DNA of 64,000 nucleotides, from NCBI RefSeq assembly GCF_041438805.1, contig NZ_CP109190.1, positions 8,494,001 to 8,558,000 on the forward strand, in the 5' to 3' direction. This document shows, piece by piece, positions 1-64,000 of this stretch (positions are counted from its first letter, which is position 1; each line of letters begins with the position of its first letter). The DNA is from Streptomyces sp. NBC_01707. Its GTDB lineage: Bacteria; Actinomycetota; Actinomycetes; Streptomycetales; Streptomycetaceae. The notes below the pieces were generated by a model. The model was not told the origin of the DNA. It searched no databases and saw only the letters and a program-made list of their open reading frames with translations. Made by a program: the position numbers and the translations under genes.

Positions 1-1
1 G

Positions 2-430
2 GTGCTGAAGATCATCCGCCAGGTGCACGACGAGAACAACCTCAGCACCCTCATCGTCACCCACGACATGGGTGTGGTCTCGGAACTCGCCGACAACCTG
101 GCCGTGATGTACGGCGGCCGGATCGTCGAGCACGGCCCGACGCTGGATCTCCTCCGCAACCCCACCCACCCCTACACCAAGGCTCTGATCGGCGCCACGG
201 CACGCATCGTCGGCGACCCGGCCGCGGCCCGCGCCCTGCCGGGCCGCCCGCCGGACCTCACCACCATCCCGAGGACGGGTTGCGTGTTCCGTGACCGCTG
301 CGTCTTCAAGATGGACATCTGCGCCGAGGACGAGCCGCAGCTCGCGGAGCACTCGGCAGGCCACCGGCGGGCGTGCCACGCGGACGCCGCCGTGGTCGGC
401 CCCACCACCTCGAAGGGAGACGCGTCGTGA
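2..430 (+). CDS. Oligopeptide ABC transporter ATP-binding protein, C-terminal part (DppD/OppD type)
   Basis: Cut by the left window edge, so only about 142 C-terminal residues are visible. The fragment begins after the Walker B region and contains the switch histidine in LIVTHDMGVVSELAD, then the oligopeptide/dipeptide C-terminal extension (HPYTKALIGA) ending in the Cys-rich segment GCVFRDRCVFKMDIC typical of DppD/OppD ATPases. Its stop overlaps the GTG of the next ATPase (GTGA at 427-430), so the two are translationally coupled and probably pair as the two nucleotide-binding subunits of one peptide importer. The binding protein and permeases would lie left of the window. The family is secure; the substrate is inferred from the downstream anmK. 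Confidence 0.93.
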   Translation: MLKIIRQVHDENNLSTLIVTHDMGVVSELADNLAVMYGGRIVEHGPTLDLLRNPTHPYTKALIGATARIVGDPAAARALPGRPPDLTTIPRTGCVFRDRCVFKMDICAEDEPQLAEHSAGHRRACHADAAVVGPTTSKGDAS

Positions 431-1449
431 TCGAGGCGCGCGGCATCACCCGCACCTACCACTCCCGCGGGGCCTTCACCGGCGAGCGCACGGTCCACGC
501 CCTGCGTGGCGTGGACTTCACGCTCCCCAAGGGCGGTGCGGTCGCCTTCATCGGCGAATCGGGCTGCGGCAAGACGACGCTGGGCAAGATCCTTACGGGG
601 ATCGAGACCTTCGACGGCGGCGAACTCGTGGTCGACGGCGTGGCGCTCTCCAAGCTCTCGCCGCGTAAGCGCGCCCCGTACTTCCGGCGCATCCAGATGA
701 TCCACCAGGACCCGTACTCGGCCCTGAACCCCACCCGTACGATCGAGCAGATCCTCGGCGATCCGCTGCGGATGCGCGCGAAGGAGACGGGTGGCGCCTC
801 TTCGGCGTCCGGTGTACGTGCACGGGCCTCGGAACTCCTGGAACTGGTGGGTCTGGAGCCGGACGGCGTCCTCCCCAAGTACCCGCACCAGCTCTCGGGC
901 GGTCAGCGTCAGCGTGTGGTCATCGCCCGCGCGCTCACCGTCGACCCCGAGGTGCTCATCGCGGACGAGGCCGTTTCGATGATCGACGTCTCGATGCGCC
1001 TGGGCATCCTCGCCCTCCTCCACGACCTGCGTGAACGCCTGGGCATCTCGCTGGTCTTCATCACCCACGACGTGGCGACGGCGCGGTACGTCGGCGAGGG
1101 GGCCGAGCTGCACGTCATCTACCGCGGGCAGGTCATCGAGAGCGGCCTCACCGACGACGTCATCCAGGGACCCGTCCATCCCTACACGCAGTGCCTGCTC
1201 TCGGCGATCCCGATCATGCGAGGTCTGGAGGAGGCGGGACCCGACCGGCTGGCGCCACTGGCCCCGCTGGACGAGAAGGTGGCCACGGACGGCTGCCTGT
1301 TCGCACCCCGCTGCCCGTTCGCCACCGAACGCTGCACGGCCGAACGGCCCGTCCTCGAAGCGGTGGGGGAGTCCGGACAGCTCCACGCCTGTTTCCACCC
1401 CACGGCGCGGCGCGTGGTCGGTGTCGAGATTGCGCCGGCCGCCGTCTGA
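427..1449 (+). CDS. Oligopeptide ABC transporter ATP-binding protein (DppF/OppF type)
   Basis: A 340-residue cytoplasmic ATPase that would energise peptide import with the ATPase just upstream. Walker [10 protein letters not shown] lies near residues 43-51, the signature LSGGQRQR near 158, and the Cys-containing C-terminal extension [10 protein letters not shown] near 290. The Walker B follow-on reads [10 protein letters not shown], where most relatives have DEPVSALDVS; the catalytic Glu is kept. The GTG at 427 is chosen because it overlaps the upstream stop; an in-frame extension back to 373 would only overlap the previous gene. anmK follows 79 bases later on the same strand, suggesting that imported muropeptides are the cargo. 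That substrate is inference. Confidence 0.93.
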
Positions 1450-1528
1450 CCTCCGGCATCAGGCATCGGGCGGACCCGCTCCATCCAGGGGGCGGGCCCG
1501 CCCGCACCCATGTTCAGAAAGGAACCCC

Positions 1529-2683
1529 GTGAGAGTCCTGGGACTCAGCTCCGGCACCTCGCACGACGCGATCGACGCGGCCGTCGTCGAATTCGGCCTG
1601 GACGACGACACCTTGCACGGCACCCTCGTCCACTCGGCCGCACACCCCTACCCGGCCGAACTGCGCGCCGAGATCCTGGACGCACTGCCCCCGCGGGATG
1701 TGACGCTGGCCGCGGTGTGCCGACTGGACACCCTCATCGGACAGTCCTTCGCCGACACCGCGGCGGCGACGGTGGCCGCGGCAGGGCCGGTCGACCTGGT
1801 CTGCTCGCACGGCCAGACCCTCTACCACTGGGTGGACGACGGGACCGTGCGTGGCACCCTGCAACTCGGCCAGCCCGCCTGGATCGCCGAGCGTCTGGGC
1901 GTGCCGGTGGTGTCCGACGTCCGCACCGCCGACGTGGCCGCGGGCGGCCAGGGCGCACCCCTGGTGTCGCTGCTGGACACGCTGCTGCTCAGCGGACTGC
2001 CAGGTCCGGCGGGGGCGCTGAACCTCGGTGGCATCGCCAATCTGACGTCGGTCGGGCGGGGCGCGCCGGTTGCCTTCGACACCGGTCCCGCAAACGCACT
2101 GATGGACGCGGCCGCACTGGCAGGGACCGGCCGGCCGTACGACGAGGACGGCCGGCTCGCCGCCGCCGGACAGGTGGACCCGGCGTTGCTCGCCGCTCTG
2201 CTCGCCGAACCGTACTACCGGCGCGAGCCGCCGAAGAGCACCGGCAAGGAGCTCTTCCACGCCGACTACCTGGCCGGGTATCTGGCCGGGCGTCCCCCGC
2301 TCCCGGTCGAGGACCTCCTGGCCACCTTGGCCGAACTGACTGCGCGCACGGTTGCGGACGCGGTACGGGAGCGAGGCCTGCGGAGCCTGGTGGTGTCCGG
2401 CGGCGGCGCGGACAACCCGGTGCTGACCGAGCGGATCGGCGCACTGCTGCCGGGAGTCGAGCTGCTGCGCTCCGACGCGCTGGGGCTGCCCTCGGCCGCC
2501 AAGGAGGCGGTGGCTTTCGCGTTGCTCGGCTGGTTCACCGCGCACGGTCTGCCGGGTACGCTGCCCAGCTGCACCGGGGCGACGGGAGGACGGGTGCTGG
2601 GCCGGCTCACCCCGGGCCACGGGCCGCTGCGGCTGCCGGAGCCGTTGACCGGGCCTCCGGCTGCCGCCCGCTTCAGCTGCTGA
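1529..2683 (+). CDS. anmK: Anhydro-N-acetylmuramic acid kinase
   Basis: A 384-residue kinase expected to open and phosphorylate 1,6-anhydro-MurNAc to MurNAc-6-phosphate during cell-wall recycling. The N-terminus [14 protein letters not shown] is the AnmK version of the sugar-kinase phosphate loop, and [22 protein letters not shown] and VSGGGADNP match the conserved AnmK blocks. The GTG at 1529 is preceded by AGAAAGGA at good spacing. Length is normal for the family. It sits directly behind two peptide-transporter ATPases and opposite a peptidase/decarboxylase pair, which fits muropeptide recycling. The next enzyme, the MurQ etherase, is not in this window and should be sought to the left. Confidence 0.93.
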
Positions 2684-2695
2684 CCTCGCCCTCGT

Positions 2696-2736
2696 GCCCG
2701 CCCGGCCCGGAGGGCGAACGAACCGGCCGGGCGGGC
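2696..2736. terminator. Bidirectional terminator between anmK and the S9 peptidase
   Basis: Perfect 12-bp inverted repeat: GCCCGCCCGGCC at 2696-2707 and GGCCGGGCGGGC at 2725-2736, with a 17-nt loop. It lies between the convergent stops of anmK (2683) and the peptidase (2772). There is no U-tract, as is common in high-GC terminators. Confidence 0.6.
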
Positions 2737-2771
2737 CGAACCGTGACGCTCCTCCGGGCGCGGGAGGCTGC

Positions 2772-4802
2772 TCAGCCCTGCACCCCCGCCGCTGCGCCGC
2801 TGGTGTCCGAGAGGTCGACGTCGATGCGCATCGCGTGCCCGTACAGCTCAGCCTCGGCGCGCAGTGAGGCGCTCACGCTGGACGCCTGACGGAATCCGTG
2901 GCCCTCGCCCTCGAAGAGCAGGTAGCGGTGCCACAGCCCGCGTCGGGCCACCGCGTCGACGATGCGTTCGGCCTGGTCGGGGCGGCAGATGAAGTCGTCG
3001 GCTCCCTGCAGCATCACCAGCGGGCCGGTGATCTGCCCGGCCTTCCGGATCGGCGACACCCGGTCGAACCGCTCCTGGTCCTCGGGCAACTTCCCGACCA
3101 GGTACTCCATGTAGCGGGACTCGAAGTCATGGGTCTGCCCGTAGATCCAGGTCTCCGGGTCGCTGATGGGGTAGTACACCGCCCCGCAGCAGAAGGTGTC
3201 GGTCGACGTCAGCGCCGCGAGTGTCGTCCAGCCACCCGCCGAGCCGCCGCGGATCGCGGTGCGCGACGGGTCCGCGAGCCCGGCGGAGGCCAGTTCCGAG
3301 GCGACCGTCACCGAGTCCTCGACGTCGGTGACACCCCAGGTGTGCCGTAGCCGGTCCCGGTAGGCGCGGCCGTAGCCGGTGGAGCCGCCGTAGTCGACGG
3401 CGGCCACGGCGAAGCCCCGGCTGCAGAAGAGTGAGAACTCCGCATCGGGGGCGGCGCCGTTGGAACTGGTGGGCCCACCGTGGATGTGGATCAGCAGCGG
3501 CGGTGCCTCGCCTGCCGGGCCGGTGCAGTCCGGGCTGGTGGGCGGATAGTAGACGTACTGCACGTCGCCTCCGTCCGCGGCCTTGGCGACCCGCCGCTCC
3601 GGCACCGCCCGCCAGGCGTCGTACGTGGTGTCGCGCTCACCGTTGCAGCGCACCGGAGTGCTGCCGTCGAGCGGCACCCGCAGCACTGCGTGGCCGAGCG
3701 TGGGGGAGGCCGCCAGCACCACCGCGGCGTGGTCGTCGGCCCACAGGTCGGAGCCGAACTCCGTCCACTCGGGCGCCAGATCGCGCAGCGTGCCGTCGGC
3801 GGGATCCCACAGCGCGAACCGCTGTTCGCCGACGCCGTGCCGCAGCACCACCCCCGCCGCCGTGGCCGCGAACCAGCTTCCGCCGACCCGCCACAGGGCA
3901 CCAGCGCACTCCCGCTCCATGGGTAGTACGCACTCGGCGAGCCAGTCCCCGTCGGGCGCCGGGGTGATCCGGAAGAGGTTCGCCCAGCCGTCCGGGTCGG
4001 CCATCGCGTACAGCGTGCCGTCGGGCGCCCAAGCCGCCTGCGGTACGGAAACCTCACCGCCGCCCAGTACCCGCACCGGCTCCCCCGCGACGCCGTCGGC
4101 CAGCGGCGCGACCATCAACTCGGTGGTCTCCCAAGGCATCTGCGGGTGGTCCCAGCCGAGCCACGCCAAGTGCAGTCCGTCCGGGCTGATCCGCGGAGTG
4201 GACAGGAAGTGGTGGTCGCCGCCGACCACCCGCAGCCGGTCCGGCGCGGTGACGGCCGAGCCGTCGAGCGGCACGGCGACGATGTCGCGACGGGTGCGGG
4301 GAGCCGGATCCTCGCCCGGTTCCCGGGCCGCCCGGGTGACCTCCCGGACCAGCCAGACCTCGGTGCCACTCGGCGCGAACACCGGGTCCGCCCAACAGGT
4401 CTCGTACTCGGCCGGGTCGGCAGGGGTCAGAGGGGTCAGTTCACCGGTACCCCCCGTTCCCAGGGGGGCGGTCCCGGTCGCGTACAGCCGCTGATCGCGG
4501 TGGTCGGTGAAGACCAGCAGATGCGGGGCGCCGTCCTGGCCGGGACGGACCGCATACGGGCGGCCGCCGTAGCCGAGTGAACGGTTGCGCACACTGACCC
4601 CCTCCGGCAGCACCGGCTCGGGGGCGTGCCCGGAGCCGGTGCGCAACAGCCTCACGGTGGCGGTCGCCGGGTCGTTGGCGCACCACCAGGTCTCCTCGCC
4701 GACGCCGGACGGCCAGCTCGTGGATCCGGAGCCGGCCGCGGCCGAATCGGCGGTCAGCGGTGAGGGCCACTCGCCGTAGGGGAGGACGCGGCGCTCGGTC
4801 AT
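2772..4802 (-). CDS. S9 family prolyl oligopeptidase / dipeptidyl aminopeptidase
   Basis: A 676-residue serine peptidase. The N-terminal two-thirds reads as a beta-propeller-type region and the C-terminal third is an alpha/beta hydrolase. The nucleophile is in IRGGSAGGWTT (Ser near 521), the acid in QGADDFICRPDQ (near 602) and the His in FEGEGHGFRQ (near 635). HIHGGPTSSNGA is the oxyanion-hole segment usual in S9C enzymes. No signal peptide, so it is cytoplasmic and would trim imported short peptides. Its ATG overlaps the stop of the upstream decarboxylase (ATGA at 4799-4802). The long open frame continuing beyond 4802 is a shadow of that decarboxylase. The exact peptide specificity cannot be read. 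Confidence 0.92.
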   Translation of the reverse strand: MTERRVLPYGEWPSPLTADSAAAGSGSTSWPSGVGEETWWCANDPATATVRLLRTGSGHAPEPVLPEGVSVRNRSLGYGGRPYAVRPGQDGAPHLLVFTDHRDQRLYATGTAPLGTGGTGELTPLTPADPAEYETCWADPVFAPSGTEVWLVREVTRAAREPGEDPAPRTRRDIVAVPLDGSAVTAPDRLRVVGGDHHFLSTPRISPDGLHLAWLGWDHPQMPWETTELMVAPLADGVAGEPVRVLGGGEVSVPQAAWAPDGTLYAMADPDGWANLFRITPAPDGDWLAECVLPMERECAGALWRVGGSWFAATAAGVVLRHGVGEQRFALWDPADGTLRDLAPEWTEFGSDLWADDHAAVVLAASPTLGHAVLRVPLDGSTPVRCNGERDTTYDAWRAVPERRVAKAADGGDVQYVYYPPTSPDCTGPAGEAPPLLIHIHGGPTSSNGAAPDAEFSLFCSRGFAVAAVDYGGSTGYGRAYRDRLRHTWGVTDVEDSVTVASELASAGLADPSRTAIRGGSAGGWTTLAALTSTDTFCCGAVYYPISDPETWIYGQTHDFESRYMEYLVGKLPEDQERFDRVSPIRKAGQITGPLVMLQGADDFICRPDQAERIVDAVARRGLWHRYLLFEGEGHGFRQASSVSASLRAEAELYGHAMRIDVDLSDTSGAAAGVQG

Positions 4803-6172
4803 CGAAGGTCTCCTGAGAGGTCTATGGCGGCGCCGGCGCCGTCGCGGAGCAACAGGTCGGCGGGGGTCTCGCGACGCACCAGGAGGCGCGCCTGCCCATC
4901 GCGTACGGCGACGACGGCGGGGCGCGGCTGGAAGTTGTAGTTGCTGGCCATGACGTGGTGGTAGGCGCCGGTCGCGGGCACCGCCAGCAGATCGCCTACG
5001 GCCAGGTCGTCCGGGAGCGCGATGTCGGGTACGACGATGTCGCCGCTCTCGCAGTGCCGGCCGACGACGAGTGAGTGGACGGGCCGGCCGGTCAGCCTGC
5101 GGTTGGCGGTCCAGGCGGTGTACGAGGCCTGGTAGAGGGCGGGGCGCAGAGCGTCGCTCATACCGCCGTCGACGGAGACGAAGCGTCGCTCGAGGCCCTG
5201 CTTGACCACACCGACCTCGTAGAGCGTGACACCGGCGGTGCCGATCAGGGAACGGCCCGGCTCCACCGCGAGCCGGACGGAGGCAGGGTCCAGCTCCTCG
5301 GCGACCCCGGCCCGCAGCGCGGCCACGAACTCGGCGGGCGCCAGTCGTTGCTGGCCGGGCACATAGGCGATTCCGGCGCCGCCGCCGAGATCCAGCTCGT
5401 CGATACGGATGCTGTGCCGCTCGGCGAGCATGCGGACGAATGCGGCCACCCGCGAGGCGGCCCGCCGGATGCCGGACGGGTCGAGTATCTGCGAACCCAG
5501 GTGGGAGTGGATGCCCGTCAGGCGCAACGAGGGGATGCCACTGACGGTGAGGACCGCCCGTTCGGCGAATCCACCGTTGACCGGGAAGCCGAACTTCACG
5601 TCGTCGCTGCCGGTGGCCATGTAGTCGTGGGTGTCGGCGGCGACGCCCGGCGCGATGCGCAGATACACGTCCTGGACCCGGCCGGCGTCGGCCGCGTAGC
5701 CGGCGAGCCGGTCGATCTCCTCGGCACAGTCGACGACGACCACCCCGACCCCGTGCTCGACGGCCGCGCTGAGCTCGGCGGGGAGCTTGTTGTTGCCGTG
5801 CAGCACGATGTGGGCGGGGTCGAAGCCCGCGGCGACGGCGAGTTCGAGCTCGCCGACGCTGCAGACGTCCAGGTGCAGACGCTCCTCGCCGACCCAGCGG
5901 ACCATCTCCGGGCAGAGGAAGGCCTTTGACGCGTAGTGCACGCGGTCCGCCCCGGACTCCCGCCACTGGCGGGCCCGCTCGCGGAAGTCCGCCTCGTCCA
6001 CGACGTAGAGCGGCGTGCCGCAGGCCTGGGCGACAGCCGTCATCGGCACGGAACCCACGTGCAGTTCGCCGTCCATGTCCTTGGCGGTGAGCGGCCAGAT
6101 GTCCGGTGCCTCGTCCGGTCCCGCGGCGCGGGTGGGGGCGGCGTCGGGCGAGTTGTCGACTGGTGGAACCAC
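4799..6172 (-). CDS. lysA: Diaminopimelate decarboxylase family PLP enzyme
   Basis: A 457-residue fold-III PLP decarboxylase, expected to convert meso-diaminopimelate to L-lysine. The PLP lysine is in HYASKAF (about K83). SHLGSQI, LDLGGGAGI and EPGRSLIG bind the phosphate and ring, and CESGDI supplies the active-site Cys from the second subunit. An upstream GTG (6181) overlaps the regulator stop but directly abuts AAGGA. The GTG at 6172 lies 8 bases after AAGGAG, so it is preferred. The gene sits between an XRE regulator and an S9 peptidase, away from lysine biosynthesis genes. A catabolic role on DAP released from murein peptides is therefore more likely than biosynthesis; another basic D- or L-amino acid is possible. 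Confidence 0.88.
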   Translation of the reverse strand: MVPPVDNSPDAAPTRAAGPDEAPDIWPLTAKDMDGELHVGSVPMTAVAQACGTPLYVVDEADFRERARQWRESGADRVHYASKAFLCPEMVRWVGEERLHLDVCSVGELELAVAAGFDPAHIVLHGNNKLPAELSAAVEHGVGVVVVDCAEEIDRLAGYAADAGRVQDVYLRIAPGVAADTHDYMATGSDDVKFGFPVNGGFAERAVLTVSGIPSLRLTGIHSHLGSQILDPSGIRRAASRVAAFVRMLAERHSIRIDELDLGGGAGIAYVPGQQRLAPAEFVAALRAGVAEELDPASVRLAVEPGRSLIGTAGVTLYEVGVVKQGLERRFVSVDGGMSDALRPALYQASYTAWTANRRLTGRPVHSLVVGRHCESGDIVVPDIALPDDLAVGDLLAVPATGAYHHVMASNYNFQPRPAVVAVRDGQARLLVRRETPADLLLRDGAGAAIDLSGDLR

Positions 6173-6177
6173 CTGCG

Positions 6178-6801
6178 TCACTCCTTCGTGAGGACGACGA
6201 GCAGAAGCAAGTCGTCGCTGGTCTGCGTGATCTGATGCTCTTCGGATGCGGCGAAATGGCAGGCGTCGGCCGGATTCAGCACGCGGGCGGTGTCCGAGAC
6301 GCGGAGCCGGCACTGTCCGGCCAGCACCACCACGAGTTCCTCTCCGGCGTGCCGGATCGGTCGGGCGTGATCGCCCGGTTCACCCCTTATCAGGCGTGAA
6401 TGGAGCACGGTCGCGTCATGAGCCGTCATGTTCCAGATTCCTTGACCGTCCGACATTGCGGTCAAGCCCGGAAGTGTGGTGAAACGTGCCGGGAACGGGC
6501 TGTTGTCGGAAGTGTCGCCACGTCCGGCGCCGAGCAGCTCGTGCAGTTCGAGACCCAGCACCTTCGCGAGCTGCGCCAGGCTGCGGACGGTCGGATTCGC
6601 CGAGCCGGATTCGATCTGCGACACGTACGCGGGCGAGAGACCTGACCCGGCCGCGGTGGCGGCCAGGGTCAGGCCTGCCGTCCTGCGTGCCGAGGCAACG
6701 ACCTTGGCCAGTCGGGCGGTTGCCCGATCTGCGGCGGACGCCTCGACCGATGAGTCGACCGTCGGCGGGGCGGGGGCTGGAACATCCCTTGACTCAGGCA
6801 T
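6178..6801 (-). CDS. XRE-family regulator with C-terminal cupin domain
   Basis: A 207-residue regulator. A helix-turn-helix spans about residues 30-90 (LTLAATAAGSGLSPAYVSQI, then NPTVRSLAQLAKVLGLELHE), followed by a small cupin domain (RHAGEELVVVLAGQCRLRV) that probably senses a small ligand. First gene of a leftward operon with lysA and the S9 peptidase, and divergent from the rpiR-type regulator; the 114-bp spacer holds repeat sites likely to be its operators. Relatives control amino-acid or polyamine catabolism. The ligand here is unknown. Confidence 0.88.
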   Translation of the reverse strand: MPESRDVPAPAPPTVDSSVEASAADRATARLAKVVASARRTAGLTLAATAAGSGLSPAYVSQIESGSANPTVRSLAQLAKVLGLELHELLGAGRGDTSDNSPFPARFTTLPGLTAMSDGQGIWNMTAHDATVLHSRLIRGEPGDHARPIRHAGEELVVVLAGQCRLRVSDTARVLNPADACHFAASEEHQITQTSDDLLLLVVLTKE

Positions 6802-6809
6802 GCGGTGAC

Positions 6810-6860
6810 AGTAATACTCGCGCCACCTTAGATCAATGTATCCGCCAGCAAGTGATACTC
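6810..6860. promoter_or_regulatory. Paired direct repeat in the divergent regulator spacer (candidate operators)
   Basis: AGTAATACTC at 6810-6819 is repeated as AGTGATACTC at 6851-6860. The spacing is 41 bp, close to four helical turns. The first copy contains AGTA and TACT half-sites around one base. Both lie between two divergent regulator genes, where an XRE or RpiR dimer would be expected to bind. This is read by eye with no binding evidence. Confidence 0.45.
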
Positions 6861-6876
6861 AGGGAAGAAATCCCTG
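6860..6876. promoter_or_regulatory. 6-bp inverted repeat in the leader of the RpiR-type gene
   Basis: CAGGGA at 6860-6865 and TCCCTG at 6871-6876 are perfect reverse complements around AGAAA. The repeat lies about 40 bases before the ATG and abuts the second AGTGATACTC repeat. It could be an operator or a small RNA hairpin. Confidence 0.35.
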
Positions 6877-6915
6877 GTCGTAGCGGTGGAGTTCACGGCA
6901 TGGAGGGAGGTTTTG

Positions 6916-7818
6916 ATGTCTGTCCTGACGCCCGACCTCGTGCTTCGACTGTTGGAGCGCGCCGCTGCGCACTGCGGCCCCGGGGCCGTCCGCCTGCACG
7001 CCGTACTCGCTGCGGACTTCCCCGCCGCGCTGTCCCGGCGCCCCGCCCAACTCCTGCGCGCCGCCGACGCGAACGCCGAGGATCTCGACCAGCTGCTCGC
7101 CATGGCGGGCTTCGCCGACACCGAGGACCTGCGTGCCTGCGCCGCCCGTGAGACGGGCCGCCGGCTGCCCGTTCCCGACCAGCGCATCGCCGACCGGGAA
7201 GGTGAACCCGGAGATCGGACCGCGCTGCGCCGTATCCTCGCGCGGGAGCAGGAGAACCTGGCCGGCACCCTCGACGCGCTGCATGCCAACGGCGCCCTGG
7301 AACTCGCCGCGCGCGCCGTGGTCGCGGGCCGCCGCCGTTGGGTGTTCGGTGACATGAAGTCCATCGGGTACGCGGCTCTGGTCGCGGCCGATCTCTCCGC
7401 CGCGCTCCGTGACGTCACCCTCGTCCAGCCCGGAATGGGAGCGGCCGTCACCGCCCTCGCCGACGCAGGCGACCAGGACGTACTGATCACCTTCAGTTTT
7501 CGCAGTTACAGCCGCCACACCGTACGCGTGGCCCGTGAGTTCCATGCGCTGGGCGGCACGGTCGTAGCGATCACCGACGGCTACGACAGCCCGGTGTGCG
7601 CCTACGCCACCCATGTCCTCGCGGTGAACACCCGGAGCGAGTCGCGCACCCACTCGCCGACCGCCGTCACCGCCACCGGCCATCTGCTCGCCTCACTTGC
7701 CGCGGCCGGAGCGAAGGGCGCGGCCCGTCGCGCCCAGCGCCGCCACGCACTCACCTGGGCGCTGAGCGACGGCGAGGGCACCACTCCCGCCGACCCTCCT
7801 GAGAGGACCGCTCCGTGA
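6916..7818 (+). CDS. RpiR/MurR-type transcriptional regulator with SIS domain
   Basis: A 300-residue regulator: an N-terminal RpiR-type helix-turn-helix (residues 1-80) and a C-terminal SIS sugar-phosphate-binding domain (about 110-250; VFGDMKSIGYAALVAADLS and DVLITFSFRSYSRHTVRVA carry the phosphate-binding Ser pattern). MurR of E. coli, which senses MurNAc-6-phosphate, belongs to this family. That is the product of the anmK kinase encoded nearby, so MurNAc-6-P is a reasonable predicted effector. The ATG at 6916 is chosen over an ATG at 6886 because GGAGGGAGG sits just upstream. It is translationally coupled to the next gene by a GTGA overlap and heads the long rightward operon. Confidence 0.88.
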   Translation: MSVLTPDLVLRLLERAAAHCGPGAVRLHAVLAADFPAALSRRPAQLLRAADANAEDLDQLLAMAGFADTEDLRACAARETGRRLPVPDQRIADREGEPGDRTALRRILAREQENLAGTLDALHANGALELAARAVVAGRRRWVFGDMKSIGYAALVAADLSAALRDVTLVQPGMGAAVTALADAGDQDVLITFSFRSYSRHTVRVAREFHALGGTVVAITDGYDSPVCAYATHVLAVNTRSESRTHSPTAVTATGHLLASLAAAGAKGAARRAQRRHALTWALSDGEGTTPADPPERTAP

Positions 7819-9179
7819 TCCCGGAGTTCACCGACCCTTCCGCAGAGCAGTTCTCCCACCACGAGACACTGGCCGCCGACACGATCGACCACTGCTCGCG
7901 GCTGATCCGCTTCGACACCAGCAACTACGGCGGCGGCGATTCGCGCGGTGAGCGGGAAGCCGCCGAATGGGTGGCCGAAGTCCTCGCGGACGCCGGATAC
8001 ACGCCGCAGGTGCTGGAGTCTGAGCCGCGCCGCGCCTCCACCGTGGTCCGGATCCCGGGCGCCGACCCGCTGGCCCCCGCACTGCTGGTCCACGGCCATC
8101 TGGACGTCGTGCCGGCCGAACCCTCCGACTGGTCCTTCGACCCGTTCAGTGGCGAGGTCACCGACGGCGCGGTACGCGGCCGGGGCGCCCTGGACATGAA
8201 GGACATGGACGCGATGATGCTGGCCTGCGCCACCGGATTCGCCCGGACCGGTACCCGCCCGCCGCGCGACATCGTGATGGCGTTCGTCGCCGACGAGGAG
8301 GACACCGGCGCGTACGGAGCGGGGTTCCTCGTCGACAAGCACCCCGGACTCTTCGAGGGTGTCACCGCCGCCATCAGCGAGTCCGGCGGCTACAGCGTCC
8401 ATCTGCCCAACGGCCGCCGTCTCTACCCGGTCGCCACCGGCGAGCGCGGCAGCGCCTGGATGACCCTCAGCGCGCACGGCACCGCGGGCCACGGCTCCCG
8501 CCGCAACCCCGACAACGCCGTGGCCACTCTGGTACGCACCGTGGCCGAACTGACCGCGCACACCTGGCCGGTTCATCTGATCCCGCCGGTCCGGGCGCTG
8601 CTCGACGGGCTCGGGTCGGAACTCGGCATCACGATCGACCCGGCCGACCCGGCGAGCGTCGCCCGACTCGGCGAGGCCGCACGGCTGGTGGAGTCGACCA
8701 TGTCCAACTCGCTCAACCCGACCCGGCTGAACGCCGGATACAAGCACAACGTCATCCCCAGCGAAGCCACCGCCGGTATCGACGGACGCGTCCTGCCCGG
8801 AGCCGAAAAGGAGTTCTTCGCCGCCGTCGACGCGGTGCTCGGTACCAAGGTGACCCGCGAGTTCGCCAGCTGGACCGAGCCGGTCGCCGCCGACCACACC
8901 TCGCCGGAGTTCGCGGCCATGGCGGACGCCCTGCGCGCCCACGACCCGCAGGCCCTGGTCCTGCCGTTCTGCATGTCCGGCGGCACCGACGCCAAGGCCT
9001 TCGCCCGGCTGGGCATCGCCGGCTACGGCTTCGCCCCCGGCACCACCCCGCCCGGTTTCAACAGCTGGAACTACGTACACGGCGTCGACGAGCACGTCCT
9101 CACCGACAGCCTCGCCTTCGGTGTCCGGGTCCTGGACACCTTCCTCCGGGCGGATCCGGCCGGCCCCGCATCGGGCTGA
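7815..9179 (+). CDS. M20 family metallopeptidase
   Basis: A 454-residue cytoplasmic zinc peptidase or deacylase of the DapE/carboxypeptidase type. Metal-binding motifs are VHGHLDVVPAE (first His/Asp), GRGALDMKDMDAM (bridging Asp), VADEEDTGAYGA (catalytic and metal Glu pair) and a late SGGTDAKAF. A dimerisation lid is present in the middle. GTG start overlapping the upstream regulator stop. In this operon it probably cleaves short peptides brought in by the transporter; a dipeptidase role such as Ala-Glu or Glu-DAP cleavage is possible but not readable from sequence. Confidence 0.9.
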   Translation: MIPEFTDPSAEQFSHHETLAADTIDHCSRLIRFDTSNYGGGDSRGEREAAEWVAEVLADAGYTPQVLESEPRRASTVVRIPGADPLAPALLVHGHLDVVPAEPSDWSFDPFSGEVTDGAVRGRGALDMKDMDAMMLACATGFARTGTRPPRDIVMAFVADEEDTGAYGAGFLVDKHPGLFEGVTAAISESGGYSVHLPNGRRLYPVATGERGSAWMTLSAHGTAGHGSRRNPDNAVATLVRTVAELTAHTWPVHLIPPVRALLDGLGSELGITIDPADPASVARLGEAARLVESTMSNSLNPTRLNAGYKHNVIPSEATAGIDGRVLPGAEKEFFAAVDAVLGTKVTREFASWTEPVAADHTSPEFAAMADALRAHDPQALVLPFCMSGGTDAKAFARLGIAGYGFAPGTTPPGFNSWNYVHGVDEHVLTDSLAFGVRVLDTFLRADPAGPASG

Positions 9180-9272
9180 CCCGACGGCCTTCACCGGCCG
9201 CACGACAGACGAGACACGCGGCATCGCCCCGGCTCGCCACAGCAAGCCAGCACACAGCACGTTCACCGGTGC

Positions 9273-9297
9273 GACGCGGACCCCCGAGGTCCGCGTC
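9273..9297 (+). promoter_or_regulatory. 10-bp stem-loop just upstream of the binding-protein gene
   Basis: Perfect inverted repeat GACGCGGACC (9273-9282) and GGTCCGCGTC (9288-9297) with a 5-nt loop, 27 bases before the binding-protein ATG. It may be a weak terminator or an mRNA-stabilising hairpin that raises expression of the binding protein above that of the genes before it. Confidence 0.45.
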
Positions 9298-9324
9298 CTG
9301 CCCACGCTCCTGGATTGGCACGAA

Positions 9325-11169
9325 ATGACACACACAATGGTCCGCAGCTCGACAGGCCGTCGTGCTACGGCACTGGCCGCCGCAGCCCTCACCGGCGCTC
9401 TCGCCCTCGGCTCGGTCGCTCTGGCCCCCGGGGCCGCAGCCGACACCAAGGGCACCACCCTGCGCGCCGCGATGACCGGCAACGGCATCGACTCGCTGAA
9501 TCCGTTCCTGGCGTACTTCGCCGGCTCGCTGGACGTCTTCAGCGCCGTCTACCCCTCACTGAACTCCCTGAACACCGACGGCACTCCCGCGCCGTACCTG
9601 GCGACCAAGTGGACGCCGTCGGCCGACAAGCTCACCTGGACCTTCACCCTCCGCAAGGGACTGAAGTGGTCGGACGGCCGGCCGATCACCGCCGAGGACG
9701 CCGCCTGGACCCTCAATCTGATCCGTACGAACGAGGTGGCAGGCACTGCCAACGGCTCACTCGTCGAGAACTTCGCCTCGGTCACCGCGCCCGACGCCAC
9801 GACGCTGGTCATCAAGACCAAGAAGCCCCAGGCGAACACCCCGTTCGTGTCCATCCCCTACAGCGGTGTGCCGATCGTTCCCAAGCACGTCTGGGAGAAG
9901 CACGTCACGGACCTCAAGGACTTCAAGAACGACTCCGGCGACATCGTCGGTTACGGCCCTTGGACGCTCACGGCCTACAAGCCGGAGCAGTACGTCAAGT
10001 ACGACGCCAACAAGGACTTCGTCCTCGGCGCCCCGAAGTTCGACCACCTGGTCCAGCAGCGGTACAAGGCCGTCGACGGCGCTGTCGCCGCACTGCGCAG
10101 CGGCCAGCTCGACTACGTGTCCGATCTGAATTCCACCCAGTTCAAGGCCCTGCAGAGCGACAAGCGGACCACCGCCTTCCAGAACGCCGGCCGCCGCTGG
10201 ATGAGCGTCGCGATCAACTCCGGTGCCCGTACCCGCTCAGGTAAGAAGATCGGCACCGGGAACCCGGCTCTCGCCGACGCCGCCGTGCGTCGCGCCATCG
10301 CGCAGGCGACCGACAAGCAGACCCTCGTCGACAAGGTGCTCGACGGCCTGGGCCAGGTCGGCTCCGGCTACATCCCGCCCACCTGGAAGCAGTGGGCGTG
10401 GAAGCCCGCCCCGGGCGACGAGCAGTCGTACGACATGGCGAAGGCCAACTCCATACTGGACGAGGCCGGTTACACCAAGGGCAAGGACGGAATCCGTGTC
10501 TCGCCCAAGACGAAGAAGCCGCTGAAGCTGCGCCTGGGCACCCACTCCGACGCCGCCACCGACACCCAGATCGCCACCTACCTCACCGGGTGGATGAAGC
10601 AGATCGGTGTCGAGCTGACCGCCGAGCCGCTGAGCTCCACCAAGCTCAACGACGATCTCGCCAAGGGCGACTGGGACCTGCTGATGGACGGCTGGGGCAC
10701 CGGCCCCGACCCGACGTACCTGCTCTCCATCCAGAACTGCGACGCGCTGCCGCTGGACGACGGCACGAACGGCTCCACGGACTCCTTCCACTGCGACAAG
10801 GAGTTCGACAAGCTCTTCAAGCAGCAGGTCACCGAGTTCGACCCGGCGCAGCGCGCGGCGACCGTCGGCAAGATGCAGGACATCCTCTACAAGGCCGACA
10901 ACAACGTCATCCTGTACTACGCCACGGGCCTGAGCGCGACGAACGCCCGTACGGTGAAGAACCTCGCGGTCGGCAAGGCGGACTCCGCGGGCGTCTACCC
11001 GATGCAGTACACCTTCGGCCAGTTCCGCAGCGCCACCCCGGTCGCCGCCGTGAAGGAAGCCTCGTCGGGCTCCACCACCCTGTGGGCCGGCATCGGCATC
11101 GGCGTGCTCGTCGTGGCGGGCCTCGCCTTCGGCATCAAGCGCCGCTCGTCGGCCGACGAGCGGGAGTAA
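9325..11169 (+). CDS. Peptide ABC transporter substrate-binding protein with C-terminal membrane anchor
   Basis: A 614-residue SBP_bac_5 family protein expected to capture oligopeptides outside the membrane and deliver them to the permeases encoded next. Residues 1-45 form a Sec signal (basic start, Ala/Leu-rich core, AAADT cleavage region). There is no lipobox Cys, unlike most Gram-positive binding proteins. Instead the C-terminus has a Gly/Val/Leu helix near 582-604 followed by KRRSS, so the protein is probably tethered by its tail. The family motif GLKWSDGRPITAEDAAWTL is present. An ATG at 9337 is an alternative start. A close paralogue lies at 28212-30029. Confidence 0.93.
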   Translation: MTHTMVRSSTGRRATALAAAALTGALALGSVALAPGAAADTKGTTLRAAMTGNGIDSLNPFLAYFAGSLDVFSAVYPSLNSLNTDGTPAPYLATKWTPSADKLTWTFTLRKGLKWSDGRPITAEDAAWTLNLIRTNEVAGTANGSLVENFASVTAPDATTLVIKTKKPQANTPFVSIPYSGVPIVPKHVWEKHVTDLKDFKNDSGDIVGYGPWTLTAYKPEQYVKYDANKDFVLGAPKFDHLVQQRYKAVDGAVAALRSGQLDYVSDLNSTQFKALQSDKRTTAFQNAGRRWMSVAINSGARTRSGKKIGTGNPALADAAVRRAIAQATDKQTLVDKVLDGLGQVGSGYIPPTWKQWAWKPAPGDEQSYDMAKANSILDEAGYTKGKDGIRVSPKTKKPLKLRLGTHSDAATDTQIATYLTGWMKQIGVELTAEPLSSTKLNDDLAKGDWDLLMDGWGTGPDPTYLLSIQNCDALPLDDGTNGSTDSFHCDKEFDKLFKQQVTEFDPAQRAATVGKMQDILYKADNNVILYYATGLSATNARTVKNLAVGKADSAGVYPMQYTFGQFRSATPVAAVKEASSGSTTLWAGIGIGVLVVAGLAFGIKRRSSADERE

Positions 11170-11181
11170 CCACCTCGCCCG

Positions 11182-11217
11182 CCCCGCGCACCTGGTCGCA
11201 GCACCGGGTGTGCGGGG
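11182..11217 (+). promoter_or_regulatory. Intercistronic stem-loop after the binding-protein gene
   Basis: CCCCGCGCACC (11182-11192) pairs with GGTGTGCGGGG (11207-11217) with one G-U pair and a 14-nt loop. It lies 12 bases after the binding-protein stop and before the permease gene. Such hairpins commonly protect the binding-protein mRNA or partly terminate transcription. Confidence 0.5.
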
Positions 11218-11245
11218 TCCACCAGACCGAGCAGATCGAGAACTC

Positions 11246-12316
11246 ATGACCATTACGTCCGATACGTCCGACAGCGCGAGCGCCGTCGGCCCCGTGCCCG
11301 GGAGCGACGCGGCCGACGCCGCCTCCCGCCCGGGCTCGGGGCGGGCAGACTTCCTCCGCTTCCTGGGCAGCAAGCTCGCCGCAGCTGCCGTGAGCTTCGT
11401 CATCGTCCTGGGCATCGGCTTCGTGATCTTCCAGCTGATGCCCTCGGACCCGGTCCAGACGATGACCCGCGGCCGGCCCACCAGCGATGCCCAGATGGCT
11501 CATCTGCGCCAGACGCTGGGCCTGGACCAGCCGGTGTGGGAGCGGTTCCTGCACTTCGTCAACGACATCGTCCACCTGGATCTGGGCCGTTCCTGGCAGT
11601 ACCAGCAGGATGTCTCCTCCCTCATCGGCGAACGCGTCGGCCCCACCCTGCTCCTGATGGGCACGGCCACCGCGATATCCGTGGTGGTCGGCCTGTGGCT
11701 GGGGGTGCGCAGCGGATGGCGGCACGGCAGCCTCTTCGACAAGATCACCTCCTCGGCGGCGCTCACCTTCTGGTCAGTCCCCACCTACTGGCTCGGCATG
11801 ATCCTGCTGATCTGGCTCAGCGTCGGCCTCGATCTGTTCCCCTCCGGCGGCATGTCCGACCCGTCGCTCGGTGCCACCGGCTTCGGCCATGTCCTCGACG
11901 TGGCCCGTCACATGGTGCTGCCGTGTCTGACGATGGTGCTCGTGGTGTTCGCCCAGTACGTGTCGATCATGCGCTCGTCGATCATCGATGAGCTGGGCAG
12001 TCCGTATCTGCTGACGGCCCGGGCCAAGGGACTCGTCGACGACGCCGTTCGCCGCAAGCACGCCGTGCCCAACGCGCTGCTGCCCTCGGTCACCGTGATC
12101 TTTCTTCACCTGGGCACGATGGTCGGCGGAGCGATCACGGTCGAGACCGTGTTCAGCTGGCCGGGTCTCGGCTCGCTGACCATCGAGGCACTCAAAGTGC
12201 CCGACATCCCCGTACTGCAGGGCACGTTCATCATCTTCAGCGCCAGTGTGATCCTGATGAACCTCCTCGCCGACGTGCTCTACCGCTTCCTCGACCCCCG
12301 GGTGCGTGTGCGATGA
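11246..12316 (+). CDS. Peptide ABC transporter permease (DppB type)
   Basis: A 356-residue inner permease. After a polar N-terminus there are about six membrane helices (FLGSKLAAAAVSFVIVLGIG is the first). The DppB-type segment MPSDPVQTMTRGRPTSDAQM follows the first helix. The ATPase-contact loop with the EAA-like pattern is near LLTARAKGLVDDAVRRKHAV. The C-terminal block GGAITVETVFSWPGLGSL is typical. It overlaps the next permease by ATGA. It should form the translocation channel with that protein. Confidence 0.93.
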   Translation: MTITSDTSDSASAVGPVPGSDAADAASRPGSGRADFLRFLGSKLAAAAVSFVIVLGIGFVIFQLMPSDPVQTMTRGRPTSDAQMAHLRQTLGLDQPVWERFLHFVNDIVHLDLGRSWQYQQDVSSLIGERVGPTLLLMGTATAISVVVGLWLGVRSGWRHGSLFDKITSSAALTFWSVPTYWLGMILLIWLSVGLDLFPSGGMSDPSLGATGFGHVLDVARHMVLPCLTMVLVVFAQYVSIMRSSIIDELGSPYLLTARAKGLVDDAVRRKHAVPNALLPSVTVIFLHLGTMVGGAITVETVFSWPGLGSLTIEALKVPDIPVLQGTFIIFSASVILMNLLADVLYRFLDPRVRVR

Positions 12317-13227
12317 CGATTTCCGACACCACTGACATCACCGCCGCGGCAGCCCCGGCCGGTTCACCTCCCCGGCTGGCCTCCGTCGGCCGTTTCATGC
12401 GCGCCTACGCCAAGCGCCCGTCCGGTCTCGTCGGCCTGGGCATCCTGCTCGTCGCCACGGTCCTCGCGCTCTGCGCCCCGCTCTTCATAGGCCCCGAGCA
12501 GCTCGACGTCACCAAGGTCGACGGCCCGCTGCTCTCCGCGCCCGGTTCCGGCTACCTCCTCGGGACCGACCAGGCCGGCCGCTCCGTGGTGGACCTGCTG
12601 ATCTGGGGTTCGCGCTCGTCGCTGTCCATCGGTGTCATCGCGACCGTGCTCACCATGGTGCTCGGCTCGACGATCGGACTGCTCGCGGGCCATTACCCGG
12701 GCAAGCTCGGCAAGGCCCTGATGCACGTCACCGACTGGTTCATCGCGCTGCCCAGCCTGCCGCTGGCCATCTCCCTCGCCGCGGTCCTGGGGCAGGGCAC
12801 CGCGTCCATCACCATCGCCATCGCGGTGACCTCCTGGACGTCCACCGCCCGCCTGGTCCGTGCCCAGACCCTCGCCGTGGAGGCCCGCCCGTTCATCGAG
12901 CGCGCCAAGGTCCTCGGCGCGGGCAACCGCCAGGTGATGGTTCGTCATGTCCTGCCGAACGTGGCCCCGTTGATCCTGGTCTCCGCCACCCTCACCGTCG
13001 CCTCGGCGATCCTCTCCGAGGCCACCCTGACCTTCCTCGGTCTCGGCGACCCGACCGGCGTCTCCTGGGGTTCCATGCTCAATGCCGCCTTCTACCAAGG
13101 CGCCATGACCTCCGGTGCCTGGTGGTACGTCGGTACGCCCGGCATCGCGATCCTTCTCGTCGTCCTCGGCTTCACCCTCACCGGGCGTGCCGTGGAACAC
13201 GTCCTCAACCCGCGGATGGTGGGCTGA
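12313..13227 (+). CDS. Peptide ABC transporter permease (DppC type)
   Basis: A 304-residue permease with the DppC N-terminal cytoplasmic segment, an extracellular block ending in GSGYLLGTDQAGRSVVDLL (the DppC family signature LGTDxxGRD) and five to six membrane helices. The EAA loop ERAKVLGAGNRQVMVRHVLPN contacts the ATPase. It starts inside the stop of the preceding permease and is followed 2 bases later by the first ATPase gene. Confidence 0.93.
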   Translation: MTISDTTDITAAAAPAGSPPRLASVGRFMRAYAKRPSGLVGLGILLVATVLALCAPLFIGPEQLDVTKVDGPLLSAPGSGYLLGTDQAGRSVVDLLIWGSRSSLSIGVIATVLTMVLGSTIGLLAGHYPGKLGKALMHVTDWFIALPSLPLAISLAAVLGQGTASITIAIAVTSWTSTARLVRAQTLAVEARPFIERAKVLGAGNRQVMVRHVLPNVAPLILVSATLTVASAILSEATLTFLGLGDPTGVSWGSMLNAAFYQGAMTSGAWWYVGTPGIAILLVVLGFTLTGRAVEHVLNPRMVG

Positions 13228-13229
13228 CC

Positions 13230-14222
13230 ATGACCCTGCTCGACGTACGCGACCTCTCCGTCACCTACCGCGACGGCGACAGCCTCATCCCCGCCGTGCG
13301 CGGTGTCAGTTTCACCCTGGACCGGGGCGAGACCCTCGGCGTGGCCGGCGAATCCGGCTCCGGCAAGTCGACCATGGTGCTCAGCCTGCTGCGGCTGCTG
13401 CCCAAGAGCGCCAAGGTCACCGGACAGGTGCTGTACGAAGGCGAGGACCTGCTCGCCGCCAAGTGGTCCGCACTGCGCACCGTGCGCTGGAACGGCGCGT
13501 CCGTGGTCTTCCAGGGCGCCATGAGTGCGCTCAACCCCGTGCGCCCCATCGGTGAGCAGATCTGCGAGCCGATCCTGCTCCACGAGAAGGTGTCCCCGCG
13601 CACCGCCCGCGAACGCGCCGCCGAACTGCTCGACAGCGTCGGCATATCGCGGCGGCGCATGGGCAGCTACCCGCACGAGTTCTCCGGCGGCCAGCGTCAG
13701 CGCATCATGATCGCCATGGCCCTCGCCTGCCGCCCCGACCTGATCATCGCCGACGAGCCCACCACCGCCCTCGATGTGATGGTGCAGGCGCAGATCATGG
13801 AGCTCTTCACCGAGCTGGTACGGAACTCCGGCGTCGGCGTCATCATGATCAGTCACGACCTCTCGGTGCTCTCCGAGATGTGCGGCCGGCTCGCCGTGAT
13901 GTACGCCGGCGAGATCGTCGAGACCGGCCCTTCGCAGCAGGTCATCGAAGCTCCCCGGCACCCGTACACCGAGGCACTGGCCAGGGCGTTCCCCACCATC
14001 GGTGACCCGGCGTCCCGGTTCGCGCCCTCCGGACTGCCCGGCGACCCGCCGGACGTCGCGGCGCTCGGCACGGGCTGCGCCTTCGTCCCGCGCTGTGTGC
14101 ACGCCGTCGACGCCTGCCGTACGAAGGCCGTCGAGCTGTGGCCCGCGGGCGATCGGCGCAGCGCCGCCTGTCTGCGCGTTCTGGACGCCCACACCCCCGT
14201 AACCGAAGGGAGCCAGGCATGA
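13230..14222 (+). CDS. Peptide ABC transporter ATP-binding protein (DppD type)
   Basis: A 330-residue ATPase. Walker A GESGSGKST is near residues 39-47, Q-loop VVFQGAM near 92, signature SGGQRQRI near 152, Walker B LIIADEPTTALDV near 175, and switch His in ISHDLSVLSEM. The C-terminal oligopeptide/dipeptide domain with GCAFVPRCVHAVDAC is present, so the protein is full length. It overlaps the next ATPase by ATGA; the pair should energise the two permeases. This is a complete importer, separate from the one whose ATPases lie at the left window edge. Confidence 0.94.
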   Translation: MTLLDVRDLSVTYRDGDSLIPAVRGVSFTLDRGETLGVAGESGSGKSTMVLSLLRLLPKSAKVTGQVLYEGEDLLAAKWSALRTVRWNGASVVFQGAMSALNPVRPIGEQICEPILLHEKVSPRTARERAAELLDSVGISRRRMGSYPHEFSGGQRQRIMIAMALACRPDLIIADEPTTALDVMVQAQIMELFTELVRNSGVGVIMISHDLSVLSEMCGRLAVMYAGEIVETGPSQQVIEAPRHPYTEALARAFPTIGDPASRFAPSGLPGDPPDVAALGTGCAFVPRCVHAVDACRTKAVELWPAGDRRSAACLRVLDAHTPVTEGSQA

Positions 14223-15205
14223 GTACCGCCGCCCCGGCCCTGGAGGTCAGCGACCTCCGCATCACCTACCCGGCGCGCGCGGGCCGTGGGCCCGCCCGCG
14301 CCGTGGACGGAGCCAACCTGACCGTCGGCCAGGGCGAGATCGTCGCCCTGATCGGCGAGTCGGGCTGCGGCAAGTCCACCCTCGCCCGCGCCCTCGTCGG
14401 CCTCATCAAGCCCACCAGCGGCGAGATCCGCTACCAGGGCAAGCCCCTCACCTACTCCGCCCGGGCGCTCAAGGAGTACCGCCGCCACGCCCAGCTGGTA
14501 CTCCAGGACCCGGGCGGCGCCCTCAACCCGCGGCAGAACGTCTACGACGCCGTCGCCGAGGGGCCCCGGCTGCACGGCACGACGGATGAACTCAACTCCC
14601 GTGTGCACACGGCTCTTTCACGTGCCGGGCTGCGTCCTCCGGAGCGGTTCCTGCACCGGTTCCCGCACGAGATGTCCGGCGGCCAGCAGCAGCGCGTCGT
14701 CATCGCGGGAGCCCTGGCCCTGGACCCCTCGGTGATCGTCGCCGACGAGCCGGTCGCATCCCTCGACGCCTCGGTGCGGGGCGAGATCCTCAAGCTGATA
14801 CTCGAACTCCGCGACAGCCTGGGCCTGTCCGCCCTCGTCGTCAGCCACGACCTGGGTCTGGCCTGGAACATCGCCGACCGGGTCGCCGTGATGTACCTCG
14901 GCCGGATCGTCGAGGTCGGCACCGTCGAGGAGGTGCTGCTGCACCCCAAGCACCCGTACACCAAGGCCCTGCTCTCGGTGCTGCCCGAGGCCGGACGTGA
15001 CCAACGGCCGACCGTGCTGACGGGTGAGCCCCCGGACCCGACCCGGATCCCGTCCGGCTGCCGCTTCCACCCGCGCTGCCCGCTCTGGCCGGAACTGAAG
15101 GGCGCCGAGCGGGCCGCCGCCGGCTGCGACACACGCGAGCTGCCCGTACTGACCGCCGACCCGGCTCCCGCCCAGGCGGCCTGCCATCTCACCCATGGCC
15201 GCTGA
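14219..15205 (+). CDS. Peptide ABC transporter ATP-binding protein (DppF type)
   Basis: A 328-residue partner ATPase. Walker A GESGCGKST is near residues 45-53, Q-loop LVLQDPGGAL, signature SGGQQQRV, Walker B VIVADEPVASLDASV, switch His VSHDLGLAWNI, then the dipeptide-family C-terminal segment SGCRFHPRCPLW. The ATG overlaps the upstream stop. The next gene (GNAT) starts 11 bases before its end, so transporter and enzymes are one transcriptional unit. Confidence 0.94.
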   Translation: MSTAAPALEVSDLRITYPARAGRGPARAVDGANLTVGQGEIVALIGESGCGKSTLARALVGLIKPTSGEIRYQGKPLTYSARALKEYRRHAQLVLQDPGGALNPRQNVYDAVAEGPRLHGTTDELNSRVHTALSRAGLRPPERFLHRFPHEMSGGQQQRVVIAGALALDPSVIVADEPVASLDASVRGEILKLILELRDSLGLSALVVSHDLGLAWNIADRVAVMYLGRIVEVGTVEEVLLHPKHPYTKALLSVLPEAGRDQRPTVLTGEPPDPTRIPSGCRFHPRCPLWPELKGAERAAAGCDTRELPVLTADPAPAQAACHLTHGR

Positions 15206-15995
15206 GCCCGCACTCGTCGTACGCGACGTCGAAGGTCCTGCCGCCATGGCGGCCTGTATCGGTCTGTATGCCGAGGTGATGGGGCTGCGGCCGTCGGACG
15301 GGGGCCTCAACCCCCGCCTGCTGACCGCGATCCAGTCCAACGGAGGCATCGTCGTCGCCGCGTACGAGGGCGACGGCGACCCGGCGCGGCCGGTCGGATT
15401 CGCATACAGCTTCCTGGCCCGCGAGGGGGGCGGCGAGCTGTTCCAGTTCTCACAGCTCGCCGTGGTCGCCCGCCACCTCCAGGGGCAGGGAGTGGGGCGG
15501 CTCCTCAAGCATGCGCAGCGGGAGCGGACCCTGGCCATGGGACTGACCCGCATCCGCTGGTCGTACGACCCCCTGAAGACCCGCAACGCGCACTTCAACC
15601 TGGATGTGCTCGGCGGGCGGGTGCGCGTGCTCAAGCCGTCGATGTACGGCGGCGAGGGCTTCGGCGACGACGCGGGCGAACCCACCGACCGATTCCTCCT
15701 CGACTGGGACCTGACGCGACCGGCCATGGTCCAGCCGGGACTCCCCGAGCGGGCCTGGCGACCCGGTGAGCGTCTCGCCCACGGCGACGACCTGCTGATC
15801 GCCGTACCCGCCCGATGGGATCTGCACCGCACCGTCATAGGAGCGGCCGCGGCCGCCGCGCTGCGCACCTCGCTCAGGGAGACTTTCATCGAGGCCCTGA
15901 CCACCCATGTCGGGGTCTCCTGCCTGCGTGTCACCGACGACCTCGCGGTCTACCGGTTCGTTCCGCGCGGCACCGACCAGGAGGGCGCCTCATGA
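15195..15995 (+). CDS. GNAT acyltransferase of the COG3375 type, likely D-amino-acid N-succinyltransferase
   Basis: A 266-residue GNAT-superfamily acyltransferase. The acyl-CoA loop is around FSQLAVVARHLQGQGVGRLL, and the block WSYDPLKTRNAHFNLDVLG is characteristic of COG3375. In Geobacillus kaustophilus a GNAT enzyme works with N-succinylamino-acid racemase and an M20 desuccinylase to convert D- to L-amino acids. Here the same three genes follow one another (GNAT, racemase, M20) with overlaps or a 4-bp gap, so succinyl-CoA:D-amino-acid N-succinyltransferase is the predicted activity. Family and context are clear; acyl donor and substrate are inferred. Confidence 0.82.
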   Translation: MAAEPALVVRDVEGPAAMAACIGLYAEVMGLRPSDGGLNPRLLTAIQSNGGIVVAAYEGDGDPARPVGFAYSFLAREGGGELFQFSQLAVVARHLQGQGVGRLLKHAQRERTLAMGLTRIRWSYDPLKTRNAHFNLDVLGGRVRVLKPSMYGGEGFGDDAGEPTDRFLLDWDLTRPAMVQPGLPERAWRPGERLAHGDDLLIAVPARWDLHRTVIGAAAAAALRTSLRETFIEALTTHVGVSCLRVTDDLAVYRFVPRGTDQEGAS

Positions 15996-17122
15996 CGATC
16001 ACCATCACCGAGATCGAACTCTCCCTTGTACGACTGGACTTGATCCATGAGTTCGAGACCAGCTCCCACCGTAAGTCGCACCTCGACCACATCGTGGTCA
16101 GGGCGACCGCATCCGACGGCACGGTCGGCTGGGGCGAGTGCGCCTCGCCCAGCGACCCGTACTACTGCAGCGAATCCACCGAGAGTTGCTGGTACGTACT
16201 GAGCGAGCACCTCGCCCCCATGGTCCTCGGCCACGCCTGGGAGCACCCCGACGACGCGACGGCGCTGACCAACCGCCTCTCGGGCAACCACTTCGCCCGC
16301 GCCGGGCTCGACATGGCCTGCTGGGACCTGTACGGGCAGGCCCGCGGCGAGACCCTCGCGACCCTCGTCGGTGGCACCGCCGAGAGGATCAGCGCGGGTG
16401 TCAGTCTCGGCATCGAGCCGACCGTCGACGCCCTGCTGGATCAGGTCGCCCGGCATGTCGGTGACGGCTACCGCCGCATCAAGCTCAAGTGCCGACCGGG
16501 CTGGGACCTGGAGCCGGTACGGGCAGTACGCGCGGCCTTCCCCGGTATCGCCCTCCAGGTCGACGCCAACACCGGCTACCGGGCCGACTCCGCCGAGCAC
16601 CTGGCCGCCCTCACCGCCCTCGACGACCAGGGCCTGCTGATGATCGAGCAGCCCTTCGCCGAGGACGACCTGCTCGGCCACGCCGGCCTCGCCGCCCGGC
16701 TCGACACCCCGGTCTGTCTCGACGAGTCGATCACCTCACCCGCCGTACTGGCCACCGCACTGCACCTGGGCGCGGCCGACATCGTCAACATCAAGGTGTC
16801 CCGGCTCGGCGGAATCGGACCGTCCGTCGCAGTGCACGACGTGTGCCGCGAGGCCGGAGTCCCCGTGTGGTGCGGGGGAATGCACGAGTTCGGCATCGGG
16901 CGCGCGGCCAACCTCGCCGTCGCCTCACTGCCGGGCTTCACCCTGCCCTCGGACGTCTCCGGCTCCGACAAGTACTACCGCCAGGACATCGTCACCCCGC
17001 CGATCCGCGCCACCGAGGGCCTGGTCCCGGTGCCCGACGCCCGCCCGGGCCTCGGTGTCCATGTCGACGAGTCCCTGATCCGGGCGAACCGGCTGAGGCA
17101 CGCCGTACTGAAGGAAGGCTGA
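15992..17122 (+). CDS. N-succinylamino-acid racemase / OSB-synthase family enolase-superfamily enzyme
   Basis: A 376-residue TIM-barrel racemase. The catalytic KxK is K164-K166 (RRIKLK), metal ligands are D191 (QVDANTGY), E219 (IEQPF) and D244 (CLDESI), and the second general base is K268 (NIKVSRLGG). The C-terminal run PVWCGGMHEFGIGRAANLA and the SGSDKYY segment place it in the NSAR/MenC group rather than the YkfB dipeptide-epimerase group. Streptomycetes make menaquinone by the futalosine route, so an OSB-synthase role is unlikely. The flanking GNAT and M20 genes argue for racemising N-succinyl-D-amino acids. Overlaps the GNAT by ATGA. Confidence 0.87.
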   Translation: MTITITEIELSLVRLDLIHEFETSSHRKSHLDHIVVRATASDGTVGWGECASPSDPYYCSESTESCWYVLSEHLAPMVLGHAWEHPDDATALTNRLSGNHFARAGLDMACWDLYGQARGETLATLVGGTAERISAGVSLGIEPTVDALLDQVARHVGDGYRRIKLKCRPGWDLEPVRAVRAAFPGIALQVDANTGYRADSAEHLAALTALDDQGLLMIEQPFAEDDLLGHAGLAARLDTPVCLDESITSPAVLATALHLGAADIVNIKVSRLGGIGPSVAVHDVCREAGVPVWCGGMHEFGIGRAANLAVASLPGFTLPSDVSGSDKYYRQDIVTPPIRATEGLVPVPDARPGLGVHVDESLIRANRLRHAVLKEG

Positions 17123-17126
17123 ACCG

Positions 17127-18266
17127 ATGCGATTCGACGCCGAGCAGCTGCGCGATCGGGCACTCACCCGCCTGGAGGCCCTCGTCATGGCCGAGAGCCC
17201 GTCGGGAGAACCCGAACTCCTCCGGATCGTGAACGCCGATCTGGAGCAGGCCTATCGGGCTCTCGGAGCCCGGGTCACCCGCGAGAGGGGACCGGACGGC
17301 GACCACCTGGTCTGCGAGTGGCCGGGTACGGCCCCCGACGACGCACACATACTCCTCATCGGCCACAGCGACACCGTCCTTCCCGTCGGCACCACCGTCG
17401 AGCGTCCCTTCACGCTCCACGAGGACGGCGACACGGTCACCGGCCCCGGCGTGTACGACATGAAGGGCTCCCTCGTCGCCATCGAGCTGGCCTTCGTTCT
17501 CCTTCGCGAACAGGGCCTCTCCCCGTCCCGCCCGGTGCGCCTGGTCGTCGTCAACGACGAGGAGATCGGCTCCCCGGACGGCCGCCGCATCATCGCCGCC
17601 CACGCCGAGGGCGCCTTCGCAGCCCTCGGCTTCGAACCGCCGCTGCCCGGCGGCACACTGAAGACCGGCAGGCGGGGAGTGGCCCGGGTGCGTATCGACG
17701 TCCAGGGCGTGGAGGCGCACGCCGGGCTCGACGCCTCACTCGGCACCTCAGCGATCGACGAACTCATCGACCAGATCGCGGTGGTGCGGGGCGCCGTCCC
17801 GGCGCCGCCCGCCGCCGAGTTCAACATCGGCAGCATCAGCGGTGGCACCCGCGCCAACGTCGTCGCAGGGACGGCTTCGGCCGAGATCGGCCTGCGCTTC
17901 GCCACGCCTGCCGCCGAGGCTGCCGTACTCGGCGCCCTCGACTCCCTCACTCCGGTCCGCCCGGACGCAAAGCTGACCGTCACCCGGCTGTCGTACCGCC
18001 CCGCCTGGGAGCGCGACCCGGCAAACCCCCTTGCTGCGCGACTCGCCGCGCTCGCGGCCGAGCGGGGCACCGATCTGCTCACCGGCACCTCGGGCGGCGC
18101 CGGTGACACCAACCTCACCGGCTCGCTCGGCATACCCACCGCCGACGGCCTCGGCCCGGACGGCGCGGGCGCCCATTCCATGTCCGAACGCGCCTCGGTC
18201 GCCTCACTTCTGGACCGTGCCGCTCTGCTCGCCGCCTACCTCATCGCACCCGAGGAGTCCGCATGA
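17127..18266 (+). CDS. M20 family deacylase, likely N-succinyl-L-amino-acid desuccinylase
   Basis: A 379-residue zinc hydrolase of the ArgE/DapE/CPG2 group. Motifs: LLIGHSDTVLPVG, GVYDMKGSLVAIE, VVNDEEIGSPDGR, a dimerisation domain with VEAHAGLD, and a final GPDGAGAHSMSERASV carrying the last metal His. Starts 4 bases after the racemase with GAAGG upstream, and its stop overlaps the LD-carboxypeptidase start. By position it is the third enzyme of the succinylation/racemisation/desuccinylation route and would release the free L-amino acid. A simple dipeptidase is the alternative. Confidence 0.87.
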   Translation: MRFDAEQLRDRALTRLEALVMAESPSGEPELLRIVNADLEQAYRALGARVTRERGPDGDHLVCEWPGTAPDDAHILLIGHSDTVLPVGTTVERPFTLHEDGDTVTGPGVYDMKGSLVAIELAFVLLREQGLSPSRPVRLVVVNDEEIGSPDGRRIIAAHAEGAFAALGFEPPLPGGTLKTGRRGVARVRIDVQGVEAHAGLDASLGTSAIDELIDQIAVVRGAVPAPPAAEFNIGSISGGTRANVVAGTASAEIGLRFATPAAEAAVLGALDSLTPVRPDAKLTVTRLSYRPAWERDPANPLAARLAALAAERGTDLLTGTSGGAGDTNLTGSLGIPTADGLGPDGAGAHSMSERASVASLLDRAALLAAYLIAPEESA

Positions 18267-19201
18267 CCTCCGCCGAAAACACAGGCCTGCTCCGCCCGCC
18301 CGCTCTCGGAGCAGGTGACCGGGTCGCCGTCACCGCCGCCTCGGGCGCGCCGCGCGCCGAGGACCTGGAGAAGGGCGTCGCGGCCCTGGAGAGTCTCGGT
18401 CTGATCGTCGACGTGCTGCCCTCGGCGCGCGCCGCCGGCGTCCCATTCGACTATCTCGCAGGCGACGACGCGACCCGCGCCGCCGACCTCACGACCGCTC
18501 TCACCGACCCCCGCTACCGTGCCGTCTTCATGGCCCGCGGCGGCTACGGCGCCCAACGCACCCTGGAGGGCGTCGACTTCGCCTCCCTGGGCACCCCCAC
18601 GCCACGTGTGCTGGTCGGCTACTCGGACGTCACCGCGCTCATCGAGGCGGTCTCGGTGCACCTGGGCTGGGTGTCACTGTTCGGCCCGATGCCCGTCTCG
18701 GACGACTTCTCCGCCGGTTCGTACGCCTTCGACTCCCTGGCCAGGACCCTTTTCACCCCGGCCGAGGCCACCCGGCTCTCCTTCCCCGCGGCCCGCACCC
18801 TGGTCGGTGGCACGGCCGAGGGCGTCACGCTCGGCGGCACCGCCAGCCTGCTCTGCTCCTCGCTCGCGACCCCCACCTCGCGCCCGGCACGCGGCGGCAT
18901 CCTCTTCCTGGAGGACGTCGACGAGGAGCCGTACCGGCTGGACCGCATCCTCACCCAGCTGCGCAGGTCCGGCTACCTCGACGGGGTCGCGGGCATCCTC
19001 TGCGGCACCTTCACCGGCTGCGGTGACCCGGCCGAGATCGACGCCCTGCTCATCGACCGGCTCGGTGACCTCGGGGCCCCCGTGCTGGCCGGCGCCGACA
19101 TCGGCCACGGTGTCCCGATGCAGACCTTCCCGGTCGGCGTACCGGCCCGCCTCGATGTCGACGGGGGCACGCTCACCTTCGACGGACCGGTGCTCGCCTG
19201 A
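18263..19201 (+). CDS. ldcA: LD-carboxypeptidase (S66 family, muramoyltetrapeptide carboxypeptidase)
   Basis: A 312-residue cytoplasmic serine peptidase that removes the terminal D-Ala from murein tetrapeptide. The family landmark ARGGYGAQR is near residue 91, the nucleophile is S121 in VGYSDVTAL, and the other triad members are E217 (ILFLEDVDEEPYRLDR) and H282 (ADIGHGVPMQTFP). No signal peptide, as expected for a recycling enzyme. It closes the operon (ATGA overlap with the M20 gene) and is the strongest marker that the imported peptides are peptidoglycan stem peptides. The D-Ala it releases would be a natural substrate for the D-to-L trio just upstream. Confidence 0.92.
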   Translation: MTSAENTGLLRPPALGAGDRVAVTAASGAPRAEDLEKGVAALESLGLIVDVLPSARAAGVPFDYLAGDDATRAADLTTALTDPRYRAVFMARGGYGAQRTLEGVDFASLGTPTPRVLVGYSDVTALIEAVSVHLGWVSLFGPMPVSDDFSAGSYAFDSLARTLFTPAEATRLSFPAARTLVGGTAEGVTLGGTASLLCSSLATPTSRPARGGILFLEDVDEEPYRLDRILTQLRRSGYLDGVAGILCGTFTGCGDPAEIDALLIDRLGDLGAPVLAGADIGHGVPMQTFPVGVPARLDVDGGTLTFDGPVLA

Positions 19202-19210
19202 CCGGACCGA

Positions 19211-19242
19211 CGGCCGGTCAGGCGCCCTTCGGGCGGTGGCCG
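19211..19242 (+). terminator. Probable terminator of the muropeptide operon
   Basis: Nested inverted repeats CGCCC/GGGCG (19223-19227 and 19231-19235, loop TTC) inside CGGCC/GGCCG (19211-19215 and 19238-19242), starting 10 bases after the LD-carboxypeptidase stop. Confidence 0.45.
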
Positions 19243-19371
19243 GGAACATCGGCCGGAGAAGTGCGGACGCGGCGGGGAGGAGTTCCCCGCCGCTTCTGCA
19301 TGTCCTGACCCGGGCTGATCATTCGCCGGCGACCGCTGCGACGGACGCGGTACGGACCGCCGCCTGTTCGG

Positions 19372-19422
19372 TTGAAGTTCTTCACTCTGAGGGGTTGTTT
19401 TCAATCTAGTGAAGCTCTTCAA
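19372..19422. promoter_or_regulatory. Two related palindromes upstream of the second XRE-cupin gene (candidate operators)
   Basis: TTGAAGTTCTTCACT (19372-19386) and AGTGAAGCTCTTCAA (19408-19422) each contain the palindrome TGAAG-N2-CTTCA, and the two 15-mers are reverse complements of each other except for the two central bases. Centres are 37 bp apart. They lie 106 bases before the regulator GTG in an AT-rich pocket of otherwise GC-rich DNA, as expected for an autoregulated promoter. The exact -10/-35 positions are not clear. Confidence 0.6.
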
Positions 19423-19527
19423 TATGACCAAGCCCGGGTCGCCGAGGCCGCACATGCTCCGCCGAAGCGCTCGTTGTTCACCGGCGAAGCTCCTTCCGTC
19501 CCCACGCCACTGAGGCAGGTCGAAGCT

Positions 19528-20136
19528 GTGAGTGACGCAAACTACGTACCCCAGGACGGTCAGCCGGATCTGGACGCGCTCGTCGCCACAGTGGGAATCC
19601 AGATCAAGGCATTGCGCAAGCAAGCCGGTTACACCCTCGACGACCTCAGCCGAGGATCCGGTGTGAGCACCGGCCTCATCAGTCAGATCGAACGGGGCAA
19701 GGGCAATCCGTCCTTCGCCACCCTGGTCCAGATCGCGCACGGGCTGGACATCCCCATCGGCAGGCTCTTCCACCTGACCGAACAGATCAGCCCCGTGGTG
19801 CGGCGTGCCGAACGGCGCACTCTCGACTTCCACGGCACCGATGGACTCGACGACGCCAGCTACGAGCTGCTCACCCCTACGCTGAACGGCGCGCTCGAGG
19901 TCCTCTGGGTCGAGACCCAGCCGGGGCATGACACCAGCAGCACGCCCTTCCGCCACAACGGCGAAGAGTTCGGAATCGTTCTCTCCGGCGTCAAGGACGT
20001 CTATCTCGACGGCGTCCGGCACCGGCTCGAGGCCGGTGACTCGATCACGTACTCGTCGAGTACGCCGCACTGGTACGCCAACCCCGGCGACGAGCCGTCG
20101 ACTTCCGTCTGGGTCATCACCCCGCCCAGCTGGTAG
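19528..20136 (+). CDS. XRE-family regulator with C-terminal cupin domain
   Basis: A 202-residue regulator. The helix-turn-helix spans about residues 25-80 (KQAGYTLDDLSRGSGVSTGL, then ISQIERGKGNPSFATLVQIA), and the cupin is near 120-195 (TPFRHNGEEFGIVLSGVKDV and EAGDSITYSSSTPHWYANPG). The GTG at 19528 is chosen because upstream in-frame codons are not protein-like and overlap the palindromes. It precedes the transporter/enzyme genes on the same strand by about 100 bases and is the likely local controller. The cupin ligand is probably an intermediate of the downstream pathway. Confidence 0.88.
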   Translation: MSDANYVPQDGQPDLDALVATVGIQIKALRKQAGYTLDDLSRGSGVSTGLISQIERGKGNPSFATLVQIAHGLDIPIGRLFHLTEQISPVVRRAERRTLDFHGTDGLDDASYELLTPTLNGALEVLWVETQPGHDTSSTPFRHNGEEFGIVLSGVKDVYLDGVRHRLEAGDSITYSSSTPHWYANPGDEPSTSVWVITPPSW

Positions 20137-20240
20137 GCGGCCTCCGCCGTACTCCCCTTCCTCAACGCCCCGGCCGTCGGCCCGGGCGCAGGTCCCGCAC
20201 GGCCTGAGCCGTGCGCCTTTCACCGCGAGGTGCCCCCGCT

Positions 20241-21557
20241 ATGGCATCGCTCCACGAAAGATCAGCTACCGCAGCCCGTAATCCCCTCTCCCAGCGGCGC
20301 GCACTGCTGGCGCTCGGCGGCGGCAATGCCGTCGAGTGGTACGACTGGATGGTCTACGGCCTGCTCGCGTCCTCCATAGGACCGCAGTTCTTCCCCGCCA
20401 CCGACGGCCTGTCGTCCACCATGTCCGCCCTGGCCGTCTTCGCGGTGGGGTTCGCCGCCCGGCCACTGGGCGCCATCGTGTTCGGCACGCTGGCCGACCG
20501 ACTGGGCAGGCGGCTGGTCATGCTGCTGTCCATCGGATCGATGGTCCTCACCACCACGGTCATCGCATTGCTGCCCTCCCACGCGGTCATCGGCGTGTGG
20601 GCAGGCGTGATCCTCCTCGCCTGCCGGATCCTGCAAGGGCTGTCCACCGGCATCGAGGCACCGCTCAACTCCGCCTACATCGTGGAGATGGCGCCGGAGG
20701 GCCGCACCGCCCGCTTCGGCAGCATCATCAGCATCTACGTCCAGGTCGGCATCGTCGCGGCGTCACTGGTCTGCTTCCTCACCAGCGAGGCCGTCGGCCC
20801 CGAGGTCATGGGTGACTGGGGCTGGCGCATCCCGTTCGTGATCGGCGCGCTGGGCGGCCTCTTCTTCCTCTGGCTGCGCCGCTCCCTGCCGGAGACCCTG
20901 CACAGCGCGGCCGACGCCGCGGACCCCGACACCGCCGGGAAGCCCCGGAGGACGGGGGAGGTGTGGGCAGAGGTCGCCCACCACAAGCTGGCGCTGCTCA
21001 CCGTCATCTTCGTCGTCGCAGCCGCCCAGGCGATCAACTACACCTGGACCACCGGTCTGCCCAACCTGGCCCGCTCCGCATACGCGGAGGACCCCAGCAC
21101 CGTGTTCGCGGTCACCACCCTGTCGGGCGTGGTCGTCGGCGCGCTCTACCCTCTGGTCGGCCGGCTCGCCGACCGGAAGCGTATCTCGCGGACGTTCATC
21201 GTCACCCGCCTCGCGGTCGTCCCACTGGTCTTCGTCGTCCTCGCCTACCAGGGCAAGGGGATGACCACCTTCGCGCTCGTGATGCTGGTGGGCGCCCCGG
21301 TACTCGCCTTCACGATGGGCCTCTACAACACGGTGTCCGCCACCTTGATGCCGGCGAGCTGTCGCGTCACCGGCGTCGGTCTCGGCTACGCGGTCGGCGT
21401 CGCCGGCTTCGGCGGCACCGCCCCGTACGTCCTGCTGTGGCTGCAGGACGCCGGCGCCGGATGGGCCTTCCCCGTCTATGTCGCCGTGCTCTGCCTGCTC
21501 AGCGTTCTGCTCTACATGCTCGCCTTCCGCCGCGGTTCCGTACGCGCCGGAAGCTGA
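20241..21557 (+). CDS. MFS transporter of the metabolite:H+ symporter type
   Basis: A 438-residue membrane protein with about 12 helices. NAVEWYDWMVYGLLASSIGP in helix 1 and the loop GTLADRLGRRLVMLL are hallmarks of the MHS (ShiA/ProP-like) subfamily, which imports organic acids, betaines or aromatic acids with protons. GAGGTG lies 8 bases before the ATG. The following enzymes include a CoA-transferase and a hydratase, so a carboxylic acid substrate is likely. The substrate cannot be named. Confidence 0.9.
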   Translation: MASLHERSATAARNPLSQRRALLALGGGNAVEWYDWMVYGLLASSIGPQFFPATDGLSSTMSALAVFAVGFAARPLGAIVFGTLADRLGRRLVMLLSIGSMVLTTTVIALLPSHAVIGVWAGVILLACRILQGLSTGIEAPLNSAYIVEMAPEGRTARFGSIISIYVQVGIVAASLVCFLTSEAVGPEVMGDWGWRIPFVIGALGGLFFLWLRRSLPETLHSAADAADPDTAGKPRRTGEVWAEVAHHKLALLTVIFVVAAAQAINYTWTTGLPNLARSAYAEDPSTVFAVTTLSGVVVGALYPLVGRLADRKRISRTFIVTRLAVVPLVFVVLAYQGKGMTTFALVMLVGAPVLAFTMGLYNTVSATLMPASCRVTGVGLGYAVGVAGFGGTAPYVLLWLQDAGAGWAFPVYVAVLCLLSVLLYMLAFRRGSVRAGS

Positions 21558-21570
21558 AAGGAGTCCCACC

Positions 21571-22962
21571 ATGTCCACAACAGCCGCGCCGTCCGGCGCA
21601 CTTGTCCACGGACAGTCCGTCACACTTGACGCCATCGAGGCGCCGGTCGTCCGGCGTTCCGACGTGGTCGTGGTCGGCGGAGGCCCCGCCGGTGTGAGCG
21701 CCGCGGTCTCCGCCGCCCGCAGCGGGGCGAGCGTGACACTGCTGGAGCGCTACTCGGCGCTCGGCGGACTCGCCTCCGGCGGCATGGTCCTCGTCCTGGA
21801 CGACATGATCAACGGCAACGAGATCACGGTCACCGGTATCGTCGACGAGTACGTCGAGCGGATGGCCAAGCTGGGACTCGCGGTCTACCCGCCGGCCGAG
21901 GAGCGCGTCTCCTCCCAGGAGATGTGGAACAAGTGGGGCCGCTGGGGGGCATTCGACTTCCACTCCCACACCAGCCCCAAGCCGATCTGCTACGCGGTCG
22001 CCTTCGACCCCGACGGCTGGAAGCGCGTGTCCAACGACCTCGTCCGCGAGAGCGGGGTCGACCTCCGGCTGCACAGCTGGTTCTCCCGGCCGATCGTCCA
22101 GGACGGGGCGGTCAAGGGTGTCGTCTGCGAGACCAAGTCCGGTCCGCAGGCGGTCATGGGCGATGTCGTCATCGACACCACGGGTGACATCGACGTGGCA
22201 TCCCGCGCCGGCGCCACGTACGACAAGGACAACTACCTCGTCACCCTGGTCTTCCGGCTCGGCGGCGTGGACACCGCGGCCGCGGAGCGCTTCGAGCAGG
22301 AGAACCCGCGGGAGGCCCGCGCGATCAACCGCAAGATCAAGCGGCTGCTCGGCGGCGCCTGGGAGCTGTGGTGGCTCAAGACGCCCGTACCCGGTGTGGT
22401 GTGGTGCAACGCGCCGCACATGACCGGATTCGACGGCACCGATCCGGAGTCGCTCACCGAGGCCGAGTTCGAGGCGCGGAGCCGTATCGGCAACGTGCTC
22501 GACCACATCAGGTCGGACCTGCCGGGCTTCGAGGGTGCGTATCTGCTCGATGTCGCCGAGCAGATGGGTGTCCGCCAGACCCGTCTGCTGCAGGGCGAGT
22601 ACGTCGTCACCAAGGACGACGTCACCTCCCGTCGCCACTTCGCCGACAGTGTCTCGCGCGGCCGTGACTACTACACGCCGTACCGCTCGCTTCTGCCGCG
22701 CGGCGTCGACCAGTTGCTGGTCGCCGGCCGTCACTACTCGGCCACTCCCGAGGCACAGCGCATCTCGCGCGAGATTCCGCCCTGCATGGCCATGGGCCAG
22801 GCCGCCGGTATCGCCGCGGCGACCGCGGTCGAGCAGGGCGTGCCGGTACGGGACGTCGACCCGGCCGTGATCCAGAGCCGGATGCGCGACCAGGGCGCCG
22901 ACCCGGGCGACGTCCCCGCCGAGAACGCCACCGTCGACGCGACCATGGAGGTCCGCGCATGA
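21571..22962 (+). CDS. FAD-dependent oxidoreductase (FAD_oxidored family)
   Basis: A 463-residue flavoprotein. The dinucleotide fold is near residues 31-50 (VVVGGGPAGVSAAVSAARSG), the adenine-binding Glu is in LLERYSALGG, and a second FAD contact is near GDVVIDTTGDIDVASRAGA. The C-terminal LLVAGRHYSATPEAQR and MAMGQAAGIAAATA match the PF12831-type family of putative dehydrogenases/FumA-like flavoproteins. Preceded by AAAGGAG. Overlaps the CoA-transferase gene by ATGA, so the two act in one pathway. The reaction is unknown. Confidence 0.88.
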   Translation: MSTTAAPSGALVHGQSVTLDAIEAPVVRRSDVVVVGGGPAGVSAAVSAARSGASVTLLERYSALGGLASGGMVLVLDDMINGNEITVTGIVDEYVERMAKLGLAVYPPAEERVSSQEMWNKWGRWGAFDFHSHTSPKPICYAVAFDPDGWKRVSNDLVRESGVDLRLHSWFSRPIVQDGAVKGVVCETKSGPQAVMGDVVIDTTGDIDVASRAGATYDKDNYLVTLVFRLGGVDTAAAERFEQENPREARAINRKIKRLLGGAWELWWLKTPVPGVVWCNAPHMTGFDGTDPESLTEAEFEARSRIGNVLDHIRSDLPGFEGAYLLDVAEQMGVRQTRLLQGEYVVTKDDVTSRRHFADSVSRGRDYYTPYRSLLPRGVDQLLVAGRHYSATPEAQRISREIPPCMAMGQAAGIAAATAVEQGVPVRDVDPAVIQSRMRDQGADPGDVPAENATVDATMEVRA

Positions 22963-24146
22963 GCACCGTACAGCCGCTGAGCGGCATCACCGTCGTCGAC
23001 TTCACCCAGGTCTTCATGGGCCCGTCGTGCACGCAGCTGCTCGGCGACTACGGCGCCGATGTGATCAAGGTGGAGCGGCCCGGTACGGGCGACATCGCCC
23101 GTACCTCGATCCCGGACCCGGCGGGCCTGGACAACCCCATCTTCCTGTCGATCAACCGCAACAAGCGGAGCATCAGCATCGACACCCGTACCGAGGAGGG
23201 ACTCGAGGCCGTCCAGGAACTGGTGCGCGGCGCCGACGTCGTGGTCAGCAACTTCCGGGCCGGTGTCATGGAGCGTCTCGGCCTCGGCTACGAGGCGCTT
23301 CGGGAGCTGAGCCCGCGGATCATCTGGGCATCCGGAACCGGCTTCGGCACCTCTGGGCCTTACGCGCACAAGGGCGGCCAGGACGCCATCGCCCAGGCGT
23401 ACAGCGGTGTGATGTGGCGCCGGGTCGCGGACGACGACCCCGTGACGCTCTACCCGACCACGCTGTGCGACTACACCACCGGCATGCACCTTCTCCAGGG
23501 CATCCTGCTCGCCCTGCTCCATCGCGACCGGACGGGCGAGGGGCAGAAGGTCGAGGTGTCGATGTACGACTCCATGCTCCACATGCAGATGCAGGAGGCG
23601 TGCCAGCAGCTCAACCGCGGATCCGAGATCAACTGGGCCGCCATGCCGCTCACCGCCGTGCTTCCCACCAGCGACGGTGCACTGATCATGGTCGGCGGCT
23701 TCAAGGCCGACCCGCTGCACCACATCAGCCGCGCCCTGGAGCTCGACGAGGACCTGGGCGAACGCGCCGAGTTCGACACCCTCGAGAAGCAGTTCGCCCA
23801 CAGGCCCGAGCTGCAGCGCATCTTCGCGGAGGCCGTCGCAGGCAGGTCCACCGGCTACTGGGTCAAGCGCCTGGAGGAGGAGGACATCCTCTGCGCCCCG
23901 GTGCGCAGTCTGGAGCAGACGCTGGACGACGAACAGACGGCGGTCAACAACATGATCGTCGAGATGGACCACCCCGTCGCGGGCCGTATCCGCGCGCTCA
24001 ACGCGCCGATCCACCTGTCCGAGGGCGCGGCCACCGTTCGCCGGGTGCCGCCCCGACTGGGCGAGCACGGCGAGGAGATCCTCGGCGAACTCGGCTACGA
24101 CATGCAGCAGATAGCCGTGCTGCGCGAGAAGGGCATCCTGCGATGA
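22959..24146 (+). CDS. Family III CoA-transferase (CaiB/BaiF)
   Basis: A 395-residue CoA-transferase. It has the N-terminal GITVVDFTQVFMGPSCTQLL, then VIKVERPGTGDIAR, a catalytic Asp segment YPTTLCDYTTGMHLL near residue 170, and the C-terminal block KGILR. These enzymes move CoA between carboxylic acids such as formyl-, succinyl- or carnitine-type donors. Coupled by ATGA overlaps to the flavoprotein before it and the hydratase after it. It presumably activates the imported acid as a CoA thioester. Confidence 0.92.
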   Translation: MSTVQPLSGITVVDFTQVFMGPSCTQLLGDYGADVIKVERPGTGDIARTSIPDPAGLDNPIFLSINRNKRSISIDTRTEEGLEAVQELVRGADVVVSNFRAGVMERLGLGYEALRELSPRIIWASGTGFGTSGPYAHKGGQDAIAQAYSGVMWRRVADDDPVTLYPTTLCDYTTGMHLLQGILLALLHRDRTGEGQKVEVSMYDSMLHMQMQEACQQLNRGSEINWAAMPLTAVLPTSDGALIMVGGFKADPLHHISRALELDEDLGERAEFDTLEKQFAHRPELQRIFAEAVAGRSTGYWVKRLEEEDILCAPVRSLEQTLDDEQTAVNNMIVEMDHPVAGRIRALNAPIHLSEGAATVRRVPPRLGEHGEEILGELGYDMQQIAVLREKGILR

Positions 24147-24940
24147 GTGACCCGTACACCGACGAGGTGCGTTACGAGCGCGACGGGCACGTCGCCCGGG
24201 TCACCATCAGCCGTCCCAAGGTGCTCAACGCCGTCGACGCGAAGACGCTGGCCCGGCTGAACGAGATCTGGGCCGAGATCGAGGCCGACCGGGAGGTCCG
24301 CGTCGTCGTGGTCACCGGCGACGGAGACCGGGCGTTCTGCGTGGGCGCCGACATGTCCGCCGACGCGGTCGACAAGACCGGCCTGCAGTACTGGGCCGAT
24401 CTCGACCCCAACGGCTTCGGCGGCCTGAGCCTTCGTACCAGCCTCGACGTCCCCGTCATCGCCCGGGTCAACGGCTACGCGCTCGGCGGCGGCATGGAGA
24501 TGGTGCTCGGCTGCGACATCGTCGTGGCCGCCGATAACGCCAGGTTCGGCCTCACCGAACCGCGCGTCGGCCGGATCCCGCTCGACGGCGGCGTCTTCCG
24601 GCTCGTCCGTAGGCTGCAGCACACTCAGGCCATGGGACTGCTGCTCACCGGCCGCAAGGTGCCCGCGGCCGAACTTCACCGCATGGGACTGGTCAACGAG
24701 GTCGTACCGGCCGAGGAGCTGGACCACGCCGTCGACCGCTGGGTCGCCGACATCCTCGCCTGTGCCCCCACCTCGCTGCGCGCCATCAAGCAGATGGTGC
24801 AGCGCACCGAGCACCTGTCGGCGCGGGAGGCCCACGCGATGCGGCTGCCGGCCCTCACCGAGGCGCTGGACAGCGAGGACGGCAAGGAGGGCGTGCTCGC
24901 CTTCCAGGAGAAGCGCGCGCCCGTCTGGCCGGGCCGGTAA
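24143..24940 (+). CDS. Enoyl-CoA hydratase/isomerase family protein
   Basis: A 265-residue crotonase-fold enzyme. The oxyanion-hole segments are GDRAFCVGADMSA (near residue 70) and NGYALGGGMEMVLGCDIVVA (near 112-131). The catalytic Glu region LTEPRVGRIPLDGGVFRL differs from the standard hydratase GxxPxxGG pattern but keeps the acidic residue. Directly coupled to the CoA-transferase, so its substrate is probably the acyl-CoA that enzyme makes. Hydratase, hydrolase or carbon-carbon lyase activity cannot be separated by eye. Confidence 0.92.
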   Translation: MSDPYTDEVRYERDGHVARVTISRPKVLNAVDAKTLARLNEIWAEIEADREVRVVVVTGDGDRAFCVGADMSADAVDKTGLQYWADLDPNGFGGLSLRTSLDVPVIARVNGYALGGGMEMVLGCDIVVAADNARFGLTEPRVGRIPLDGGVFRLVRRLQHTQAMGLLLTGRKVPAAELHRMGLVNEVVPAEELDHAVDRWVADILACAPTSLRAIKQMVQRTEHLSAREAHAMRLPALTEALDSEDGKEGVLAFQEKRAPVWPGR

Positions 24941-24953
24941 AGGAGAGCAACTC

Positions 24954-25859
24954 ATGGTCGACAATTTGTCATCCGGCGTGTGGGGAGTGGTCGCCACACC
25001 GTTCCTCGGCCCGTCCCTGGAGGTCGACGAGACCAGCCTGTCCCGGCTGGTGAAGCACTACGAGGGCATCGGCGCCACCGGTCTCACCGTGCTCGGCGTC
25101 TTCGGCGAGGCCGCCCGGCTGTCCGCCGACGAACGCCGCACGGTGCTCGAAGTGGTCGCCTCGTCCGTGGAACTGCCGCTCGTCGTCGGTGTCACCGGAC
25201 TCGCCACGGCACCGGTGATCGAGGAGGCCCGGCTGGTACGCGAGGTGGTCGGTGACCGCCTCGCCGGGCTCATGGTCCAGGTCAACTCCCCGGACCCGCG
25301 CGTCGTCGCCGCGCACCTGAACGCCGTGCACGAGGCCACGGGCGCCGGCATCGTCGTCCAGGACTATCCGGAGGCCAGCAAAGTCGCCGTCCGTACGGCC
25401 GACCTGGTCAGCGCCGTGCAGGCAGTCCCCTCGGCGGTCGGCGTGAAGGCCGAGGCACCGCCGACCCCGGCGGCCGTCGCGGTCCTGACCGCCCAGCTCG
25501 ACGTGCCCGTCTTCGGCGGCCTCGGCGGGCTCGGTCTGCTGGACGAGCTGGCGGCCGGGGCCGCCGGCGCGATGACCGGTTTCTCCTGCCCGGAGGGCCT
25601 GGTCGCCTGCGTCGACGCCTGGCGCGGCGGCGGTTACGACGCCGCCCGCGAGGCGTACCTGCCGTATCTGCCGCTGGTCAACTTCGAGGCCCAGGCGGGA
25701 ATCGGACTGGCTGTCCGCAAGGAGGCGATCCGGCGTCGCGGGCTGGTCATGGAGGCCGGCGTGCGCCCGCCGGCCGCTGCCATGCCGGAGTCGCTCGTCC
25801 CGCAACTGGAGCGGCACCTGGGGCCGGCCCTGGCCGCTCTGCGGAAGGGGGTGCGGTGA
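24954..25859 (+). CDS. Dihydrodipicolinate synthase / N-acetylneuraminate lyase family protein
   Basis: A 301-residue TIM-barrel class I aldolase or dehydratase. The Schiff-base lysine is K165 (AVGVKAEA) and the partner tyrosine Y138 (VVQDYPEA). The DHDPS GTTGE-like segment is replaced by GVFGEAARLS, so it is not a lysine-biosynthesis DapA. AAAGGAG precedes the ATG. Between a hydratase and an SDR/aldehyde dehydrogenase pair, a retro-aldol step giving an aldehyde for the dehydrogenase is the simplest guess. Confidence 0.88.
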   Translation: MVDNLSSGVWGVVATPFLGPSLEVDETSLSRLVKHYEGIGATGLTVLGVFGEAARLSADERRTVLEVVASSVELPLVVGVTGLATAPVIEEARLVREVVGDRLAGLMVQVNSPDPRVVAAHLNAVHEATGAGIVVQDYPEASKVAVRTADLVSAVQAVPSAVGVKAEAPPTPAAVAVLTAQLDVPVFGGLGGLGLLDELAAGAAGAMTGFSCPEGLVACVDAWRGGGYDAAREAYLPYLPLVNFEAQAGIGLAVRKEAIRRRGLVMEAGVRPPAAAMPESLVPQLERHLGPALAALRKGVR

Positions 25860-26638
25860 TGGATCTCGGAATACGTGGACGTACCGCTGTCGTCGCCGCC
25901 TCCACCGGTGGCCTCGGCCGCGCGGTGGCCGAGGCGCTCGCGGCCGAGGGGGCCGCCGTCGTCGTCGCCGGACGGCGCGGTGACCTGGCCGAGAAGATCG
26001 CCGCCGGGCTGCCCGAGGCCGTGGGTGTCCAGGCCGATCTCACGGCACCGGACGGGCCGCGTCAACTGATCGAGGCCGCACGCGCGGCGTACGGCGACCC
26101 GGACATCCTGGTGCTCAACGGCCCGGGCCCGAAGCCCGGCCGCGCCGTCGACCTCGACGGCGCGGGCACGGACCTCGGATCGGCCGTGGACTCGCTCCTG
26201 CTGGCCCAGCAACGTCTGGTGGCACAGGTGCTGCCCGGCATGCGGGAGCGTGCCTGGGGGCGGATCCTCGCCGTGGGCTCCAGCGGTGTCGCCGAGCCGC
26301 TGGCCGGCCTGGTGCTGTCCAACGCAGGCCGGGCCGCCCTCGCGGCCTACCTCAAGACCCTCGCCGCCGAGGTCGCCCGCGACGGAGTCACCGTCAACCT
26401 GCTGCTGCCGGGTCGGATCGCCACCGACCGGGTCGCGCAGCTCGACGCCGCGCGCGCCGAGCGGGAGCAGCGACCGGTCGCCGATGTCGCGGCCGACTCC
26501 CGGGCCGCGATCCCCGCCGGGCGGTACGGCACCCCGGAGGAGTTCGCGGCGGCGGCGGCCTTCCTCTGCAGTGCGCCCGCCTCGTACGTCACCGGAACGG
26601 CGCTCCGGTGCGACGGCGGCCTCGTCCGCAGCCTGTGA
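25859..26638 (+). CDS. SDR family oxidoreductase lacking the usual YxxxK pair
   Basis: A 259-residue Rossmann-fold protein with a degenerate cofactor motif ASTGGLGRAVAEA (residues 14-26), NAG-like VLNGPGPKPG near 86 and LLPGRIATDRV near 181. Where the catalytic Tyr and Lys should fall, 13 and 17 residues after the Ser of VGSSG, the protein reads LSNAGRAA, so both are absent. This LSNxxR form is seen in a known SDR subgroup. Its chemistry is doubtful; it may bind NAD(P) without standard alcohol dehydrogenase activity. The ATG overlaps the aldolase stop by one base; a GTG at 25856 is an alternative. Confidence 0.85.
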   Translation: MDLGIRGRTAVVAASTGGLGRAVAEALAAEGAAVVVAGRRGDLAEKIAAGLPEAVGVQADLTAPDGPRQLIEAARAAYGDPDILVLNGPGPKPGRAVDLDGAGTDLGSAVDSLLLAQQRLVAQVLPGMRERAWGRILAVGSSGVAEPLAGLVLSNAGRAALAAYLKTLAAEVARDGVTVNLLLPGRIATDRVAQLDAARAEREQRPVADVAADSRAAIPAGRYGTPEEFAAAAAFLCSAPASYVTGTALRCDGGLVRSL

Positions 26639-26673
26639 CCGGCCGGAATCCACCCGATGAAGGACCACAATTC

Positions 26674-28113
26674 ATGAGCACTCTGCATCGGATCAGCAAC
26701 CTGATCGGTGGCAAGGACTTCCCCGGCGACGGTTACGAGCGTCGCAATCCCGCGGACCCGTCCGACCTGGTTTCCGTCTCGCCGGCCTCCGGCGCGGATG
26801 CAGTGGACGCCGCGGTCACGGCGGCCTGCGACGCCCAGCCGGGCTGGGCGTCGCTGCCCCCGCCCGCGCGCGGCGCCATCCTGATGGACGCGGCGGAGAT
26901 TCTGCGCGGCCGTCACGAGGAGATCGCCCGCGACCTGGTGCGGGAGGAAGGCAAGACGCTGGCCGAGGCCCGGGGCGAAGTGCGCCGGGCGATCGATGTG
27001 TTCCGCTTCTTCGGTTCCGAGGGCTGGCGGCTCGGCGGCACGACGCTGCCCAGCTCGCAGCCCGACACCCTGGTGCACACCCGACGCGAGGCGCTGGGCG
27101 TGGTCGGACTGATCACCCCGTGGAACTTCCCGATCGCCATCCCGGCCTGGAAGATGGCGCCGGCACTGATCGCGGGCAACGCGGTGGTCCTCAAGCCCGC
27201 CGAACTCACCCCGGTGTCGACCCGTCACCTCGCCGATGCGCTGGTGCAGGCGGGTCTGCCGGCCGGCGTGCTGAATGTGGTGCACGGCGCCGGACCGGTC
27301 GTCGGTGAAGCGCTGGTGACCGACCCCCGGGTGTCGGCGGTGTCGTTCACCGGGTCCACGTCGGTGGGCATGCACATCGAGCGCACCGTCCACGAGCGCC
27401 GCGGCCGGGTGCAGGTCGAGATGGGTGGCAAGAACGCCTTGGTGGTGCTCGACGACGCGGACGTCGAGCAGGCCGCACAGATCGCCGCGGCCGGCGGCTT
27501 CGCCCTCACCGGACAGGCCTGCACCGCGTCCTCCCGGGTCATCTGTACCCCGGGCGTGTACGAGGCCTTCGTCGCGGCGCTCACCAAGCAGGCGGAACGC
27601 TACCGTCCGGGCAACGGTCTGGACGGTGGCACGCTGATGGGCCCGGTGGTCAGCGAGCAACAGCTCGCCGGTGTCAGCGCGGCGATCGAGCGGGCGCGGG
27701 ACGAGGGCGTGACCGTCGCAGCCGGCGGCGACGCCCCCCAGGGCCTGATGCTGGCACCCACCGTGCTCACCGGTGCCGGCCGGGACAGCGCCGTCGCGCG
27801 TGACGAGATCTTCGGGCCCGTGGTGGCCGTGCTCGTCGCCGAGGATCTCGACGACGCGATCGAGCTGGTCAACGACTCCCGGTACGGGCTGGCCGCAGGT
27901 GTGTGCACCCGGAGCCTCGCCGACGCGCAGCGGTTCGCCGCGCGCGTCCGGGCCGGCGTGATCAAGGTCAACCGCCCGACGACCGGACTCGACCTGAACG
28001 TGCCCTTCGGGGGAGTGAAGGATTCGTCCAGCAACACCTTCCGGGAGCAGGGAGCCGTGGCCACCGAGTTCTACTCCTGGTCCAAGTCCGTCTACATGGG
28101 CTGGGACGCCTGA
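26674..28113 (+). CDS. Aldehyde dehydrogenase family protein
   Basis: A 479-residue NAD(P)-dependent aldehyde dehydrogenase. PWNFPIAIPAWKMAPAL binds cofactor (near 149-165), the general base is E249 in VEMGGKN and the nucleophile C283 in TGQACTASS. Full length for the family; no signal peptide. GAAGGA lies before the ATG. Last gene of the catabolic run, convergent with the orphan binding-protein gene. Similar enzymes oxidise 2,5-dioxopentanoate or other semialdehydes, which would fit the aldolase-like gene upstream. Confidence 0.93.
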   Translation: MSTLHRISNLIGGKDFPGDGYERRNPADPSDLVSVSPASGADAVDAAVTAACDAQPGWASLPPPARGAILMDAAEILRGRHEEIARDLVREEGKTLAEARGEVRRAIDVFRFFGSEGWRLGGTTLPSSQPDTLVHTRREALGVVGLITPWNFPIAIPAWKMAPALIAGNAVVLKPAELTPVSTRHLADALVQAGLPAGVLNVVHGAGPVVGEALVTDPRVSAVSFTGSTSVGMHIERTVHERRGRVQVEMGGKNALVVLDDADVEQAAQIAAAGGFALTGQACTASSRVICTPGVYEAFVAALTKQAERYRPGNGLDGGTLMGPVVSEQQLAGVSAAIERARDEGVTVAAGGDAPQGLMLAPTVLTGAGRDSAVARDEIFGPVVAVLVAEDLDDAIELVNDSRYGLAAGVCTRSLADAQRFAARVRAGVIKVNRPTTGLDLNVPFGGVKDSSSNTFREQGAVATEFYSWSKSVYMGWDA

Positions 28114-28168
28114 GCCACCGACCAGCCGCACGATCCCGCAAACCGCTGCGGTTGCGTTGTCGGCCGGA

Positions 28169-28195
28169 GCACCGAGGCCGTGGTGGCCTCGGTGC
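28169..28195. terminator. Bidirectional terminator between aldehyde dehydrogenase and binding-protein genes
   Basis: Perfect 11-bp inverted repeat GCACCGAGGCC (28169-28179) and GGCCTCGGTGC (28185-28195) around GTGGT, centred between the convergent stops at 28113 and 28212. Confidence 0.7.
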
Positions 28196-28211
28196 CGACC
28201 CGGTGCGTGGG

Positions 28212-30029
28212 CTACTCCCGGTCGCCCGCGCCGGCCTTGCGGCGGCGGACCGCCAGCCCGCCGACGACGCCGAGCACTGCCACAGCACCGACACCGGCGG
28301 CCACGGTCCCGGTGGACATGGAGGACTCGGCGCTCCTTGCGGCCGGTGCGGCCTTGGCGTAGTTCCAGAAGGCCAGCTGGGTGGGCATCACGCCTGTCGC
28401 GTCCGCCTTGCCGGAGACAAGCCCCTTCACGGTGTCCGTACGGGCCGCGTACAGGCCGTTGTCGTAGTACAGGATCATGTCCTGGTTGTGCCGGTACAGG
28501 ATGTCCTGCATCCGACCGACGATCCGAGCGCGCTCGGCCGGGTCGAAGGCCTTGATCTGCTCCTGGAAGAGTTTGTCGTACTCCTTGTCGCAGTGGAACG
28601 CGTCCGTGGAGCCGCTGGTGCCGTCGTCCTGCGGGCGTGTGTCACAGGTCTGGATGCCGAGCATGTAGCTCGGGTCGGGGCCGGTGCCCCAGCTGTCCAT
28701 CAACATGTCCCAGTCGCCCTTGGCCAGGTTGTCGTTCAGCTTGGTCATGCCGAACGGCTGGATGGTGACCTCGATGCCGATGTCCTTGAGCCAGCCCTTG
28801 ACGTAGGACGAGATCTGCGCGTCGCCCGTGCTGTCGGAGTGGATACCCAGGCGCAGATCCAGTTTCTTGCCGGACTTCGGGGCCGTGCGTATGCCGTCCT
28901 TGCCCTTCTTGTAACCGGCCTCGTCGAGCAGTGCGTTGGCCTTGGCCGGGTCGAAGTCCGTCGCCTCACCGGGCTCGGGGGTCCACGCCCACTGACTCCA
29001 GGCCGGCGGCAGGTAGCCCACACCGGGCGCGCCCAGGTTGTTGAGGACCTTCTTGACCAGCGTCTTCTTGTCCGTCGCGTAGGCGATGGCGGTGCGCACG
29101 GCCTGGTCGGCGAGCACGGGGTTCGCCGTACCGATCGCCTTCTCGTTACGGGTCTTCGCCCCGGCGTTGATCTCGATGGCGCTCCAGTGGTGACCGGGCG
29201 TCTGGAAGGCCTTGACGTTCTTCTCGCTCTGCAGGGCCTTGAACTGGGTGGAGTTCATCGAGGTGACGTAGTCGAGCTGCCCGCTGCGCAGTGCGGCCAC
29301 CGCGGCGTCGGTGGTCTTGTACTGCTGCTCGAGCAGGTGGTCGAACTTGGGGGCGCCGAGGAAGAAGTCCTTGTTGGCGTCGAGCTTGGCGTACTGCTCG
29401 GTCTTGTAGGTGACGAGCTTCCAGGGGCCGTAACCGACCAGCGGGAAGCTGTTGTTCTTGAAGCTCTTCAGGTCACCGGTGTGCTTCTCCCAGATGTGCT
29501 TGGGCACGATCGGGATGCTGCTGGGGGTGGAGACGTACAGCATGTTCGACTGCGGATCCTTGGTGGTGATCACCAGGGTGTTCGCATCGGTGGCCTCGAC
29601 CTTGGCGAAGTTCCGGACCAGCGAGCCGTTGGCGGTGGCTGCGGTCTCGTTCGTCATGATCAGGTTCAGCGTCCAGGCGGCGTCCTCGGCCGTGATCGGC
29701 TGGCCGTCGGACCACTTCAGACCCTTGTGGATCTTGAAGGTCCAGCTGAGCTTGTCGGCGGAGGTGGTCCAGGAGTCGGCGAGGTAGGGCGCCGCGCTGC
29801 CGTCCGGGCGGAGCGAGTTGAGCGACGGGTAGACCTGGCCGAAGATGTCCAGGGCGCCGTCGAAGTACGCAAGGAAGGGATTGAGGGTGTCCACTCCGGA
29901 GGTGTCCATGGTGACCCGGAGGGTGGTGCCGGCGCCGTCGGCTCGGGCGGCGGGCACGGGAAGGGCGAGGATCGGCAGGGCGAGAGCGGCGAGGGCGGCG
30001 GCGGCTCTGCGCGGGATGCGCACGTTCAC
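28212..30029 (-). CDS. Orphan peptide-binding protein with C-terminal anchor, paralogue of the one at 9325
   Basis: A 605-residue SBP_bac_5 protein. The GTG at 30029 has AAGGGAG 9 bases upstream. It has a Sec signal (about 1-32, ending AARAD) with no lipobox, and a C-terminal hydrophobic helix followed by RRRKAG. Long blocks match the region A binding protein almost residue for residue (GLKWSDGQPITAEDAAWTLN, YGPWKLVTYK, KGDWDMLMDSWGTGPDPSYM). No permease or ATPase accompanies it. It probably feeds the region A importer with a different peptide range. The neighbouring wall-hydrolase-type genes on the same strand support murein peptides as ligand. Confidence 0.92.
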   Translation of the reverse strand: MNVRIPRRAAAALAALALPILALPVPAARADGAGTTLRVTMDTSGVDTLNPFLAYFDGALDIFGQVYPSLNSLRPDGSAAPYLADSWTTSADKLSWTFKIHKGLKWSDGQPITAEDAAWTLNLIMTNETAATANGSLVRNFAKVEATDANTLVITTKDPQSNMLYVSTPSSIPIVPKHIWEKHTGDLKSFKNNSFPLVGYGPWKLVTYKTEQYAKLDANKDFFLGAPKFDHLLEQQYKTTDAAVAALRSGQLDYVTSMNSTQFKALQSEKNVKAFQTPGHHWSAIEINAGAKTRNEKAIGTANPVLADQAVRTAIAYATDKKTLVKKVLNNLGAPGVGYLPPAWSQWAWTPEPGEATDFDPAKANALLDEAGYKKGKDGIRTAPKSGKKLDLRLGIHSDSTGDAQISSYVKGWLKDIGIEVTIQPFGMTKLNDNLAKGDWDMLMDSWGTGPDPSYMLGIQTCDTRPQDDGTSGSTDAFHCDKEYDKLFQEQIKAFDPAERARIVGRMQDILYRHNQDMILYYDNGLYAARTDTVKGLVSGKADATGVMPTQLAFWNYAKAAPAARSAESSMSTGTVAAGVGAVAVLGVVGGLAVRRRKAGAGDRE

Positions 30030-30159
30030 AGGGGGCAACTCCCTTGGGCGGGGACGGGAATGCAGCGGAGGCGCATTGGCTGGTGTGCATCTTCGTAAGT
30101 GATGTGCGTCAAAGTCCATAGCGACGGCAAGAATTTACAAAGATCGACTGGCGAGAGCG

Positions 30160-30190
30160 GCGGCCGGCCCCGTCGTGCGGAGCCGGCCGC
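30160..30190 (-). terminator. Terminator after the NlpC/P60 gene
   Basis: Perfect 9-bp inverted repeat GCGGCCGGC (30160-30168) and GCCGGCCGC (30182-30190), 23 bases beyond the NlpC/P60 stop in its direction of transcription. Confidence 0.55.
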
Positions 30191-30213
30191 CTTGAGCCGG
30201 GTCGAGCCGAGCG

Positions 30214-31293
30214 TCAGCTGGAGAGGTGGTAGTAGCCGAGCAGGTCGCTGTGCGAAGCGATGGTGTCGTCGCGCACGTACGAGGCCGTCTGCGGGGCGTT
30301 GACCATCATCGCCACCCCGTTCACGGTGCCGGTGTAGACCCCGACATGGTGCACGGTCGCCGCCGAGCCGCCGAAGAACACCAGGTCACCGGGGATCGCG
30401 GTGGCGGCGGTGACCTTGATGAAGCGCGGGTTGACCACCTGGTCCTTGGTGGTCTGGCCTATGTCGCCGGCCCCCGCCCGCCAGTACAGCCAGCGGGCGA
30501 ACCCCGAGCAGTCCAGGCCCACCTCCTTGTCGGCCGGGCACGGTGTGATCGAGCCGCCGTAGTCGTCGCAGATGCCGATCGACGGGCCGAAGTCCGTCTC
30601 GTGGCCGCCGCCCCAGACGTACTGGATGTTCTGGCCGGTGGCCTGCTCGCCGAAGTCGACGACCGCCGCGTAGCGGCCCGAGCCGAGGTCCGCCGGCTGC
30701 TGGGGCGCCGGGTCGCCGTACAGCTTCGCCTTGGTGGCGGGGTTCACCACACCGGTGGCCGGCAGCCCCACCGAGGACTGGTAGGTGCGTACCGCATTGG
30801 TGGTGCCGGTGCCGAGGACATGGTCCACGGTCAGCGAGGCGCCATGGGCGTTGAGCTTGTTCTGCAGCTCGGTGACGCAGCCGTCGTTCTCGTCGGGCTC
30901 CAGGTCCACCGGGCAGCGCAGGGTGCGCAGGTCGATGGCGACCGCGGGGTCCTCGTAGTACAGCGCGGACTTGGTGGCCGGGCCCACCAGACCGTCCGAG
31001 GTGAGGCCCTTGGAGGTCTGGTACGCCTGGACCGCCGCGGTGGTCGCCGGGCCGAAGTCGCCGTCCACCGTCAGCGAGGCGCCGCCGAGGTCGAGCAGCG
31101 TCTGCAGCTCGGTCACACAGCCGCTGAACTGGCCCTGTTTGACGGTGCTCGGGCAGTCGGAGGAGAGCAGATTGGTCCGTGCGGGAATGGTCGCGGCCGC
31201 CGCGGGCATCGCGGTGCTCAGTGCGAGCAGTCCCGCTGCCGCCGCGACCGCGAGACCGCGGCCGGCCCGGCGGAGATTTCCGTATGCAGGCAT
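30214..31293 (-). CDS. Secreted NlpC/P60 peptidoglycan endopeptidase with two peptidoglycan-binding domains
   Basis: A 359-residue exported protein. The signal peptide is about residues 1-34 (AVAAAAGLLALSTAMPAAAA). Two PG_binding_1 domains follow at roughly 45-105 (VDGDFGPATTAAVQAYQ) and 115-190. The C-terminal NlpC/P60 domain has the catalytic Cys in GLDCSGFARWL and the His in HHVGVYTG. Such enzymes cut the gamma-D-Glu-DAP bond of stem peptides, releasing peptides that an importer could take up. The ATG at 31293 has GGGAG upstream; the ATG at 31320 has no site. Same strand as the DUF1906 protein before it and the binding protein after it. Confidence 0.92.
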   Translation of the reverse strand: MPAYGNLRRAGRGLAVAAAAGLLALSTAMPAAAATIPARTNLLSSDCPSTVKQGQFSGCVTELQTLLDLGGASLTVDGDFGPATTAAVQAYQTSKGLTSDGLVGPATKSALYYEDPAVAIDLRTLRCPVDLEPDENDGCVTELQNKLNAHGASLTVDHVLGTGTTNAVRTYQSSVGLPATGVVNPATKAKLYGDPAPQQPADLGSGRYAAVVDFGEQATGQNIQYVWGGGHETDFGPSIGICDDYGGSITPCPADKEVGLDCSGFARWLYWRAGAGDIGQTTKDQVVNPRFIKVTAATAIPGDLVFFGGSAATVHHVGVYTGTVNGVAMMVNAPQTASYVRDDTIASHSDLLGYYHLSS

Positions 31294-31330
31294 GGTTCTC
31301 CCAGGAGTCTGAATCGCCATGGATCGGGGG

Positions 31331-33091
31331 TCACTTGCCGGCTTGCAGGGCGGACCAGGACAGATTGCCGACGATCCCGTCCGAGGTCAGGCCCTGGGCG
31401 GTCTGGTAGGCCTTGACCGCGGTGGTGGTCGCCGGGCCGAAGTCGCCGTCGATGGTGAGCGTCTGACCGCGGGCCGCGATCAGCGCACGCTGCAGGCGCT
31501 TGACGTCGGTTCCGGTGGAGCCTGACTGGAGGGTCGGCCTGGTGCCCGCGGACAGCAGGGCGGTCCAGGTGTGGGAGTCGACGGTGCCGGTGACCGGCAG
31601 CGACTTGGCGCTCTGGAAGGACTGGACGGCGCTCGTGGTGCCCGAGCCGAAGGCTCCGTCCACGGCGCCGGTGAAGTACCCCTGGCGTGTCAGCAGGCAT
31701 TGGGCGGCGCTGACCAGGCCGCCGGAGGAGCCCGCGGAAATCGATCCGTACGCCGAGAAGTCGAGGCTGGCCGTGCAGGAACCGGCGAACGGTCCCACTC
31801 CGACGTCCAGGTAGTCGCGGTCGATGTTGATGGTCACGCCGCCCCAGGTCTCGTCGGTGTCCCCGCTGAGCTGGTGGATGCGCTGGTGATCGGCCCAGTA
31901 CTCGTCGGGAACGTAGGGCGTGGCGTCGTTGTCGGCCTTGCCGTTCCAGCGGGCGAACCAGATGTGGTCCGGCATCGTGTAGGTGCCGGTGGTGTACTCC
32001 CCGGCCAGGTCGGCCATGGAGGTGGCGGAGGTGTAGACGCCGGAGAGGTAACCGCTGGCGTGCAGTTCCTCGGTCCAGGCGCTGAGGAAGGTCATCACCG
32101 CGTTGCTGCATGCCGTGTTGGTCTGGTCGTACGCCTCCATGTCGTCGTAGAGCACGCTGCCCTGCGGCAGCCCGAGCGCGGCAGCGGCGGCGACGGCTTC
32201 CTGCGCCTCGCTGTGACCCTGGCTCGCGGCGGTGGCGAGGGTGGACGACACCTTGTGGCTGAAGGAGTTGCACGGCGCCTGGAGTCCCACATGGATGGGG
32301 ATGATGTGCCAGCCCGCCGAGGTCTGCGTCTGGATCCACGGCGCGGTCAGGTTCGGCTGGTCGCAGGCGGCGCTGATGCCGCTGATGTACACCCCGATGG
32401 CCCGGAACGGCGACGCGGACCAGGCGGACATCTGGGCGTTGGACGGTGCGGCGCAGGGGTCGAAGCCGAGACCCGTGTACGTGCCGGGCTGGGCGGCGAC
32501 GGCGGACGCGGACATGGCCTCGGCCCGGCCCGCCGGGGCTGCGGACAGGTTCACCGCCTCGGCGTCGGCGTCGAGATCGGCGCTGTCGAGGATGGTCTGC
32601 GCGGCCGCTTCGTCCGTGCCCACCGAGGCGGTGACCAGCACTCCGGCTGCCGGCACCGCCTGGCGTATCCGCCCGGACGGCGCACCACCGGTCCGCGGGG
32701 ACGCGGCCCTGGCGGCGCCCTCGGGCGCGATGCGGGTGGAGCCGTCCACCGCCTTCCGGCCGGCGGCGTCCAGTGGTTCGATCACCAGCGCTTCGGTACG
32801 GCCGACCAGGCCGGGCGGGCAGGTGGCCTGACCGGCATCGGTGGCGTGGCCGAGGTAGACCGCGTGGCGGTCGAAGCGCACACAGGTGTCTGGGTGCGCG
32901 GCCAGGTCGATGACCGGCCAACTACTGGGCACACGTACGTGATAGCCCCGGTAGGACACATCCTTGGCGCCGTCGGCGGCGCCGGCCGGCACCGCGGCGC
33001 CGGCCAGGGCGGCGGTGCTCAGTGCGGCCAGGGCGGTGACCACGGTGGTCGCGGCGCGCAGGCGCGCTCGTGGTGGTCTGGGCAGTCTCAT
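31331..33091 (-). CDS. Secreted DUF1906 glycoside-hydrolase-like protein with peptidoglycan-binding repeats
   Basis: A 586-residue exported protein: signal peptide (about 1-38), an N-terminal region of unclear fold, a DUF1906 (Rv2525c-like, GH25-related TIM barrel) domain beginning GLGFDPCAAPSNAQMSAW near 215 with the acidic pair YDDMEAYD, then two PG_binding_1 domains (AVDGAFGSGTTSAVQSFQ and IDGDFGPATTTAVKAYQ). It probably binds or cleaves cell-wall glycan or peptide. The ATG at 33091 has GGAG 6 bases upstream; an ATG at 33127 is possible. Only 37 bases precede the NlpC/P60 gene, so they are likely co-transcribed. Confidence 0.88.
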   Translation of the reverse strand: MRLPRPPRARLRAATTVVTALAALSTAALAGAAVPAGAADGAKDVSYRGYHVRVPSSWPVIDLAAHPDTCVRFDRHAVYLGHATDAGQATCPPGLVGRTEALVIEPLDAAGRKAVDGSTRIAPEGAARAASPRTGGAPSGRIRQAVPAAGVLVTASVGTDEAAAQTILDSADLDADAEAVNLSAAPAGRAEAMSASAVAAQPGTYTGLGFDPCAAPSNAQMSAWSASPFRAIGVYISGISAACDQPNLTAPWIQTQTSAGWHIIPIHVGLQAPCNSFSHKVSSTLATAASQGHSEAQEAVAAAAALGLPQGSVLYDDMEAYDQTNTACSNAVMTFLSAWTEELHASGYLSGVYTSATSMADLAGEYTTGTYTMPDHIWFARWNGKADNDATPYVPDEYWADHQRIHQLSGDTDETWGGVTINIDRDYLDVGVGPFAGSCTASLDFSAYGSISAGSSGGLVSAAQCLLTRQGYFTGAVDGAFGSGTTSAVQSFQSAKSLPVTGTVDSHTWTALLSAGTRPTLQSGSTGTDVKRLQRALIAARGQTLTIDGDFGPATTTAVKAYQTAQGLTSDGIVGNLSWSALQAGK

Positions 33092-33574
33092 GGCACTCCA
33101 GGTCGGCTTCTGGGATGGACAGGACATGCGCCTTTCACCCGAACCACGGGGCCGGCTCGCATCGTCGTGCGGCGCCGCCGTGAGCAGGGCAGGCGAAACG
33201 TAGCGCGGCATTGAGTTGCGTTGCACTACCTATTGCCGAAAATTTCTTACCAAGCTCGTGAAGCCGTTCCGGTCACCAACCGCGTTGATCGGCAAGGAGG
33301 TTCGAGGGCAACCTCAGGAACACAGCTCCCGTATGCGACGGTTTCGGGCGTCCCGGCGCTGAGAATGACGGACGGCGCAGCGATGTTGCGACGTCCATGG
33401 CCTTCTTGGTCGAAGTGACGGTGCGCGGCTCCGGACCCGATACGCAGGGACACCTGCACCAGGCCGTCCATCCGCGGTACGCCGAGCACGCCCGGTGGGA
33501 GCTGCTGCGAGTCGCCGGCCTGCCGCAGGAGAAACTGCCGGCCGGTGGCGTGGGCCGGTCGCGCTCGAAGCGGC
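33092..33574. other. Gene-poor stretch upstream of the DUF1906 gene
   Basis: No convincing gene. Its left part must hold the leftward promoter of the secreted wall-hydrolase genes; the unusually AT-rich run around 33232-33258 is the best candidate. An open frame from ATG 33397 has good codon bias for about 55 residues (MAFLVEVTVRGSG...) and then degenerates into Arg-rich shadow sequence. It may be the first part of a decayed gene whose later part continues in another frame at 33575. Confidence 0.4.
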
Positions 33575-33808
33575 GTGAAGTTCCCACCCGAACTGGGCGG
33601 CGAGCGAGGGCGCGGGACCTGTCGGTTCGTGTACGGCAGCGGGAAGACCTTCGAGGTGATGCAGAAGATCATCAAGGAGGACGGCGCGGTCGCGGCGTCG
33701 GTCACGGGCGTTGCGGGCATGCTCGACCTGGCCGCCCGCAGGCTCACCGCCGATCCGGCCGGCCGCCCCGCCTCTCTCGCCGGAAACCCGGACCCGCGCA
33801 GCGGCTGA
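33575..33808 (+). CDS. Hypothetical small protein, possibly a gene remnant
   Basis: Seventy-seven codons from a GTG with only a weak GAAG upstream. Third positions are almost all G or C and the sequence (CRFVYGSGKTFEVMQKIIKE) looks like a real soluble helical protein, but I do not recognise it. The preceding 180 bases are codon-biased in a different frame, so this could be the tail of a frameshifted gene. No role can be assigned. Confidence 0.35.
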   Translation: MKFPPELGGERGRGTCRFVYGSGKTFEVMQKIIKEDGAVAASVTGVAGMLDLAARRLTADPAGRPASLAGNPDPRSG

Positions 33809-33939
33809 CCGCAGGCGGACCGGCCGTGCGCGACGGTGGGCGCCCCGCCTCATGTATGACGTCGGCGCAGTGCCCGCTCTCGTTCAGGCGGAAGGATCTG
33901 GTCTGCCGGTCCCGTGCCCGTGGTGCGATGCACGGCGAA

Positions 33940-33957
33940 GTACGATGAGTCTCGTAC
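33940..33957. promoter_or_regulatory. Perfect palindrome just before the small HTH regulator gene (candidate operator)
   Basis: GTACGA (33940-33945) and TCGTAC (33952-33957) are perfect reverse complements around TGAGTC and end one base before the ATG at 33959. Position on top of the start codon suits repression by the encoded regulator. No ribosome-binding site is visible, so the mRNA may be nearly leaderless. Confidence 0.5.
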
Positions 33958-33958
33958 C

Positions 33959-34381
33959 ATGGAGCTTCCGGACGAAGCGACGACAGGAGCCGACGTGACC
34001 GCGACCAGCGCCACTGCCGCGAGTGGCACCGCCGCCCCGGGCACCGGTGCCCGCGTGCTGGCCCACCCGGCACGTGAGGAGATCCGCATCGAGGCGGTGC
34101 TCCATGCGCTCTCCGACCCGATGCGGCTGCGCGTGGTCCGCGAGCTGGCGGCCGCGGAGAGCGAGCTCACCTGCTCCCGTATCCAACTGCCGGTGTCCAA
34201 GTCCACGACCACGCACCACTTCCGGGTGCTGCGCGAGAGCGGCATCATCAGTCAGACCTACCGGGGCACCGCCAAGATGAACGGGCTGCGCCGCGACGAC
34301 CTGGACGCACTCTTCCCTGGACTCCTCGACACCGTTCTCGCCGCCGTGACCCGGCAGGGGGACCGGCTCGGCGAAGGCTGA
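33959..34381 (+). CDS. ArsR-type winged-helix regulator
   Basis: A 140-residue DNA-binding protein. After a low-complexity Ala/Thr/Gly N-terminus (about 1-35) comes an ArsR-like fold: IEAVLHALSDPMRLRVVREL then the recognition helix in SKSTTTHHFRVLRESGIISQ. No Cys metal site is visible, so it is not an evident metal sensor. Transcribed alone, convergent with the FprA-like gene. The start at 33959 follows a perfect palindrome. Confidence 0.85.
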   Translation: MELPDEATTGADVTATSATAASGTAAPGTGARVLAHPAREEIRIEAVLHALSDPMRLRVVRELAAAESELTCSRIQLPVSKSTTTHHFRVLRESGIISQTYRGTAKMNGLRRDDLDALFPGLLDTVLAAVTRQGDRLGEG

Positions 34382-34432
34382 CAGCGCGTTCGGTGCCGCC
34401 ACCGCGCCGAGGGTCCGTCCGCGGTCCTTGAT

Positions 34433-35815
34433 TCAGCGCCGGCCGCTGTGTGCGGCCTCCAGCAGTCCATCCCAGTCCGGGATCTTCACCGGCCCACGGC
34501 CGAGCGACCGCCCCAGTGCCGCTTCCGCCCGCTCGATCGACTGCCAGCCCTCCCACTCCACGGGCCGCAGCCCCCACGCCCGCATCGCGGCCACCGGATC
34601 GGGGGCCGTCGGACGCCCCTCGAGCAGTGGTGCGTCGTCCAGCAGCGACGCGACCGTCTCCTTCGCGCACGACCGGTTCGAGCCGATCACTCCGGTCGGC
34701 CCCCGCTTGATCCACCCCGCGACGTACTCGCCGGGCGACGGAACCCCGTCGCGCAGCACCCGCCCCGCCAGATGAGGCACGGTGCCGCGGGCCGGATCGA
34801 ACGGCAGACCGGGCAGCGGCAGCCCGCGGTAACCGACGGCCCGCAGCACGAGCTGGGCGTCGATCTCCTCGTAGGTCCCGGTGTCCTTTATGCCTCCGCC
34901 GCCGTCCGGTGCGGTACGCGCGAACCGCACCCCGGCGACCCGCCCGTCCCGTTCGAGGAGCTCGACCGGGCGCAGGAAGAACCGCAGGTGGATCGTGCGC
35001 ACCGGGTCGGGCCCGGCGGCAGGGACGTCGGCTTCCGCCCACCCACGCAGTACCTCGATATTGCGCCGCGCCACCGCCGGCAGCGGCACCGGCGAATCCG
35101 CCGGCGCCCCGGCGGAGGCGTACGCCGGATCGAGGGCCAGCTCAGCCGTGTCCACCACGACCCGCGCCCCCGGCAACCCGCCCAGCTCGCGCAGCTCCTT
35201 GGTGGTGAACCTGGCCTGGGACGGTCCGCGCCTGCCCGCCATGTGCACCTCGCGCACCCGGCTGCCGGCCAGCGCACCGAGCGTCGGGTGCGGGACATCG
35301 GTGGGCCGTAGATCCTCGGCGCTGCGGGCGAGGATCCGCGCGACGTCGACCGCCACATTGCCGACCCCGATCACCACGACCGAACGGGCCCGCAGAGCGA
35401 AGTTGTCCGCGGCCGAATCGGGGTGCGCGCTGTACCAGGAGACGAACTCGGTCGCCGAGTGGCTACCGGGCAGATCCTCGCCGGGAACGCCGAGACCGCG
35501 GTCGGTCGCCGCCCCGACGCAGTAGACCACCGCGTGGTAGAGCTCGCTCAGCCGATCGGGTGGCAGTCCGTCCCCGCCCACCTGGACATTGCCGAGAAAG
35601 GTGATCCGCTCGTGCTCCAGGACGGTCCGCAGGCTGTTCTGCAGCGACTTGATCTTCTCGTGGTCGGGGGCGACGCCGTAACGCACGAGGCCGTACGGGC
35701 AGGGCAGCCTGTCCAGCACGTCCACCCGGACGTCGGGCATCCGGGACTGCTGGACCAGACACTGCGCGGTGTAGACCCCGCTGGGTCCGGAGCCGACGAC
35801 GGCGACACGGAGCAC
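34433..35815 (-). CDS. Ferredoxin/adrenodoxin-type NADP+ reductase (FprA-like)
   Basis: A 460-residue two-domain FAD/NADPH oxidoreductase that passes electrons between NADPH and ferredoxins, for example to P450s. The FAD fold is VVGSGPSGVYTAQ (residues 5-17), the adrenodoxin-reductase signature is PCPYGLVRYGVAPDHEKIKS, the NADP fold is VIGVGNVAVDVARI, and the C-terminal GWIKRGPTGVIGSNR binds FAD and the nicotinamide. The GTG at 35815 has AGAGG nearby; the extension to 35848 has no site. No ferredoxin or P450 gene is adjacent. Confidence 0.92.
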   Translation of the reverse strand: MLRVAVVGSGPSGVYTAQCLVQQSRMPDVRVDVLDRLPCPYGLVRYGVAPDHEKIKSLQNSLRTVLEHERITFLGNVQVGGDGLPPDRLSELYHAVVYCVGAATDRGLGVPGEDLPGSHSATEFVSWYSAHPDSAADNFALRARSVVVIGVGNVAVDVARILARSAEDLRPTDVPHPTLGALAGSRVREVHMAGRRGPSQARFTTKELRELGGLPGARVVVDTAELALDPAYASAGAPADSPVPLPAVARRNIEVLRGWAEADVPAAGPDPVRTIHLRFFLRPVELLERDGRVAGVRFARTAPDGGGGIKDTGTYEEIDAQLVLRAVGYRGLPLPGLPFDPARGTVPHLAGRVLRDGVPSPGEYVAGWIKRGPTGVIGSNRSCAKETVASLLDDAPLLEGRPTAPDPVAAMRAWGLRPVEWEGWQSIERAEAALGRSLGRGPVKIPDWDGLLEAAHSGRR

Positions 35816-35893
35816 GGTGCACCTCTTCCCGGAGCGTGCCTCCAGCATCGCACCGGGAGGCGGAGCAGGGGAGAGACGCGGCCGCTCGGCGCG

Positions 35894-36562
35894 TCAGGTG
35901 GACAGTGCGCGCATCCGGTCGATCTCGACCGTCTGCTGAGCGACGACGTCGCCCGCCATCTCCTCGACCAGGACGTTGTTCCCCTCCGAGAGGGCCTCGG
36001 TCGCCATCGTGATCGCTCCCTGGTGGTGGGTGATCATGAGCTTCAGGAAGAGTTCGTCGAAGGCCTTGCCCTCGGCCGCGCGCAACTGCTTCAGCTGCGC
36101 CTGCGTCGCCATGCCGGGCATCCCGGCATGGTCGTGGCCACCCGCGCGCTTCTCGCCGCCATTGTGTTTGAGCCACCCTTCCATGGCACCGATCTCCGGC
36201 TTCTGGGCGGCGGAGATGCGCTCGGCGAGCCGCTTGACCGGGGTGGACGAGGAACGGGACGGCACCAGCGCCGTCAACTCCAGGGCCTGGGCATGGTGCT
36301 GGATCATCAGCTGCACGTAGCGGAAGTCGGCCGAGTTGGGAGTGTCGTCGACGGTGGCCTTCGCCGCATCCTCGGCGGACAGCGTCTGCGCGGGCTCGCC
36401 CGGCTTGCCCGGTGCCACGACCGAAGGGCCCCCGCCGGCCCGTGCGTTCGCGTCGTGATCCCCGCTGCCCGCATCGCACGCGCCGAGACAGAGCACGGCG
36501 GCCGCGACAGCGGCCACGACCAGGGATCTGCGCACGTGCGCAACCTGACGGTATATCAACAA
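35894..36562 (-). CDS. DUF305 lipoprotein
   Basis: A 222-residue exported protein. The TTG start at 36562 (or the adjacent TTG at 36559) has a perfect GGAGG 5-8 bases upstream, which decides it over a downstream GTG. The signal ends in a lipobox (LCLGAC, Cys near residue 29), so it is membrane-tethered. Two DUF305 repeats each carry the conserved His pair (QLMIQHHAQALE and LMITHHQGAITMA); the family is ferritin-like and may bind metal. Divergent from the LVIVD-repeat gene. Confidence 0.88.
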   Translation of the reverse strand: MLIYRQVAHVRRSLVVAAVAAAVLCLGACDAGSGDHDANARAGGGPSVVAPGKPGEPAQTLSAEDAAKATVDDTPNSADFRYVQLMIQHHAQALELTALVPSRSSSTPVKRLAERISAAQKPEIGAMEGWLKHNGGEKRAGGHDHAGMPGMATQAQLKQLRAAEGKAFDELFLKLMITHHQGAITMATEALSEGNNVLVEEMAGDVVAQQTVEIDRMRALST

Positions 36563-36629
36563 GGCTGCCTCCAGCGATATATGGGGTGGTTGCCAATCGT
36601 TCGACGCACTTGCGCGATCTCAAGTGGCG

Positions 36630-36652
36630 GGAACTTTCATTACGTTCCTGTT
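36630..36652 (+). promoter_or_regulatory. Possible ECF-sigma (SigE-like) promoter for the LVIVD-repeat gene
   Basis: GGAAC at 36630-36634, a 15-base spacer, then GTT at 36650-36652 resembles the GGAAC-N15/16-GTY form used by Streptomyces envelope-stress sigma factors. It would place the start about 80 bases before the secreted protein's GTG. Visual match only. Confidence 0.35.
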
Positions 36653-36738
36653 GCCATCTGTTGGGATACCCATGGGAAGGACGATACTGCCGGGGTCAGT
36701 CAACCGTTCAACCACGCATTGGTACAGGGGAGGACGCA

Positions 36739-38229
36739 GTGACTTCGTTGCACACCACCCGAGTGCGGCGCAGACGTCTGGGTGTGGCGGCAGCCGCCGC
36801 CGGGCTCTTCGCCACTCTGCTGATGGCCGGACCAGCGGCCGCGACACCCGACCCCGGTGATCACCCAGCCACCGGTACCGGTCTCTCCGCGAGCCAGGAG
36901 GCTGTGGCCGCGGCCGCCATCCAGGACGGCGAGATACCCGGCGTGGACGAGATCGTCCACAGCGACAACATCACCCCGCTGGCGAACATCCCGAAGGACG
37001 CGCTCAAGGGCCTCAACACGGACCTGGCGTTCCAGGGGAAGTACGCCTTCGCCGGGAACTACGACGGCTTCCGGATTTTCGACATCAGCAACCCGAGGTC
37101 CCCGAAGACCGTCGCCCAGGTCCTCTGCCCCGGATCGCAGAACGACGTCTCGGTCTCCGGGAACCTGCTGTTCCTGTCCACCGACTCCTCGCGCAGCGAC
37201 AACTCGTGCGCCAGCACCACCCAGCCCGCCACGGAGAAGTCCTCCTGGGAGGGCATGAAGATCTTCGACATCAGCGACAAGCGCAACCCGAAGTACGTCG
37301 CCGCCGTCGAGACCGCGTGCGGCTCGCACACCCACACGCTGGTTCCGGAGCGCAGCAGCGTGTACGTGTACGTGTCCTCGTACTCGCCGAACGAGACGTT
37401 CCCCGACTGTCAGCCGCCGCACGACGGGATCACCGTCATCAAGGTGCCGCGCAAGTCGCCCCAGACGGCCGCGATCGTGAACTTCCCGGTGCTCTTCCCG
37501 GACGGCGGTAACCCGGGCGCGCCCACCAACCCGGGAGTCTCCAAGACGACCGGCTGCCACGACATCACCGTGCTGCCTTCGAAGGACCTGGCCGCCGGCG
37601 CCTGCATGGGCGACGGCCTGCTGTTCTCCATCAAGGATCCGGAGAACCCGAAGATCATCGACCGGGTCCAGGACAATGTGAACTTCGCGTTCTGGCACTC
37701 GGCGACGTTCAACCAGAAGGCGGACAAGGTCGTCTTCACCGACGAGCTCGGCGGCGGTGGCGCCGCCACCTGCAACGAGGAGATCGGGCCGAAGCGCGGC
37801 GCCGACGGCATCTACGACATCGTCGGCCGGGGAGACCACCGCAAGCTGGTCTTCCGCAGCTACTTCAAGATCGACCGTCCGCAGGCCGCCACCGAGGTCT
37901 GTGTCGCCCACAACGGTTCGATCATCCCGGTCAAGGGCCGCGACCTGATGGTCCAGGCCTGGTACCAGGGCGGAGTCTCGGTATGGGACTTCACCAACTC
38001 CTCGGCGCCGAAGGAGATCGCGTACTTCGAGCGCGGCCCCGTCAGTCTGGACGCCGTCACCACGGCCGGCCCCTGGTCGGCGTACTACTACAACGGCTAC
38101 ATCTATTCCAACGACATCGCCAAGGGCTTCGACGTCCTGAAGCTCGACGATCGGCGGACCGACCCCGCGAAGCGGGTGCGGATGCCGGAGCTCAACGTGC
38201 AGACGCAGCCGGACTACTTCGACCACTGA
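36739..38229 (+). CDS. Secreted LVIVD-repeat protein
   Basis: A 496-residue exported protein. The GTG at 36739 has GGGGAGG 5 bases upstream. The signal peptide spans about 1-36 (RRRLGVAAAAAGLFATLLMA then GPAAA). The rest reads as a beta-propeller of LVIVD-type repeats (DGFRIFDISNPRSPKTVAQV, WEGMKIFDISDKRNPKYVAA, GVSVWDFTNSSAPKEIAYFE). The function of these repeats is not established; they are common in bacterial surface or choice-of-anchor proteins. Followed by a strong terminator. Confidence 0.87.
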   Translation: MTSLHTTRVRRRRLGVAAAAAGLFATLLMAGPAAATPDPGDHPATGTGLSASQEAVAAAAIQDGEIPGVDEIVHSDNITPLANIPKDALKGLNTDLAFQGKYAFAGNYDGFRIFDISNPRSPKTVAQVLCPGSQNDVSVSGNLLFLSTDSSRSDNSCASTTQPATEKSSWEGMKIFDISDKRNPKYVAAVETACGSHTHTLVPERSSVYVYVSSYSPNETFPDCQPPHDGITVIKVPRKSPQTAAIVNFPVLFPDGGNPGAPTNPGVSKTTGCHDITVLPSKDLAAGACMGDGLLFSIKDPENPKIIDRVQDNVNFAFWHSATFNQKADKVVFTDELGGGGAATCNEEIGPKRGADGIYDIVGRGDHRKLVFRSYFKIDRPQAATEVCVAHNGSIIPVKGRDLMVQAWYQGGVSVWDFTNSSAPKEIAYFERGPVSLDAVTTAGPWSAYYYNGYIYSNDIAKGFDVLKLDDRRTDPAKRVRMPELNVQTQPDYFDH

Positions 38230-38265
38230 CCCGGCCGCGCAGTCACTACTGAACCGCATGCTCAC

Positions 38266-38307
38266 GCCGTGTGCCGCCGGGCGGATCCCCGCCCGGCGGC
38301 ACACGGC
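38266..38307 (+). terminator. Strong terminator after the LVIVD-repeat gene
   Basis: Perfect 19-bp inverted repeat (38266-38284 and 38289-38307) with a 4-nt loop ATCC, 36 bases after the stop codon. It may also stop leftward transcription from the small gene at 38490. Confidence 0.8.
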
Positions 38308-38489
38308 CGTCAATCGCGGTGCGACGCCTCGTTGACCGGCGTCCGGCGCAGGCGCATGCTGTACCTCTGCGTTGACCGGTTCATGTCGTCCGTCATCAGC
38401 GCGGCCCCGACCGGTGTCCGACGGACCCGGTCGACCGGCGCGGCTGCCTGATTCCGGCGACGCAGGGGATCGCCGGAATCGGCTGTTCC

Positions 38490-38714
38490 TCACGCGGCTT
38501 CGTACCGGTGGGCCCGCCCGCCCCGCCACTCGACCCACTCCGGACTGTCGAGGATGTGCTCGGGGTCCTCGAGCCCCGCACCCTCCAGGAAGACGATCAC
38601 ATCGTGATCGGAGTGGGCCAGCCCCAGGATCTGGACCCGCCCGTCTCGTTGCACGGTGACGCGGCGCCCGCCGGAGGGGGATGGGCGGAAAATCACGATC
38701 GGGGGAGAAGTCAT
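38490..38714 (-). CDS. Small conserved-type hypothetical protein
   Basis: A 74-residue protein beginning MTSPPIVIFRPSPSGGRRVT. The ATG at 38714 follows a GGGGG run. The body looks like a compact alpha/beta protein (VQILGLAHSDHDVIVFLEGA) ending in a hydrophilic tail (EWVEWRGGRAHRYEAA). No known domain recognised. It lies 61 bases after the next small gene on the same strand and is probably co-transcribed with it. Confidence 0.7.
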   Translation of the reverse strand: MTSPPIVIFRPSPSGGRRVTVQRDGRVQILGLAHSDHDVIVFLEGAGLEDPEHILDSPEWVEWRGGRAHRYEAA

Positions 38715-38775
38715 GCCCCCAGGGTGCGACGCGTCGAGGGCGGCTGCACAGCGAATGGCCCAGCCGGTCCGGTCG

Positions 38776-38955
38776 TCAGGCGGCGGACCTCGCACTCCCG
38801 CCGGTCACCGCGGCCCACTCCACCAGCAGCCGCTGGTACTCCTGCTCGTCGTCCGGTGAGAGACATCCGCCGGAGCGCTGCCACAGGTCACGAATCTCTT
38901 CATTCACCACTGCGGCGGAACGCATGGAATTGGAGGAGCGCGGAGAACGGGACAT
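38776..38955 (-). CDS. Very small helical protein (59 aa)
   Basis: Starts MSRSPRSSNSMRSAAVVNEE and continues IRDLWQRSGGCLSPDDEQEY, then QRLLVEWAAVTGGSARSAA. Codon third positions are strongly GC and the pattern (acidic helix, Gly turn, Ser-Pro cap, second helix) looks like a genuine folded mini-protein. No ribosome-binding site is visible; TAAGCATG at the start suggests a leaderless or weakly initiated mRNA. Function unknown. Confidence 0.65.
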   Translation of the reverse strand: MSRSPRSSNSMRSAAVVNEEIRDLWQRSGGCLSPDDEQEYQRLLVEWAAVTGGSARSAA

Positions 38956-39034
38956 GCTTACAGGCTAAGGCCCCGATGTGACAATCCGACCCATTGGGCG
39001 TCAGGGACATCTCTCACATGTCTCCTTGCCCGGA

Positions 39035-39727
39035 TCATGGAACCAATCCGAGCGCCCGCAGTCCGTCCGGCCGTTGCTCCACAGGCAGATGGTCCACGAA
39101 GCGCACCTCGCACCCGAGTGCCGCCGCTCCACCGTCCGCGTGTCGGCTGTCGCCGACCATCACCACATCCGTGGGGTCCTGTCCGACAAGCGTGCAGGCG
39201 ATGTGAAAAAGCTGTGGGTCCGGCTTCTGGATGCCGTGCTCGTACGACAGGACGTAGGCGTCGACGAGGGCGTCCAGACCGTGGGCGCGGAAGACCGGCC
39301 GCAGGTCCCAGCCGATGTTGCTGACCACGCCGATCCGGGCCCCGCTCGTGCGCAGCGCCCCCAGCACCTCGGCCGCATCCGGGTACGGGCGCCACGCCGC
39401 CGGTGACTTGTGCCGGTCGTACAGCGCGTCGTACAGCCCCGGATCCGGCAGGCCGATCTGGCGGGCCAGCCCGGTGTACGCCGCCCGGTGCCGTTCCGCG
39501 CTCTTGTCGCGGGTGGCCCACACCTCGGCCAACTGTTCGGGTACGCGCTCGGGGTCCGGGCCGCCCGGCAGCGCCCCGGCAGTCGTCAGCCCCTCCACAT
39601 ACCGGTCGAAGTCCTCATCGGTCACGGTCGTCTCCCGCTCGGCGAGGACCGCGCCCAGCCAGGACCGGACCGATTCGACGCGGAAGAGGGTCCCGGAGAA
39701 GTCGAAGAGCGCACCCTTGAACACCAT
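39035..39727 (-). CDS. HAD superfamily hydrolase
   Basis: A 230-residue HAD phosphatase or dehalogenase. Motif I is FDFSGTLFR (nucleophile Asp near residue 9; the usual second Asp is Ser, as in several dehalogenase-like HADs), motif II IGVVSNIGWD near 123, motif III Lys in SYEHGIQKPDPQLF, and motif IV VMVGDSRHADGGAA. Starts 19 bases after the PAP2 gene stop, so probably co-transcribed. Substrate unknown. Confidence 0.9.
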   Translation of the reverse strand: MVFKGALFDFSGTLFRVESVRSWLGAVLAERETTVTDEDFDRYVEGLTTAGALPGGPDPERVPEQLAEVWATRDKSAERHRAAYTGLARQIGLPDPGLYDALYDRHKSPAAWRPYPDAAEVLGALRTSGARIGVVSNIGWDLRPVFRAHGLDALVDAYVLSYEHGIQKPDPQLFHIACTLVGQDPTDVVMVGDSRHADGGAAALGCEVRFVDHLPVEQRPDGLRALGLVP

Positions 39728-39746
39728 GGGTCCGATCCTTGCCGCT

Positions 39747-40466
39747 TCAGGGACGACGCGGCAAGGCCGCCCCGTCTGCGCCGCCCCGCCCACGCTCCTC
39801 GTACCGTGCGAACCCCGCGATCGAGAACGCGACCACCGCCGCCCCGAGCAGCCAGCCGCCGAGCACATCGGTCAGCCAGTGAACCCCCAGGTAGAGCCGG
39901 GTGAGCCCCACTCCGGCCACCGAGACCCACGCCACCGTGAGCGCCGCCCACCACACCCGTCGCCCCGCGCCGTGCCGGCGCAGCAGCCACAGCAGCAGGC
40001 CGCACGTCACCACGGCGGTCATGGCGTGTCCGGACGGGAACGCCGCGTAATGGGCGGAGTCCACCGGGTCCGGCCACCGAGGCCGCTCCCTGCCCACGGC
40101 GGCCTTCAGCCCTTGCTGCAGCAGGGTGGCGAGCAGGCTCGTCGCCGCCACCCATCCCGCGAGCATCCGGGCGCCGCGCAACCACAGCCCCACCACGGCG
40201 ACGGCGGTCAGGGCACGCATCGTCCAGGGATCCCAGACCCAGTCCGTCAGGATCCGGTTGGCGTGGACGAGTCCGGGCTCGGTCACCGCCCGCCGGTGCA
40301 GTGAGTCGGCGACCGTACGGTCCAGCGACATCAACGGGGACCAGCCCACGGTGACCAGCATCAACAGCACCAGGGCGAGGGATCCGCAGACGATGCCCGT
40401 GCCGAGAGGGGGCGCGGTGGCGGGCGCGCGGTCCGGCGGGGAAAGGGGTGGTGAGGGGGAGTGCAT
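39747..40466 (-). CDS. PAP2-family membrane phosphatase
   Basis: A 239-residue integral membrane protein with about six helices. The three phosphatase motifs are KAAVGRERPRW (KxxxxxxRP), PSGHAMTA (PSGH) and TRLYLGVHWLTDVLGG (the usual Ser-Arg reads Thr-Arg). It probably dephosphorylates lipid phosphates such as undecaprenyl pyrophosphate or phosphatidate on the outer face of the membrane. It follows the M56 gene by 34 bases. Confidence 0.9.
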   Translation of the reverse strand: MHSPSPPLSPPDRAPATAPPLGTGIVCGSLALVLLMLVTVGWSPLMSLDRTVADSLHRRAVTEPGLVHANRILTDWVWDPWTMRALTAVAVVGLWLRGARMLAGWVAATSLLATLLQQGLKAAVGRERPRWPDPVDSAHYAAFPSGHAMTAVVTCGLLLWLLRRHGAGRRVWWAALTVAWVSVAGVGLTRLYLGVHWLTDVLGGWLLGAAVVAFSIAGFARYEERGRGGADGAALPRRP

Positions 40467-40500
40467 GGGGGAGATCTTCGCGGACGGACCGCCGCACCGG

Positions 40501-41436
40501 CTATCCCAGTGCGCTGAGTCCCGGCACGAAGGCCACCAGCAGCGGCACCACCGGCACCAGGGCGGCTGCCGCGGTCAGCCGCAGCCGGCGTCCGGCGGTG
40601 AGTCGCTCCACCGGGGACAGCAGCCGGTTCACCCGCAGCGGCAGTTGCGCGTCCGGCGTCGGGCACGGGCCGAACACACCCCGGTCCTCGTTCAGTTCGA
40701 CCAGGGCCAGAGCGATAGTCAGCCGTCCGAAGCGCCGCGAAGCCACGTCGTCGGCGGCCAGTTCGACGAGCCGGTGCATCTCGTCGCGGAACGCGGCGAA
40801 CACCGGAACCTGCGGAAAGCCCGTCGCCAGCGCCGCCGAACAGTGCAGCAGCCAGTCGTGCCGTGCCTGGGCGTGCCCCTGCTCATGAGCCAGCACCGCA
40901 TCCAGTTGGCGGCCCTTCAGTCGGCCAAGTGCGGCGGTGGTGATGACCAGTTGGGGTGCGGTCCCCGGCAGCCACCAGGCATCCGGGCGTTCGCCCTCCA
41001 GCACCACGAGCGGGCCGCTGCCGGCCTCCTCGCCGGGCATCAACGGGGAACGGACCAGCAGTTCGGCCCGGCGCCTCCTGCGGCGCAGCCGTGCCCGGCG
41101 GACCTCCCGGGTCAGCATCGCACCGCTCCAGACGCCGCCGAGCGCCAGCAGCACGGCGATGACGGCGGACCACGGCCCGTACGCGGCCAGCGCGTACGCC
41201 TCCACCACGGCATGGGGAGCAGGCGCGAACACCTGCCCGCGTACGGCCTGCCAGGCGGCGGCCGCGCTGAAGGTCATGGAGAGCCCGAAGGACAGCAGCA
41301 CCCCAGCCACCACGCACTGCCACACCCACAGCGCCACGACGGGCTCGCGCTCCGGCCATTCGGCCCGCGCCATCAGCCGCGGGGTCACGACGGCGGCCAG
41401 TGCACCGAGCAGCAGCAGCGCAAGCGAGACCAACAT
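40501..41436 (-). CDS. M56 family membrane metallopeptidase (BlaR1-like)
   Basis: A 311-residue membrane protein with helices near 1-25, 38-60 and 85-110, a cytoplasmic zinc-protease domain with LAHEQGHAQARHDW (HExxH), the downstream metal Glu in VELAADDVAS, and a final helix. BlaR1/MecR1 relatives cleave a BlaI repressor, but no BlaI gene lies beside it here and there is no penicillin-binding sensor domain. The target is therefore unknown. Confidence 0.9.
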   Translation of the reverse strand: MLVSLALLLLGALAAVVTPRLMARAEWPEREPVVALWVWQCVVAGVLLSFGLSMTFSAAAAWQAVRGQVFAPAPHAVVEAYALAAYGPWSAVIAVLLALGGVWSGAMLTREVRRARLRRRRRRAELLVRSPLMPGEEAGSGPLVVLEGERPDAWWLPGTAPQLVITTAALGRLKGRQLDAVLAHEQGHAQARHDWLLHCSAALATGFPQVPVFAAFRDEMHRLVELAADDVASRRFGRLTIALALVELNEDRGVFGPCPTPDAQLPLRVNRLLSPVERLTAGRRLRLTAAAALVPVVPLLVAFVPGLSALG

Positions 41437-41522
41437 GGCGTCAGCCTATGAGCGGCGCACTACCCACGGGTATGGCTGCGCTCGGCAAGTGACGTACGCC
41501 ACGGATTGCCGTGCCTTCTGTC

Positions 41523-42119
41523 TCATAACGTGAGCAGCATCGCGAACATGGCGATCCCCATCGTCAGCCGGCAGGCCAGCGCAAGCTCGGGCCGTGCGCC
41601 CCATGCGCCCCCGGTCGGTCCGCCGGCCACGCCCACCGTGGCGGCGACGGGTATCAGCCGCGCCCCGGACCGCAGCACATAGGCCGCGTAGTAGACCAGC
41701 AGCACCCCGGTCAGCAGCGGCAGCCCCCCGGCGACCTGTGCCATCTCATGCCCACCGTGACCGGCTCGACCCCCGTGTGCCGACGCGCCACTGCCGGGCG
41801 CCGCCATCACCACCGCCATGTAGACCATCGCCAGCGAGCCGACCAGATGGTGCAGATGGTGACCCTTGTGCCGGGCGAACCACAGGGCGCGCAACGCGGC
41901 CCCGCCGAACAGCACCACGTACACCGCCCATCCCCACACGGGCGGCGTGACGACCGCGGCGGGCACCGCCATCGCCGCCATCCCGAAGCCCATCAGGGCC
42001 TCCGCGCGCGCCGTTCTGCGCTCCTCCCGCGTCCCGTTGCCCATCCGCAGCAGGCAGTACGCACCCGTCACCCCGCACAACGCCATCAGCAGCCAACTGG
42101 ACATCGCCGGTCCGTGCAC
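41523..42119 (-). CDS. DUF5134 membrane protein
   Basis: A 198-residue protein of about five to six helices, rich in His and Gly in one loop (ASAHGGRAGHGGHEMAQ) and with WFARHKGHHLHHLVGSLAMV, matching the actinobacterial DUF5134 family. The GTG at 42119 has GGAGG 6 bases upstream. The His-rich loops could bind metal, but no function is established. It precedes the M56 gene by 86 bases on the same strand. Confidence 0.82.
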   Translation of the reverse strand: MHGPAMSSWLLMALCGVTGAYCLLRMGNGTREERRTARAEALMGFGMAAMAVPAAVVTPPVWGWAVYVVLFGGAALRALWFARHKGHHLHHLVGSLAMVYMAVVMAAPGSGASAHGGRAGHGGHEMAQVAGGLPLLTGVLLVYYAAYVLRSGARLIPVAATVGVAGGPTGGAWGARPELALACRLTMGIAMFAMLLTL

Positions 42120-42263
42120 AGTGCACCTCCCCAGGACGTACGACGTCGGTGTCGACTAGTCGATGCCCCGGCCGGGCAGGTCGTACGCGGCGCACTGAGG
42201 TACGAGGGGAGCGCGTGGCGGGAACCGGCCGGAGGGAAACACCACTTCCGCGCCGTCGAGGGA

Positions 42264-42650
42264 TCAGGGCCGGAAGCGCAACGGGTGGTCCGCCGGCACC
42301 TCGACGACCGCGATCCGGACGCCGTCGGGATCGGAGATCCACATCTCCACGAGCCCCCACGGCTCGCGCACCGGTGGCCGCTCCACGTCGACGCCACGGG
42401 CCGACAGCTCCTCGTAGGCCGCCTGGACGTCCGCGACCTGGACCCACAGCCGCAGCGCGGGCGAGGGCGGCGCTGCGGAGCGCCCGGAGACCTCCAGGAA
42501 GCCACCGCCGAGAAAGTAGACCGTGCCCCGCTCGGGACCGGTGCCGAACTCCCGGTACACCGGGAGTCCGAGGGACTCTCCGTAGAACACCCGTGACCGC
42601 TCGGGATCCGTCGGGCTCAACAGGACCCTGCTGCTCAGCACATGCACCAT
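42264..42650 (-). CDS. VOC/glyoxalase family protein
   Basis: A 128-residue protein of two beta-alpha-beta-beta-beta modules (SSRVLLSPTDPERSRVFYGE and ALRLWVQVADVQAAYEELSA, ending DPDGVRIAVVEVP). The family includes glyoxalases, dioxygenases and antibiotic-binding proteins. Divergent from the GNAT gene at 42726. Specific role unknown. Confidence 0.87.
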   Translation of the reverse strand: MVHVLSSRVLLSPTDPERSRVFYGESLGLPVYREFGTGPERGTVYFLGGGFLEVSGRSAAPPSPALRLWVQVADVQAAYEELSARGVDVERPPVREPWGLVEMWISDPDGVRIAVVEVPADHPLRFRP

Positions 42651-42725
42651 GGGCCAGACCCTAGGCACAGAGCTCCGGGTTACGCTGCTGCGGCACGGCC
42701 CAGCAGAGAAACGGAGAGCCTCACC

Positions 42726-43280
42726 ATGGACACCGCCCCGCCCCGTGACTCGGGACAGCTGACCTTCCGCGACGCGACCGACGCCGATGTGCCCGCACTC
42801 GTGACGCTGATCGAGTCGGCGTACCGAGGGGACTCCAGCCGGGCCGGATGGACCACCGAGGCGGACATCCTGGACGGACAGCGGACCGACCCCGACGGGG
42901 TCCGTCAGGTCGTCGAAGCTCCCGGCAGCCGGTTGCTCGTGGTGGAACGGGATGGGGAACCGATCGCGTGCTGCCAGCTGGAACACCGTGGTGAGGCCGC
43001 CTACTTCGGGATGTTCGCGGTCCGTCCCGAGCTGCAGGGCGGCGGACTCGGCAAGATCATCATCGCCGAGGCCGAGCGCACCGTCCGGGAGAGCTGGGGC
43101 GCGACCGAGATGCACATGACCGTCATCTCGGTGCGCGAGGAGCTGATCGCCTGGTACGAACGCCGCGGCTATCGCCGTACGGGAAAGCTGACCCCGTTCC
43201 CGTACGGCGACGAACGCTTCGGCATCCCGCAGCGTGACGATCTCGCCTTCGAACTGCTGATCAAGGATCTGAACGTCTAG
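42726..43280 (+). CDS. GNAT family N-acetyltransferase
   Basis: A 184-residue single-domain acetyltransferase. The acetyl-CoA pyrophosphate loop is VRPELQGGGLGKIIIAEAER and the C-terminal strand-helix is WYERRGYRRTGKL. GGAGA lies before the ATG. No substrate can be assigned. It is unrelated to the COG3375-type enzyme in the muropeptide operon. Confidence 0.88.
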   Translation: MDTAPPRDSGQLTFRDATDADVPALVTLIESAYRGDSSRAGWTTEADILDGQRTDPDGVRQVVEAPGSRLLVVERDGEPIACCQLEHRGEAAYFGMFAVRPELQGGGLGKIIIAEAERTVRESWGATEMHMTVISVREELIAWYERRGYRRTGKLTPFPYGDERFGIPQRDDLAFELLIKDLNV

Positions 43281-43344
43281 CGGTACCCGGTACGAGCGGT
43301 CGCACGCAGCACACAAGGGTGAGCAGCAGCACCGCGTACTGCGC

Positions 43345-44028
43345 CTACGCCGTGAAACGGCCGGCGCGGCGGATCTCCGGGAAGTCGGTGGTCGCGCCGT
43401 CCAGCCCCAGGCCGCGAGCCAGCCGCAGGTGATCCTGGGTGTTCACCACCCAGCCGATGACCTTCAGGCCTTCGGCGTGCGCCTGCTCGACGACCTCCAG
43501 GGTGAGGCGGCGGATGTTCAGCACGAGCGTCGCCGCGCCCACCGCTTTGGCCCGGTCCACCACGTCGCTCTTCCAGCGGCTGGCGACGAGCGCGGTCCGC
43601 ACCCCCGGCACGAGTTGGGCGATCTCGGCGACCGCCTCGTCGTGGAACGACAGCACCTCGACCCGGTCGACGAGATCGCGCCGCCGCATCACTTCGGCCA
43701 GCGCCCTGGCGGCCGCCACGTCCTTGATCTCCGCCTGCACGGGGGAGCGTACGGCGTCGAGCACCTCCTCGAAGACGGGCACCCGCTCGCCCTGCCCGGC
43801 ATCGAGTTCACGGAGCTCGGCGAGGGTCTTGTCGGCGATCAGGCCCGTGCCGTCGGTCGTACGGTCCACTTCGGCGTCGTGCATGACGGCGAGCGCGCCG
43901 TCCTTGCTGAGGTGAAGGTCCAGCTCGATGGCGTCCATCCCGGCCCGTTCGGCGTGGACGAACGACCGCAGAGTGTTCTCCGGCTCGACACCCATCACCC
44001 CGCGATGACCGATGGTGAGAAAAGTCAA
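43345..44028 (-). CDS. Glycerophosphodiester phosphodiesterase
   Basis: A 227-residue GDPD TIM barrel. The catalytic HRG is at the start (IGHRGVMGVEPENT), with metal ligands ELDLHLSKDGALAVMHD, then VQAEIKD and the C-terminal WVVNT. No signal peptide, so it is cytoplasmic. The TTG at 44028 is chosen because GHRG must be close to the N-terminus and no ATG or GTG is available; only GAG lies upstream. The longer open frame is a shadow of the gene on the other strand. Confidence 0.9.
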   Translation of the reverse strand: MTFLTIGHRGVMGVEPENTLRSFVHAERAGMDAIELDLHLSKDGALAVMHDAEVDRTTDGTGLIADKTLAELRELDAGQGERVPVFEEVLDAVRSPVQAEIKDVAAARALAEVMRRRDLVDRVEVLSFHDEAVAEIAQLVPGVRTALVASRWKSDVVDRAKAVGAATLVLNIRRLTLEVVEQAHAEGLKVIGWVVNTQDHLRLARGLGLDGATTDFPEIRRAGRFTA

Positions 44029-44126
44029 GGCAATCTCGCTTCCGTCGACGGCGGCTCCCCGCGTGCTGCTCCTACCCACGCGGCAGTACGGCACTACAGC
44101 CTTGCGGCATTTCGGCACTCGGCAGC

Positions 44127-44252
44127 CTAGCGACCCGGCGCGAGGAGGTGGGTGGCCCCGCGCGGGGGAGTGGCGCCGTGACCCTGGATCTCGGCGGCGC
44201 CGAGCAGGAACCCCGTGATGACTGCTGCGACCAGGACGGCACGGATGCTCAC
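44127..44252 (-). CDS. Possible small membrane or exported peptide (41 aa)
   Basis: GTG start at 44252 with GGGAGA 8 bases upstream. The sequence starts MSIRAVLVAAVITGFLLGAA, a single hydrophobic segment after one Arg, then a short polar tail. Codon bias is good. It could be a small membrane protein or a short secreted peptide. Not recognised. Confidence 0.4.
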   Translation of the reverse strand: MSIRAVLVAAVITGFLLGAAEIQGHGATPPRGATHLLAPGR

Positions 44253-44589
44253 GCGGAAGGTCTCCCGTCGGGTGGGTGGTGCGGCAGGGGCCGGCACGGC
44301 GGTCGGCGGGGGTGGATGCCGTCCGTCCTACCGCCGGCGGCAGGTGTGCCGCGAGCCGTGTCACCCGTGCGTGGGCGTGCCGGGCGCGGTCTGAACGAAC
44401 AGGTGTACGAGTCGAAGACGCTGCGCCGCCCGTCCAGGCGGCGGAAGTCGCCGCAGGAGCGAGGTGCGACAGGAAAAATGTCGGTGACCATGGGGGGTCG
44501 GCAGGATAATTTTCTGGGGCCCACTTGTCTCGAGGAACCGCACACGGATACGGTTGCTTAACGCGAGGTTCTCCCGTGGAGGAAGTGTG
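44253..44589. other. Intergenic region before the DUF6421 gene
   Basis: No gene supported. It contains a likely vegetative promoter for the downstream gene: TTGTCT (44525-44530), an 18-base spacer and TACGGT (44549-44554). A short AT-richer stretch lies at 44470-44515. The open frames crossing it on both strands are Arg/Pro-rich shadows. Confidence 0.4.
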
Positions 44590-45987
44590 ATGACGGAAAT
44601 TCTTGTGCACGATGCCGCCGCCGGCGCGATAACTGCTGCACAGCGGGTGGTTGAGCAGCCGGCCTGGCCTGCGCTCAAGAATGCCGTGGAGGAGATCCGC
44701 CCCTGGCAGTCGAAGGACGGATCGATCGACTTCGACGCCGACGGCGCGCCCTCCCCGGCCACCGTCCGGGCGACGCTGGACCGGGTGATCGCCGCGATCG
44801 AGGAGCTTGCCCCGCTGCTCCCGCACGACGCCGCGTACCACCGCGCCCTTGTCATGGACCTGCGTCGCTGGGCGGACGGCGGCTTCGGCGTGCCGGACTT
44901 CCTCGACTCGCTGCTGGCCTTCCAGCCTGCCAAGAACCGCGCCGACGGCCTGCAGCACCTGGTCGTCTTCGCGATGTACACGCAGAACGGCAACCCGGAC
45001 CGCAACCTCGAAGCGGTCGTGCTGCGGATGGTCTGGCCGGAGTGGCTCGCCGAGCTCGAAGCCACCCGTTATGACAACCCGCTGTTCTGCGGCATCACCT
45101 TCGAGGACTTCACCTCGGGTTACGACACCAACTCCGCGGTGCTCTTCCCGGAGACGATCGCCGTGCGCGAGGCGCCCGAGCGCTTCAGCTGGGGCGGCAT
45201 CTTCTGCGACCGCGAGGCCGCTCGTTTCCGCCGCGTCACCGAGGCCTCCGTCGAACTGCTCGGGGTCGAGCTGCCCGAGGACATCCGCGACATGGTCGGC
45301 GACCAGCAGCGCTGCGAGCAGGCGTTCGTGCTGTGGGACATGGTCCACGACCGCACCCACAGCCACGGCGACCTGCCGTTCGACCCGTTCATGATCAAGC
45401 AGCGCCAGCCGTTCTGGATGTACGGCCTGGAGGAGCTGCGCTGTGACCTCACCGCCTTCAAGGAGGCCGTGAAGCTGCAGGCCGACGGATTCCCGCAGGG
45501 CCGCGACGTGCAGTACGCCGTGCTGTTCGACCGGATGTTCCGCTTCCCGGTCACCGGCGAGCGCGTCCGCAACTACGACGGTCTCGGCGGTCAGCTGCTC
45601 TTCGCGTACCTCCACAAGCACGATGTGATCCGCTGGACCGACAACACCCTGAAGATCGACTGGGACCGCGCCCCGCAGGTCACCAATCAGCTCTGCGGCG
45701 AGATCGAGAAGCTCTACCGCGACGGCATCGATCGCCCGAAGCTGGTCCACTGGTTCGCCGCGTACGACCTGGTCTCGACCTACCTCGCCCCGCACCCCGG
45801 CTCCCGCTGGGCCAAGGGCCCGGACGCCCTGGACCTGACGCAGCCGCCGCGCAAGCTCGTGGACGACGTGCTTTCGGACGAGTTTCCCCTGAGCATGTTC
45901 TATGAGGCGCTCTCCAAGAAGCTGAAGCATGTGATCGCCTCCACCAAGGGGATCACCGCCGCGCACGCCGAGCAGGCAGCCGCGTGA
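44590..45987 (+). CDS. DUF6421 family protein
   Basis: A 465-residue cytoplasmic protein. The ATG at 44590 follows GGAGGAAG. The most striking block is VLWDMVHDRTHSHGDLPFDP followed by FMIKQRQPFWMYGLEELRCD, rich in His, Asp and Glu and likely to form an active or metal site. A second block, PLFCGITFEDFTSGYDTNSA, is near 160. I know it only as the streptomycete family DUF6421; no reaction is established. It is translationally coupled to an SDR and close to a threonine aldolase, which suggests amino-acid or small-molecule metabolism. Confidence 0.82.
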   Translation: MTEILVHDAAAGAITAAQRVVEQPAWPALKNAVEEIRPWQSKDGSIDFDADGAPSPATVRATLDRVIAAIEELAPLLPHDAAYHRALVMDLRRWADGGFGVPDFLDSLLAFQPAKNRADGLQHLVVFAMYTQNGNPDRNLEAVVLRMVWPEWLAELEATRYDNPLFCGITFEDFTSGYDTNSAVLFPETIAVREAPERFSWGGIFCDREAARFRRVTEASVELLGVELPEDIRDMVGDQQRCEQAFVLWDMVHDRTHSHGDLPFDPFMIKQRQPFWMYGLEELRCDLTAFKEAVKLQADGFPQGRDVQYAVLFDRMFRFPVTGERVRNYDGLGGQLLFAYLHKHDVIRWTDNTLKIDWDRAPQVTNQLCGEIEKLYRDGIDRPKLVHWFAAYDLVSTYLAPHPGSRWAKGPDALDLTQPPRKLVDDVLSDEFPLSMFYEALSKKLKHVIASTKGITAAHAEQAAA

Positions 45988-46013
45988 GCGCCCGTACCGA
46001 GGAGGCGATGGCC

Positions 46014-46781
46014 ATGAACGCGAACGGCACGGGCAACGGCAACGGCGCGCTCGAAGGCGCTGTCATCGCGGTCGCGGGAGCCGCAGGACCGGCCGGCCGA
46101 GCGACGCTTCTCAGGCTCGCGGAAGCCGGCGCGATCGTGGTCGCCTCGGACGCCGACCCCACCCGGCTGGCCGAGGCCGTCGACGCCGCGCGGTACGCCC
46201 ACGGCGGCGCCACCGTCACCGGCGACACCGTCGATCTGCTCGACCTGGCCGCCACCCGCGAATGGGCGGCCAAGACCGAGAAGGAATTCGGCCGGATCGA
46301 CGGCCTGGTCCACCTCGTCGGCGGCTGGCGCGGCAGCGCCACCTTCGCCGAGACCGACCTCGCCGACTGGGATCTGCTGGAGAAGCTGCTGATCCGTACC
46401 GTGCAGCACACCTCGCTGGCATTCCACGACGGCCTGCTTCGCAGCGACCGCGGCCGTTTCCTGCTGATCAGCGCGGCCGGGGCGAGCCACCCCACCGCGG
46501 GCAACGCCGCCTACGCCGCGTCGAAGGCTGCCGCCGAGGCCTGGACCCTCGCGCTCGCCGACGCCTTCCGTAAGGCGGGGGGCGACGCAGGGCCGAAGAC
46601 GGCGGCTGCGATCCTGATCGTCAAGGCACTGGTGCACGACGCGATGCGCGCCGAGCGCCCGAATGCGAAGTTCGCGGGCTTCACCGACGTCAAGGAGCTG
46701 GCCGATGCCATCGCCGGCGTATGGGAACGGCCCGCCCCGGAAGTGAACGGAAAGCGTCTGTGGCTGACCCCGCAACCATAA
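46014..46781 (+). CDS. SDR family NAD(P)-dependent oxidoreductase
   Basis: A 255-residue Rossmann enzyme with cofactor motif VIAVAGAAGPAGRATLL, the HLVGGWRGSAT segment and an intact catalytic Ser/Tyr/Lys set (LLISAAGASHPTAGNAAYAA then SKAAAEAW). The GTG at 45984 overlaps the previous stop, but ATG 46014 lies 8 bases after GAGGAGG and is preferred; ATG 46008 is also possible. Its 3' end overlaps the threonine aldolase gene by 22 bases. Confidence 0.87.
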   Translation: MNANGTGNGNGALEGAVIAVAGAAGPAGRATLLRLAEAGAIVVASDADPTRLAEAVDAARYAHGGATVTGDTVDLLDLAATREWAAKTEKEFGRIDGLVHLVGGWRGSATFAETDLADWDLLEKLLIRTVQHTSLAFHDGLLRSDRGRFLLISAAGASHPTAGNAAYAASKAAAEAWTLALADAFRKAGGDAGPKTAAAILIVKALVHDAMRAERPNAKFAGFTDVKELADAIAGVWERPAPEVNGKRLWLTPQP

Positions 46782-47839
46782 GGACCGACGCGCGACGTCA
46801 CCACGATCCGCAGGTGCGCGGTTTCGCCAGTGACAACTACGCGGGTGCCCACCCGGAAGTTCTCGCGGCCATCGCCCTGGCCAACGGCGGTCACCAGATC
46901 GCTTACGGCGAGGACGACTACACCGAACACCTCCAGCGGGTCATGCACAGCCACTTCGGCTCCTCCGCGGAGGCGTTCCCGGTCTTCAACGGAACGGGCG
47001 CGAATGTCGTCTCCCTCCAGGCGATGACCGATCGCTGGGGTGCGGTGATCTGCGCCGAGTCAGCGCACATCAACGTGGACGAGGGTGGTGCCCCGGAGCG
47101 TGTCGGTGGCCTGAAGCTGCTGACCGTCCCGACGCCGGACGGCAAGCTCACCCCTGAGCTCATCGACCGGCAGGCGTACGGCTGGGACGACGAGCACCGT
47201 GCCATGCCCCAGGTCGTGTCCATCACGCAGAACACCGAACTCGGCACGGTCTACACGCCCGACGAGATCAGGGCCATCTGCGAGCACTCCCACGAGCGGG
47301 GCATGAAGGTCCATCTCGACGGGGCGCGGATAGCCAATGCCGCGGCGTCGCTGGACGTGCCGATGCGTACGTTCACCAATGCGGTCGGGGTCGATGTCCT
47401 CTCCTTCGGCGGCACCAAGAACGGGGCCCTGTTCGGCGAGGCCGTCGTCGTCCTCGACCCGGACGCCGTACGGGCCATGAAGCACCTGCGCAAGCTGTCC
47501 ATGCAGCTCGCGTCGAAGATGCGCTTCGTGTCGGTGCAGCTGGAGGCGCTGCTCGCCCGGGACCTGTGGCTCCGTAACGCCCGGCACGCCAACACCATGG
47601 CCCAGCGGCTCGCCGAGGGCGTCCGTGCGGTCGACGGCGTGGAGATCCTCCACCCGGTGCAGGCCAACGCCGTCTTCGCGCGGCTGCCCCGCGAGGTGAG
47701 CGAGCGGCTCCAGAAGCGCTTCCGCTTCTACTTCTGGGACGAAGCCGCCGGCGACGTGCGCTGGATGTGCGCCTTCGACACCACGGAGGACGACGTCGAC
47801 GCATTCGTTCTCGCGCTGAAGGAAGAGATGGCCAAGTAG
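46760..47839 (+). CDS. Low-specificity threonine aldolase family PLP enzyme
   Basis: A 359-residue fold-I PLP enzyme cleaving beta-hydroxy amino acids such as threonine to glycine and an aldehyde. The PLP lysine is K220 in SFGGTKNGALFGE, the ring-stacking His is in CAESAHINVDEGG, and the Asp is in VHLDGARIANA. The GTG at 46760 has GGAAAG 5 bases upstream. It ends the DUF6421-SDR-aldolase unit, followed by a strong terminator. Confidence 0.9.
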   Translation: MADPATIRTDARRHHDPQVRGFASDNYAGAHPEVLAAIALANGGHQIAYGEDDYTEHLQRVMHSHFGSSAEAFPVFNGTGANVVSLQAMTDRWGAVICAESAHINVDEGGAPERVGGLKLLTVPTPDGKLTPELIDRQAYGWDDEHRAMPQVVSITQNTELGTVYTPDEIRAICEHSHERGMKVHLDGARIANAAASLDVPMRTFTNAVGVDVLSFGGTKNGALFGEAVVVLDPDAVRAMKHLRKLSMQLASKMRFVSVQLEALLARDLWLRNARHANTMAQRLAEGVRAVDGVEILHPVQANAVFARLPREVSERLQKRFRFYFWDEAAGDVRWMCAFDTTEDDVDAFVLALKEEMAK

Positions 47840-47860
47840 CGCGAGTGATCGTATGAATAT

Positions 47861-47898
47861 GCGGTCGACCGGAAAGTAATTGCCTTCCGGTCGACCGC
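47861..47898 (+). terminator. Terminator after the threonine aldolase gene
   Basis: Perfect 14-bp inverted repeat GCGGTCGACCGGAA (47861-47874) and TTCCGGTCGACCGC (47885-47898) with a 10-nt loop. It stands between the aldolase stop and the next start at 47918. Confidence 0.75.
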
Positions 47899-47917
47899 TT
47901 CCGTATGCTCTGTGCGC

Positions 47918-48517
47918 ATGGAACTGGCACAGGAAGTCCCCGAGATCTCCGCCTATCTCGCTACTGACGAGGCTATCGATCATGAGCATCCGCTCGTGAG
48001 GGAGACCGTCGACCGCCTTCGTGCCGATACTGTCGATGCATACTCATACGCGGTCGCAGCCTATGAGTGGGTACGCGACACCATTGAGCACTCCGTCGAC
48101 TCAGGTGATCCGCGGGTCACCTGGCGGGCCTCGGACGTCCTGGCCACCCGTAATGGCATCTGCCACTCCAAGTCCCACGCGCTGGCCGCCCTCCTGCGCG
48201 CGGCGGGCATCCCGACCGCGCTCTGCTATCAGGGCTTCGCCGACGACAACGGGGATCCGGAGGTCCTGCACGGCCTGATCGCCGTGCGCCTGCCGGGGCG
48301 GGACCGGTGGGACCGCCAGGACCCGCGAGGCAACAAGCCCGGTATCGACGCCCAGTTCTCGCTCGACGAGGAGCGGTTGGCCTGGGCGATCGGACCGCAG
48401 TCCAATGGAGTGGACTATCCAGTACTCTATAAAGCACCGCACCCGGCGGTTCTGCTCGCCATGCAGTGTGCCGAGGATCGCACGCAGCTCTGGCGCACTC
48501 TCCCGACCGCGCTCTGA
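47918..48517 (+). CDS. Transglutaminase-like cysteine peptidase family protein
   Basis: A 199-residue cytoplasmic protein with a transglutaminase-like core: Cys in TRNGICHSKSHALAALLRAA (near 85), His in VLHGLIAVRL (near 116), and an Asp further on. This fold usually hydrolyses peptide or amide bonds. The ATG at 47918 lies 19 bases after the aldolase terminator, so it probably has its own promoter or reads through. Its stop is 23 bases before the B3/B4 gene. Confidence 0.85.
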   Translation: MELAQEVPEISAYLATDEAIDHEHPLVRETVDRLRADTVDAYSYAVAAYEWVRDTIEHSVDSGDPRVTWRASDVLATRNGICHSKSHALAALLRAAGIPTALCYQGFADDNGDPEVLHGLIAVRLPGRDRWDRQDPRGNKPGIDAQFSLDEERLAWAIGPQSNGVDYPVLYKAPHPAVLLAMQCAEDRTQLWRTLPTAL

Positions 48518-48540
48518 ACCGTATCGAGGCAAGGCAGCCG

Positions 48541-49233
48541 ATGACTCCGACGCTCACCGTTTCCGACGACGTACGCACGCTCGCCCCCGGTTTCACCTAC
48601 CTGACCGTCGAGGCGCGCGGCCTGGTCAACGGGGAGAGCAACGAAGACAGTTCGGCTCTGCTCGACGATGCCACCCGGCGTCTCGTCGCGCGGCTCGACG
48701 GCAGGGCGCCGCACGAGGACCCCCATGTCGCCGCCTGGCGGGACGCCTACACCGCCTTCGGCGCCAAGCCGTCCCGCACCCGCAACTCCGCCGAGGCTCT
48801 CGCCAGGCGGGCTCTCACGGACGCCGGTCTGCCGCGCATCAACGTGCTGGTCGACCTCTACAACGCGATCAGCGTCGCCCATCTGATCCCGGTGGGCGGC
48901 GAGGACACCGACCGCATCCAAGGCGCCATGCGGCTGGTGCGCTCCACCGGCCAGGAGCCGTTCCGCACCGTCGCGGGTGGCGAGGAGGCCGTGGAGCATC
49001 CCGAGCCCGGCGAAGTCGTCTGGTGCGACGACGAGGGCGTCACCTGCCGTCGGTGGAACTGGCGGCAGGGCGTACGTACCCGGCTCACCGAGGAGTCCGT
49101 CAACGCCTTGTTCCTGCTGGAGGCCCTCGCCCCCATGACGATCGGCGAGCTCGAAGCCGCAGGCACCGAACTCGCCGAATCGCTGGAGAAGCTCAGCCCC
49201 GGAGCACAGATCACCGTCCGCACCCCGGAGTGA
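48541..49233 (+). CDS. B3/B4 tRNA-editing-type domain protein
   Basis: A 230-residue stand-alone B3/B4 domain, the fold that in phenylalanyl-tRNA synthetase beta hydrolyses mischarged Tyr-tRNA. Landmarks are WRDAYTAFGAKPSRTRNSAE and RINVLVDLYNAISVAHLIPV. AAGGCAG precedes the ATG. Free-standing copies are proposed to bind or edit tRNA or a small amino-acid ligand; no tRNA synthetase domain is present. Follows the transglutaminase-like gene closely. Confidence 0.85.
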   Translation: MTPTLTVSDDVRTLAPGFTYLTVEARGLVNGESNEDSSALLDDATRRLVARLDGRAPHEDPHVAAWRDAYTAFGAKPSRTRNSAEALARRALTDAGLPRINVLVDLYNAISVAHLIPVGGEDTDRIQGAMRLVRSTGQEPFRTVAGGEEAVEHPEPGEVVWCDDEGVTCRRWNWRQGVRTRLTEESVNALFLLEALAPMTIGELEAAGTELAESLEKLSPGAQITVRTPE

Positions 49234-49263
49234 CGTTTCAGCCGTGGGCGTGACCCGGTCGGG

Positions 49264-49986
49264 TCAGCTGATCTCACGCACCTCGGCGGGCGTCGGAGCC
49301 GTACCGCCGAGATGCGTGGGCACCCACCAGGTGTCGCTCGCGTCCCTCGGCCGCACCGGGTACGCGCGCTGGGCGGCTTCGAGAAGCTCCTGCACCCGCT
49401 CGCGCAGCCGCCGGGTGATCGCACCCGCGTACTGATCGGTGGGGGCTTCGACCGGCTCACCGACCCGGATCGTCACCGGGATGTGGCTGCGCTTGAAGTT
49501 GCGCGGCCGGCCCTTGGTCCAGATCCGCTGCGTCCCCCACAGCGCCATCGGGATCAGGGGTACGCCGGCCTCCTGGGCCAGTCGTGCGGCGCCCGACTTG
49601 AAGCTCTTCAGGGTGAACGACTGGGAGATGGTCGCTTCGGGGAAGACGCCGATGATCTCGCCGGACCGTAGTGAGGCGAGTGCGTGCGCGTACGCGTCCT
49701 CGCCCTGCTTCCGGTCGACCGGGATGTGCTTCATGCCGCGCATCAGCGGACCGGAGACCTTGTGCCGGAAGACCGATTCCTTCGCCATGAAGCGGACCAG
49801 CCGCTTCTGCGGCAGTGCGGTCAGCCCGGAGAAGATGAAGTCGAGGTAGCTGATGTGGTTACTGACCAGTACGGCACCGCCGGTCTTCGGGATGTGCTCC
49901 GAACCCTGAGCGTCGATCTTCAGGTCCAGCGCCTTGAACATGGTGCGAGCGGCGCCGATGACCGGCCGATAGACGAGTTCTGCCAT
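49264..49986 (-). CDS. 1-acyl-sn-glycerol-3-phosphate acyltransferase family (PlsC-like)
   Basis: A 240-residue membrane-associated acyltransferase. The catalytic HX4D is NHISYLD near residue 57, the substrate block FPEATISQSF near 120 (FPEGT in most relatives) and PLIPMALWGTQRIW near 155. The ATG at 49986 is preferred, with GAAGGG upstream; an ATG at 50079 would add a basic N-terminus but has no site. It probably makes phosphatidate or another acylated lipid. Confidence 0.9.
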   Translation of the reverse strand: MAELVYRPVIGAARTMFKALDLKIDAQGSEHIPKTGGAVLVSNHISYLDFIFSGLTALPQKRLVRFMAKESVFRHKVSGPLMRGMKHIPVDRKQGEDAYAHALASLRSGEIIGVFPEATISQSFTLKSFKSGAARLAQEAGVPLIPMALWGTQRIWTKGRPRNFKRSHIPVTIRVGEPVEAPTDQYAGAITRRLRERVQELLEAAQRAYPVRPRDASDTWWVPTHLGGTAPTPAEVREIS

Positions 49987-50204
49987 CTGGAGAAGACCCT
50001 TCTTCTGCGCCTGAGGAGGGTTCTCCCGGCGGAAGTTACGCAGCCGTAGGTTTTCGGCATTGCGCCGATCGTGCCCCATGTGCGTCGCGCTGGCCAGTCT
50101 CCGCGGGCACGGGGCGCGAGATTCTCATCACGTGGAAGGGCCGGGAATGCCTCCGCGCCCCGTGGTGCTGACCCTTTGCGAAGAGCTCTGACAGGAGGCC
50201 GAAG

Positions 50205-50531
50205 GTGGACGGGCAGACACACGCGGGACGGCTGGACGCCGCCCAACTCGGCGCGGAATTGGGGGATCGGGCCACCCTCGTGCAGTTCTCCAGCGCCTTC
50301 TGCCAGCCCTGCCGGGCCACCCGCCGCACTCTCGACGAGGTGGCGCGAATGGTCGACGGCGTCGCCCACGTCGAGATCGACGCCGAGGCGCATCTCACTC
50401 TCGTGCGCGCACTCGACATCAGCCGTACCCCGACGGTGCTGGTGCTCGACGCGGCCGGCCGGATCGTCCGGCGAGCGGTCGGGCAGCCACGCACCGTGGA
50501 TGTCGTCGCGGCACTGGGACACGCGATGTGA
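50205..50531 (+). CDS. Thioredoxin family protein
   Basis: A 108-residue thioredoxin-fold protein. The active-site motif is CQPC in SSAFCQPCRATRRTL instead of the usual CGPC, and the cis-Pro is in ISRTPTVLVLD. The GTG at 50205 has AGGAGG 6 bases upstream. No signal peptide, so cytoplasmic. The CQPC variant changes redox potential and may mark a dedicated partner. Confidence 0.9.
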   Translation: MDGQTHAGRLDAAQLGAELGDRATLVQFSSAFCQPCRATRRTLDEVARMVDGVAHVEIDAEAHLTLVRALDISRTPTVLVLDAAGRIVRRAVGQPRTVDVVAALGHAM

Positions 50532-50603
50532 CGGACCGTGATGCATCTCCCACATTGCGGAACCTGCTTGACTGCACCCACCACGCATCGTCAGTCTGAC
50601 GCT

Positions 50604-50684
50604 ATGCCGCCGGAACCCCTTCTTCACAGCCGGGCCCACGTGGACCTGGCCCGCAACGCGAGTGCGCGCTGTCCGGGTGCCTGA
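50604..50684 (+). CDS. Putative leader peptide (26 aa) upstream of the flavin reductase gene
   Basis: A short reading frame starting MPPEPLLHSRAHVDLARNAS and ending ARCPGA. The SRxHVDLxRxxSAxC pattern is that of the actinobacterial putative leader peptides found in front of sulfur and cysteine-related operons, where ribosome stalling at a terminal Cys codon is thought to control downstream expression. It ends 43 bases before the flavin reductase ATG. TTGACT at 50568-50573 could be the -35 element of its promoter. Confidence 0.65.
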   Translation: MPPEPLLHSRAHVDLARNASARCPGA

Positions 50685-50727
50685 GCACCCACGGCCCCGT
50701 ACGCCTCCCTCGCAGAAGGACATCTCC

Positions 50728-51234
50728 ATGACGGCTTCGCCCGAGCTCGGCACCGCCCGCACGGCGTCCCCCGACCTCCTCCGCTCCGTCTTCCGGCAGC
50801 ACGCCACCGGTGTCGCCGTGATCACCGCCGCCGGTGACCGGCCGGTCGGCTTCACCGCCACCTCTCTGAACTCCGTCGCCGCCGAGCCGCCGCTGATCTC
50901 CTTCGGTGTGGGGACCTCGTCGTCCAGCTGGCCGGTCGTGGCGGAGGCCGACCACGTCGGCGTACACATACTCGGCGAGCACCAGGAGGAACTGGCCGCC
51001 ACATTCGCGCGCAGCGGCGCCGACCGGTTCGGCCCGTCCACCTATTGGCGCAACGGCCCGGAAGGAGTGCCGGTGCTCGACGGAGTGCTGGCGTGGCTGG
51101 TCTGCCGCGTGGTGGCACGCATCCCGGCGGGCGACCACCGGATCGTGATCGCGGAGGCGGTCGTCGGAGATCCGACCGGAGCCGGCCGTCCGCTCCTCTA
51201 CCACCAGGGCCGTTTCACGGCGCTGCGGGACTGA
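50728..51234 (+). CDS. Flavin reductase family protein (FMN-binding split barrel)
   Basis: A 168-residue NAD(P)H:flavin reductase-type protein. The FMN-binding block is GVAVITAAGDRPVGFTATSL with SSSSWPVVAEADHVGVHILG and the late HRIVIAEAVVG plus LLYHQGRFTAL. AAGGA lies 7 bases before the ATG. Such proteins supply reduced flavin to two-component monooxygenases, including sulfonate-desulfurising ones; the Cys-ended leader peptide upstream points to sulfur-linked control. No partner oxygenase is in the window. Confidence 0.88.
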   Translation: MTASPELGTARTASPDLLRSVFRQHATGVAVITAAGDRPVGFTATSLNSVAAEPPLISFGVGTSSSSWPVVAEADHVGVHILGEHQEELAATFARSGADRFGPSTYWRNGPEGVPVLDGVLAWLVCRVVARIPAGDHRIVIAEAVVGDPTGAGRPLLYHQGRFTALRD

Positions 51235-51289
51235 GAGATCCCAGGCGGCGCACGGGCGGCCAGCGTCGGCTAGGTCACAGTCAAAGCGC

Positions 51290-51318
51290 TTGCTTATGGG
51301 TGCCGCACTGGGTGTACT
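51290..51318 (+). promoter_or_regulatory. Likely vegetative promoter of etfBA
   Basis: TTGCTT (51290-51295), a 17-base spacer and TGTACT (51313-51318), about 115 bases before the etfB GTG in an otherwise empty 200-base spacer. Visual match only. Confidence 0.4.
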
Positions 51319-51434
51319 GGCGAGTAATATTTCGCTCGGAGCGTCGGTCGCCCCGACCGGAATCCGCCCCATCAGGCGCCTATGCTGCGTGCATCAAGGC
51401 AGCCCAGAAATGACGATGCAGTAGGAGAGCCGGC

Positions 51435-52220
51435 GTGAGCTTGAGGATCGTTGTCTGTGTGAAGTACGTGCCCGATGCGACGGGTGACCGGCATTTCGCG
51501 GATGATCTGACGCTGGACCGTGAGGATGTCGACGGTCTGTTGTCGGAGCTGGACGAGTATGCGGTGGAGCAGGCGTTGCAGATCGCGGACGCGGCGGATG
51601 ATGCGGAGATCACCGTGTTGACGGTGGGTCCGGAGGATGCCAAGGACGCGTTGCGTAAGGCGTTGTCGATGGGTGCGGACAAGGCTGTTCATGTCGAGGA
51701 CGACGATCTGCACGGTTCGGATGTGATCGGTACGTCGTTGGTGCTGGCGAAGGCGATCGAGAAGACGGGTTACGACCTGGTCGTGTGCGGGATGGCGTCG
51801 ACGGACGGGACGATGGGTGTGTTGCCGGCGGTGCTGGCGGAGCGTCTGGGTGTGCCGCAGGTGACGTTGTTGTCCGAGGTGCGGGTCGAGGGTGGCACGG
51901 TGACCGGGCGTCGTGACGGTGACAGTGCGTCGGAGCAGTTGCAGGCGTCGTTGCCGGCGGTGGTGTCGGTGACGGACCAGTCGGGTGAGGCGCGTTACCC
52001 GTCGTTCAAGGGGATCATGGCGGCGAAGAAGAAGCCGGTCGAGTCTTTGGATCTGGAGGATCTGGAGATCGATGCGGACGAGGTCGGTCTGGCGGGTGCG
52101 TGGACCGCGGTGGATTCCGCGGCGCAGCGTCCGGCTCGTACGGCGGGCACGATCGTCAAGGACGAGGGTGAGGGCGGCAAGCAGCTCGCCGAGTTCCTCG
52201 CGGGTCAGAAGTTCATCTAG
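51435..52220 (+). CDS. etfB: Electron transfer flavoprotein beta subunit
   Basis: A 261-residue ETF beta subunit that accepts electrons from acyl-CoA and related dehydrogenases with the alpha subunit. Family landmarks: RIVVCVKYVPD at the start, DEYAVEQALQIAD near 40, KAIEKTGYDLVVCGMASTDG near 105, and PSFKGIMAAKKKPVES near 190. AGGAG lies before the GTG. Codon choice (many TTG, GTG, CGT, GGT) differs visibly from the C-ending bias of its neighbours. Confidence 0.95.
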   Translation: MSLRIVVCVKYVPDATGDRHFADDLTLDREDVDGLLSELDEYAVEQALQIADAADDAEITVLTVGPEDAKDALRKALSMGADKAVHVEDDDLHGSDVIGTSLVLAKAIEKTGYDLVVCGMASTDGTMGVLPAVLAERLGVPQVTLLSEVRVEGGTVTGRRDGDSASEQLQASLPAVVSVTDQSGEARYPSFKGIMAAKKKPVESLDLEDLEIDADEVGLAGAWTAVDSAAQRPARTAGTIVKDEGEGGKQLAEFLAGQKFI

Positions 52221-52277
52221 AGCCGGCTGTTGCGTCCGTCCCTCGTTCCTTCGTTAGTTGCAGGAGATTGAAGTCCC

Positions 52278-53240
52278 ATGGCTGAAGTTCTCGTCTTTGT
52301 CGATCACGTGGACGGTGCTGTCCGCAAGCCCACTCTGGAGCTTTTGACGCTGGCGCGTCGGGTCGGTGAGCCGGTTGCGGTCGCGTTGGGCGCGGGTGCC
52401 GGGGCCACCGCTGCGGTGCTCGCCGAGCATGGTGCGGTCAAGGTCCTCACCGTGGATGCCGCCGAGTTCGCGGATTATCTGGTCGTGCCGAAGGTGGATG
52501 CGCTGCAGGCTGCGGTCGAGGCGGTGTCCCCGGTCGCGGTGCTGGTTCCGTCCTCTGCCGAGGGCAAGGAGATCGCGGCCCGTCTCGCGGTCCGGATCGG
52601 TTCCGGGATCATCACGGACGCGGTGGATCTGGAGGCCGGTGAGCAGGGGCCGGTCGCGACGCAGTCGGCGTTCGCGGCGTCGTTCACCACGAAGTCCCGT
52701 GTCTCGCGGGGTGTCCCGGTGATCACGGTGAAGCCGAACTCGGCGCCGGTCGAGGCGGCTGCGGCCGCGGGTGCGGTGGAGTCCCTGGCGGTCAGTTTCT
52801 CGGCGCAGGCCACGGGCACGAAGGTGCTGTCGCGGACGCCGCGTGAGTCGACCGGGCGTCCGGAGCTGACCGAGGCGGCGATCGTGGTCTCCGGTGGCCG
52901 TGGTGTCAACGGTGCGGAGAACTTCGCGATCATCGAGGCGCTCGCCGACTCGCTGGGTGCGGCGGTCGGTGCCTCGCGTGCCGCGGTCGACGCCGGCTGG
53001 TACCCGCACTCCAACCAGGTCGGCCAGACCGGCAAGTCGGTGTCCCCGCAGCTGTACATCGCGTCCGGTATCTCGGGTGCGATCCAGCACCGGGCCGGGA
53101 TGCAGACCTCGAAGACCATCGTCGCGATCAACAAGGACTCCGAGGCCCCGATCTTCGACCTCGTCGACTACGGCGTCGTCGGCGACCTCTTCCAGGTCGT
53201 CCCCCAACTCACCGACGAGGTCAACACCCGCAAGGGCTGA
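52278..53240 (+). CDS. etfA: Electron transfer flavoprotein alpha subunit
   Basis: A 320-residue FAD-carrying ETF subunit. The C-terminal FAD domain is clear: [20 protein letters not shown] near 195, then [20 protein letters not shown] and [20 protein letters not shown], ending [24 protein letters not shown] lies before the ATG and it follows etfB by 57 bases. The first two-thirds shares the unusual codon style of etfB. No ETF-quinone oxidoreductase gene is in the window. Confidence 0.95.
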
Positions 53241-53267
53241 TCCTCCGAGGAGCCGTACCCGATCTCG

Positions 53268-53315
53268 ACGGTCCGGGGCCGCGTGGTGTGTTCTCACCGC
53301 GCGGCCCCGGACCGT
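53268..53315 (+). terminator. Terminator after etfA
   Basis: Perfect 16-bp inverted repeat (53268-53283 and 53300-53315) with a 16-nt loop that can itself pair GGTG with CACC, beginning 28 bases after the etfA stop and followed by a short T-rich TTTCT. Confidence 0.8.
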
Positions 53316-53415
53316 TTCTGATCACCATTGACGCAGGTCCGACAGCCTTATAACTTCACTATACGGATTACTGATTCCGGGAAGCGGAAACAGTGAGAGT
53401 GTGGAGGGTGCCGAA

Positions 53416-54714
53416 ATGGGTCAGCAGGAGAAGGTGGCAACGAGCCTCGCCGGTGCGGTCAGCGAGGAGATCAGCGCCTCCCTCACGGCAGTGGACGCCG
53501 AGCTCGCCCGCCGCTACCCGGGAGACCCCGGCACCCGCCAGCCCGTCCACACGGTCTACGTCCCCGGCGACACCTTCACCGCCGGCACCATCCGCTCCTG
53601 GGGCGACCAGGCGTTGAAGGCCCTCGACGAGCATGCCCCCGACGCAGCCTCGTTCGCAGCCGTCCTCGGCATCCCGGAGGAGCTCGCCGCGCCCGTCCAC
53701 GACCGCGTACGCGCCAAGCTGGGCCGCGAGCCCGTCGAGGACCTCCGCATCGACTTCGAGGACGGCTACGGACCCCGGCCCGATGCCGAGGAGGACGAGG
53801 CGGCCGCCCGAGCCGCCCGGCTGATCTCGGAGGCGTACGAGAACGGCACAGCGGCCCCGTACATGGGCATCCGGATGAAGTGCATGGAGGCCGCCGTACG
53901 CGACCGGGGCATCCGCACCACGGACATCTTCCTCACCGGCCTCATGCAGACGGGCGGCCTCCCCGAGGGCCTGGTCCTCACCCTTCCCAAGGTGACGTAC
54001 CCCGAACAGGTCACCGCCTTCGTCCGGCTCCTCGAAGCCTTCGAAGAGGCCCACGGTCTGCCGTCGGGCCGGCTCGGCTTCGAGATCCAGATCGAGACCA
54101 GCCAGTCGATCCTGGCCGCCGACGGCACCGCCGCCGTGGCCCGCATGATCGACGCCGCGCGCGGCCGCGCCACCGGCCTGCACTACGGCACCTTCGACTA
54201 CAGCGCCTGTGTCGGCGTCAGCGCCGCCTACCAGGCGAGCGACCACCCGGCCGCGGACCACGCCAAGGCCGTCATGCAGGTGGCCGCCGCAGGCACCGGC
54301 GTGCGCGTCTCCGACGGTTCCACCAACGTCCTCCCTGTCGGCCCCACCCACCGGGTCCACGAGGCCTGGCGACTCCACTACGGGCTCACCCGCCGCGCCC
54401 TGGGCCGCGCCTACTACCAGGGCTGGGACATGCACCCGGGCCATCTGCCGACCCGTTACGCGGCTGTCTACACCTTCTACCGCGAGGGCCTGGAACAGGC
54501 TGCGGCCCGACTCGCCGCATATGTGGCCAAGGCGGGTGGTGATGTGATGGACGAGCCCGCCACCGCCAAGGCCCTCAGTGGCTACCTGCTGCGTGGCATC
54601 GACTGCGGCGCCCTGGACACCGCCGAGGTCGCCCGCCTGACAGGGCTGACCCGGGCGGACCTCGACGCCTTCGCCTCGCCGCGACGCGGGGGACTGACGG
54701 TTACGGCGCCGTAG
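53416..54714 (+). CDS. DUF6986 family protein, HpcH/HpaI aldolase-like
   Basis: A 432-residue cytoplasmic protein. Blocks VEDLRIDFEDGYGPRPDAEE, VLTLPKVTYPEQVTAFVRLL and GFEIQIETSQSILAADGTAA give the acidic metal-binding pattern of the HpcH/HpaI/CitE aldolase barrel, and GLHYGTFDYSACVGV is a further conserved run. Known to me as the actinobacterial family DUF6986. The ATG at 53416 lies 8 bases after GGAGGG; the GTG at 53401 is an alternative. A lyase acting on a 2-oxo acid or acyl-CoA is likely, but the substrate is unknown. Confidence 0.8.
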   Translation: MGQQEKVATSLAGAVSEEISASLTAVDAELARRYPGDPGTRQPVHTVYVPGDTFTAGTIRSWGDQALKALDEHAPDAASFAAVLGIPEELAAPVHDRVRAKLGREPVEDLRIDFEDGYGPRPDAEEDEAAARAARLISEAYENGTAAPYMGIRMKCMEAAVRDRGIRTTDIFLTGLMQTGGLPEGLVLTLPKVTYPEQVTAFVRLLEAFEEAHGLPSGRLGFEIQIETSQSILAADGTAAVARMIDAARGRATGLHYGTFDYSACVGVSAAYQASDHPAADHAKAVMQVAAAGTGVRVSDGSTNVLPVGPTHRVHEAWRLHYGLTRRALGRAYYQGWDMHPGHLPTRYAAVYTFYREGLEQAAARLAAYVAKAGGDVMDEPATAKALSGYLLRGIDCGALDTAEVARLTGLTRADLDAFASPRRGGLTVTAP

Positions 54715-54778
54715 CGCGGCGGTTCAGGCCCGGGCCGTGAACCGCCCTCGGAAGAGGCGTGGGCTACGGCCCGTGCCG

Positions 54779-55307
54779 TCAGCCCCGCAGGAAGGTCTCG
54801 ACGGTCCCGCTGAAGCGGAGGGATCGTCGAGCCACGGAAAGTGGCCGGCGCCCGGCTGGATGGTGAGTTCGGCCTTGGGGAACAACCGCGCGACGGTGGC
54901 CGCGACGCGAGGAAGCGGACCACTGTCCAGCTGGCCCGCAAGGATCAGCACCCGGGCGTCCAGGGTTGCGACGGCGGCGCGGGCCGCGGCAGGGGCGAAG
55001 GCCCTGTCGGACGCGTAGACGTCCGCGGCCTCGTAGTCGCTCTGCTCGACGCCGGCTGCTGCGTGGGCCCGGGCGGCCGCGTCCCAACGCCCGTAGAACG
55101 GTAGGTGGCCGGGTCGGCGGGGATGCCTGAGTCGCCGGTGCCCCGCAGGTCGAGCATCACCAGTCGGCGTCGGCTCGACGGCCCACCCGCATCACCGGGG
55201 TAGGCGGAGGCGCGCACGGGGCCACCGGGCAGAACGAGCAGCGGCTCACCTTCACCCATGTGGTGATGGGCGAGTTCGGCTCCGTCGGCGGCGGCGAAGA
55301 CAGACAT
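54779..55307 (-). pseudogene. Decayed alpha/beta hydrolase (proline-iminopeptidase-like)
   Basis: The 5' part (from ATG 55307) encodes a normal hydrolase start: MSVFAAADGAELAHHHMGEG, PLLVLPGGPVRAS (oxyanion HGGP-like) and LVMLDLRGTGDSGIPADPAT. Around 55093 the reading jumps frame to FYGRWDAAARAHAAAG, continuing to VLILAGQLDSGPLPRVAATV and PGAGHFPWLDDP (acid and His segments). Near 54814 it must shift again to reach FSGTVETFLRG-stop at 54779. The stretch that should carry the G-x-S-x-G nucleophile elbow is missing altogether. With one deletion and two frame changes it cannot make an active enzyme. Confidence 0.85.
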
Positions 55308-55450
55308 GGCGCAATCCTGATGACCGTACGACAGAGACGACGAGCGGTTCGCGCGGAGCTCCCCGGCCAGGCCGGTCGACCTTGTGAGGACCGTGTGGCA
55401 CGGGAGCCGAGAACGGTGAGGATGGGGGGACCGACTCGCGAGGAGACGCC

Positions 55451-56668
55451 ATGACCGATGCAGCTCGCCGCCCCACCGACCTCCGTGGATCCGCCGCCGC
55501 GCTGCTGCCCGAACTGGTCGCGCTGCGTCGTGCCCTGCACCGGGAGCCCGAAATCGGCCTGCAACTGCCGCTGACCCAGGCGAAAGTACGGGCAGCGCTG
55601 GACGGACTGCCCCTGGAGATCACCCTCGGCAAACAGCTCACCTCGGTCACTGCCGTGCTGCGTGGCGCGCTGCCCGGCCCGGTGGTGCTGCTCCGCGGCG
55701 ACATGGACGCGCTGCCGGTGCAGGAGACCAGCGGGCTGCCGTACGCCTCCGAGATCCCCGGCGTGATGCACGCCTGCGGCCACGACCTGCACACCGCTGG
55801 ACTGGTCGGCGCCGCACGGCTGCTCTGCGAACGGCGCGACACACTGGCCGGAACCGTGGTGTTCATGTTCCAGCCCGGTGAGGAAGGCGACGCCGGGGCG
55901 CGGGTCATGGTCGACGAAGGTGTGCTCGATGCCGCGGGCACCAGGCCGGTGGCCGCGTACGCCCTTCATGTCGCGTCCGCGATGCTGCCGCCCGGAGTCG
56001 TCGGCACGCGCCCCGGGCCGATCCTGGCCGCCGCCGATGCCCTTGACGTGACCGTGCGCGGGCGCGGCGGGCACGGGTCCAGTCCGCACAGCGCCCTTGA
56101 TCCGATCCCGGCCGCCTGCGAAGCGGTGACAGCTCTGCAGACCATGGTCACCCGCCGCTTCGACGCCTTCGACCCGGTTGTCGTGACAGTCGGCAGCTTC
56201 CACGCGGGCACAAGCCCCAACGTCATTCCCGACGAGGCCGTGTTCTCCGCGACCGTCCGGTCCTTCTCAGCCGAGGCGCGGGCCCGTGTGCACGACGAGG
56301 CGCCCCGGGTCGTTCGCGGCGTGGGGGAGGCGCACGGGATGACCGTGGAAGCAGTCGTCGACGAGGGCTACCCGGTCACCGTCAACGACCCCGCCGAGGC
56401 GGCGTACGCAGCCGAGACCGCGGGCCAACTGTTCGGAGCCGACCGCTACTTCGAGCTGCCGAACCCGATCGCCGGGGCCGAGGACTTCGCCTTCATCGGT
56501 CAGCACGTCCCTTCCGCCTATCTGATGCTCGGCGCCTGCCCTGCCGACCTCGACCCCGCCACAGCCCCCTACAACCACTCCCCGGAAGCCCTCTTCGACG
56601 ACTCCGTGCTGGGTGACGCGGCGGCGCTCCTCGCGCAGCTGGCGCTCGGACGCCTCGGCAGGGGCTGA
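55451..56668 (+). CDS. M20D family amidohydrolase
   Basis: A 405-residue metal-dependent amidohydrolase of the HipO/AmhX type. Motifs LLRGDMDALPVQE, MHACGHDLHTAGLVGAARLL and FMFQPGEEGDAGARVMVDEG hold the two metals and catalytic Glu, and GRGGHGSSPHSALDPI is in the lid domain. GAGGAG is 5 bases before the ATG. It hydrolyses N-acyl amino acids or similar amides. It is a different M20 branch from the two in the muropeptide operon. Confidence 0.92.
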   Translation: MTDAARRPTDLRGSAAALLPELVALRRALHREPEIGLQLPLTQAKVRAALDGLPLEITLGKQLTSVTAVLRGALPGPVVLLRGDMDALPVQETSGLPYASEIPGVMHACGHDLHTAGLVGAARLLCERRDTLAGTVVFMFQPGEEGDAGARVMVDEGVLDAAGTRPVAAYALHVASAMLPPGVVGTRPGPILAAADALDVTVRGRGGHGSSPHSALDPIPAACEAVTALQTMVTRRFDAFDPVVVTVGSFHAGTSPNVIPDEAVFSATVRSFSAEARARVHDEAPRVVRGVGEAHGMTVEAVVDEGYPVTVNDPAEAAYAAETAGQLFGADRYFELPNPIAGAEDFAFIGQHVPSAYLMLGACPADLDPATAPYNHSPEALFDDSVLGDAAALLAQLALGRLGRG

Positions 56669-56791
56669 GGGACCGGGGACGCGGACCTTCACCGCCCACC
56701 CGGCGGACGCTCGGCCCTCTACGCACGTATGTCCGCGGACGTGCCGCCTGCGCCCGCCGGAAGCGGAGCGGAGCCTTGTCGGCGTCCCGGC

Positions 56792-57820
56792 TCAGGCAGG
56801 CGGCAGTTCGCCGGAGCCGCGGGCGATGAGTGAGGTCGGCAGCTCCACCCGCGCCGGCGCGTCGTCCGCGCCGTCCAGCCGGCGGAAGAGGTGCTCGGCC
56901 GCCGTCCGGCCCACGGCCGCGGCGTCCTGGGAGATGACCGTGATGCCCAGCAGGTCGGCCAGCTCGATGTCGTCGAAGCCGACCAGGGCGACCGGGCGTT
57001 CCCGGTCCGCCAGCACACGCACCGCCGTGACCGTCACACGGTTGTTGCCGGCGAACAGGGCGGTGACGGGTTCGGGGCCGGAGAGCATCGCCTCGGCCGC
57101 GGCCCGGACCCGCGAGGGGTCGGTGGAGCCGAGGGAGACCCAGGAGTCCTGGACGGTGATCCCGGCGTCCACCATCGCGGCGTGATAGCCGCGCAACCGC
57201 TCGGTGGCGGTGTGGATACGGGGCTGGTCACCGATGAAGCCGATTCGGCGGTGGCCGTGCGCGATCAGGTGGGCGACACCCTCGCGGGCGCCGCCGAAGC
57301 TGTCGGACAGGACGATGTCGGCGTCGATCTGCCCGGCCGGGCGGTCCACGAAGACGGTCGCGATGCCCGCCTTTATCTCCGGTTCCAGATAGCGGTGGTC
57401 GTCACCGGCCGGGATCACGATCAGCCCGTCCACCCGGCGGGCGCACAGCGCGAGCACGAGCTCCTGCTCGCGCTCCGGGTCCTCCGCGCTCGACCCGTTG
57501 ATGAGCAGGGCTCCGTGCGCGCGCGCCACTTCTTCCACGGCGCGGCTCAGCGGCCCGTAGAAGGGGTCGGCGAGATCCTCCAGGACCAGGCCGATGGAGG
57601 CGGTACGGCCCTTGCGGAGCACCCGCGCGCTGTCGTTCCGGCGGAAACCGAGCGCCTCGATCGCTTCCTGCACCCGGCGCTCCGTGTCGGGCGTGACGCC
57701 GGGCTCGCTGTTGACCACGCGGGAGACCGTCTTGAGGCCCACTCCGGCGCGGGCGGCGACATCCTTCATGGTCGGCCGGTTGCCGTAACGGGGCTCGTGA
57801 TGACGGGCGGTCTCTGCCAC
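56792..57820 (-). CDS. LacI-family transcriptional regulator
   Basis: A 342-residue repressor. The helix-turn-helix is near residues 18-40 (TMKDVAARAGVGLKTVSRVV), with the hinge FRRNDSARVLRKGRTASIGL and a periplasmic-binding-like sugar domain (GLIVIPAGDDHRYLE, VFVDRP, DSFGGAREGVAHLIAHGHRR, VALVGFDDIELADLLGITVI). The GTG at 57820 has AGGA upstream. Divergent from a ROK sugar kinase, with a classic LacI operator between them, so it probably represses both in response to a sugar or sugar phosphate. Confidence 0.92.
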   Translation of the reverse strand: MAETARHHEPRYGNRPTMKDVAARAGVGLKTVSRVVNSEPGVTPDTERRVQEAIEALGFRRNDSARVLRKGRTASIGLVLEDLADPFYGPLSRAVEEVARAHGALLINGSSAEDPEREQELVLALCARRVDGLIVIPAGDDHRYLEPEIKAGIATVFVDRPAGQIDADIVLSDSFGGAREGVAHLIAHGHRRIGFIGDQPRIHTATERLRGYHAAMVDAGITVQDSWVSLGSTDPSRVRAAAEAMLSGPEPVTALFAGNNRVTVTAVRVLADRERPVALVGFDDIELADLLGITVISQDAAAVGRTAAEHLFRRLDGADDAPARVELPTSLIARGSGELPPA

Positions 57821-57917
57821 GGTGCGCTGTCCTGTCGTCGGGTGCGGGGCTGTCCGGCGGGCCCGCAGTCGGTGCTGCGGAGCGGGCCGGAGGCTGTGGC
57901 GTCGAGCATAGGCCCTG

Positions 57918-57929
57918 GACAACGTTGTC
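57918..57929. promoter_or_regulatory. LacI-family operator between lacI-type and ROK genes
   Basis: GACAACGTTGTC is a perfect 12-bp palindrome with the central CG of LacI/GalR operators, in the 183-bp divergent spacer. It is the only strong palindrome there. Confidence 0.7.
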
Positions 57930-58003
57930 AGCTGAATGGAGACTATGCAGACTATTTACTGAAGATGCAGGTCCACCCCCTCACCCATCCGGAGCCCACA
58001 CCG

Positions 58004-58969
58004 ATGCATACCGACCTCGTCGCCGCGCTCGACATCGGCGGCACCAAGATCGCCGGCGCCCTGGTGGACGGCACCGGCGCGCTTCTCGTACGGGCGCAGC
58101 GGCCGACGCCCGCCCGGGAGAGCGGCGAGACGGTGATGGGTGCGGTGGCGGATGTGCTGGCCGAGCTGACCGCCTCGCCGCTGTGGGGGCGGGCGACCGC
58201 CGTCGGCATCGGCAGTGCCGGCCCGGTGGATGCGTCGGCGGGTACGGTCAGCCCCGTCAACGTTCCCGGCTGGCGTGACTTCCCTCTGGTGGAGCGGGTA
58301 CGGAAGGCCGTCGGCGGGCTGCCCGTCGAGCTGGTCGGCGACGGGGTCGCGATGACCGCCGCCGAGCACTGGCTGGGTGCGGCCCGCGGCTACGACAACG
58401 CGCTGTGCCTGGTCGTGTCGACCGGAGTGGGCGGTGGCCTGGTCCTCGGCGGCAAGCTGCACCCGGGCCCCACCGGCAATGCCGGTCACATCGGTCACAT
58501 CAGTGTGGATCTGGACGGCGACCTGTGCCCGTGCGGCTCGCGCGGCTGCGTCGAGCGGATCGCCAGCGGACCGAACATCGCGCGACGCGCCCTGCAGGGT
58601 GGCTGGCAGCCCGGCCCGGACGGCGACGCCACGGCCGCCGCGGTGGCCGCCGCCGCCCGGGCCGGACATCCGGTCGCCGTCGCGTCGTTCGAGCGCGCCG
58701 CCCAGGCACTGGCCGCCGGAATCGCCGCCACCGCCACGCTCGTCGAGATCGACATCGCCGTGATCGGCGGGGGAGTGGCGGGCGCGGGCGACGTCCTCTT
58801 CGCCCCGCTGCGCCGCGCCCTGCGCAGCTACGCCACGCTCTCCTTCGTGCAGCAGCTCACGGTGGCCCCTGCGGTGATGGGCACGGACGCCGGCCTGGTC
58901 GGCGCAGCGGCCGCCGCAACGTCGGTCAGGCTCGGCGGGACGGCAGCCGCGGCGGCGCTGAGCGGATGA
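58004..58969 (+). CDS. ROK family sugar kinase (glucokinase-like)
   Basis: A 321-residue ROK kinase. The phosphate-1 loop is LDIGGTKIAGALVD (residues 10-23), the catalytic Asp is in NVPGWRDFPL/ELVGDG, and the zinc-binding ROK signature is GHISVDLDGDLCPCGSRGCVE. GGAG lies 9 bases before the ATG. A hexose such as glucose or N-acetyl-sugar is phosphorylated in the cytoplasm. Bases 58788-58832 recur exactly at 59765-59809. Confidence 0.93.
   Translation: MHTDLVAALDIGGTKIAGALVDGTGALLVRAQRPTPARESGETVMGAVADVLAELTASPLWGRATAVGIGSAGPVDASAGTVSPVNVPGWRDFPLVERVRKAVGGLPVELVGDGVAMTAAEHWLGAARGYDNALCLVVSTGVGGGLVLGGKLHPGPTGNAGHIGHISVDLDGDLCPCGSRGCVERIASGPNIARRALQGGWQPGPDGDATAAAVAAAARAGHPVAVASFERAAQALAAGIAATATLVEIDIAVIGGGVAGAGDVLFAPLRRALRSYATLSFVQQLTVAPAVMGTDAGLVGAAAAATSVRLGGTAAAAALSG
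58788..58832 (+). repeat. 45-bp segment of the ROK gene duplicated at 59765
   Basis: Source copy (in-frame ROK coding sequence, around GDVLFAPLRRALRSYA) of an exact 45-base direct repeat. The second copy lies about 1 kb to the right. Flanking bases differ immediately at both ends. Confidence 0.85.
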
Positions 58970-59279
58970 ACGCGGGCCAGCGGTCGGGCGGGTCCGGCTG
59001 CCGTATCGCGTGCCGGGACCGGCCTTGGGGACCTTCGGTACAGCGGATACCGGTGAGAACGATCACGGCCGTGGGCGGATGCCGTCGCCGTGCACGGACC
59101 CCGGGTTGAGGATCAGCGGAACGAAAACCGGTGCCGAGCGTCCATCGGTCCCGGGGGCAACTGCCGGAGTATCGGCGGCCGGACGCCCGTGAAGCCTTCC
59201 CGTGTTTCCCCGGGAACGCGGCTTTCCCCAGGGACGCAGCCGGCCTCCGTCTCATGGCTGTGACGACCGAGGCGGCCCG
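58970..59279. other. Gap between ROK gene and the regulator pseudogene
   Basis: No gene is supported. Codon bias is weak in all frames, and no clear terminator, promoter or repeat stands out apart from scattered short GC inverted repeats such as GTTTCCCCGGGAA near 59200. Confidence 0.4.
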
Positions 59280-60096
59280 CTACCCGGGGTCCGGACCTGG
59301 TCGGGCGGTGTCGTTCGAGGTTGTTGCGGCTTTGGTGTGGAGGACTTCGGGCGCCTGCTCGGCGGCGCGGGTGATGCCTTCGCCGATGAATCCGAGGAAG
59401 CGGGCGATGTTCTCGAGGCGGATGGCGGCGGGGGTGTGGGGGCCGAGGACGTGGACGTTTCGGAGTGCGGTTTCGACGAGCTGGTCGTCGGATCGGGCGC
59501 CGGCGATCGTCGTCTGGTGGAAGAGTTCGTCGTCGACGACGTGGGGGTCGCGGCGGCGTTCGTCGCGTTGCCGGCGGACGAGGCTCCGGCTCTCCAGGTA
59601 GGCGATCGCCTTGGAGACGCACGCCGGAATGACCTGGGGACGCCGGGCGGGTCGGGACGCGGTGAGGCTGCCCGCGTCGGTGGTGAACAGAACAGATCAG
59701 CATCCGGGCCGCCATCCTCGTGAGGCCCGAAGCCATGAGGACGCCGGAGAACCTCTCCTCGTACGCGACGTCCTCTTCGCCCCGCTGCGCCGCGCCCTGC
59801 GCAGCTACGGCCATGGCCTCGGCGTCGCCTCCGTGCGGCTGGGGGAGCGACTCCGGCCCTCGCGAGGAGGCGGGCCTGCGCCGGCGGGCACGGCGTTCGG
59901 TTGCGCGGTGGGCCAGGTCGGCGCGGTAGGTGGTCGGGCCGCCGTTACGCATCACCTCTCGCGCGACCGTCGAGGTCGGACGGCCGAGGCATCGGGCGAA
60001 CTCGGCGTAGGGGAGGCTGTCGGCCGGCCCCAGCGCGATCTGCCGGCGTTCCTGCCGGGTGAGCCTGCCTCCGGGCAGCGCGATCTCCTCGGTCAT
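59280..60096 (-). pseudogene. Frameshifted MarR/GbsR-type regulator carrying an inserted ROK fragment
   Basis: From ATG 60096 the frame encodes a homeodomain-like start (GGRLTRQERRQIALG, RPTSTVAREVMRNGGPTTYR) and then RMAARMLIC, the beginning of a winged-helix domain. At about 59690 the tandem CTGTT-CTGTT appears to have gained one base. The correct continuation (LFTTDAGSLTAS, VSKAIAYLESRSLVRRQRDE, DELFHQTTIAGARSDDQLVE) is in another frame and ends at TAG 59280-59282. Bases 59765-59809 are an exact copy of 45 bases of the ROK gene, adding 15 in-frame codons between the two domains. Comparison with intact members of this Streptomyces family is from memory. Confidence 0.8.
59765..59809 (+). repeat. 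Second copy of the 45-bp ROK segment, inside the regulator pseudogene
   Basis: Identical over 45 bases to 58788-58832 and in the same chromosomal orientation. Within the pseudogene it is read on the opposite strand as AQGAAQRGEEDVA-like filler. Its length keeps the pseudogene in frame. Confidence 0.85.
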
Positions 60097-60142
60097 CCTT
60101 CGGGGCGGTTCCTGATCCCCTCGCCGTAGCGTTCGCCCTTAT

Positions 60143-60196
60143 TCATTGCAATGATCGAAGTGGTGGTCGTTGCGTTACGTGCGAGACCGTTGCAAC
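60143..60196. promoter_or_regulatory. Two TTGCAA-centred palindromes upstream of the DUF4097 gene
   Basis: TCATTGCAATGA (60143-60154) is a perfect 12-bp palindrome and GTTGCAAC (60189-60196) a perfect 8-bp one; both share TTGCAA and are 44 bp apart. Further GTTGC/GCAAC half-sites follow at 60170-60175 and 60235-60280. They lie between the regulator pseudogene and the DUF4097 gene and could be that regulator's former operators. Confidence 0.45.
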
Positions 60197-60315
60197 ACTT
60201 TCGAGGTTCTGAGCTGTGTAGATACGCATTCTGCGCAACGACTATGTTGCCGGATCATGGAAAGCAACGTAGCGTTTCCGGTGTCAGAAACAGCGAACGA
60301 GTACGGGAGAGCACA

Positions 60316-60978
60316 ATGCAGAAGTTCGACACCCCCGCCCCGATCTCCGCCGTCCTGGACATCCCCGCGGGACGCATCCGGTTCATCGCCGCCGACCGGG
60401 CCGACACCACCGTCGAGGTCCTGCCCGCGGACGCCTCGAAGGGTCGCGACGTGAAGGCGGCGGAGCAGACCGAGGTGGCGTACGGCGACGGCGTCCTGCG
60501 GATCGAGGCCTCGGCGAAGAACCAGTTCCTCGGCCCCTCCGGATCCGTCGAGGTGACCGTCCAACTGCCCACCGCCTCCCGCATCGAGGCGAAGACGGCC
60601 GGCGCCGAGTTCCGGACCGTCGGACGGCTCGGCGACGTCGCCTTCGAGGGCGCGCAGGGTTCGGTCGGCATCGAGGAGGCCGTGAGCGTCCGCATCACCG
60701 CGCTCGACGGTGACGTCGAGGTCGGCCGGCTGGGCGGCCCCGCGGAGATCAGCACCGCAAGGGGCGACATCCGGATCACCGAGGCCGTGCGCGGCAAGGT
60801 CGTGCTTCACACCCGGTCCGGTGACATCTCGGTCACCGCCGCCGCCGGTGTCTCGGCCTCCCTGGACGCAGGCACCGACCACGGCCGCATCAGCAACGAC
60901 CTCAAGAACGACGGCACCGCCGAGCTCGCCATCCGCGCCACCACCTCCCAGGGCGACATCACCGCCCGCAGCCTCTGA
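60316..60978 (+). CDS. DUF4097 family beta-strand repeat protein
   Basis: A 220-residue cytoplasmic protein without signal peptide. It is built of short beta-strand repeats (VGIEEAVSVRITALDGDVEV, AEISTARGDIRITEAV, VVLHTRSGDISVTAA, TTSQGDITARSL) giving the right-handed helix of DUF4097. GGGAGA lies before the ATG. In related genomes such genes precede a drug-type ABC transporter; here only a stub of the ATPase gene remains downstream. Confidence 0.87.
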   Translation: MQKFDTPAPISAVLDIPAGRIRFIAADRADTTVEVLPADASKGRDVKAAEQTEVAYGDGVLRIEASAKNQFLGPSGSVEVTVQLPTASRIEAKTAGAEFRTVGRLGDVAFEGAQGSVGIEEAVSVRITALDGDVEVGRLGGPAEISTARGDIRITEAVRGKVVLHTRSGDISVTAAAGVSASLDAGTDHGRISNDLKNDGTAELAIRATTSQGDITARSL

Positions 60979-61004
60979 AGGAGCAGAACCGGGACCACCC
61001 GGCC

Positions 61005-61110
61005 GTGCCCACCGCGATCGAGATCCCCTCGGTCGTAGCCCAGGGCGCGGCCGTCCGTCCCGAGGGGCCCGCGATCCACGTGCAGGGCCCGGAGAAGTCG
61101 TACAAGACCG
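61005..61110 (+). pseudogene. 5' stub of a drug-type ABC transporter ATPase gene
   Basis: Begins at GTG 61005, 26 bases after the DUF4097 stop, with GAAGGAG upstream. The reading VPTAIEIPSVVAQGAAVRPE then GPAIHVQGPEKSYK looks like the N-terminus of a DrrA-type ATPase, whose A-loop Tyr sits in KSY. After KSYKT the sequence leaves the ABC pattern and runs in the same frame into an alpha/beta hydrolase. No Walker motif follows. Confidence 0.6.
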
Positions 61111-61133
61111 TCTCACGCGACCAGGTGGAACAC

Positions 61134-61949
61134 ATGACGAAGAACAGCACTTCCTCGACGAGTTCGAAGTGGACCGGCATGGTGCCGGTCGACGATTCGG
61201 CCCTGGCCGTCACCGACACCGGAGGTCCCGGTATCCCTGTGCTCTATCTCAATGGCCAGTTCGCCACTCAGGGGTACTGGCGGCGGGTCATCGCCGAACT
61301 GGGGACGGGGTGGCGGCACATCACCTACGACGAGCGGGCGCGCGGCAAATCGAAGCGTTCGGCGGACTATTCCTTCGAGGCAGCCGTCCGGGACGTCGAT
61401 GCGGTTCTCGCGGCCAGGGGTGTGGACCGGGCGCTGGTGGTGGGCTGGTCCTACGGAGCGGTCGTCGGGGCGCACTGGGCCGGCCGCAATCCGGAGCGTG
61501 CCTTGGGCGCGGTCCTGGTCGACGGCGCGTTCCCGTACGACTGGCTCGACGAGGCCATGGAGCAGCGGATCCGGAAGCTGTTCCGGCGGATGAGCTGGTT
61601 CCTGCCGCTGTTGCGCCCGACGGGCCTGGCTCCTCGGATGACCGCCGAACAGCAGGCGAACAGCAACATCGAGCTCGGCAGGCTCTCCCGCGAACGCGAG
61701 CTGGGTCCCGTGCTGGACAGCATCACCGTCCCGGTGCGCTACGTGGTCGCTTCGGGGACGTCCTTCGGGAGCCGCGGTGACGAGCAGGAACGGATTCGCA
61801 CCAGCCTCGACGCGGTGACCGCTCACAACCCGAACATCCGGATCAGCGCGAAGGTCGCCGGCAACCACGGTGCGCTCCTCAAGAAGGACTTCCCGGCCAT
61901 CGCCGAGGCCGTACGCGAGGTCGCCGCCCTCGACCGCGGGGGGCGTTGA
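61134..61949 (+). CDS. Alpha/beta hydrolase
   Basis: A 271-residue hydrolase. The nucleophile elbow is VVGWSYGAVVG (Ser near 105), the oxyanion region VLYLNGQFATQGYW, and the His is in VAGNHGALLKKD near 245. The ATG at 61134 has AGGTGG upstream. The open frame continues back to 61005 through the ABC-ATPase stub, so a longer fused product is formally possible but unlikely. Specific substrate unknown. Confidence 0.87.
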   Translation: MTKNSTSSTSSKWTGMVPVDDSALAVTDTGGPGIPVLYLNGQFATQGYWRRVIAELGTGWRHITYDERARGKSKRSADYSFEAAVRDVDAVLAARGVDRALVVGWSYGAVVGAHWAGRNPERALGAVLVDGAFPYDWLDEAMEQRIRKLFRRMSWFLPLLRPTGLAPRMTAEQQANSNIELGRLSRERELGPVLDSITVPVRYVVASGTSFGSRGDEQERIRTSLDAVTAHNPNIRISAKVAGNHGALLKKDFPAIAEAVREVAALDRGGR

Positions 61950-62265
61950 GGACGCGACCGGCGGACTGACGACAACTACATGTCCTGGCCACCGTCGTCA
62001 TCAACGTCCGGCTCGACGGCGTCCGGTCCGGGCCGGACCGGACGCCGTCGAGCCGTCGTGACACCAGGTCCGTACGCTGTGCCCGCCCGGCACTCGTACC
62101 GGACCTGGTCCCTTTACCGGACTACGCACCCGAGTCCGGACCCGGCACCTGCGCCGGACCCACGCACCCGAGTCCGGACCTGGCGACAGGCCCGGACTCG
62201 GCACAAGGTCCGGCCCGGCACCCGCCTGGGCGCAGCTTGCGACCCGACTCAATTTCCCGTTCTGC
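61950..62265. other. Convergent spacer with a very large inverted repeat and short direct repeats
   Basis: No gene. It contains the 23-bp-arm palindrome described separately and a run of GTCCGG-rich sequence, in which the 19-mer ACGCACCCGAGTCCGGACC occurs twice (62124-62142 and 62162-62180). Confidence 0.6.
62009..62055. terminator. Giant bidirectional terminator hairpin
   Basis: Perfect 23-bp arms (62009-62031 and 62033-62055) around a single base. In RNA this gives a stem of about 22 bp with a 3-nt loop, between the convergent alpha/beta hydrolase and galactosidase genes. Confidence 0.75.
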
Positions 62266-64000
62266 TCAGCACCCCATCCGCAGGTCCGCCCAGTCCGCGT
62301 GGTCGGAGTCGACGCCGTCCCCGCCGTCGGTGACCACCAGACGCACCACCTGCGCGCCGCTCACATCAGCGGTGATCGGCTGCGCGGCCATGGCATTGGT
62401 CAGCACACCGGTCGACGCCACCTTCGTGCCGTCCGCCCAGATCTCGAACGCCACGGTGCCCTTGGCGCCCTTCTCGTCGTCGACGCCGACCTGCGCGGTC
62501 ACGGCGCTGCACGCACCGGCCGCGTAGAACTCGACGGTGCTCGGCGCGTGCGCCCCGAGCCCCTTGGCGAAGACCGTGCCGCCGATGGTCAGCGGATTGC
62601 CGTCGCCCGCGTTGCTCTCACCGTTGCTGGTGTCCGTCTCGACCGGTCCCCAGCCGTTGGAGGAGGAGAGCTGCGGCAGATCGCTGAGATAGCTGCTGCC
62701 GCCCGGTGGCGCCACCACCACATGGGCCTGGAACGGGACCGAGGACCGGACACGCGTCCCGGCCGGTGAGCGGTACTGCGCCGAGAGCGTCAGATCGTAC
62801 GTACCGGTGGCCGTGCCCGCGGGAGGCGTCACCTGCCAGCGCGTGGTCAGCGCCTTGCCGGTCGGCACGGTCGGGGATCCGGTCGGCGACAGCGGCTTGA
62901 TCTGCCAGCCCGACGGGCCGGTGAGCGCCGCGGAGACCTTCTCGGCGGGCGTTCGACCCAGATCGGTGACGGTCGTCGTCAGCGGCGCGATGTGACCCGC
63001 TTCCACCAACGGGCTTCCGTTCAGGCCGAGTTCCACGGCGGGCGGGTGGGCGGCCCACTTGCGGTCGGCAGCGACGCGCAGCAGGACCGTGCCGTGTGCC
63101 GGGACGGTCGCCGAGATGGTGCCTGCCGTGTTGTACGTCGCGTGCTCCCACAGGTCGCGCATCGTGTACGCGGCGGCCTGCGGCAGTCCCGCCGCCTTCG
63201 CGGTCGTCGTGATGCGCTGAGCGCTGCCGGACTCGTTGAAGAGCGCCACGACCCGGCTGCCGTCCCGCATCTCCTTGGCGACGACCCACCGTCCGTCGGT
63301 GGAGGAGAGCACAGTTCCCTGTTTGCCCAGCGGGTCCTGATCGACGGCGACGACCTCGCGATTGGAGAGGATCTCGAAGGTCTCCGGCGTCGCCTTGCGC
63401 AGATCGGAGCCGATCAGCAGCGGCGCCGCCATCACGGACCACATGGAGAAGTGGGTGCGGTACTCGGTGTCCGTCATTCCGCCGTTGCCGACCTCGAGCA
63501 TGTCGGGGTCGTTCCAGTGCCCCGGTCCCGCGGCAGAGGCGAGCGGCAGGTTCTGCTTCATGATCGACAGCATGCTGCCCCAGCTGTCGCTGATGTCGCC
63601 CGTGGTGCGCCAGAGATTGCCGACGTCGGCGGCCCACTCCCAGGGCTTGTTCTCGCCCCACTCGCAGATGCTGTAGACGATGGGACGGCCGGTGGCCTCC
63701 AGTGCGTCACGCATGGTCGTGTAGCGCAGCTTCGCATCGACGCCCTGGTTGTTGCAGTTGTCGTACTTGAGATAGTCGACGCCCCAGTCCGCGAACTGCT
63801 GCGCATCGCTGTACTCGTGGCCCAGCGCGCCCGGCAGGCCGACGCTGTCGCACGTCTTGGTGCCGGCGCTGGTGTAGATGCCGAGCTTGAGCCCCTTGGA
63901 GTGGACATAGTCCGCGACGGCCTTGATGCCGTTCGGGAAGCGCACCGGGTCGGCCTCGAGCTTGCCGTCCGCATCGCGCTGCGGCTTCGCCCAGCAGTCG
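62266..64000 (-). CDS. Secreted GH27 alpha-galactosidase with NPCBM domain, N-terminus outside the window
   Basis: A partial protein of about 578 visible residues, open to the right edge. The GH27 barrel shows the catalytic nucleophile in YLKYDNCNNQG and the acid/base in RTTGDISDSWG, plus GHWNDPDMLEVGNGGMTD. A beta-sandwich, an NPCBM-associated NEW3-type domain (TTTVTDLGRTPAEKVSAALT) and a C-terminal NPCBM carbohydrate-binding domain (GGTVFAKGLGAHAPS, EIWADGTKVASTGVL) follow. It releases terminal alpha-galactose from polysaccharides or oligosaccharides, most likely outside the cell; the signal peptide would lie beyond 64000. Confidence 0.93.
   Translation of the reverse strand, partial: DCWAKPQRDADGKLEADPVRFPNGIKAVADYVHSKGLKLGIYTSAGTKTCDSVGLPGALGHEYSDAQQFADWGVDYLKYDNCNNQGVDAKLRYTTMRDALEATGRPIVYSICEWGENKPWEWAADVGNLWRTTGDISDSWGSMLSIMKQNLPLASAAGPGHWNDPDMLEVGNGGMTDTEYRTHFSMWSVMAAPLLIGSDLRKATPETFEILSNREVVAVDQDPLGKQGTVLSSTDGRWVVAKEMRDGSRVVALFNESGSAQRITTTAKAAGLPQAAAYTMRDLWEHATYNTAGTISATVPAHGTVLLRVAADRKWAAHPPAVELGLNGSPLVEAGHIAPLTTTVTDLGRTPAEKVSAALTGPSGWQIKPLSPTGSPTVPTGKALTTRWQVTPPAGTATGTYDLTLSAQYRSPAGTRVRSSVPFQAHVVVAPPGGSSYLSDLPQLSSSNGWGPVETDTSNGESNAGDGNPLTIGGTVFAKGLGAHAPSTVEFYAAGACSAVTAQVGVDDEKGAKGTVAFEIWADGTKVASTGVLTNAMAAQPITADVSGAQVVRLVVTDGGDGVDSDHADWADLRMGC

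Follow-up and report, generated by a model that had tools for sequence, protein, structure and literature searches.

A bidirectional gene cluster of Streptomyces sp. NBC_01707 probably scavenges peptides containing D-amino acids, most likely cell-wall stem peptides, and would convert their D residues to the L form by a trio consisting of a GNAT acyltransferase, an N-succinylamino acid racemase (NSAR) and an M20 hydrolase. This model is built on protein families, motifs, gene order and conservation read from the sequence, from which we infer the substrates, the succinyl group, the order of the steps and the regulation. The cluster is best read as a peptide-scavenging analogue of the dpp-ykf operon of Bacillus.

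Organization of the cluster

The window, i.e., the whole stretch of 64,000 nucleotides that was analyzed, contains the cluster as two divergent units (Table 1). The 5' part of the long operon (6886 to 19201) consists of an SIS/RpiR-like gene, which overlaps the gene of a first M20 hydrolase (M20a) by 4 bp, followed by the genes of a dipeptide importer. Its 3' end is a block of consecutive GNAT, NSAR, M20 (M20b) and S66 peptidase genes (15195 to 19201), separated by overlaps or 4-bp gaps. This succession, proposed in an earlier sequence-only reading, was confirmed by coordinates, families and motifs. Every junction from the first permease gene (permB) through the S66 gene is either overlapping or 4 bp long. 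Among the operon genes, we found neither a C40 (YkfC-like) gamma-D-Glu-DAP endopeptidase gene nor an M55 gene, the single genomic copy of which sits elsewhere.

Table 1. Genes of the cluster, with positions in the window
Feature	Positions	Strand	Evidence
SIS-domain protein, RpiR/MurR-related; operon gene 1	6886..7818	+	Pfam SIS, 49 bits
M20 hydrolase M20a, PRK07906 subfamily	7815..9179	+	NCBIfam NF005913, 628 bits (cut-off 382)
Dipeptide/oligopeptide ABC substrate-binding protein	9325..11169 (start picked by eye)	+	NCBIfam Nik/Opp/Dpp SBP models, all below cut-off
ABC permease, DppB type	11246..12316	+	NCBIfam Opp/DppB models, all below cut-off
ABC permease, DppC type	12313..13227	+	NCBIfam Opp/DppC models, all below cut-off
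ABC ATPase, DppD type	13227..14222	+	NCBIfam OppD/DppD models, best one below cut-off
ABC ATPase, DppF type	14219..15205	+	NCBIfam DppF/OppF models, best one below cut-off
GNAT acyltransferase, putative succinyl-CoA:D-amino acid N-succinyltransferase	15195..15995	+	Predicted fold, motif; activity inferred
NSAR/OSBS-type enolase superfamily enzyme	15992..17122	+	TIGR01928, 294 bits (cut-off 201); 1sja; catalytic residues
M20 hydrolase M20b, CPG2-like, putative N-succinyl-L-amino acid desuccinylase	17127..18266	+	Pfam M20 and dimerization domains
S66 peptidase, LdcA-like LD-carboxypeptidase	18263..19201	+	Pfam S66 N and C domains
HTH-cupin regulator, first in divergent unit	6178..6801	-	Pfam HTH_3 and Cupin_2
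Diaminopimelate decarboxylase LysA (GTG start inferred)	4799..6181	-	TIGR01048, 419.5 bits (cut-off 297.9)
S9 (prolyl oligopeptidase family) peptidase	2772..4802	-	Pfam Peptidase_S9, 148.5 bits

The divergent unit (6801 to 2772) encodes an HTH-cupin regulator, diaminopimelate (DAP) decarboxylase LysA, which matched PDB entry 2o0t with 385 bits, and an S9 peptidase. The SIS protein matched the RpiR family structure 3sho (7e-07) and, weakly, MurR (7en5, 0.009); it and the HTH-cupin protein are likely to be regulators. In two strains with NSARs 75 to 77% identical to that of the window (L291 and L292), LysA copies of 73 to 75% identity were found at the matching position, and the S9 peptidase is 62% identical to its L291 copy. 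The edge of LysA is also visible at loci L038 and L039. HTH-cupin homologues occupy the matching position in L291, L292 and the Planosporangium locus L269, the last of which has no LysA gene between the regulator and the S9 peptidase.

Proposed pathway and relation to known systems

The Dpp-type ABC transporter would bring in peptides containing D-amino acids. Inside the cell, the S66 peptidase would trim the C-terminal D residue off an L-D bond, releasing D-Ala or a non-canonical D-amino acid from position 4, and the remainder would be cut by M20a and the S9 enzyme, joined in sister strains by an M55 D-aminopeptidase. Free D-amino acids would be N-succinylated by the GNAT from succinyl-CoA and racemized as N-succinyl derivatives by the NSAR. 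The D-to-L flow would be irreversible because M20b would hydrolyze only the N-succinyl-L form. The divergently encoded LysA would decarboxylate diaminopimelate to lysine; together, the DAP decarboxylase and S66 genes point to cell-wall stem peptides as the probable source.

The sequence-only reading had connected the trio to cell-wall recycling. The connection to the cell wall is retained, in view of the importer in the operon, LysA in the divergent unit and the M55 genes inside sister operons, but an importer in the operon speaks more for peptide uptake than for a cell recycling its own wall, and "import and salvage" fits the cluster better than "recycling." The D-center of meso-DAP had also been put forward as an NSAR target. 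It is better assigned to the neighboring LysA, and Streptomyces walls contain LL-DAP. Alanine racemase would be a cheaper way to invert D-Ala, and neither it nor glutamate racemase, which could do the same for D-Glu, would consume succinyl-CoA.

The dpp-ykf genes of Bacillus encode DppA (M55), DppBCDE, YkfA (S66), YkfB (epimerase), YkfC and YkfD, and the annotated order at the B. velezensis locus (L136) is M55-importer-S66-dipeptide epimerase-C40. The window operon likewise pairs a Dpp-type importer with an S66 peptidase and has an enolase superfamily isomerase predicted to act on D residues; the M55 D-aminopeptidase is a likeness of sister strains only and not of the window operon. In contrast to dpp-ykf, the window contains GNAT, NSAR and M20 genes in place of the dipeptide epimerase and C40 genes, and M20a, the SIS gene, LysA and the S9 gene are extra. 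It is possible, and we propose it only tentatively, that the trio takes the place of YkfB in a muropeptide salvage system of these actinomycetes resembling dpp-ykf, in which D-Ala, D-Glu and possibly non-canonical D residues would be inverted irreversibly as N-succinyl derivatives after full hydrolysis, a dedicated LysA making lysine from DAP. If so, a second route would exist besides dipeptide epimerization for regaining the D-amino acids of cell-wall peptides, and this route could also accept non-canonical D-amino acids.

Sakai et al. reportedly described in 2006 a GNAT-NSAR-M20 system of Geobacillus kaustophilus that converts D- to L-amino acids irreversibly; the same three enzyme families are encoded by adjacent genes in the window. 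To our knowledge, no importer, S66 or LysA gene is attached to the Geobacillus trio. The promiscuity of NSAR/OSBS enzymes has been studied in depth, and their natural role is unclear in many bacteria. An operon joining the trio to an importer, D-peptidases and a DAP decarboxylase would offer a concrete, testable source of NSAR substrates. The components are individually known, and the combination of importer, trio and D-peptidase is apparently undescribed: among the titles and abstracts listed by searches of the CC-licensed PMC literature, none reports it.

Conservation of the trio and of its partners

The neighbors of NSAR genes were surveyed at close loci (set A, the best 80 of 288) and at broader loci (set B, 58 of 60, L139 and L161 being dropped as repeats of L072 and L049) and compared by Fisher tests with 38 control stretches (40 were requested, two of which did not exist). 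In these counts, absences are uncertain for contigs with less than 10 kb on one side, and distant family members can escape profiles built from a few seed sequences of these loci. A GNAT gene was detected near the NSAR gene in 76 of the best 80 of 288 close loci, 51 of the 58 broader loci and 1 of the 38 controls, and the respective counts for an M20 gene, at up to 10 kb, were 74/80 (best 80 of 288), 18/58 and 0/38. The GNAT-NSAR-M20 trio is the conserved core of the locus, and its earlier description as a unit is borne out. The SIS gene was found within 10 kb in 57/80 close loci (best 80 of 288) and in none of the 58 broader loci.

The S66 gene behaved differently: it occurred near the NSAR gene in 6 of the best 80 of 288 close loci (P = 0.18) and in 0/58 broader loci. 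A genome-wide search for S66 covered 25 of the 80 close loci. The six loci exclude L041 and L043, whose genomes have the S66 gene at the start of a contig or next to the other operon half, and L055 and L103, with S66 genes about 10 kb from the NSAR gene and apparently unrelated genes between. Among 346 genomes sampled across the phylum, 69 have an NSAR and, by listed coordinates, only two (G000 and G048) have an S66 gene within 10 kb of it. On these counts, a fixed trio-S66 pair was rejected. Because the link is rare, S66 is regarded as an optional partner, one of several D-peptidases accompanying the trio. In a tree, the S66 protein of Leifsonia locus L108 clustered, on a long branch, with Streptomyces paralogues from M55-M20a-S9-S66 loci and not with the window clade; this disfavors, without proving the contrary, a single origin of the trio-S66 link and suggests that independent recruitment, with more than one origin, is likely. 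Such a locus is present in the same genome (L133), with M20, S9 and S66 genes related to those of the window, its S66 protein being 46% identical to the window S66; neither an importer nor a GNAT-NSAR-M20b trio was found there.

An M55 D-aminopeptidase gene is present in sister loci (L040 to L044, L046, L049 and L066), and in sister loci it lies between the NSAR and M20b genes. In comparison to the controls, P values, which overstate independence since the loci of a set are related, were 0.053 for M55 alone in set A (best 80 of 288) and, for the importer, 0.056 in set A (best 80 of 288) and 0.0055 in set B. M55, S66, S12 and M19 pooled were not significantly enriched in set A (12/80, best 80 of 288, versus 2/38; P = 0.22) and modestly so in set B (14/58 versus 2/38; P = 0.023). 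A pooled peptidase was present in 9/9 set A loci (best 80 of 288) with a detected importer, which are related loci (five of the nine are close Streptomyces relatives of each other), versus 3/71 without; the corresponding figures for set B were 7/10 and 7/48. Locus L106, with permC, ATPase and S12 genes, escaped importer detection.

The cluster may alternatively serve a general catabolism of D-peptides and N-acyl-D-amino acids of many origins, such as nonribosomal peptides, stem peptides not being the main substrate. An Amidohydro_3 amidohydrolase, which we take to be an N-acyl-D-amino acid deacylase, is encoded at 23/80 close loci (best 80 of 288), and adding this type to the pool raised the counts to 35/80 in set A (best 80 of 288; P = 1.2e-5) and 18/58 in set B (P = 2.0e-3), versus 2/38 controls. 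S12 and M19 peptidases and importers also accompany some of the more distant NSARs, and the cheaper racemases for D-Ala and D-Glu argue in the same direction. Nevertheless, S66 and the DAP decarboxylase specifically indicate stem peptides and the gene set runs parallel to dpp-ykf, making this alternative rather unlikely for the window, if the most serious one.

Assignment of the enzymes

The S66 protein has both S66 domains, the motifs of the Ser-Glu-His triad (S121, E217 and H282) and better PDB matches to LdcA chains (6uuk and 5z01; 7e-29) than to MccF (1e-18), which argues for an LdcA-like enzyme. It is a divergent relative of the NCBIfam NF008424 equivalog, the cut-off of which it did not reach (131 versus 378 bits). 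For the GNAT, Foldseek and VIA-align comparisons of an AlphaFold2 model (pLDDT of 94) confirmed the fold, and residues 96 to 101 (QGQGVG) form the acyl-CoA motif. Its structural neighbors include PA4866, phosphinothricin acetyltransferases and the tabtoxin resistance protein. Since MccF also belongs to family S66, the cluster might inactivate imported peptide antibiotics, in an uptake-linked detoxification or immunity, with an MccF-like S66 protein and a GNAT working in the manner of the phosphinothricin or tabtoxin acetyltransferases. This is improbable: the S66 scores disfavor MccF-type immunity, the racemase, the M20 hydrolase and the DAP decarboxylase have no obvious role there, and the ranking of GNAT structures tells little of the substrate. 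We propose that the GNAT is a succinyl-CoA:D-amino acid N-succinyltransferase and that M20b, for which the best PDB match was carboxypeptidase G2, is an N-succinyl-L-amino acid desuccinylase, the succinyl group and the L specificity both being putative.

The NSAR protein retains the catalytic lysines (K164/K166 and K268) and the metal ligands (D191, E219 and D244), in agreement with the Amycolatopsis NSAR/OSBS structure 1sja. It also keeps an arginine (R271) at the position that is Gln in 7s8w, presumably the counterpart of the second-shell R266 of the Amycolatopsis enzyme. By its residues and closest structures (1sja, 303 bits; epimerase 1jpm, 111 bits), the protein is assigned to the N-succinylamino acid racemase type. 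The position of the epimerase gene beside S66 in dpp-ykf could suggest a YkfB-like role for the enolase, as an L-Ala-D/L-Glu dipeptide epimerase, with the GNAT and M20 serving another function. This is very improbable: although the NSAR was the best match of B. velezensis YkfB in the genome, identity is 27%, 1jpm scored far below 1sja, and the C-terminal DxD motif that marks YkfB is missing (FDFD of the L136 enzyme aligned to FTLP at 316 to 319, i.e., T317/P319). Nor is a role restricted to o-succinylbenzoate synthesis for menaquinone credible, despite the TIGR01928 "o-succinylbenzoate synthase" model and the naming of relatives as o-succinylbenzoate synthase or menC in public records, because profile searches of the genome gave two matches above cut-off to the MqnA/MqnD family and none for MenD, the Men gene tested, R271 is kept, and the NSAR gene is bound to GNAT and M20 genes across loci. 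The window NSAR differs from the Amycolatopsis enzyme by a C-terminal motif, CGGMHEFGIGRA in place of CGGMIETGLGRA.

Organization of the operon and assignment of its enzymes

The window covers positions 8,494,001 to 8,558,000 on the main contig, in a genome of 9.9 Mb, and the closest named relatives of its NSAR-type racemase (NSAR) are from Streptomyces. The sequence-only reading had placed a GNAT protein, the NSAR and an M20 enzyme (M20b; together, the trio) directly ahead of ldcA. The four genes are real, overlap or are spaced by 4 bp, and form the 3' end of a longer unit. From permB to the S66 (LdcA-like) gene, every neighboring pair overlaps or lies ≤4 bp apart. Further upstream, the gap between the SBP gene and permB is 76 bp, that between M20a and the SBP gene is 145 bp with the chosen SBP start, and the SIS-domain gene overlaps M20a by 4 bp. 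On the 3' side of the S66 gene, the next gene begins 170 to 210 bp on, depending on the choice of start. The downstream cluster also encodes a protein assigned by eye as enoyl-CoA hydratase-like; as a whole, the cluster resembles an independent unit for carboxylic acid catabolism.

Features of the window and of three comparison loci
Feature	Coordinates	Strand	Remark
S9 peptidase	4802-2772		divergent unit
Diaminopimelate decarboxylase (LysA)	6181-4799		divergent unit
HTH-cupin regulator	6801-6178		divergent unit, left of operon
SIS-domain gene	6886 (start)		operon
permB	11246 (start)		operon
GNAT	15195-15995	+	trio
NSAR	15992-17122	+	trio
M20b	17127-18266	+	trio
S66	18263-19201	+	operon
Downstream cluster	19372-28113	+	HTH-cupin, MFS carrier, FAD oxidoreductase, CaiB-type CoA transferase, DHDPS-like, SDR, aldehyde dehydrogenase
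Second SBP region	28212-33226	-	9-14 kb off operon
NlpC/P60 protein	30217-31320		11 kb from operon
SIS-domain protein	L070:9367-10005		trio neighbor
S9-S12 protein	L138:2352-5732		Streptomyces plasmid NSAR locus
Deaminase-like protein	L276:11246-12484		near Actinomadura sp. DC4 S66 gene

The window racemase exceeds the TIGR01928 cutoff, and among PDB structures it best matches N-acylamino acid racemases (1sja, 303 bits; 1r0m, 300 bits), versus 111 bits for the L-Ala-D/L-Glu epimerase 1jpm. The catalytic residues are kept, together with the arginine replaced by Q in 7s8w, and the DxD motif of YkfB is not present. When YkfB of B. velezensis was queried against the genome, the window NSAR was the top match (27%). 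Public records label relatives of this NSAR o-succinylbenzoate synthase or menC. A menaquinone gene identity was rejected and the label is probably wrong for the window protein, since the genome contains two matches above the cutoff for the MqnA/MqnD family and none for MenD (11 weaker matches were listed for the latter model).

The GNAT protein had no family match by sequence searches; its structural model predicts a GNAT fold, with fold matches hardly extending past residue ~176. M20b is CPG2-like. The S66 protein is closer to LdcA than to MccF, with LdcA chains as its top PDB matches, and scores under the LdcA equivalog cutoff (131 versus 378 bits). The decarboxylase is clearly LysA, scoring 419.5 bits versus a cutoff of 297.9.

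Conservation of the trio and rarity of its link to S66

GTDB species contigs were scanned, and the best 80 of 288 NSAR relatives formed the close set, in which neighbors were counted by profile searches of up to 10 kb on each side of the NSAR gene. GNAT was found in 76/80 loci, M20 in 74, an Amidohydro_3-type enzyme in 23, M55 in 8 and S66 in 6. A broader set comprised 60 NSAR loci from family and phylum samples, or 58 after removal of two duplicates; GNAT was found in 51 and M20 in 18 of these, and profile searches detected SIS or S66 in none. Among 38 control stretches taken from some of the same genomes, GNAT occurred once and M20 never. Thus, GNAT and NSAR constantly occur as a pair, joined by M20 in nearly all close relatives and only rarely by S66. 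A fixed trio-S66 pair was rejected on these counts.

RpiR/MurR-type SIS-domain proteins are common neighbors of the trio (L070 and 57/80 close loci); no HTH domain was detected by Pfam at 1e-5 in the two copies scanned. On a Priestia megaterium plasmid, a full RpiR regulator (HTH_6 plus SIS) adjoins NSAR. In Actinomadura/Pseudonocardia loci (L054, L059, L061, L062, L067, L069, L077, L078 and L095), the trio genes adjoin a class A β-lactamase family protein, a DctM/DcuC-type carrier and an Amidohydro_3 enzyme.

The phylum sample (346 genomes; E limits of 1e-60 for NSAR, 1e-20 for M55 and 1e-15 for relatives of the window S66) contained these proteins in 69, 56 and 41 genomes, respectively. By listed coordinates, only G000 and G048 of this sample carried NSAR and S66 ≤10 kb apart. 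NSAR was present in 27/150 genomes of the family sample. These figures indicate that the trio-S66 form is lineage-restricted. In the S66 tree, a Leifsonia protein joins the Streptomyces M55-M20a-S9-S66 paralogues (95/85), outside the window clade. It is likely, but given the long branch of this protein not proven, that Leifsonia recruited S66 independently to a locus with the trio and an importer.

The importer-linked form and its peptidases

Profiles detected a Dpp-type importer in nine close loci (L038 to L043, L049, L066 and L108), all of which encoded an M55, S66, S12 or M19 peptidase, versus 3/71 loci without a detected importer. The corresponding values in the broader set were 7/10 and 7/48. 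Without the importer split, comparison of these peptidases with controls was not significant for the close set (p = 0.22) and revealed modest enrichment in the broader set (p = 0.023).

In sister Streptomyces loci, an M55 D-aminopeptidase gene sits between NSAR and M20b, a position at which the window clade (window, L038 and L039) lacks it. The sole M55 match in the genome lies at 2.39 Mb within an M55-M20-S9-S66 locus lacking the trio. This foursome also occurs in L272 and in 6/6 other same-genus S66 stretches examined (L238, L239 and L249 to L252); M55 was not seen in the 14 stretches examined from other groups.

In S. adustus (L041), contig C560 opens with an S66 gene, consistent with a broken assembly. 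In Planosporangium (L043), a separate contig holds a SIS-M20a-SBP set beside a divergent HTH-cupin-S9-S66 unit; we infer that this set completes the L043 operon as its second half. At the L138 plasmid locus, S9 peptidase and β-lactamase (S12) domains are carried by one protein of 1127 residues, encoded between an oligopeptide importer and M20-GNAT-NSAR. The L276 protein resembles D-serine/D-threonine deaminases (by eye, first 110 residues).

Proposed pathway and probable link to the cell wall

Taken singly, the trio, LdcA, dpp-ykf and LysA are all known already; our searches of the open-licence literature turned up no description of the trio combined with LdcA, a dpp-ykf-like importer and LysA. 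In the proposed pathway, peptides would be imported, and S66, M20a and S9 (plus M55 where present) would remove terminal D-residues and hydrolyze the peptides. Free D-amino acids would be N-succinylated, racemized in this form and desuccinylated with L specificity, and DAP would be converted to lysine. The steps assigned to the trio follow those reported for Geobacillus kaustophilus. A review (PMC7431475) describes a G. kaustophilus NSAR/L-succinylase pair and a broad N-acyl range for NSARs, so that the trio may use an acyl group other than succinyl.

Three results speak for stem peptides: the S66/LdcA protein, lysA in the divergent unit and the dpp-ykf-like gene set. S66 LdcA enzymes cleave the LD bond of the murein tetrapeptide. 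In the divergent unit, the regulator is followed by lysA in the window and likewise in S. hygroscopicus and S. mangrovisoli, whose copies are 73% and 75% identical to it, respectively; the edge of lysA is visible in L038 and L039; L269 has no lysA between the regulator and S9. A comparable set of genes makes up a B. velezensis operon, annotated as M55-permeases-ATPase-SBP-LD-carboxypeptidase-dipeptide epimerase-C40-ATPase. The window operon encodes no γ-D-Glu-DAP endopeptidase, which counts against a strict stem-peptide reading. The NlpC/P60 protein outside the operon carries peptidoglycan-binding domains and is probably secreted. Its surrounding region also encodes an Rv2525c-like glycoside hydrolase, likewise with peptidoglycan-binding domains, and a second oligopeptide SBP that is 56 to 64% identical to the SBPs of L038 to L042, L049 and L269.
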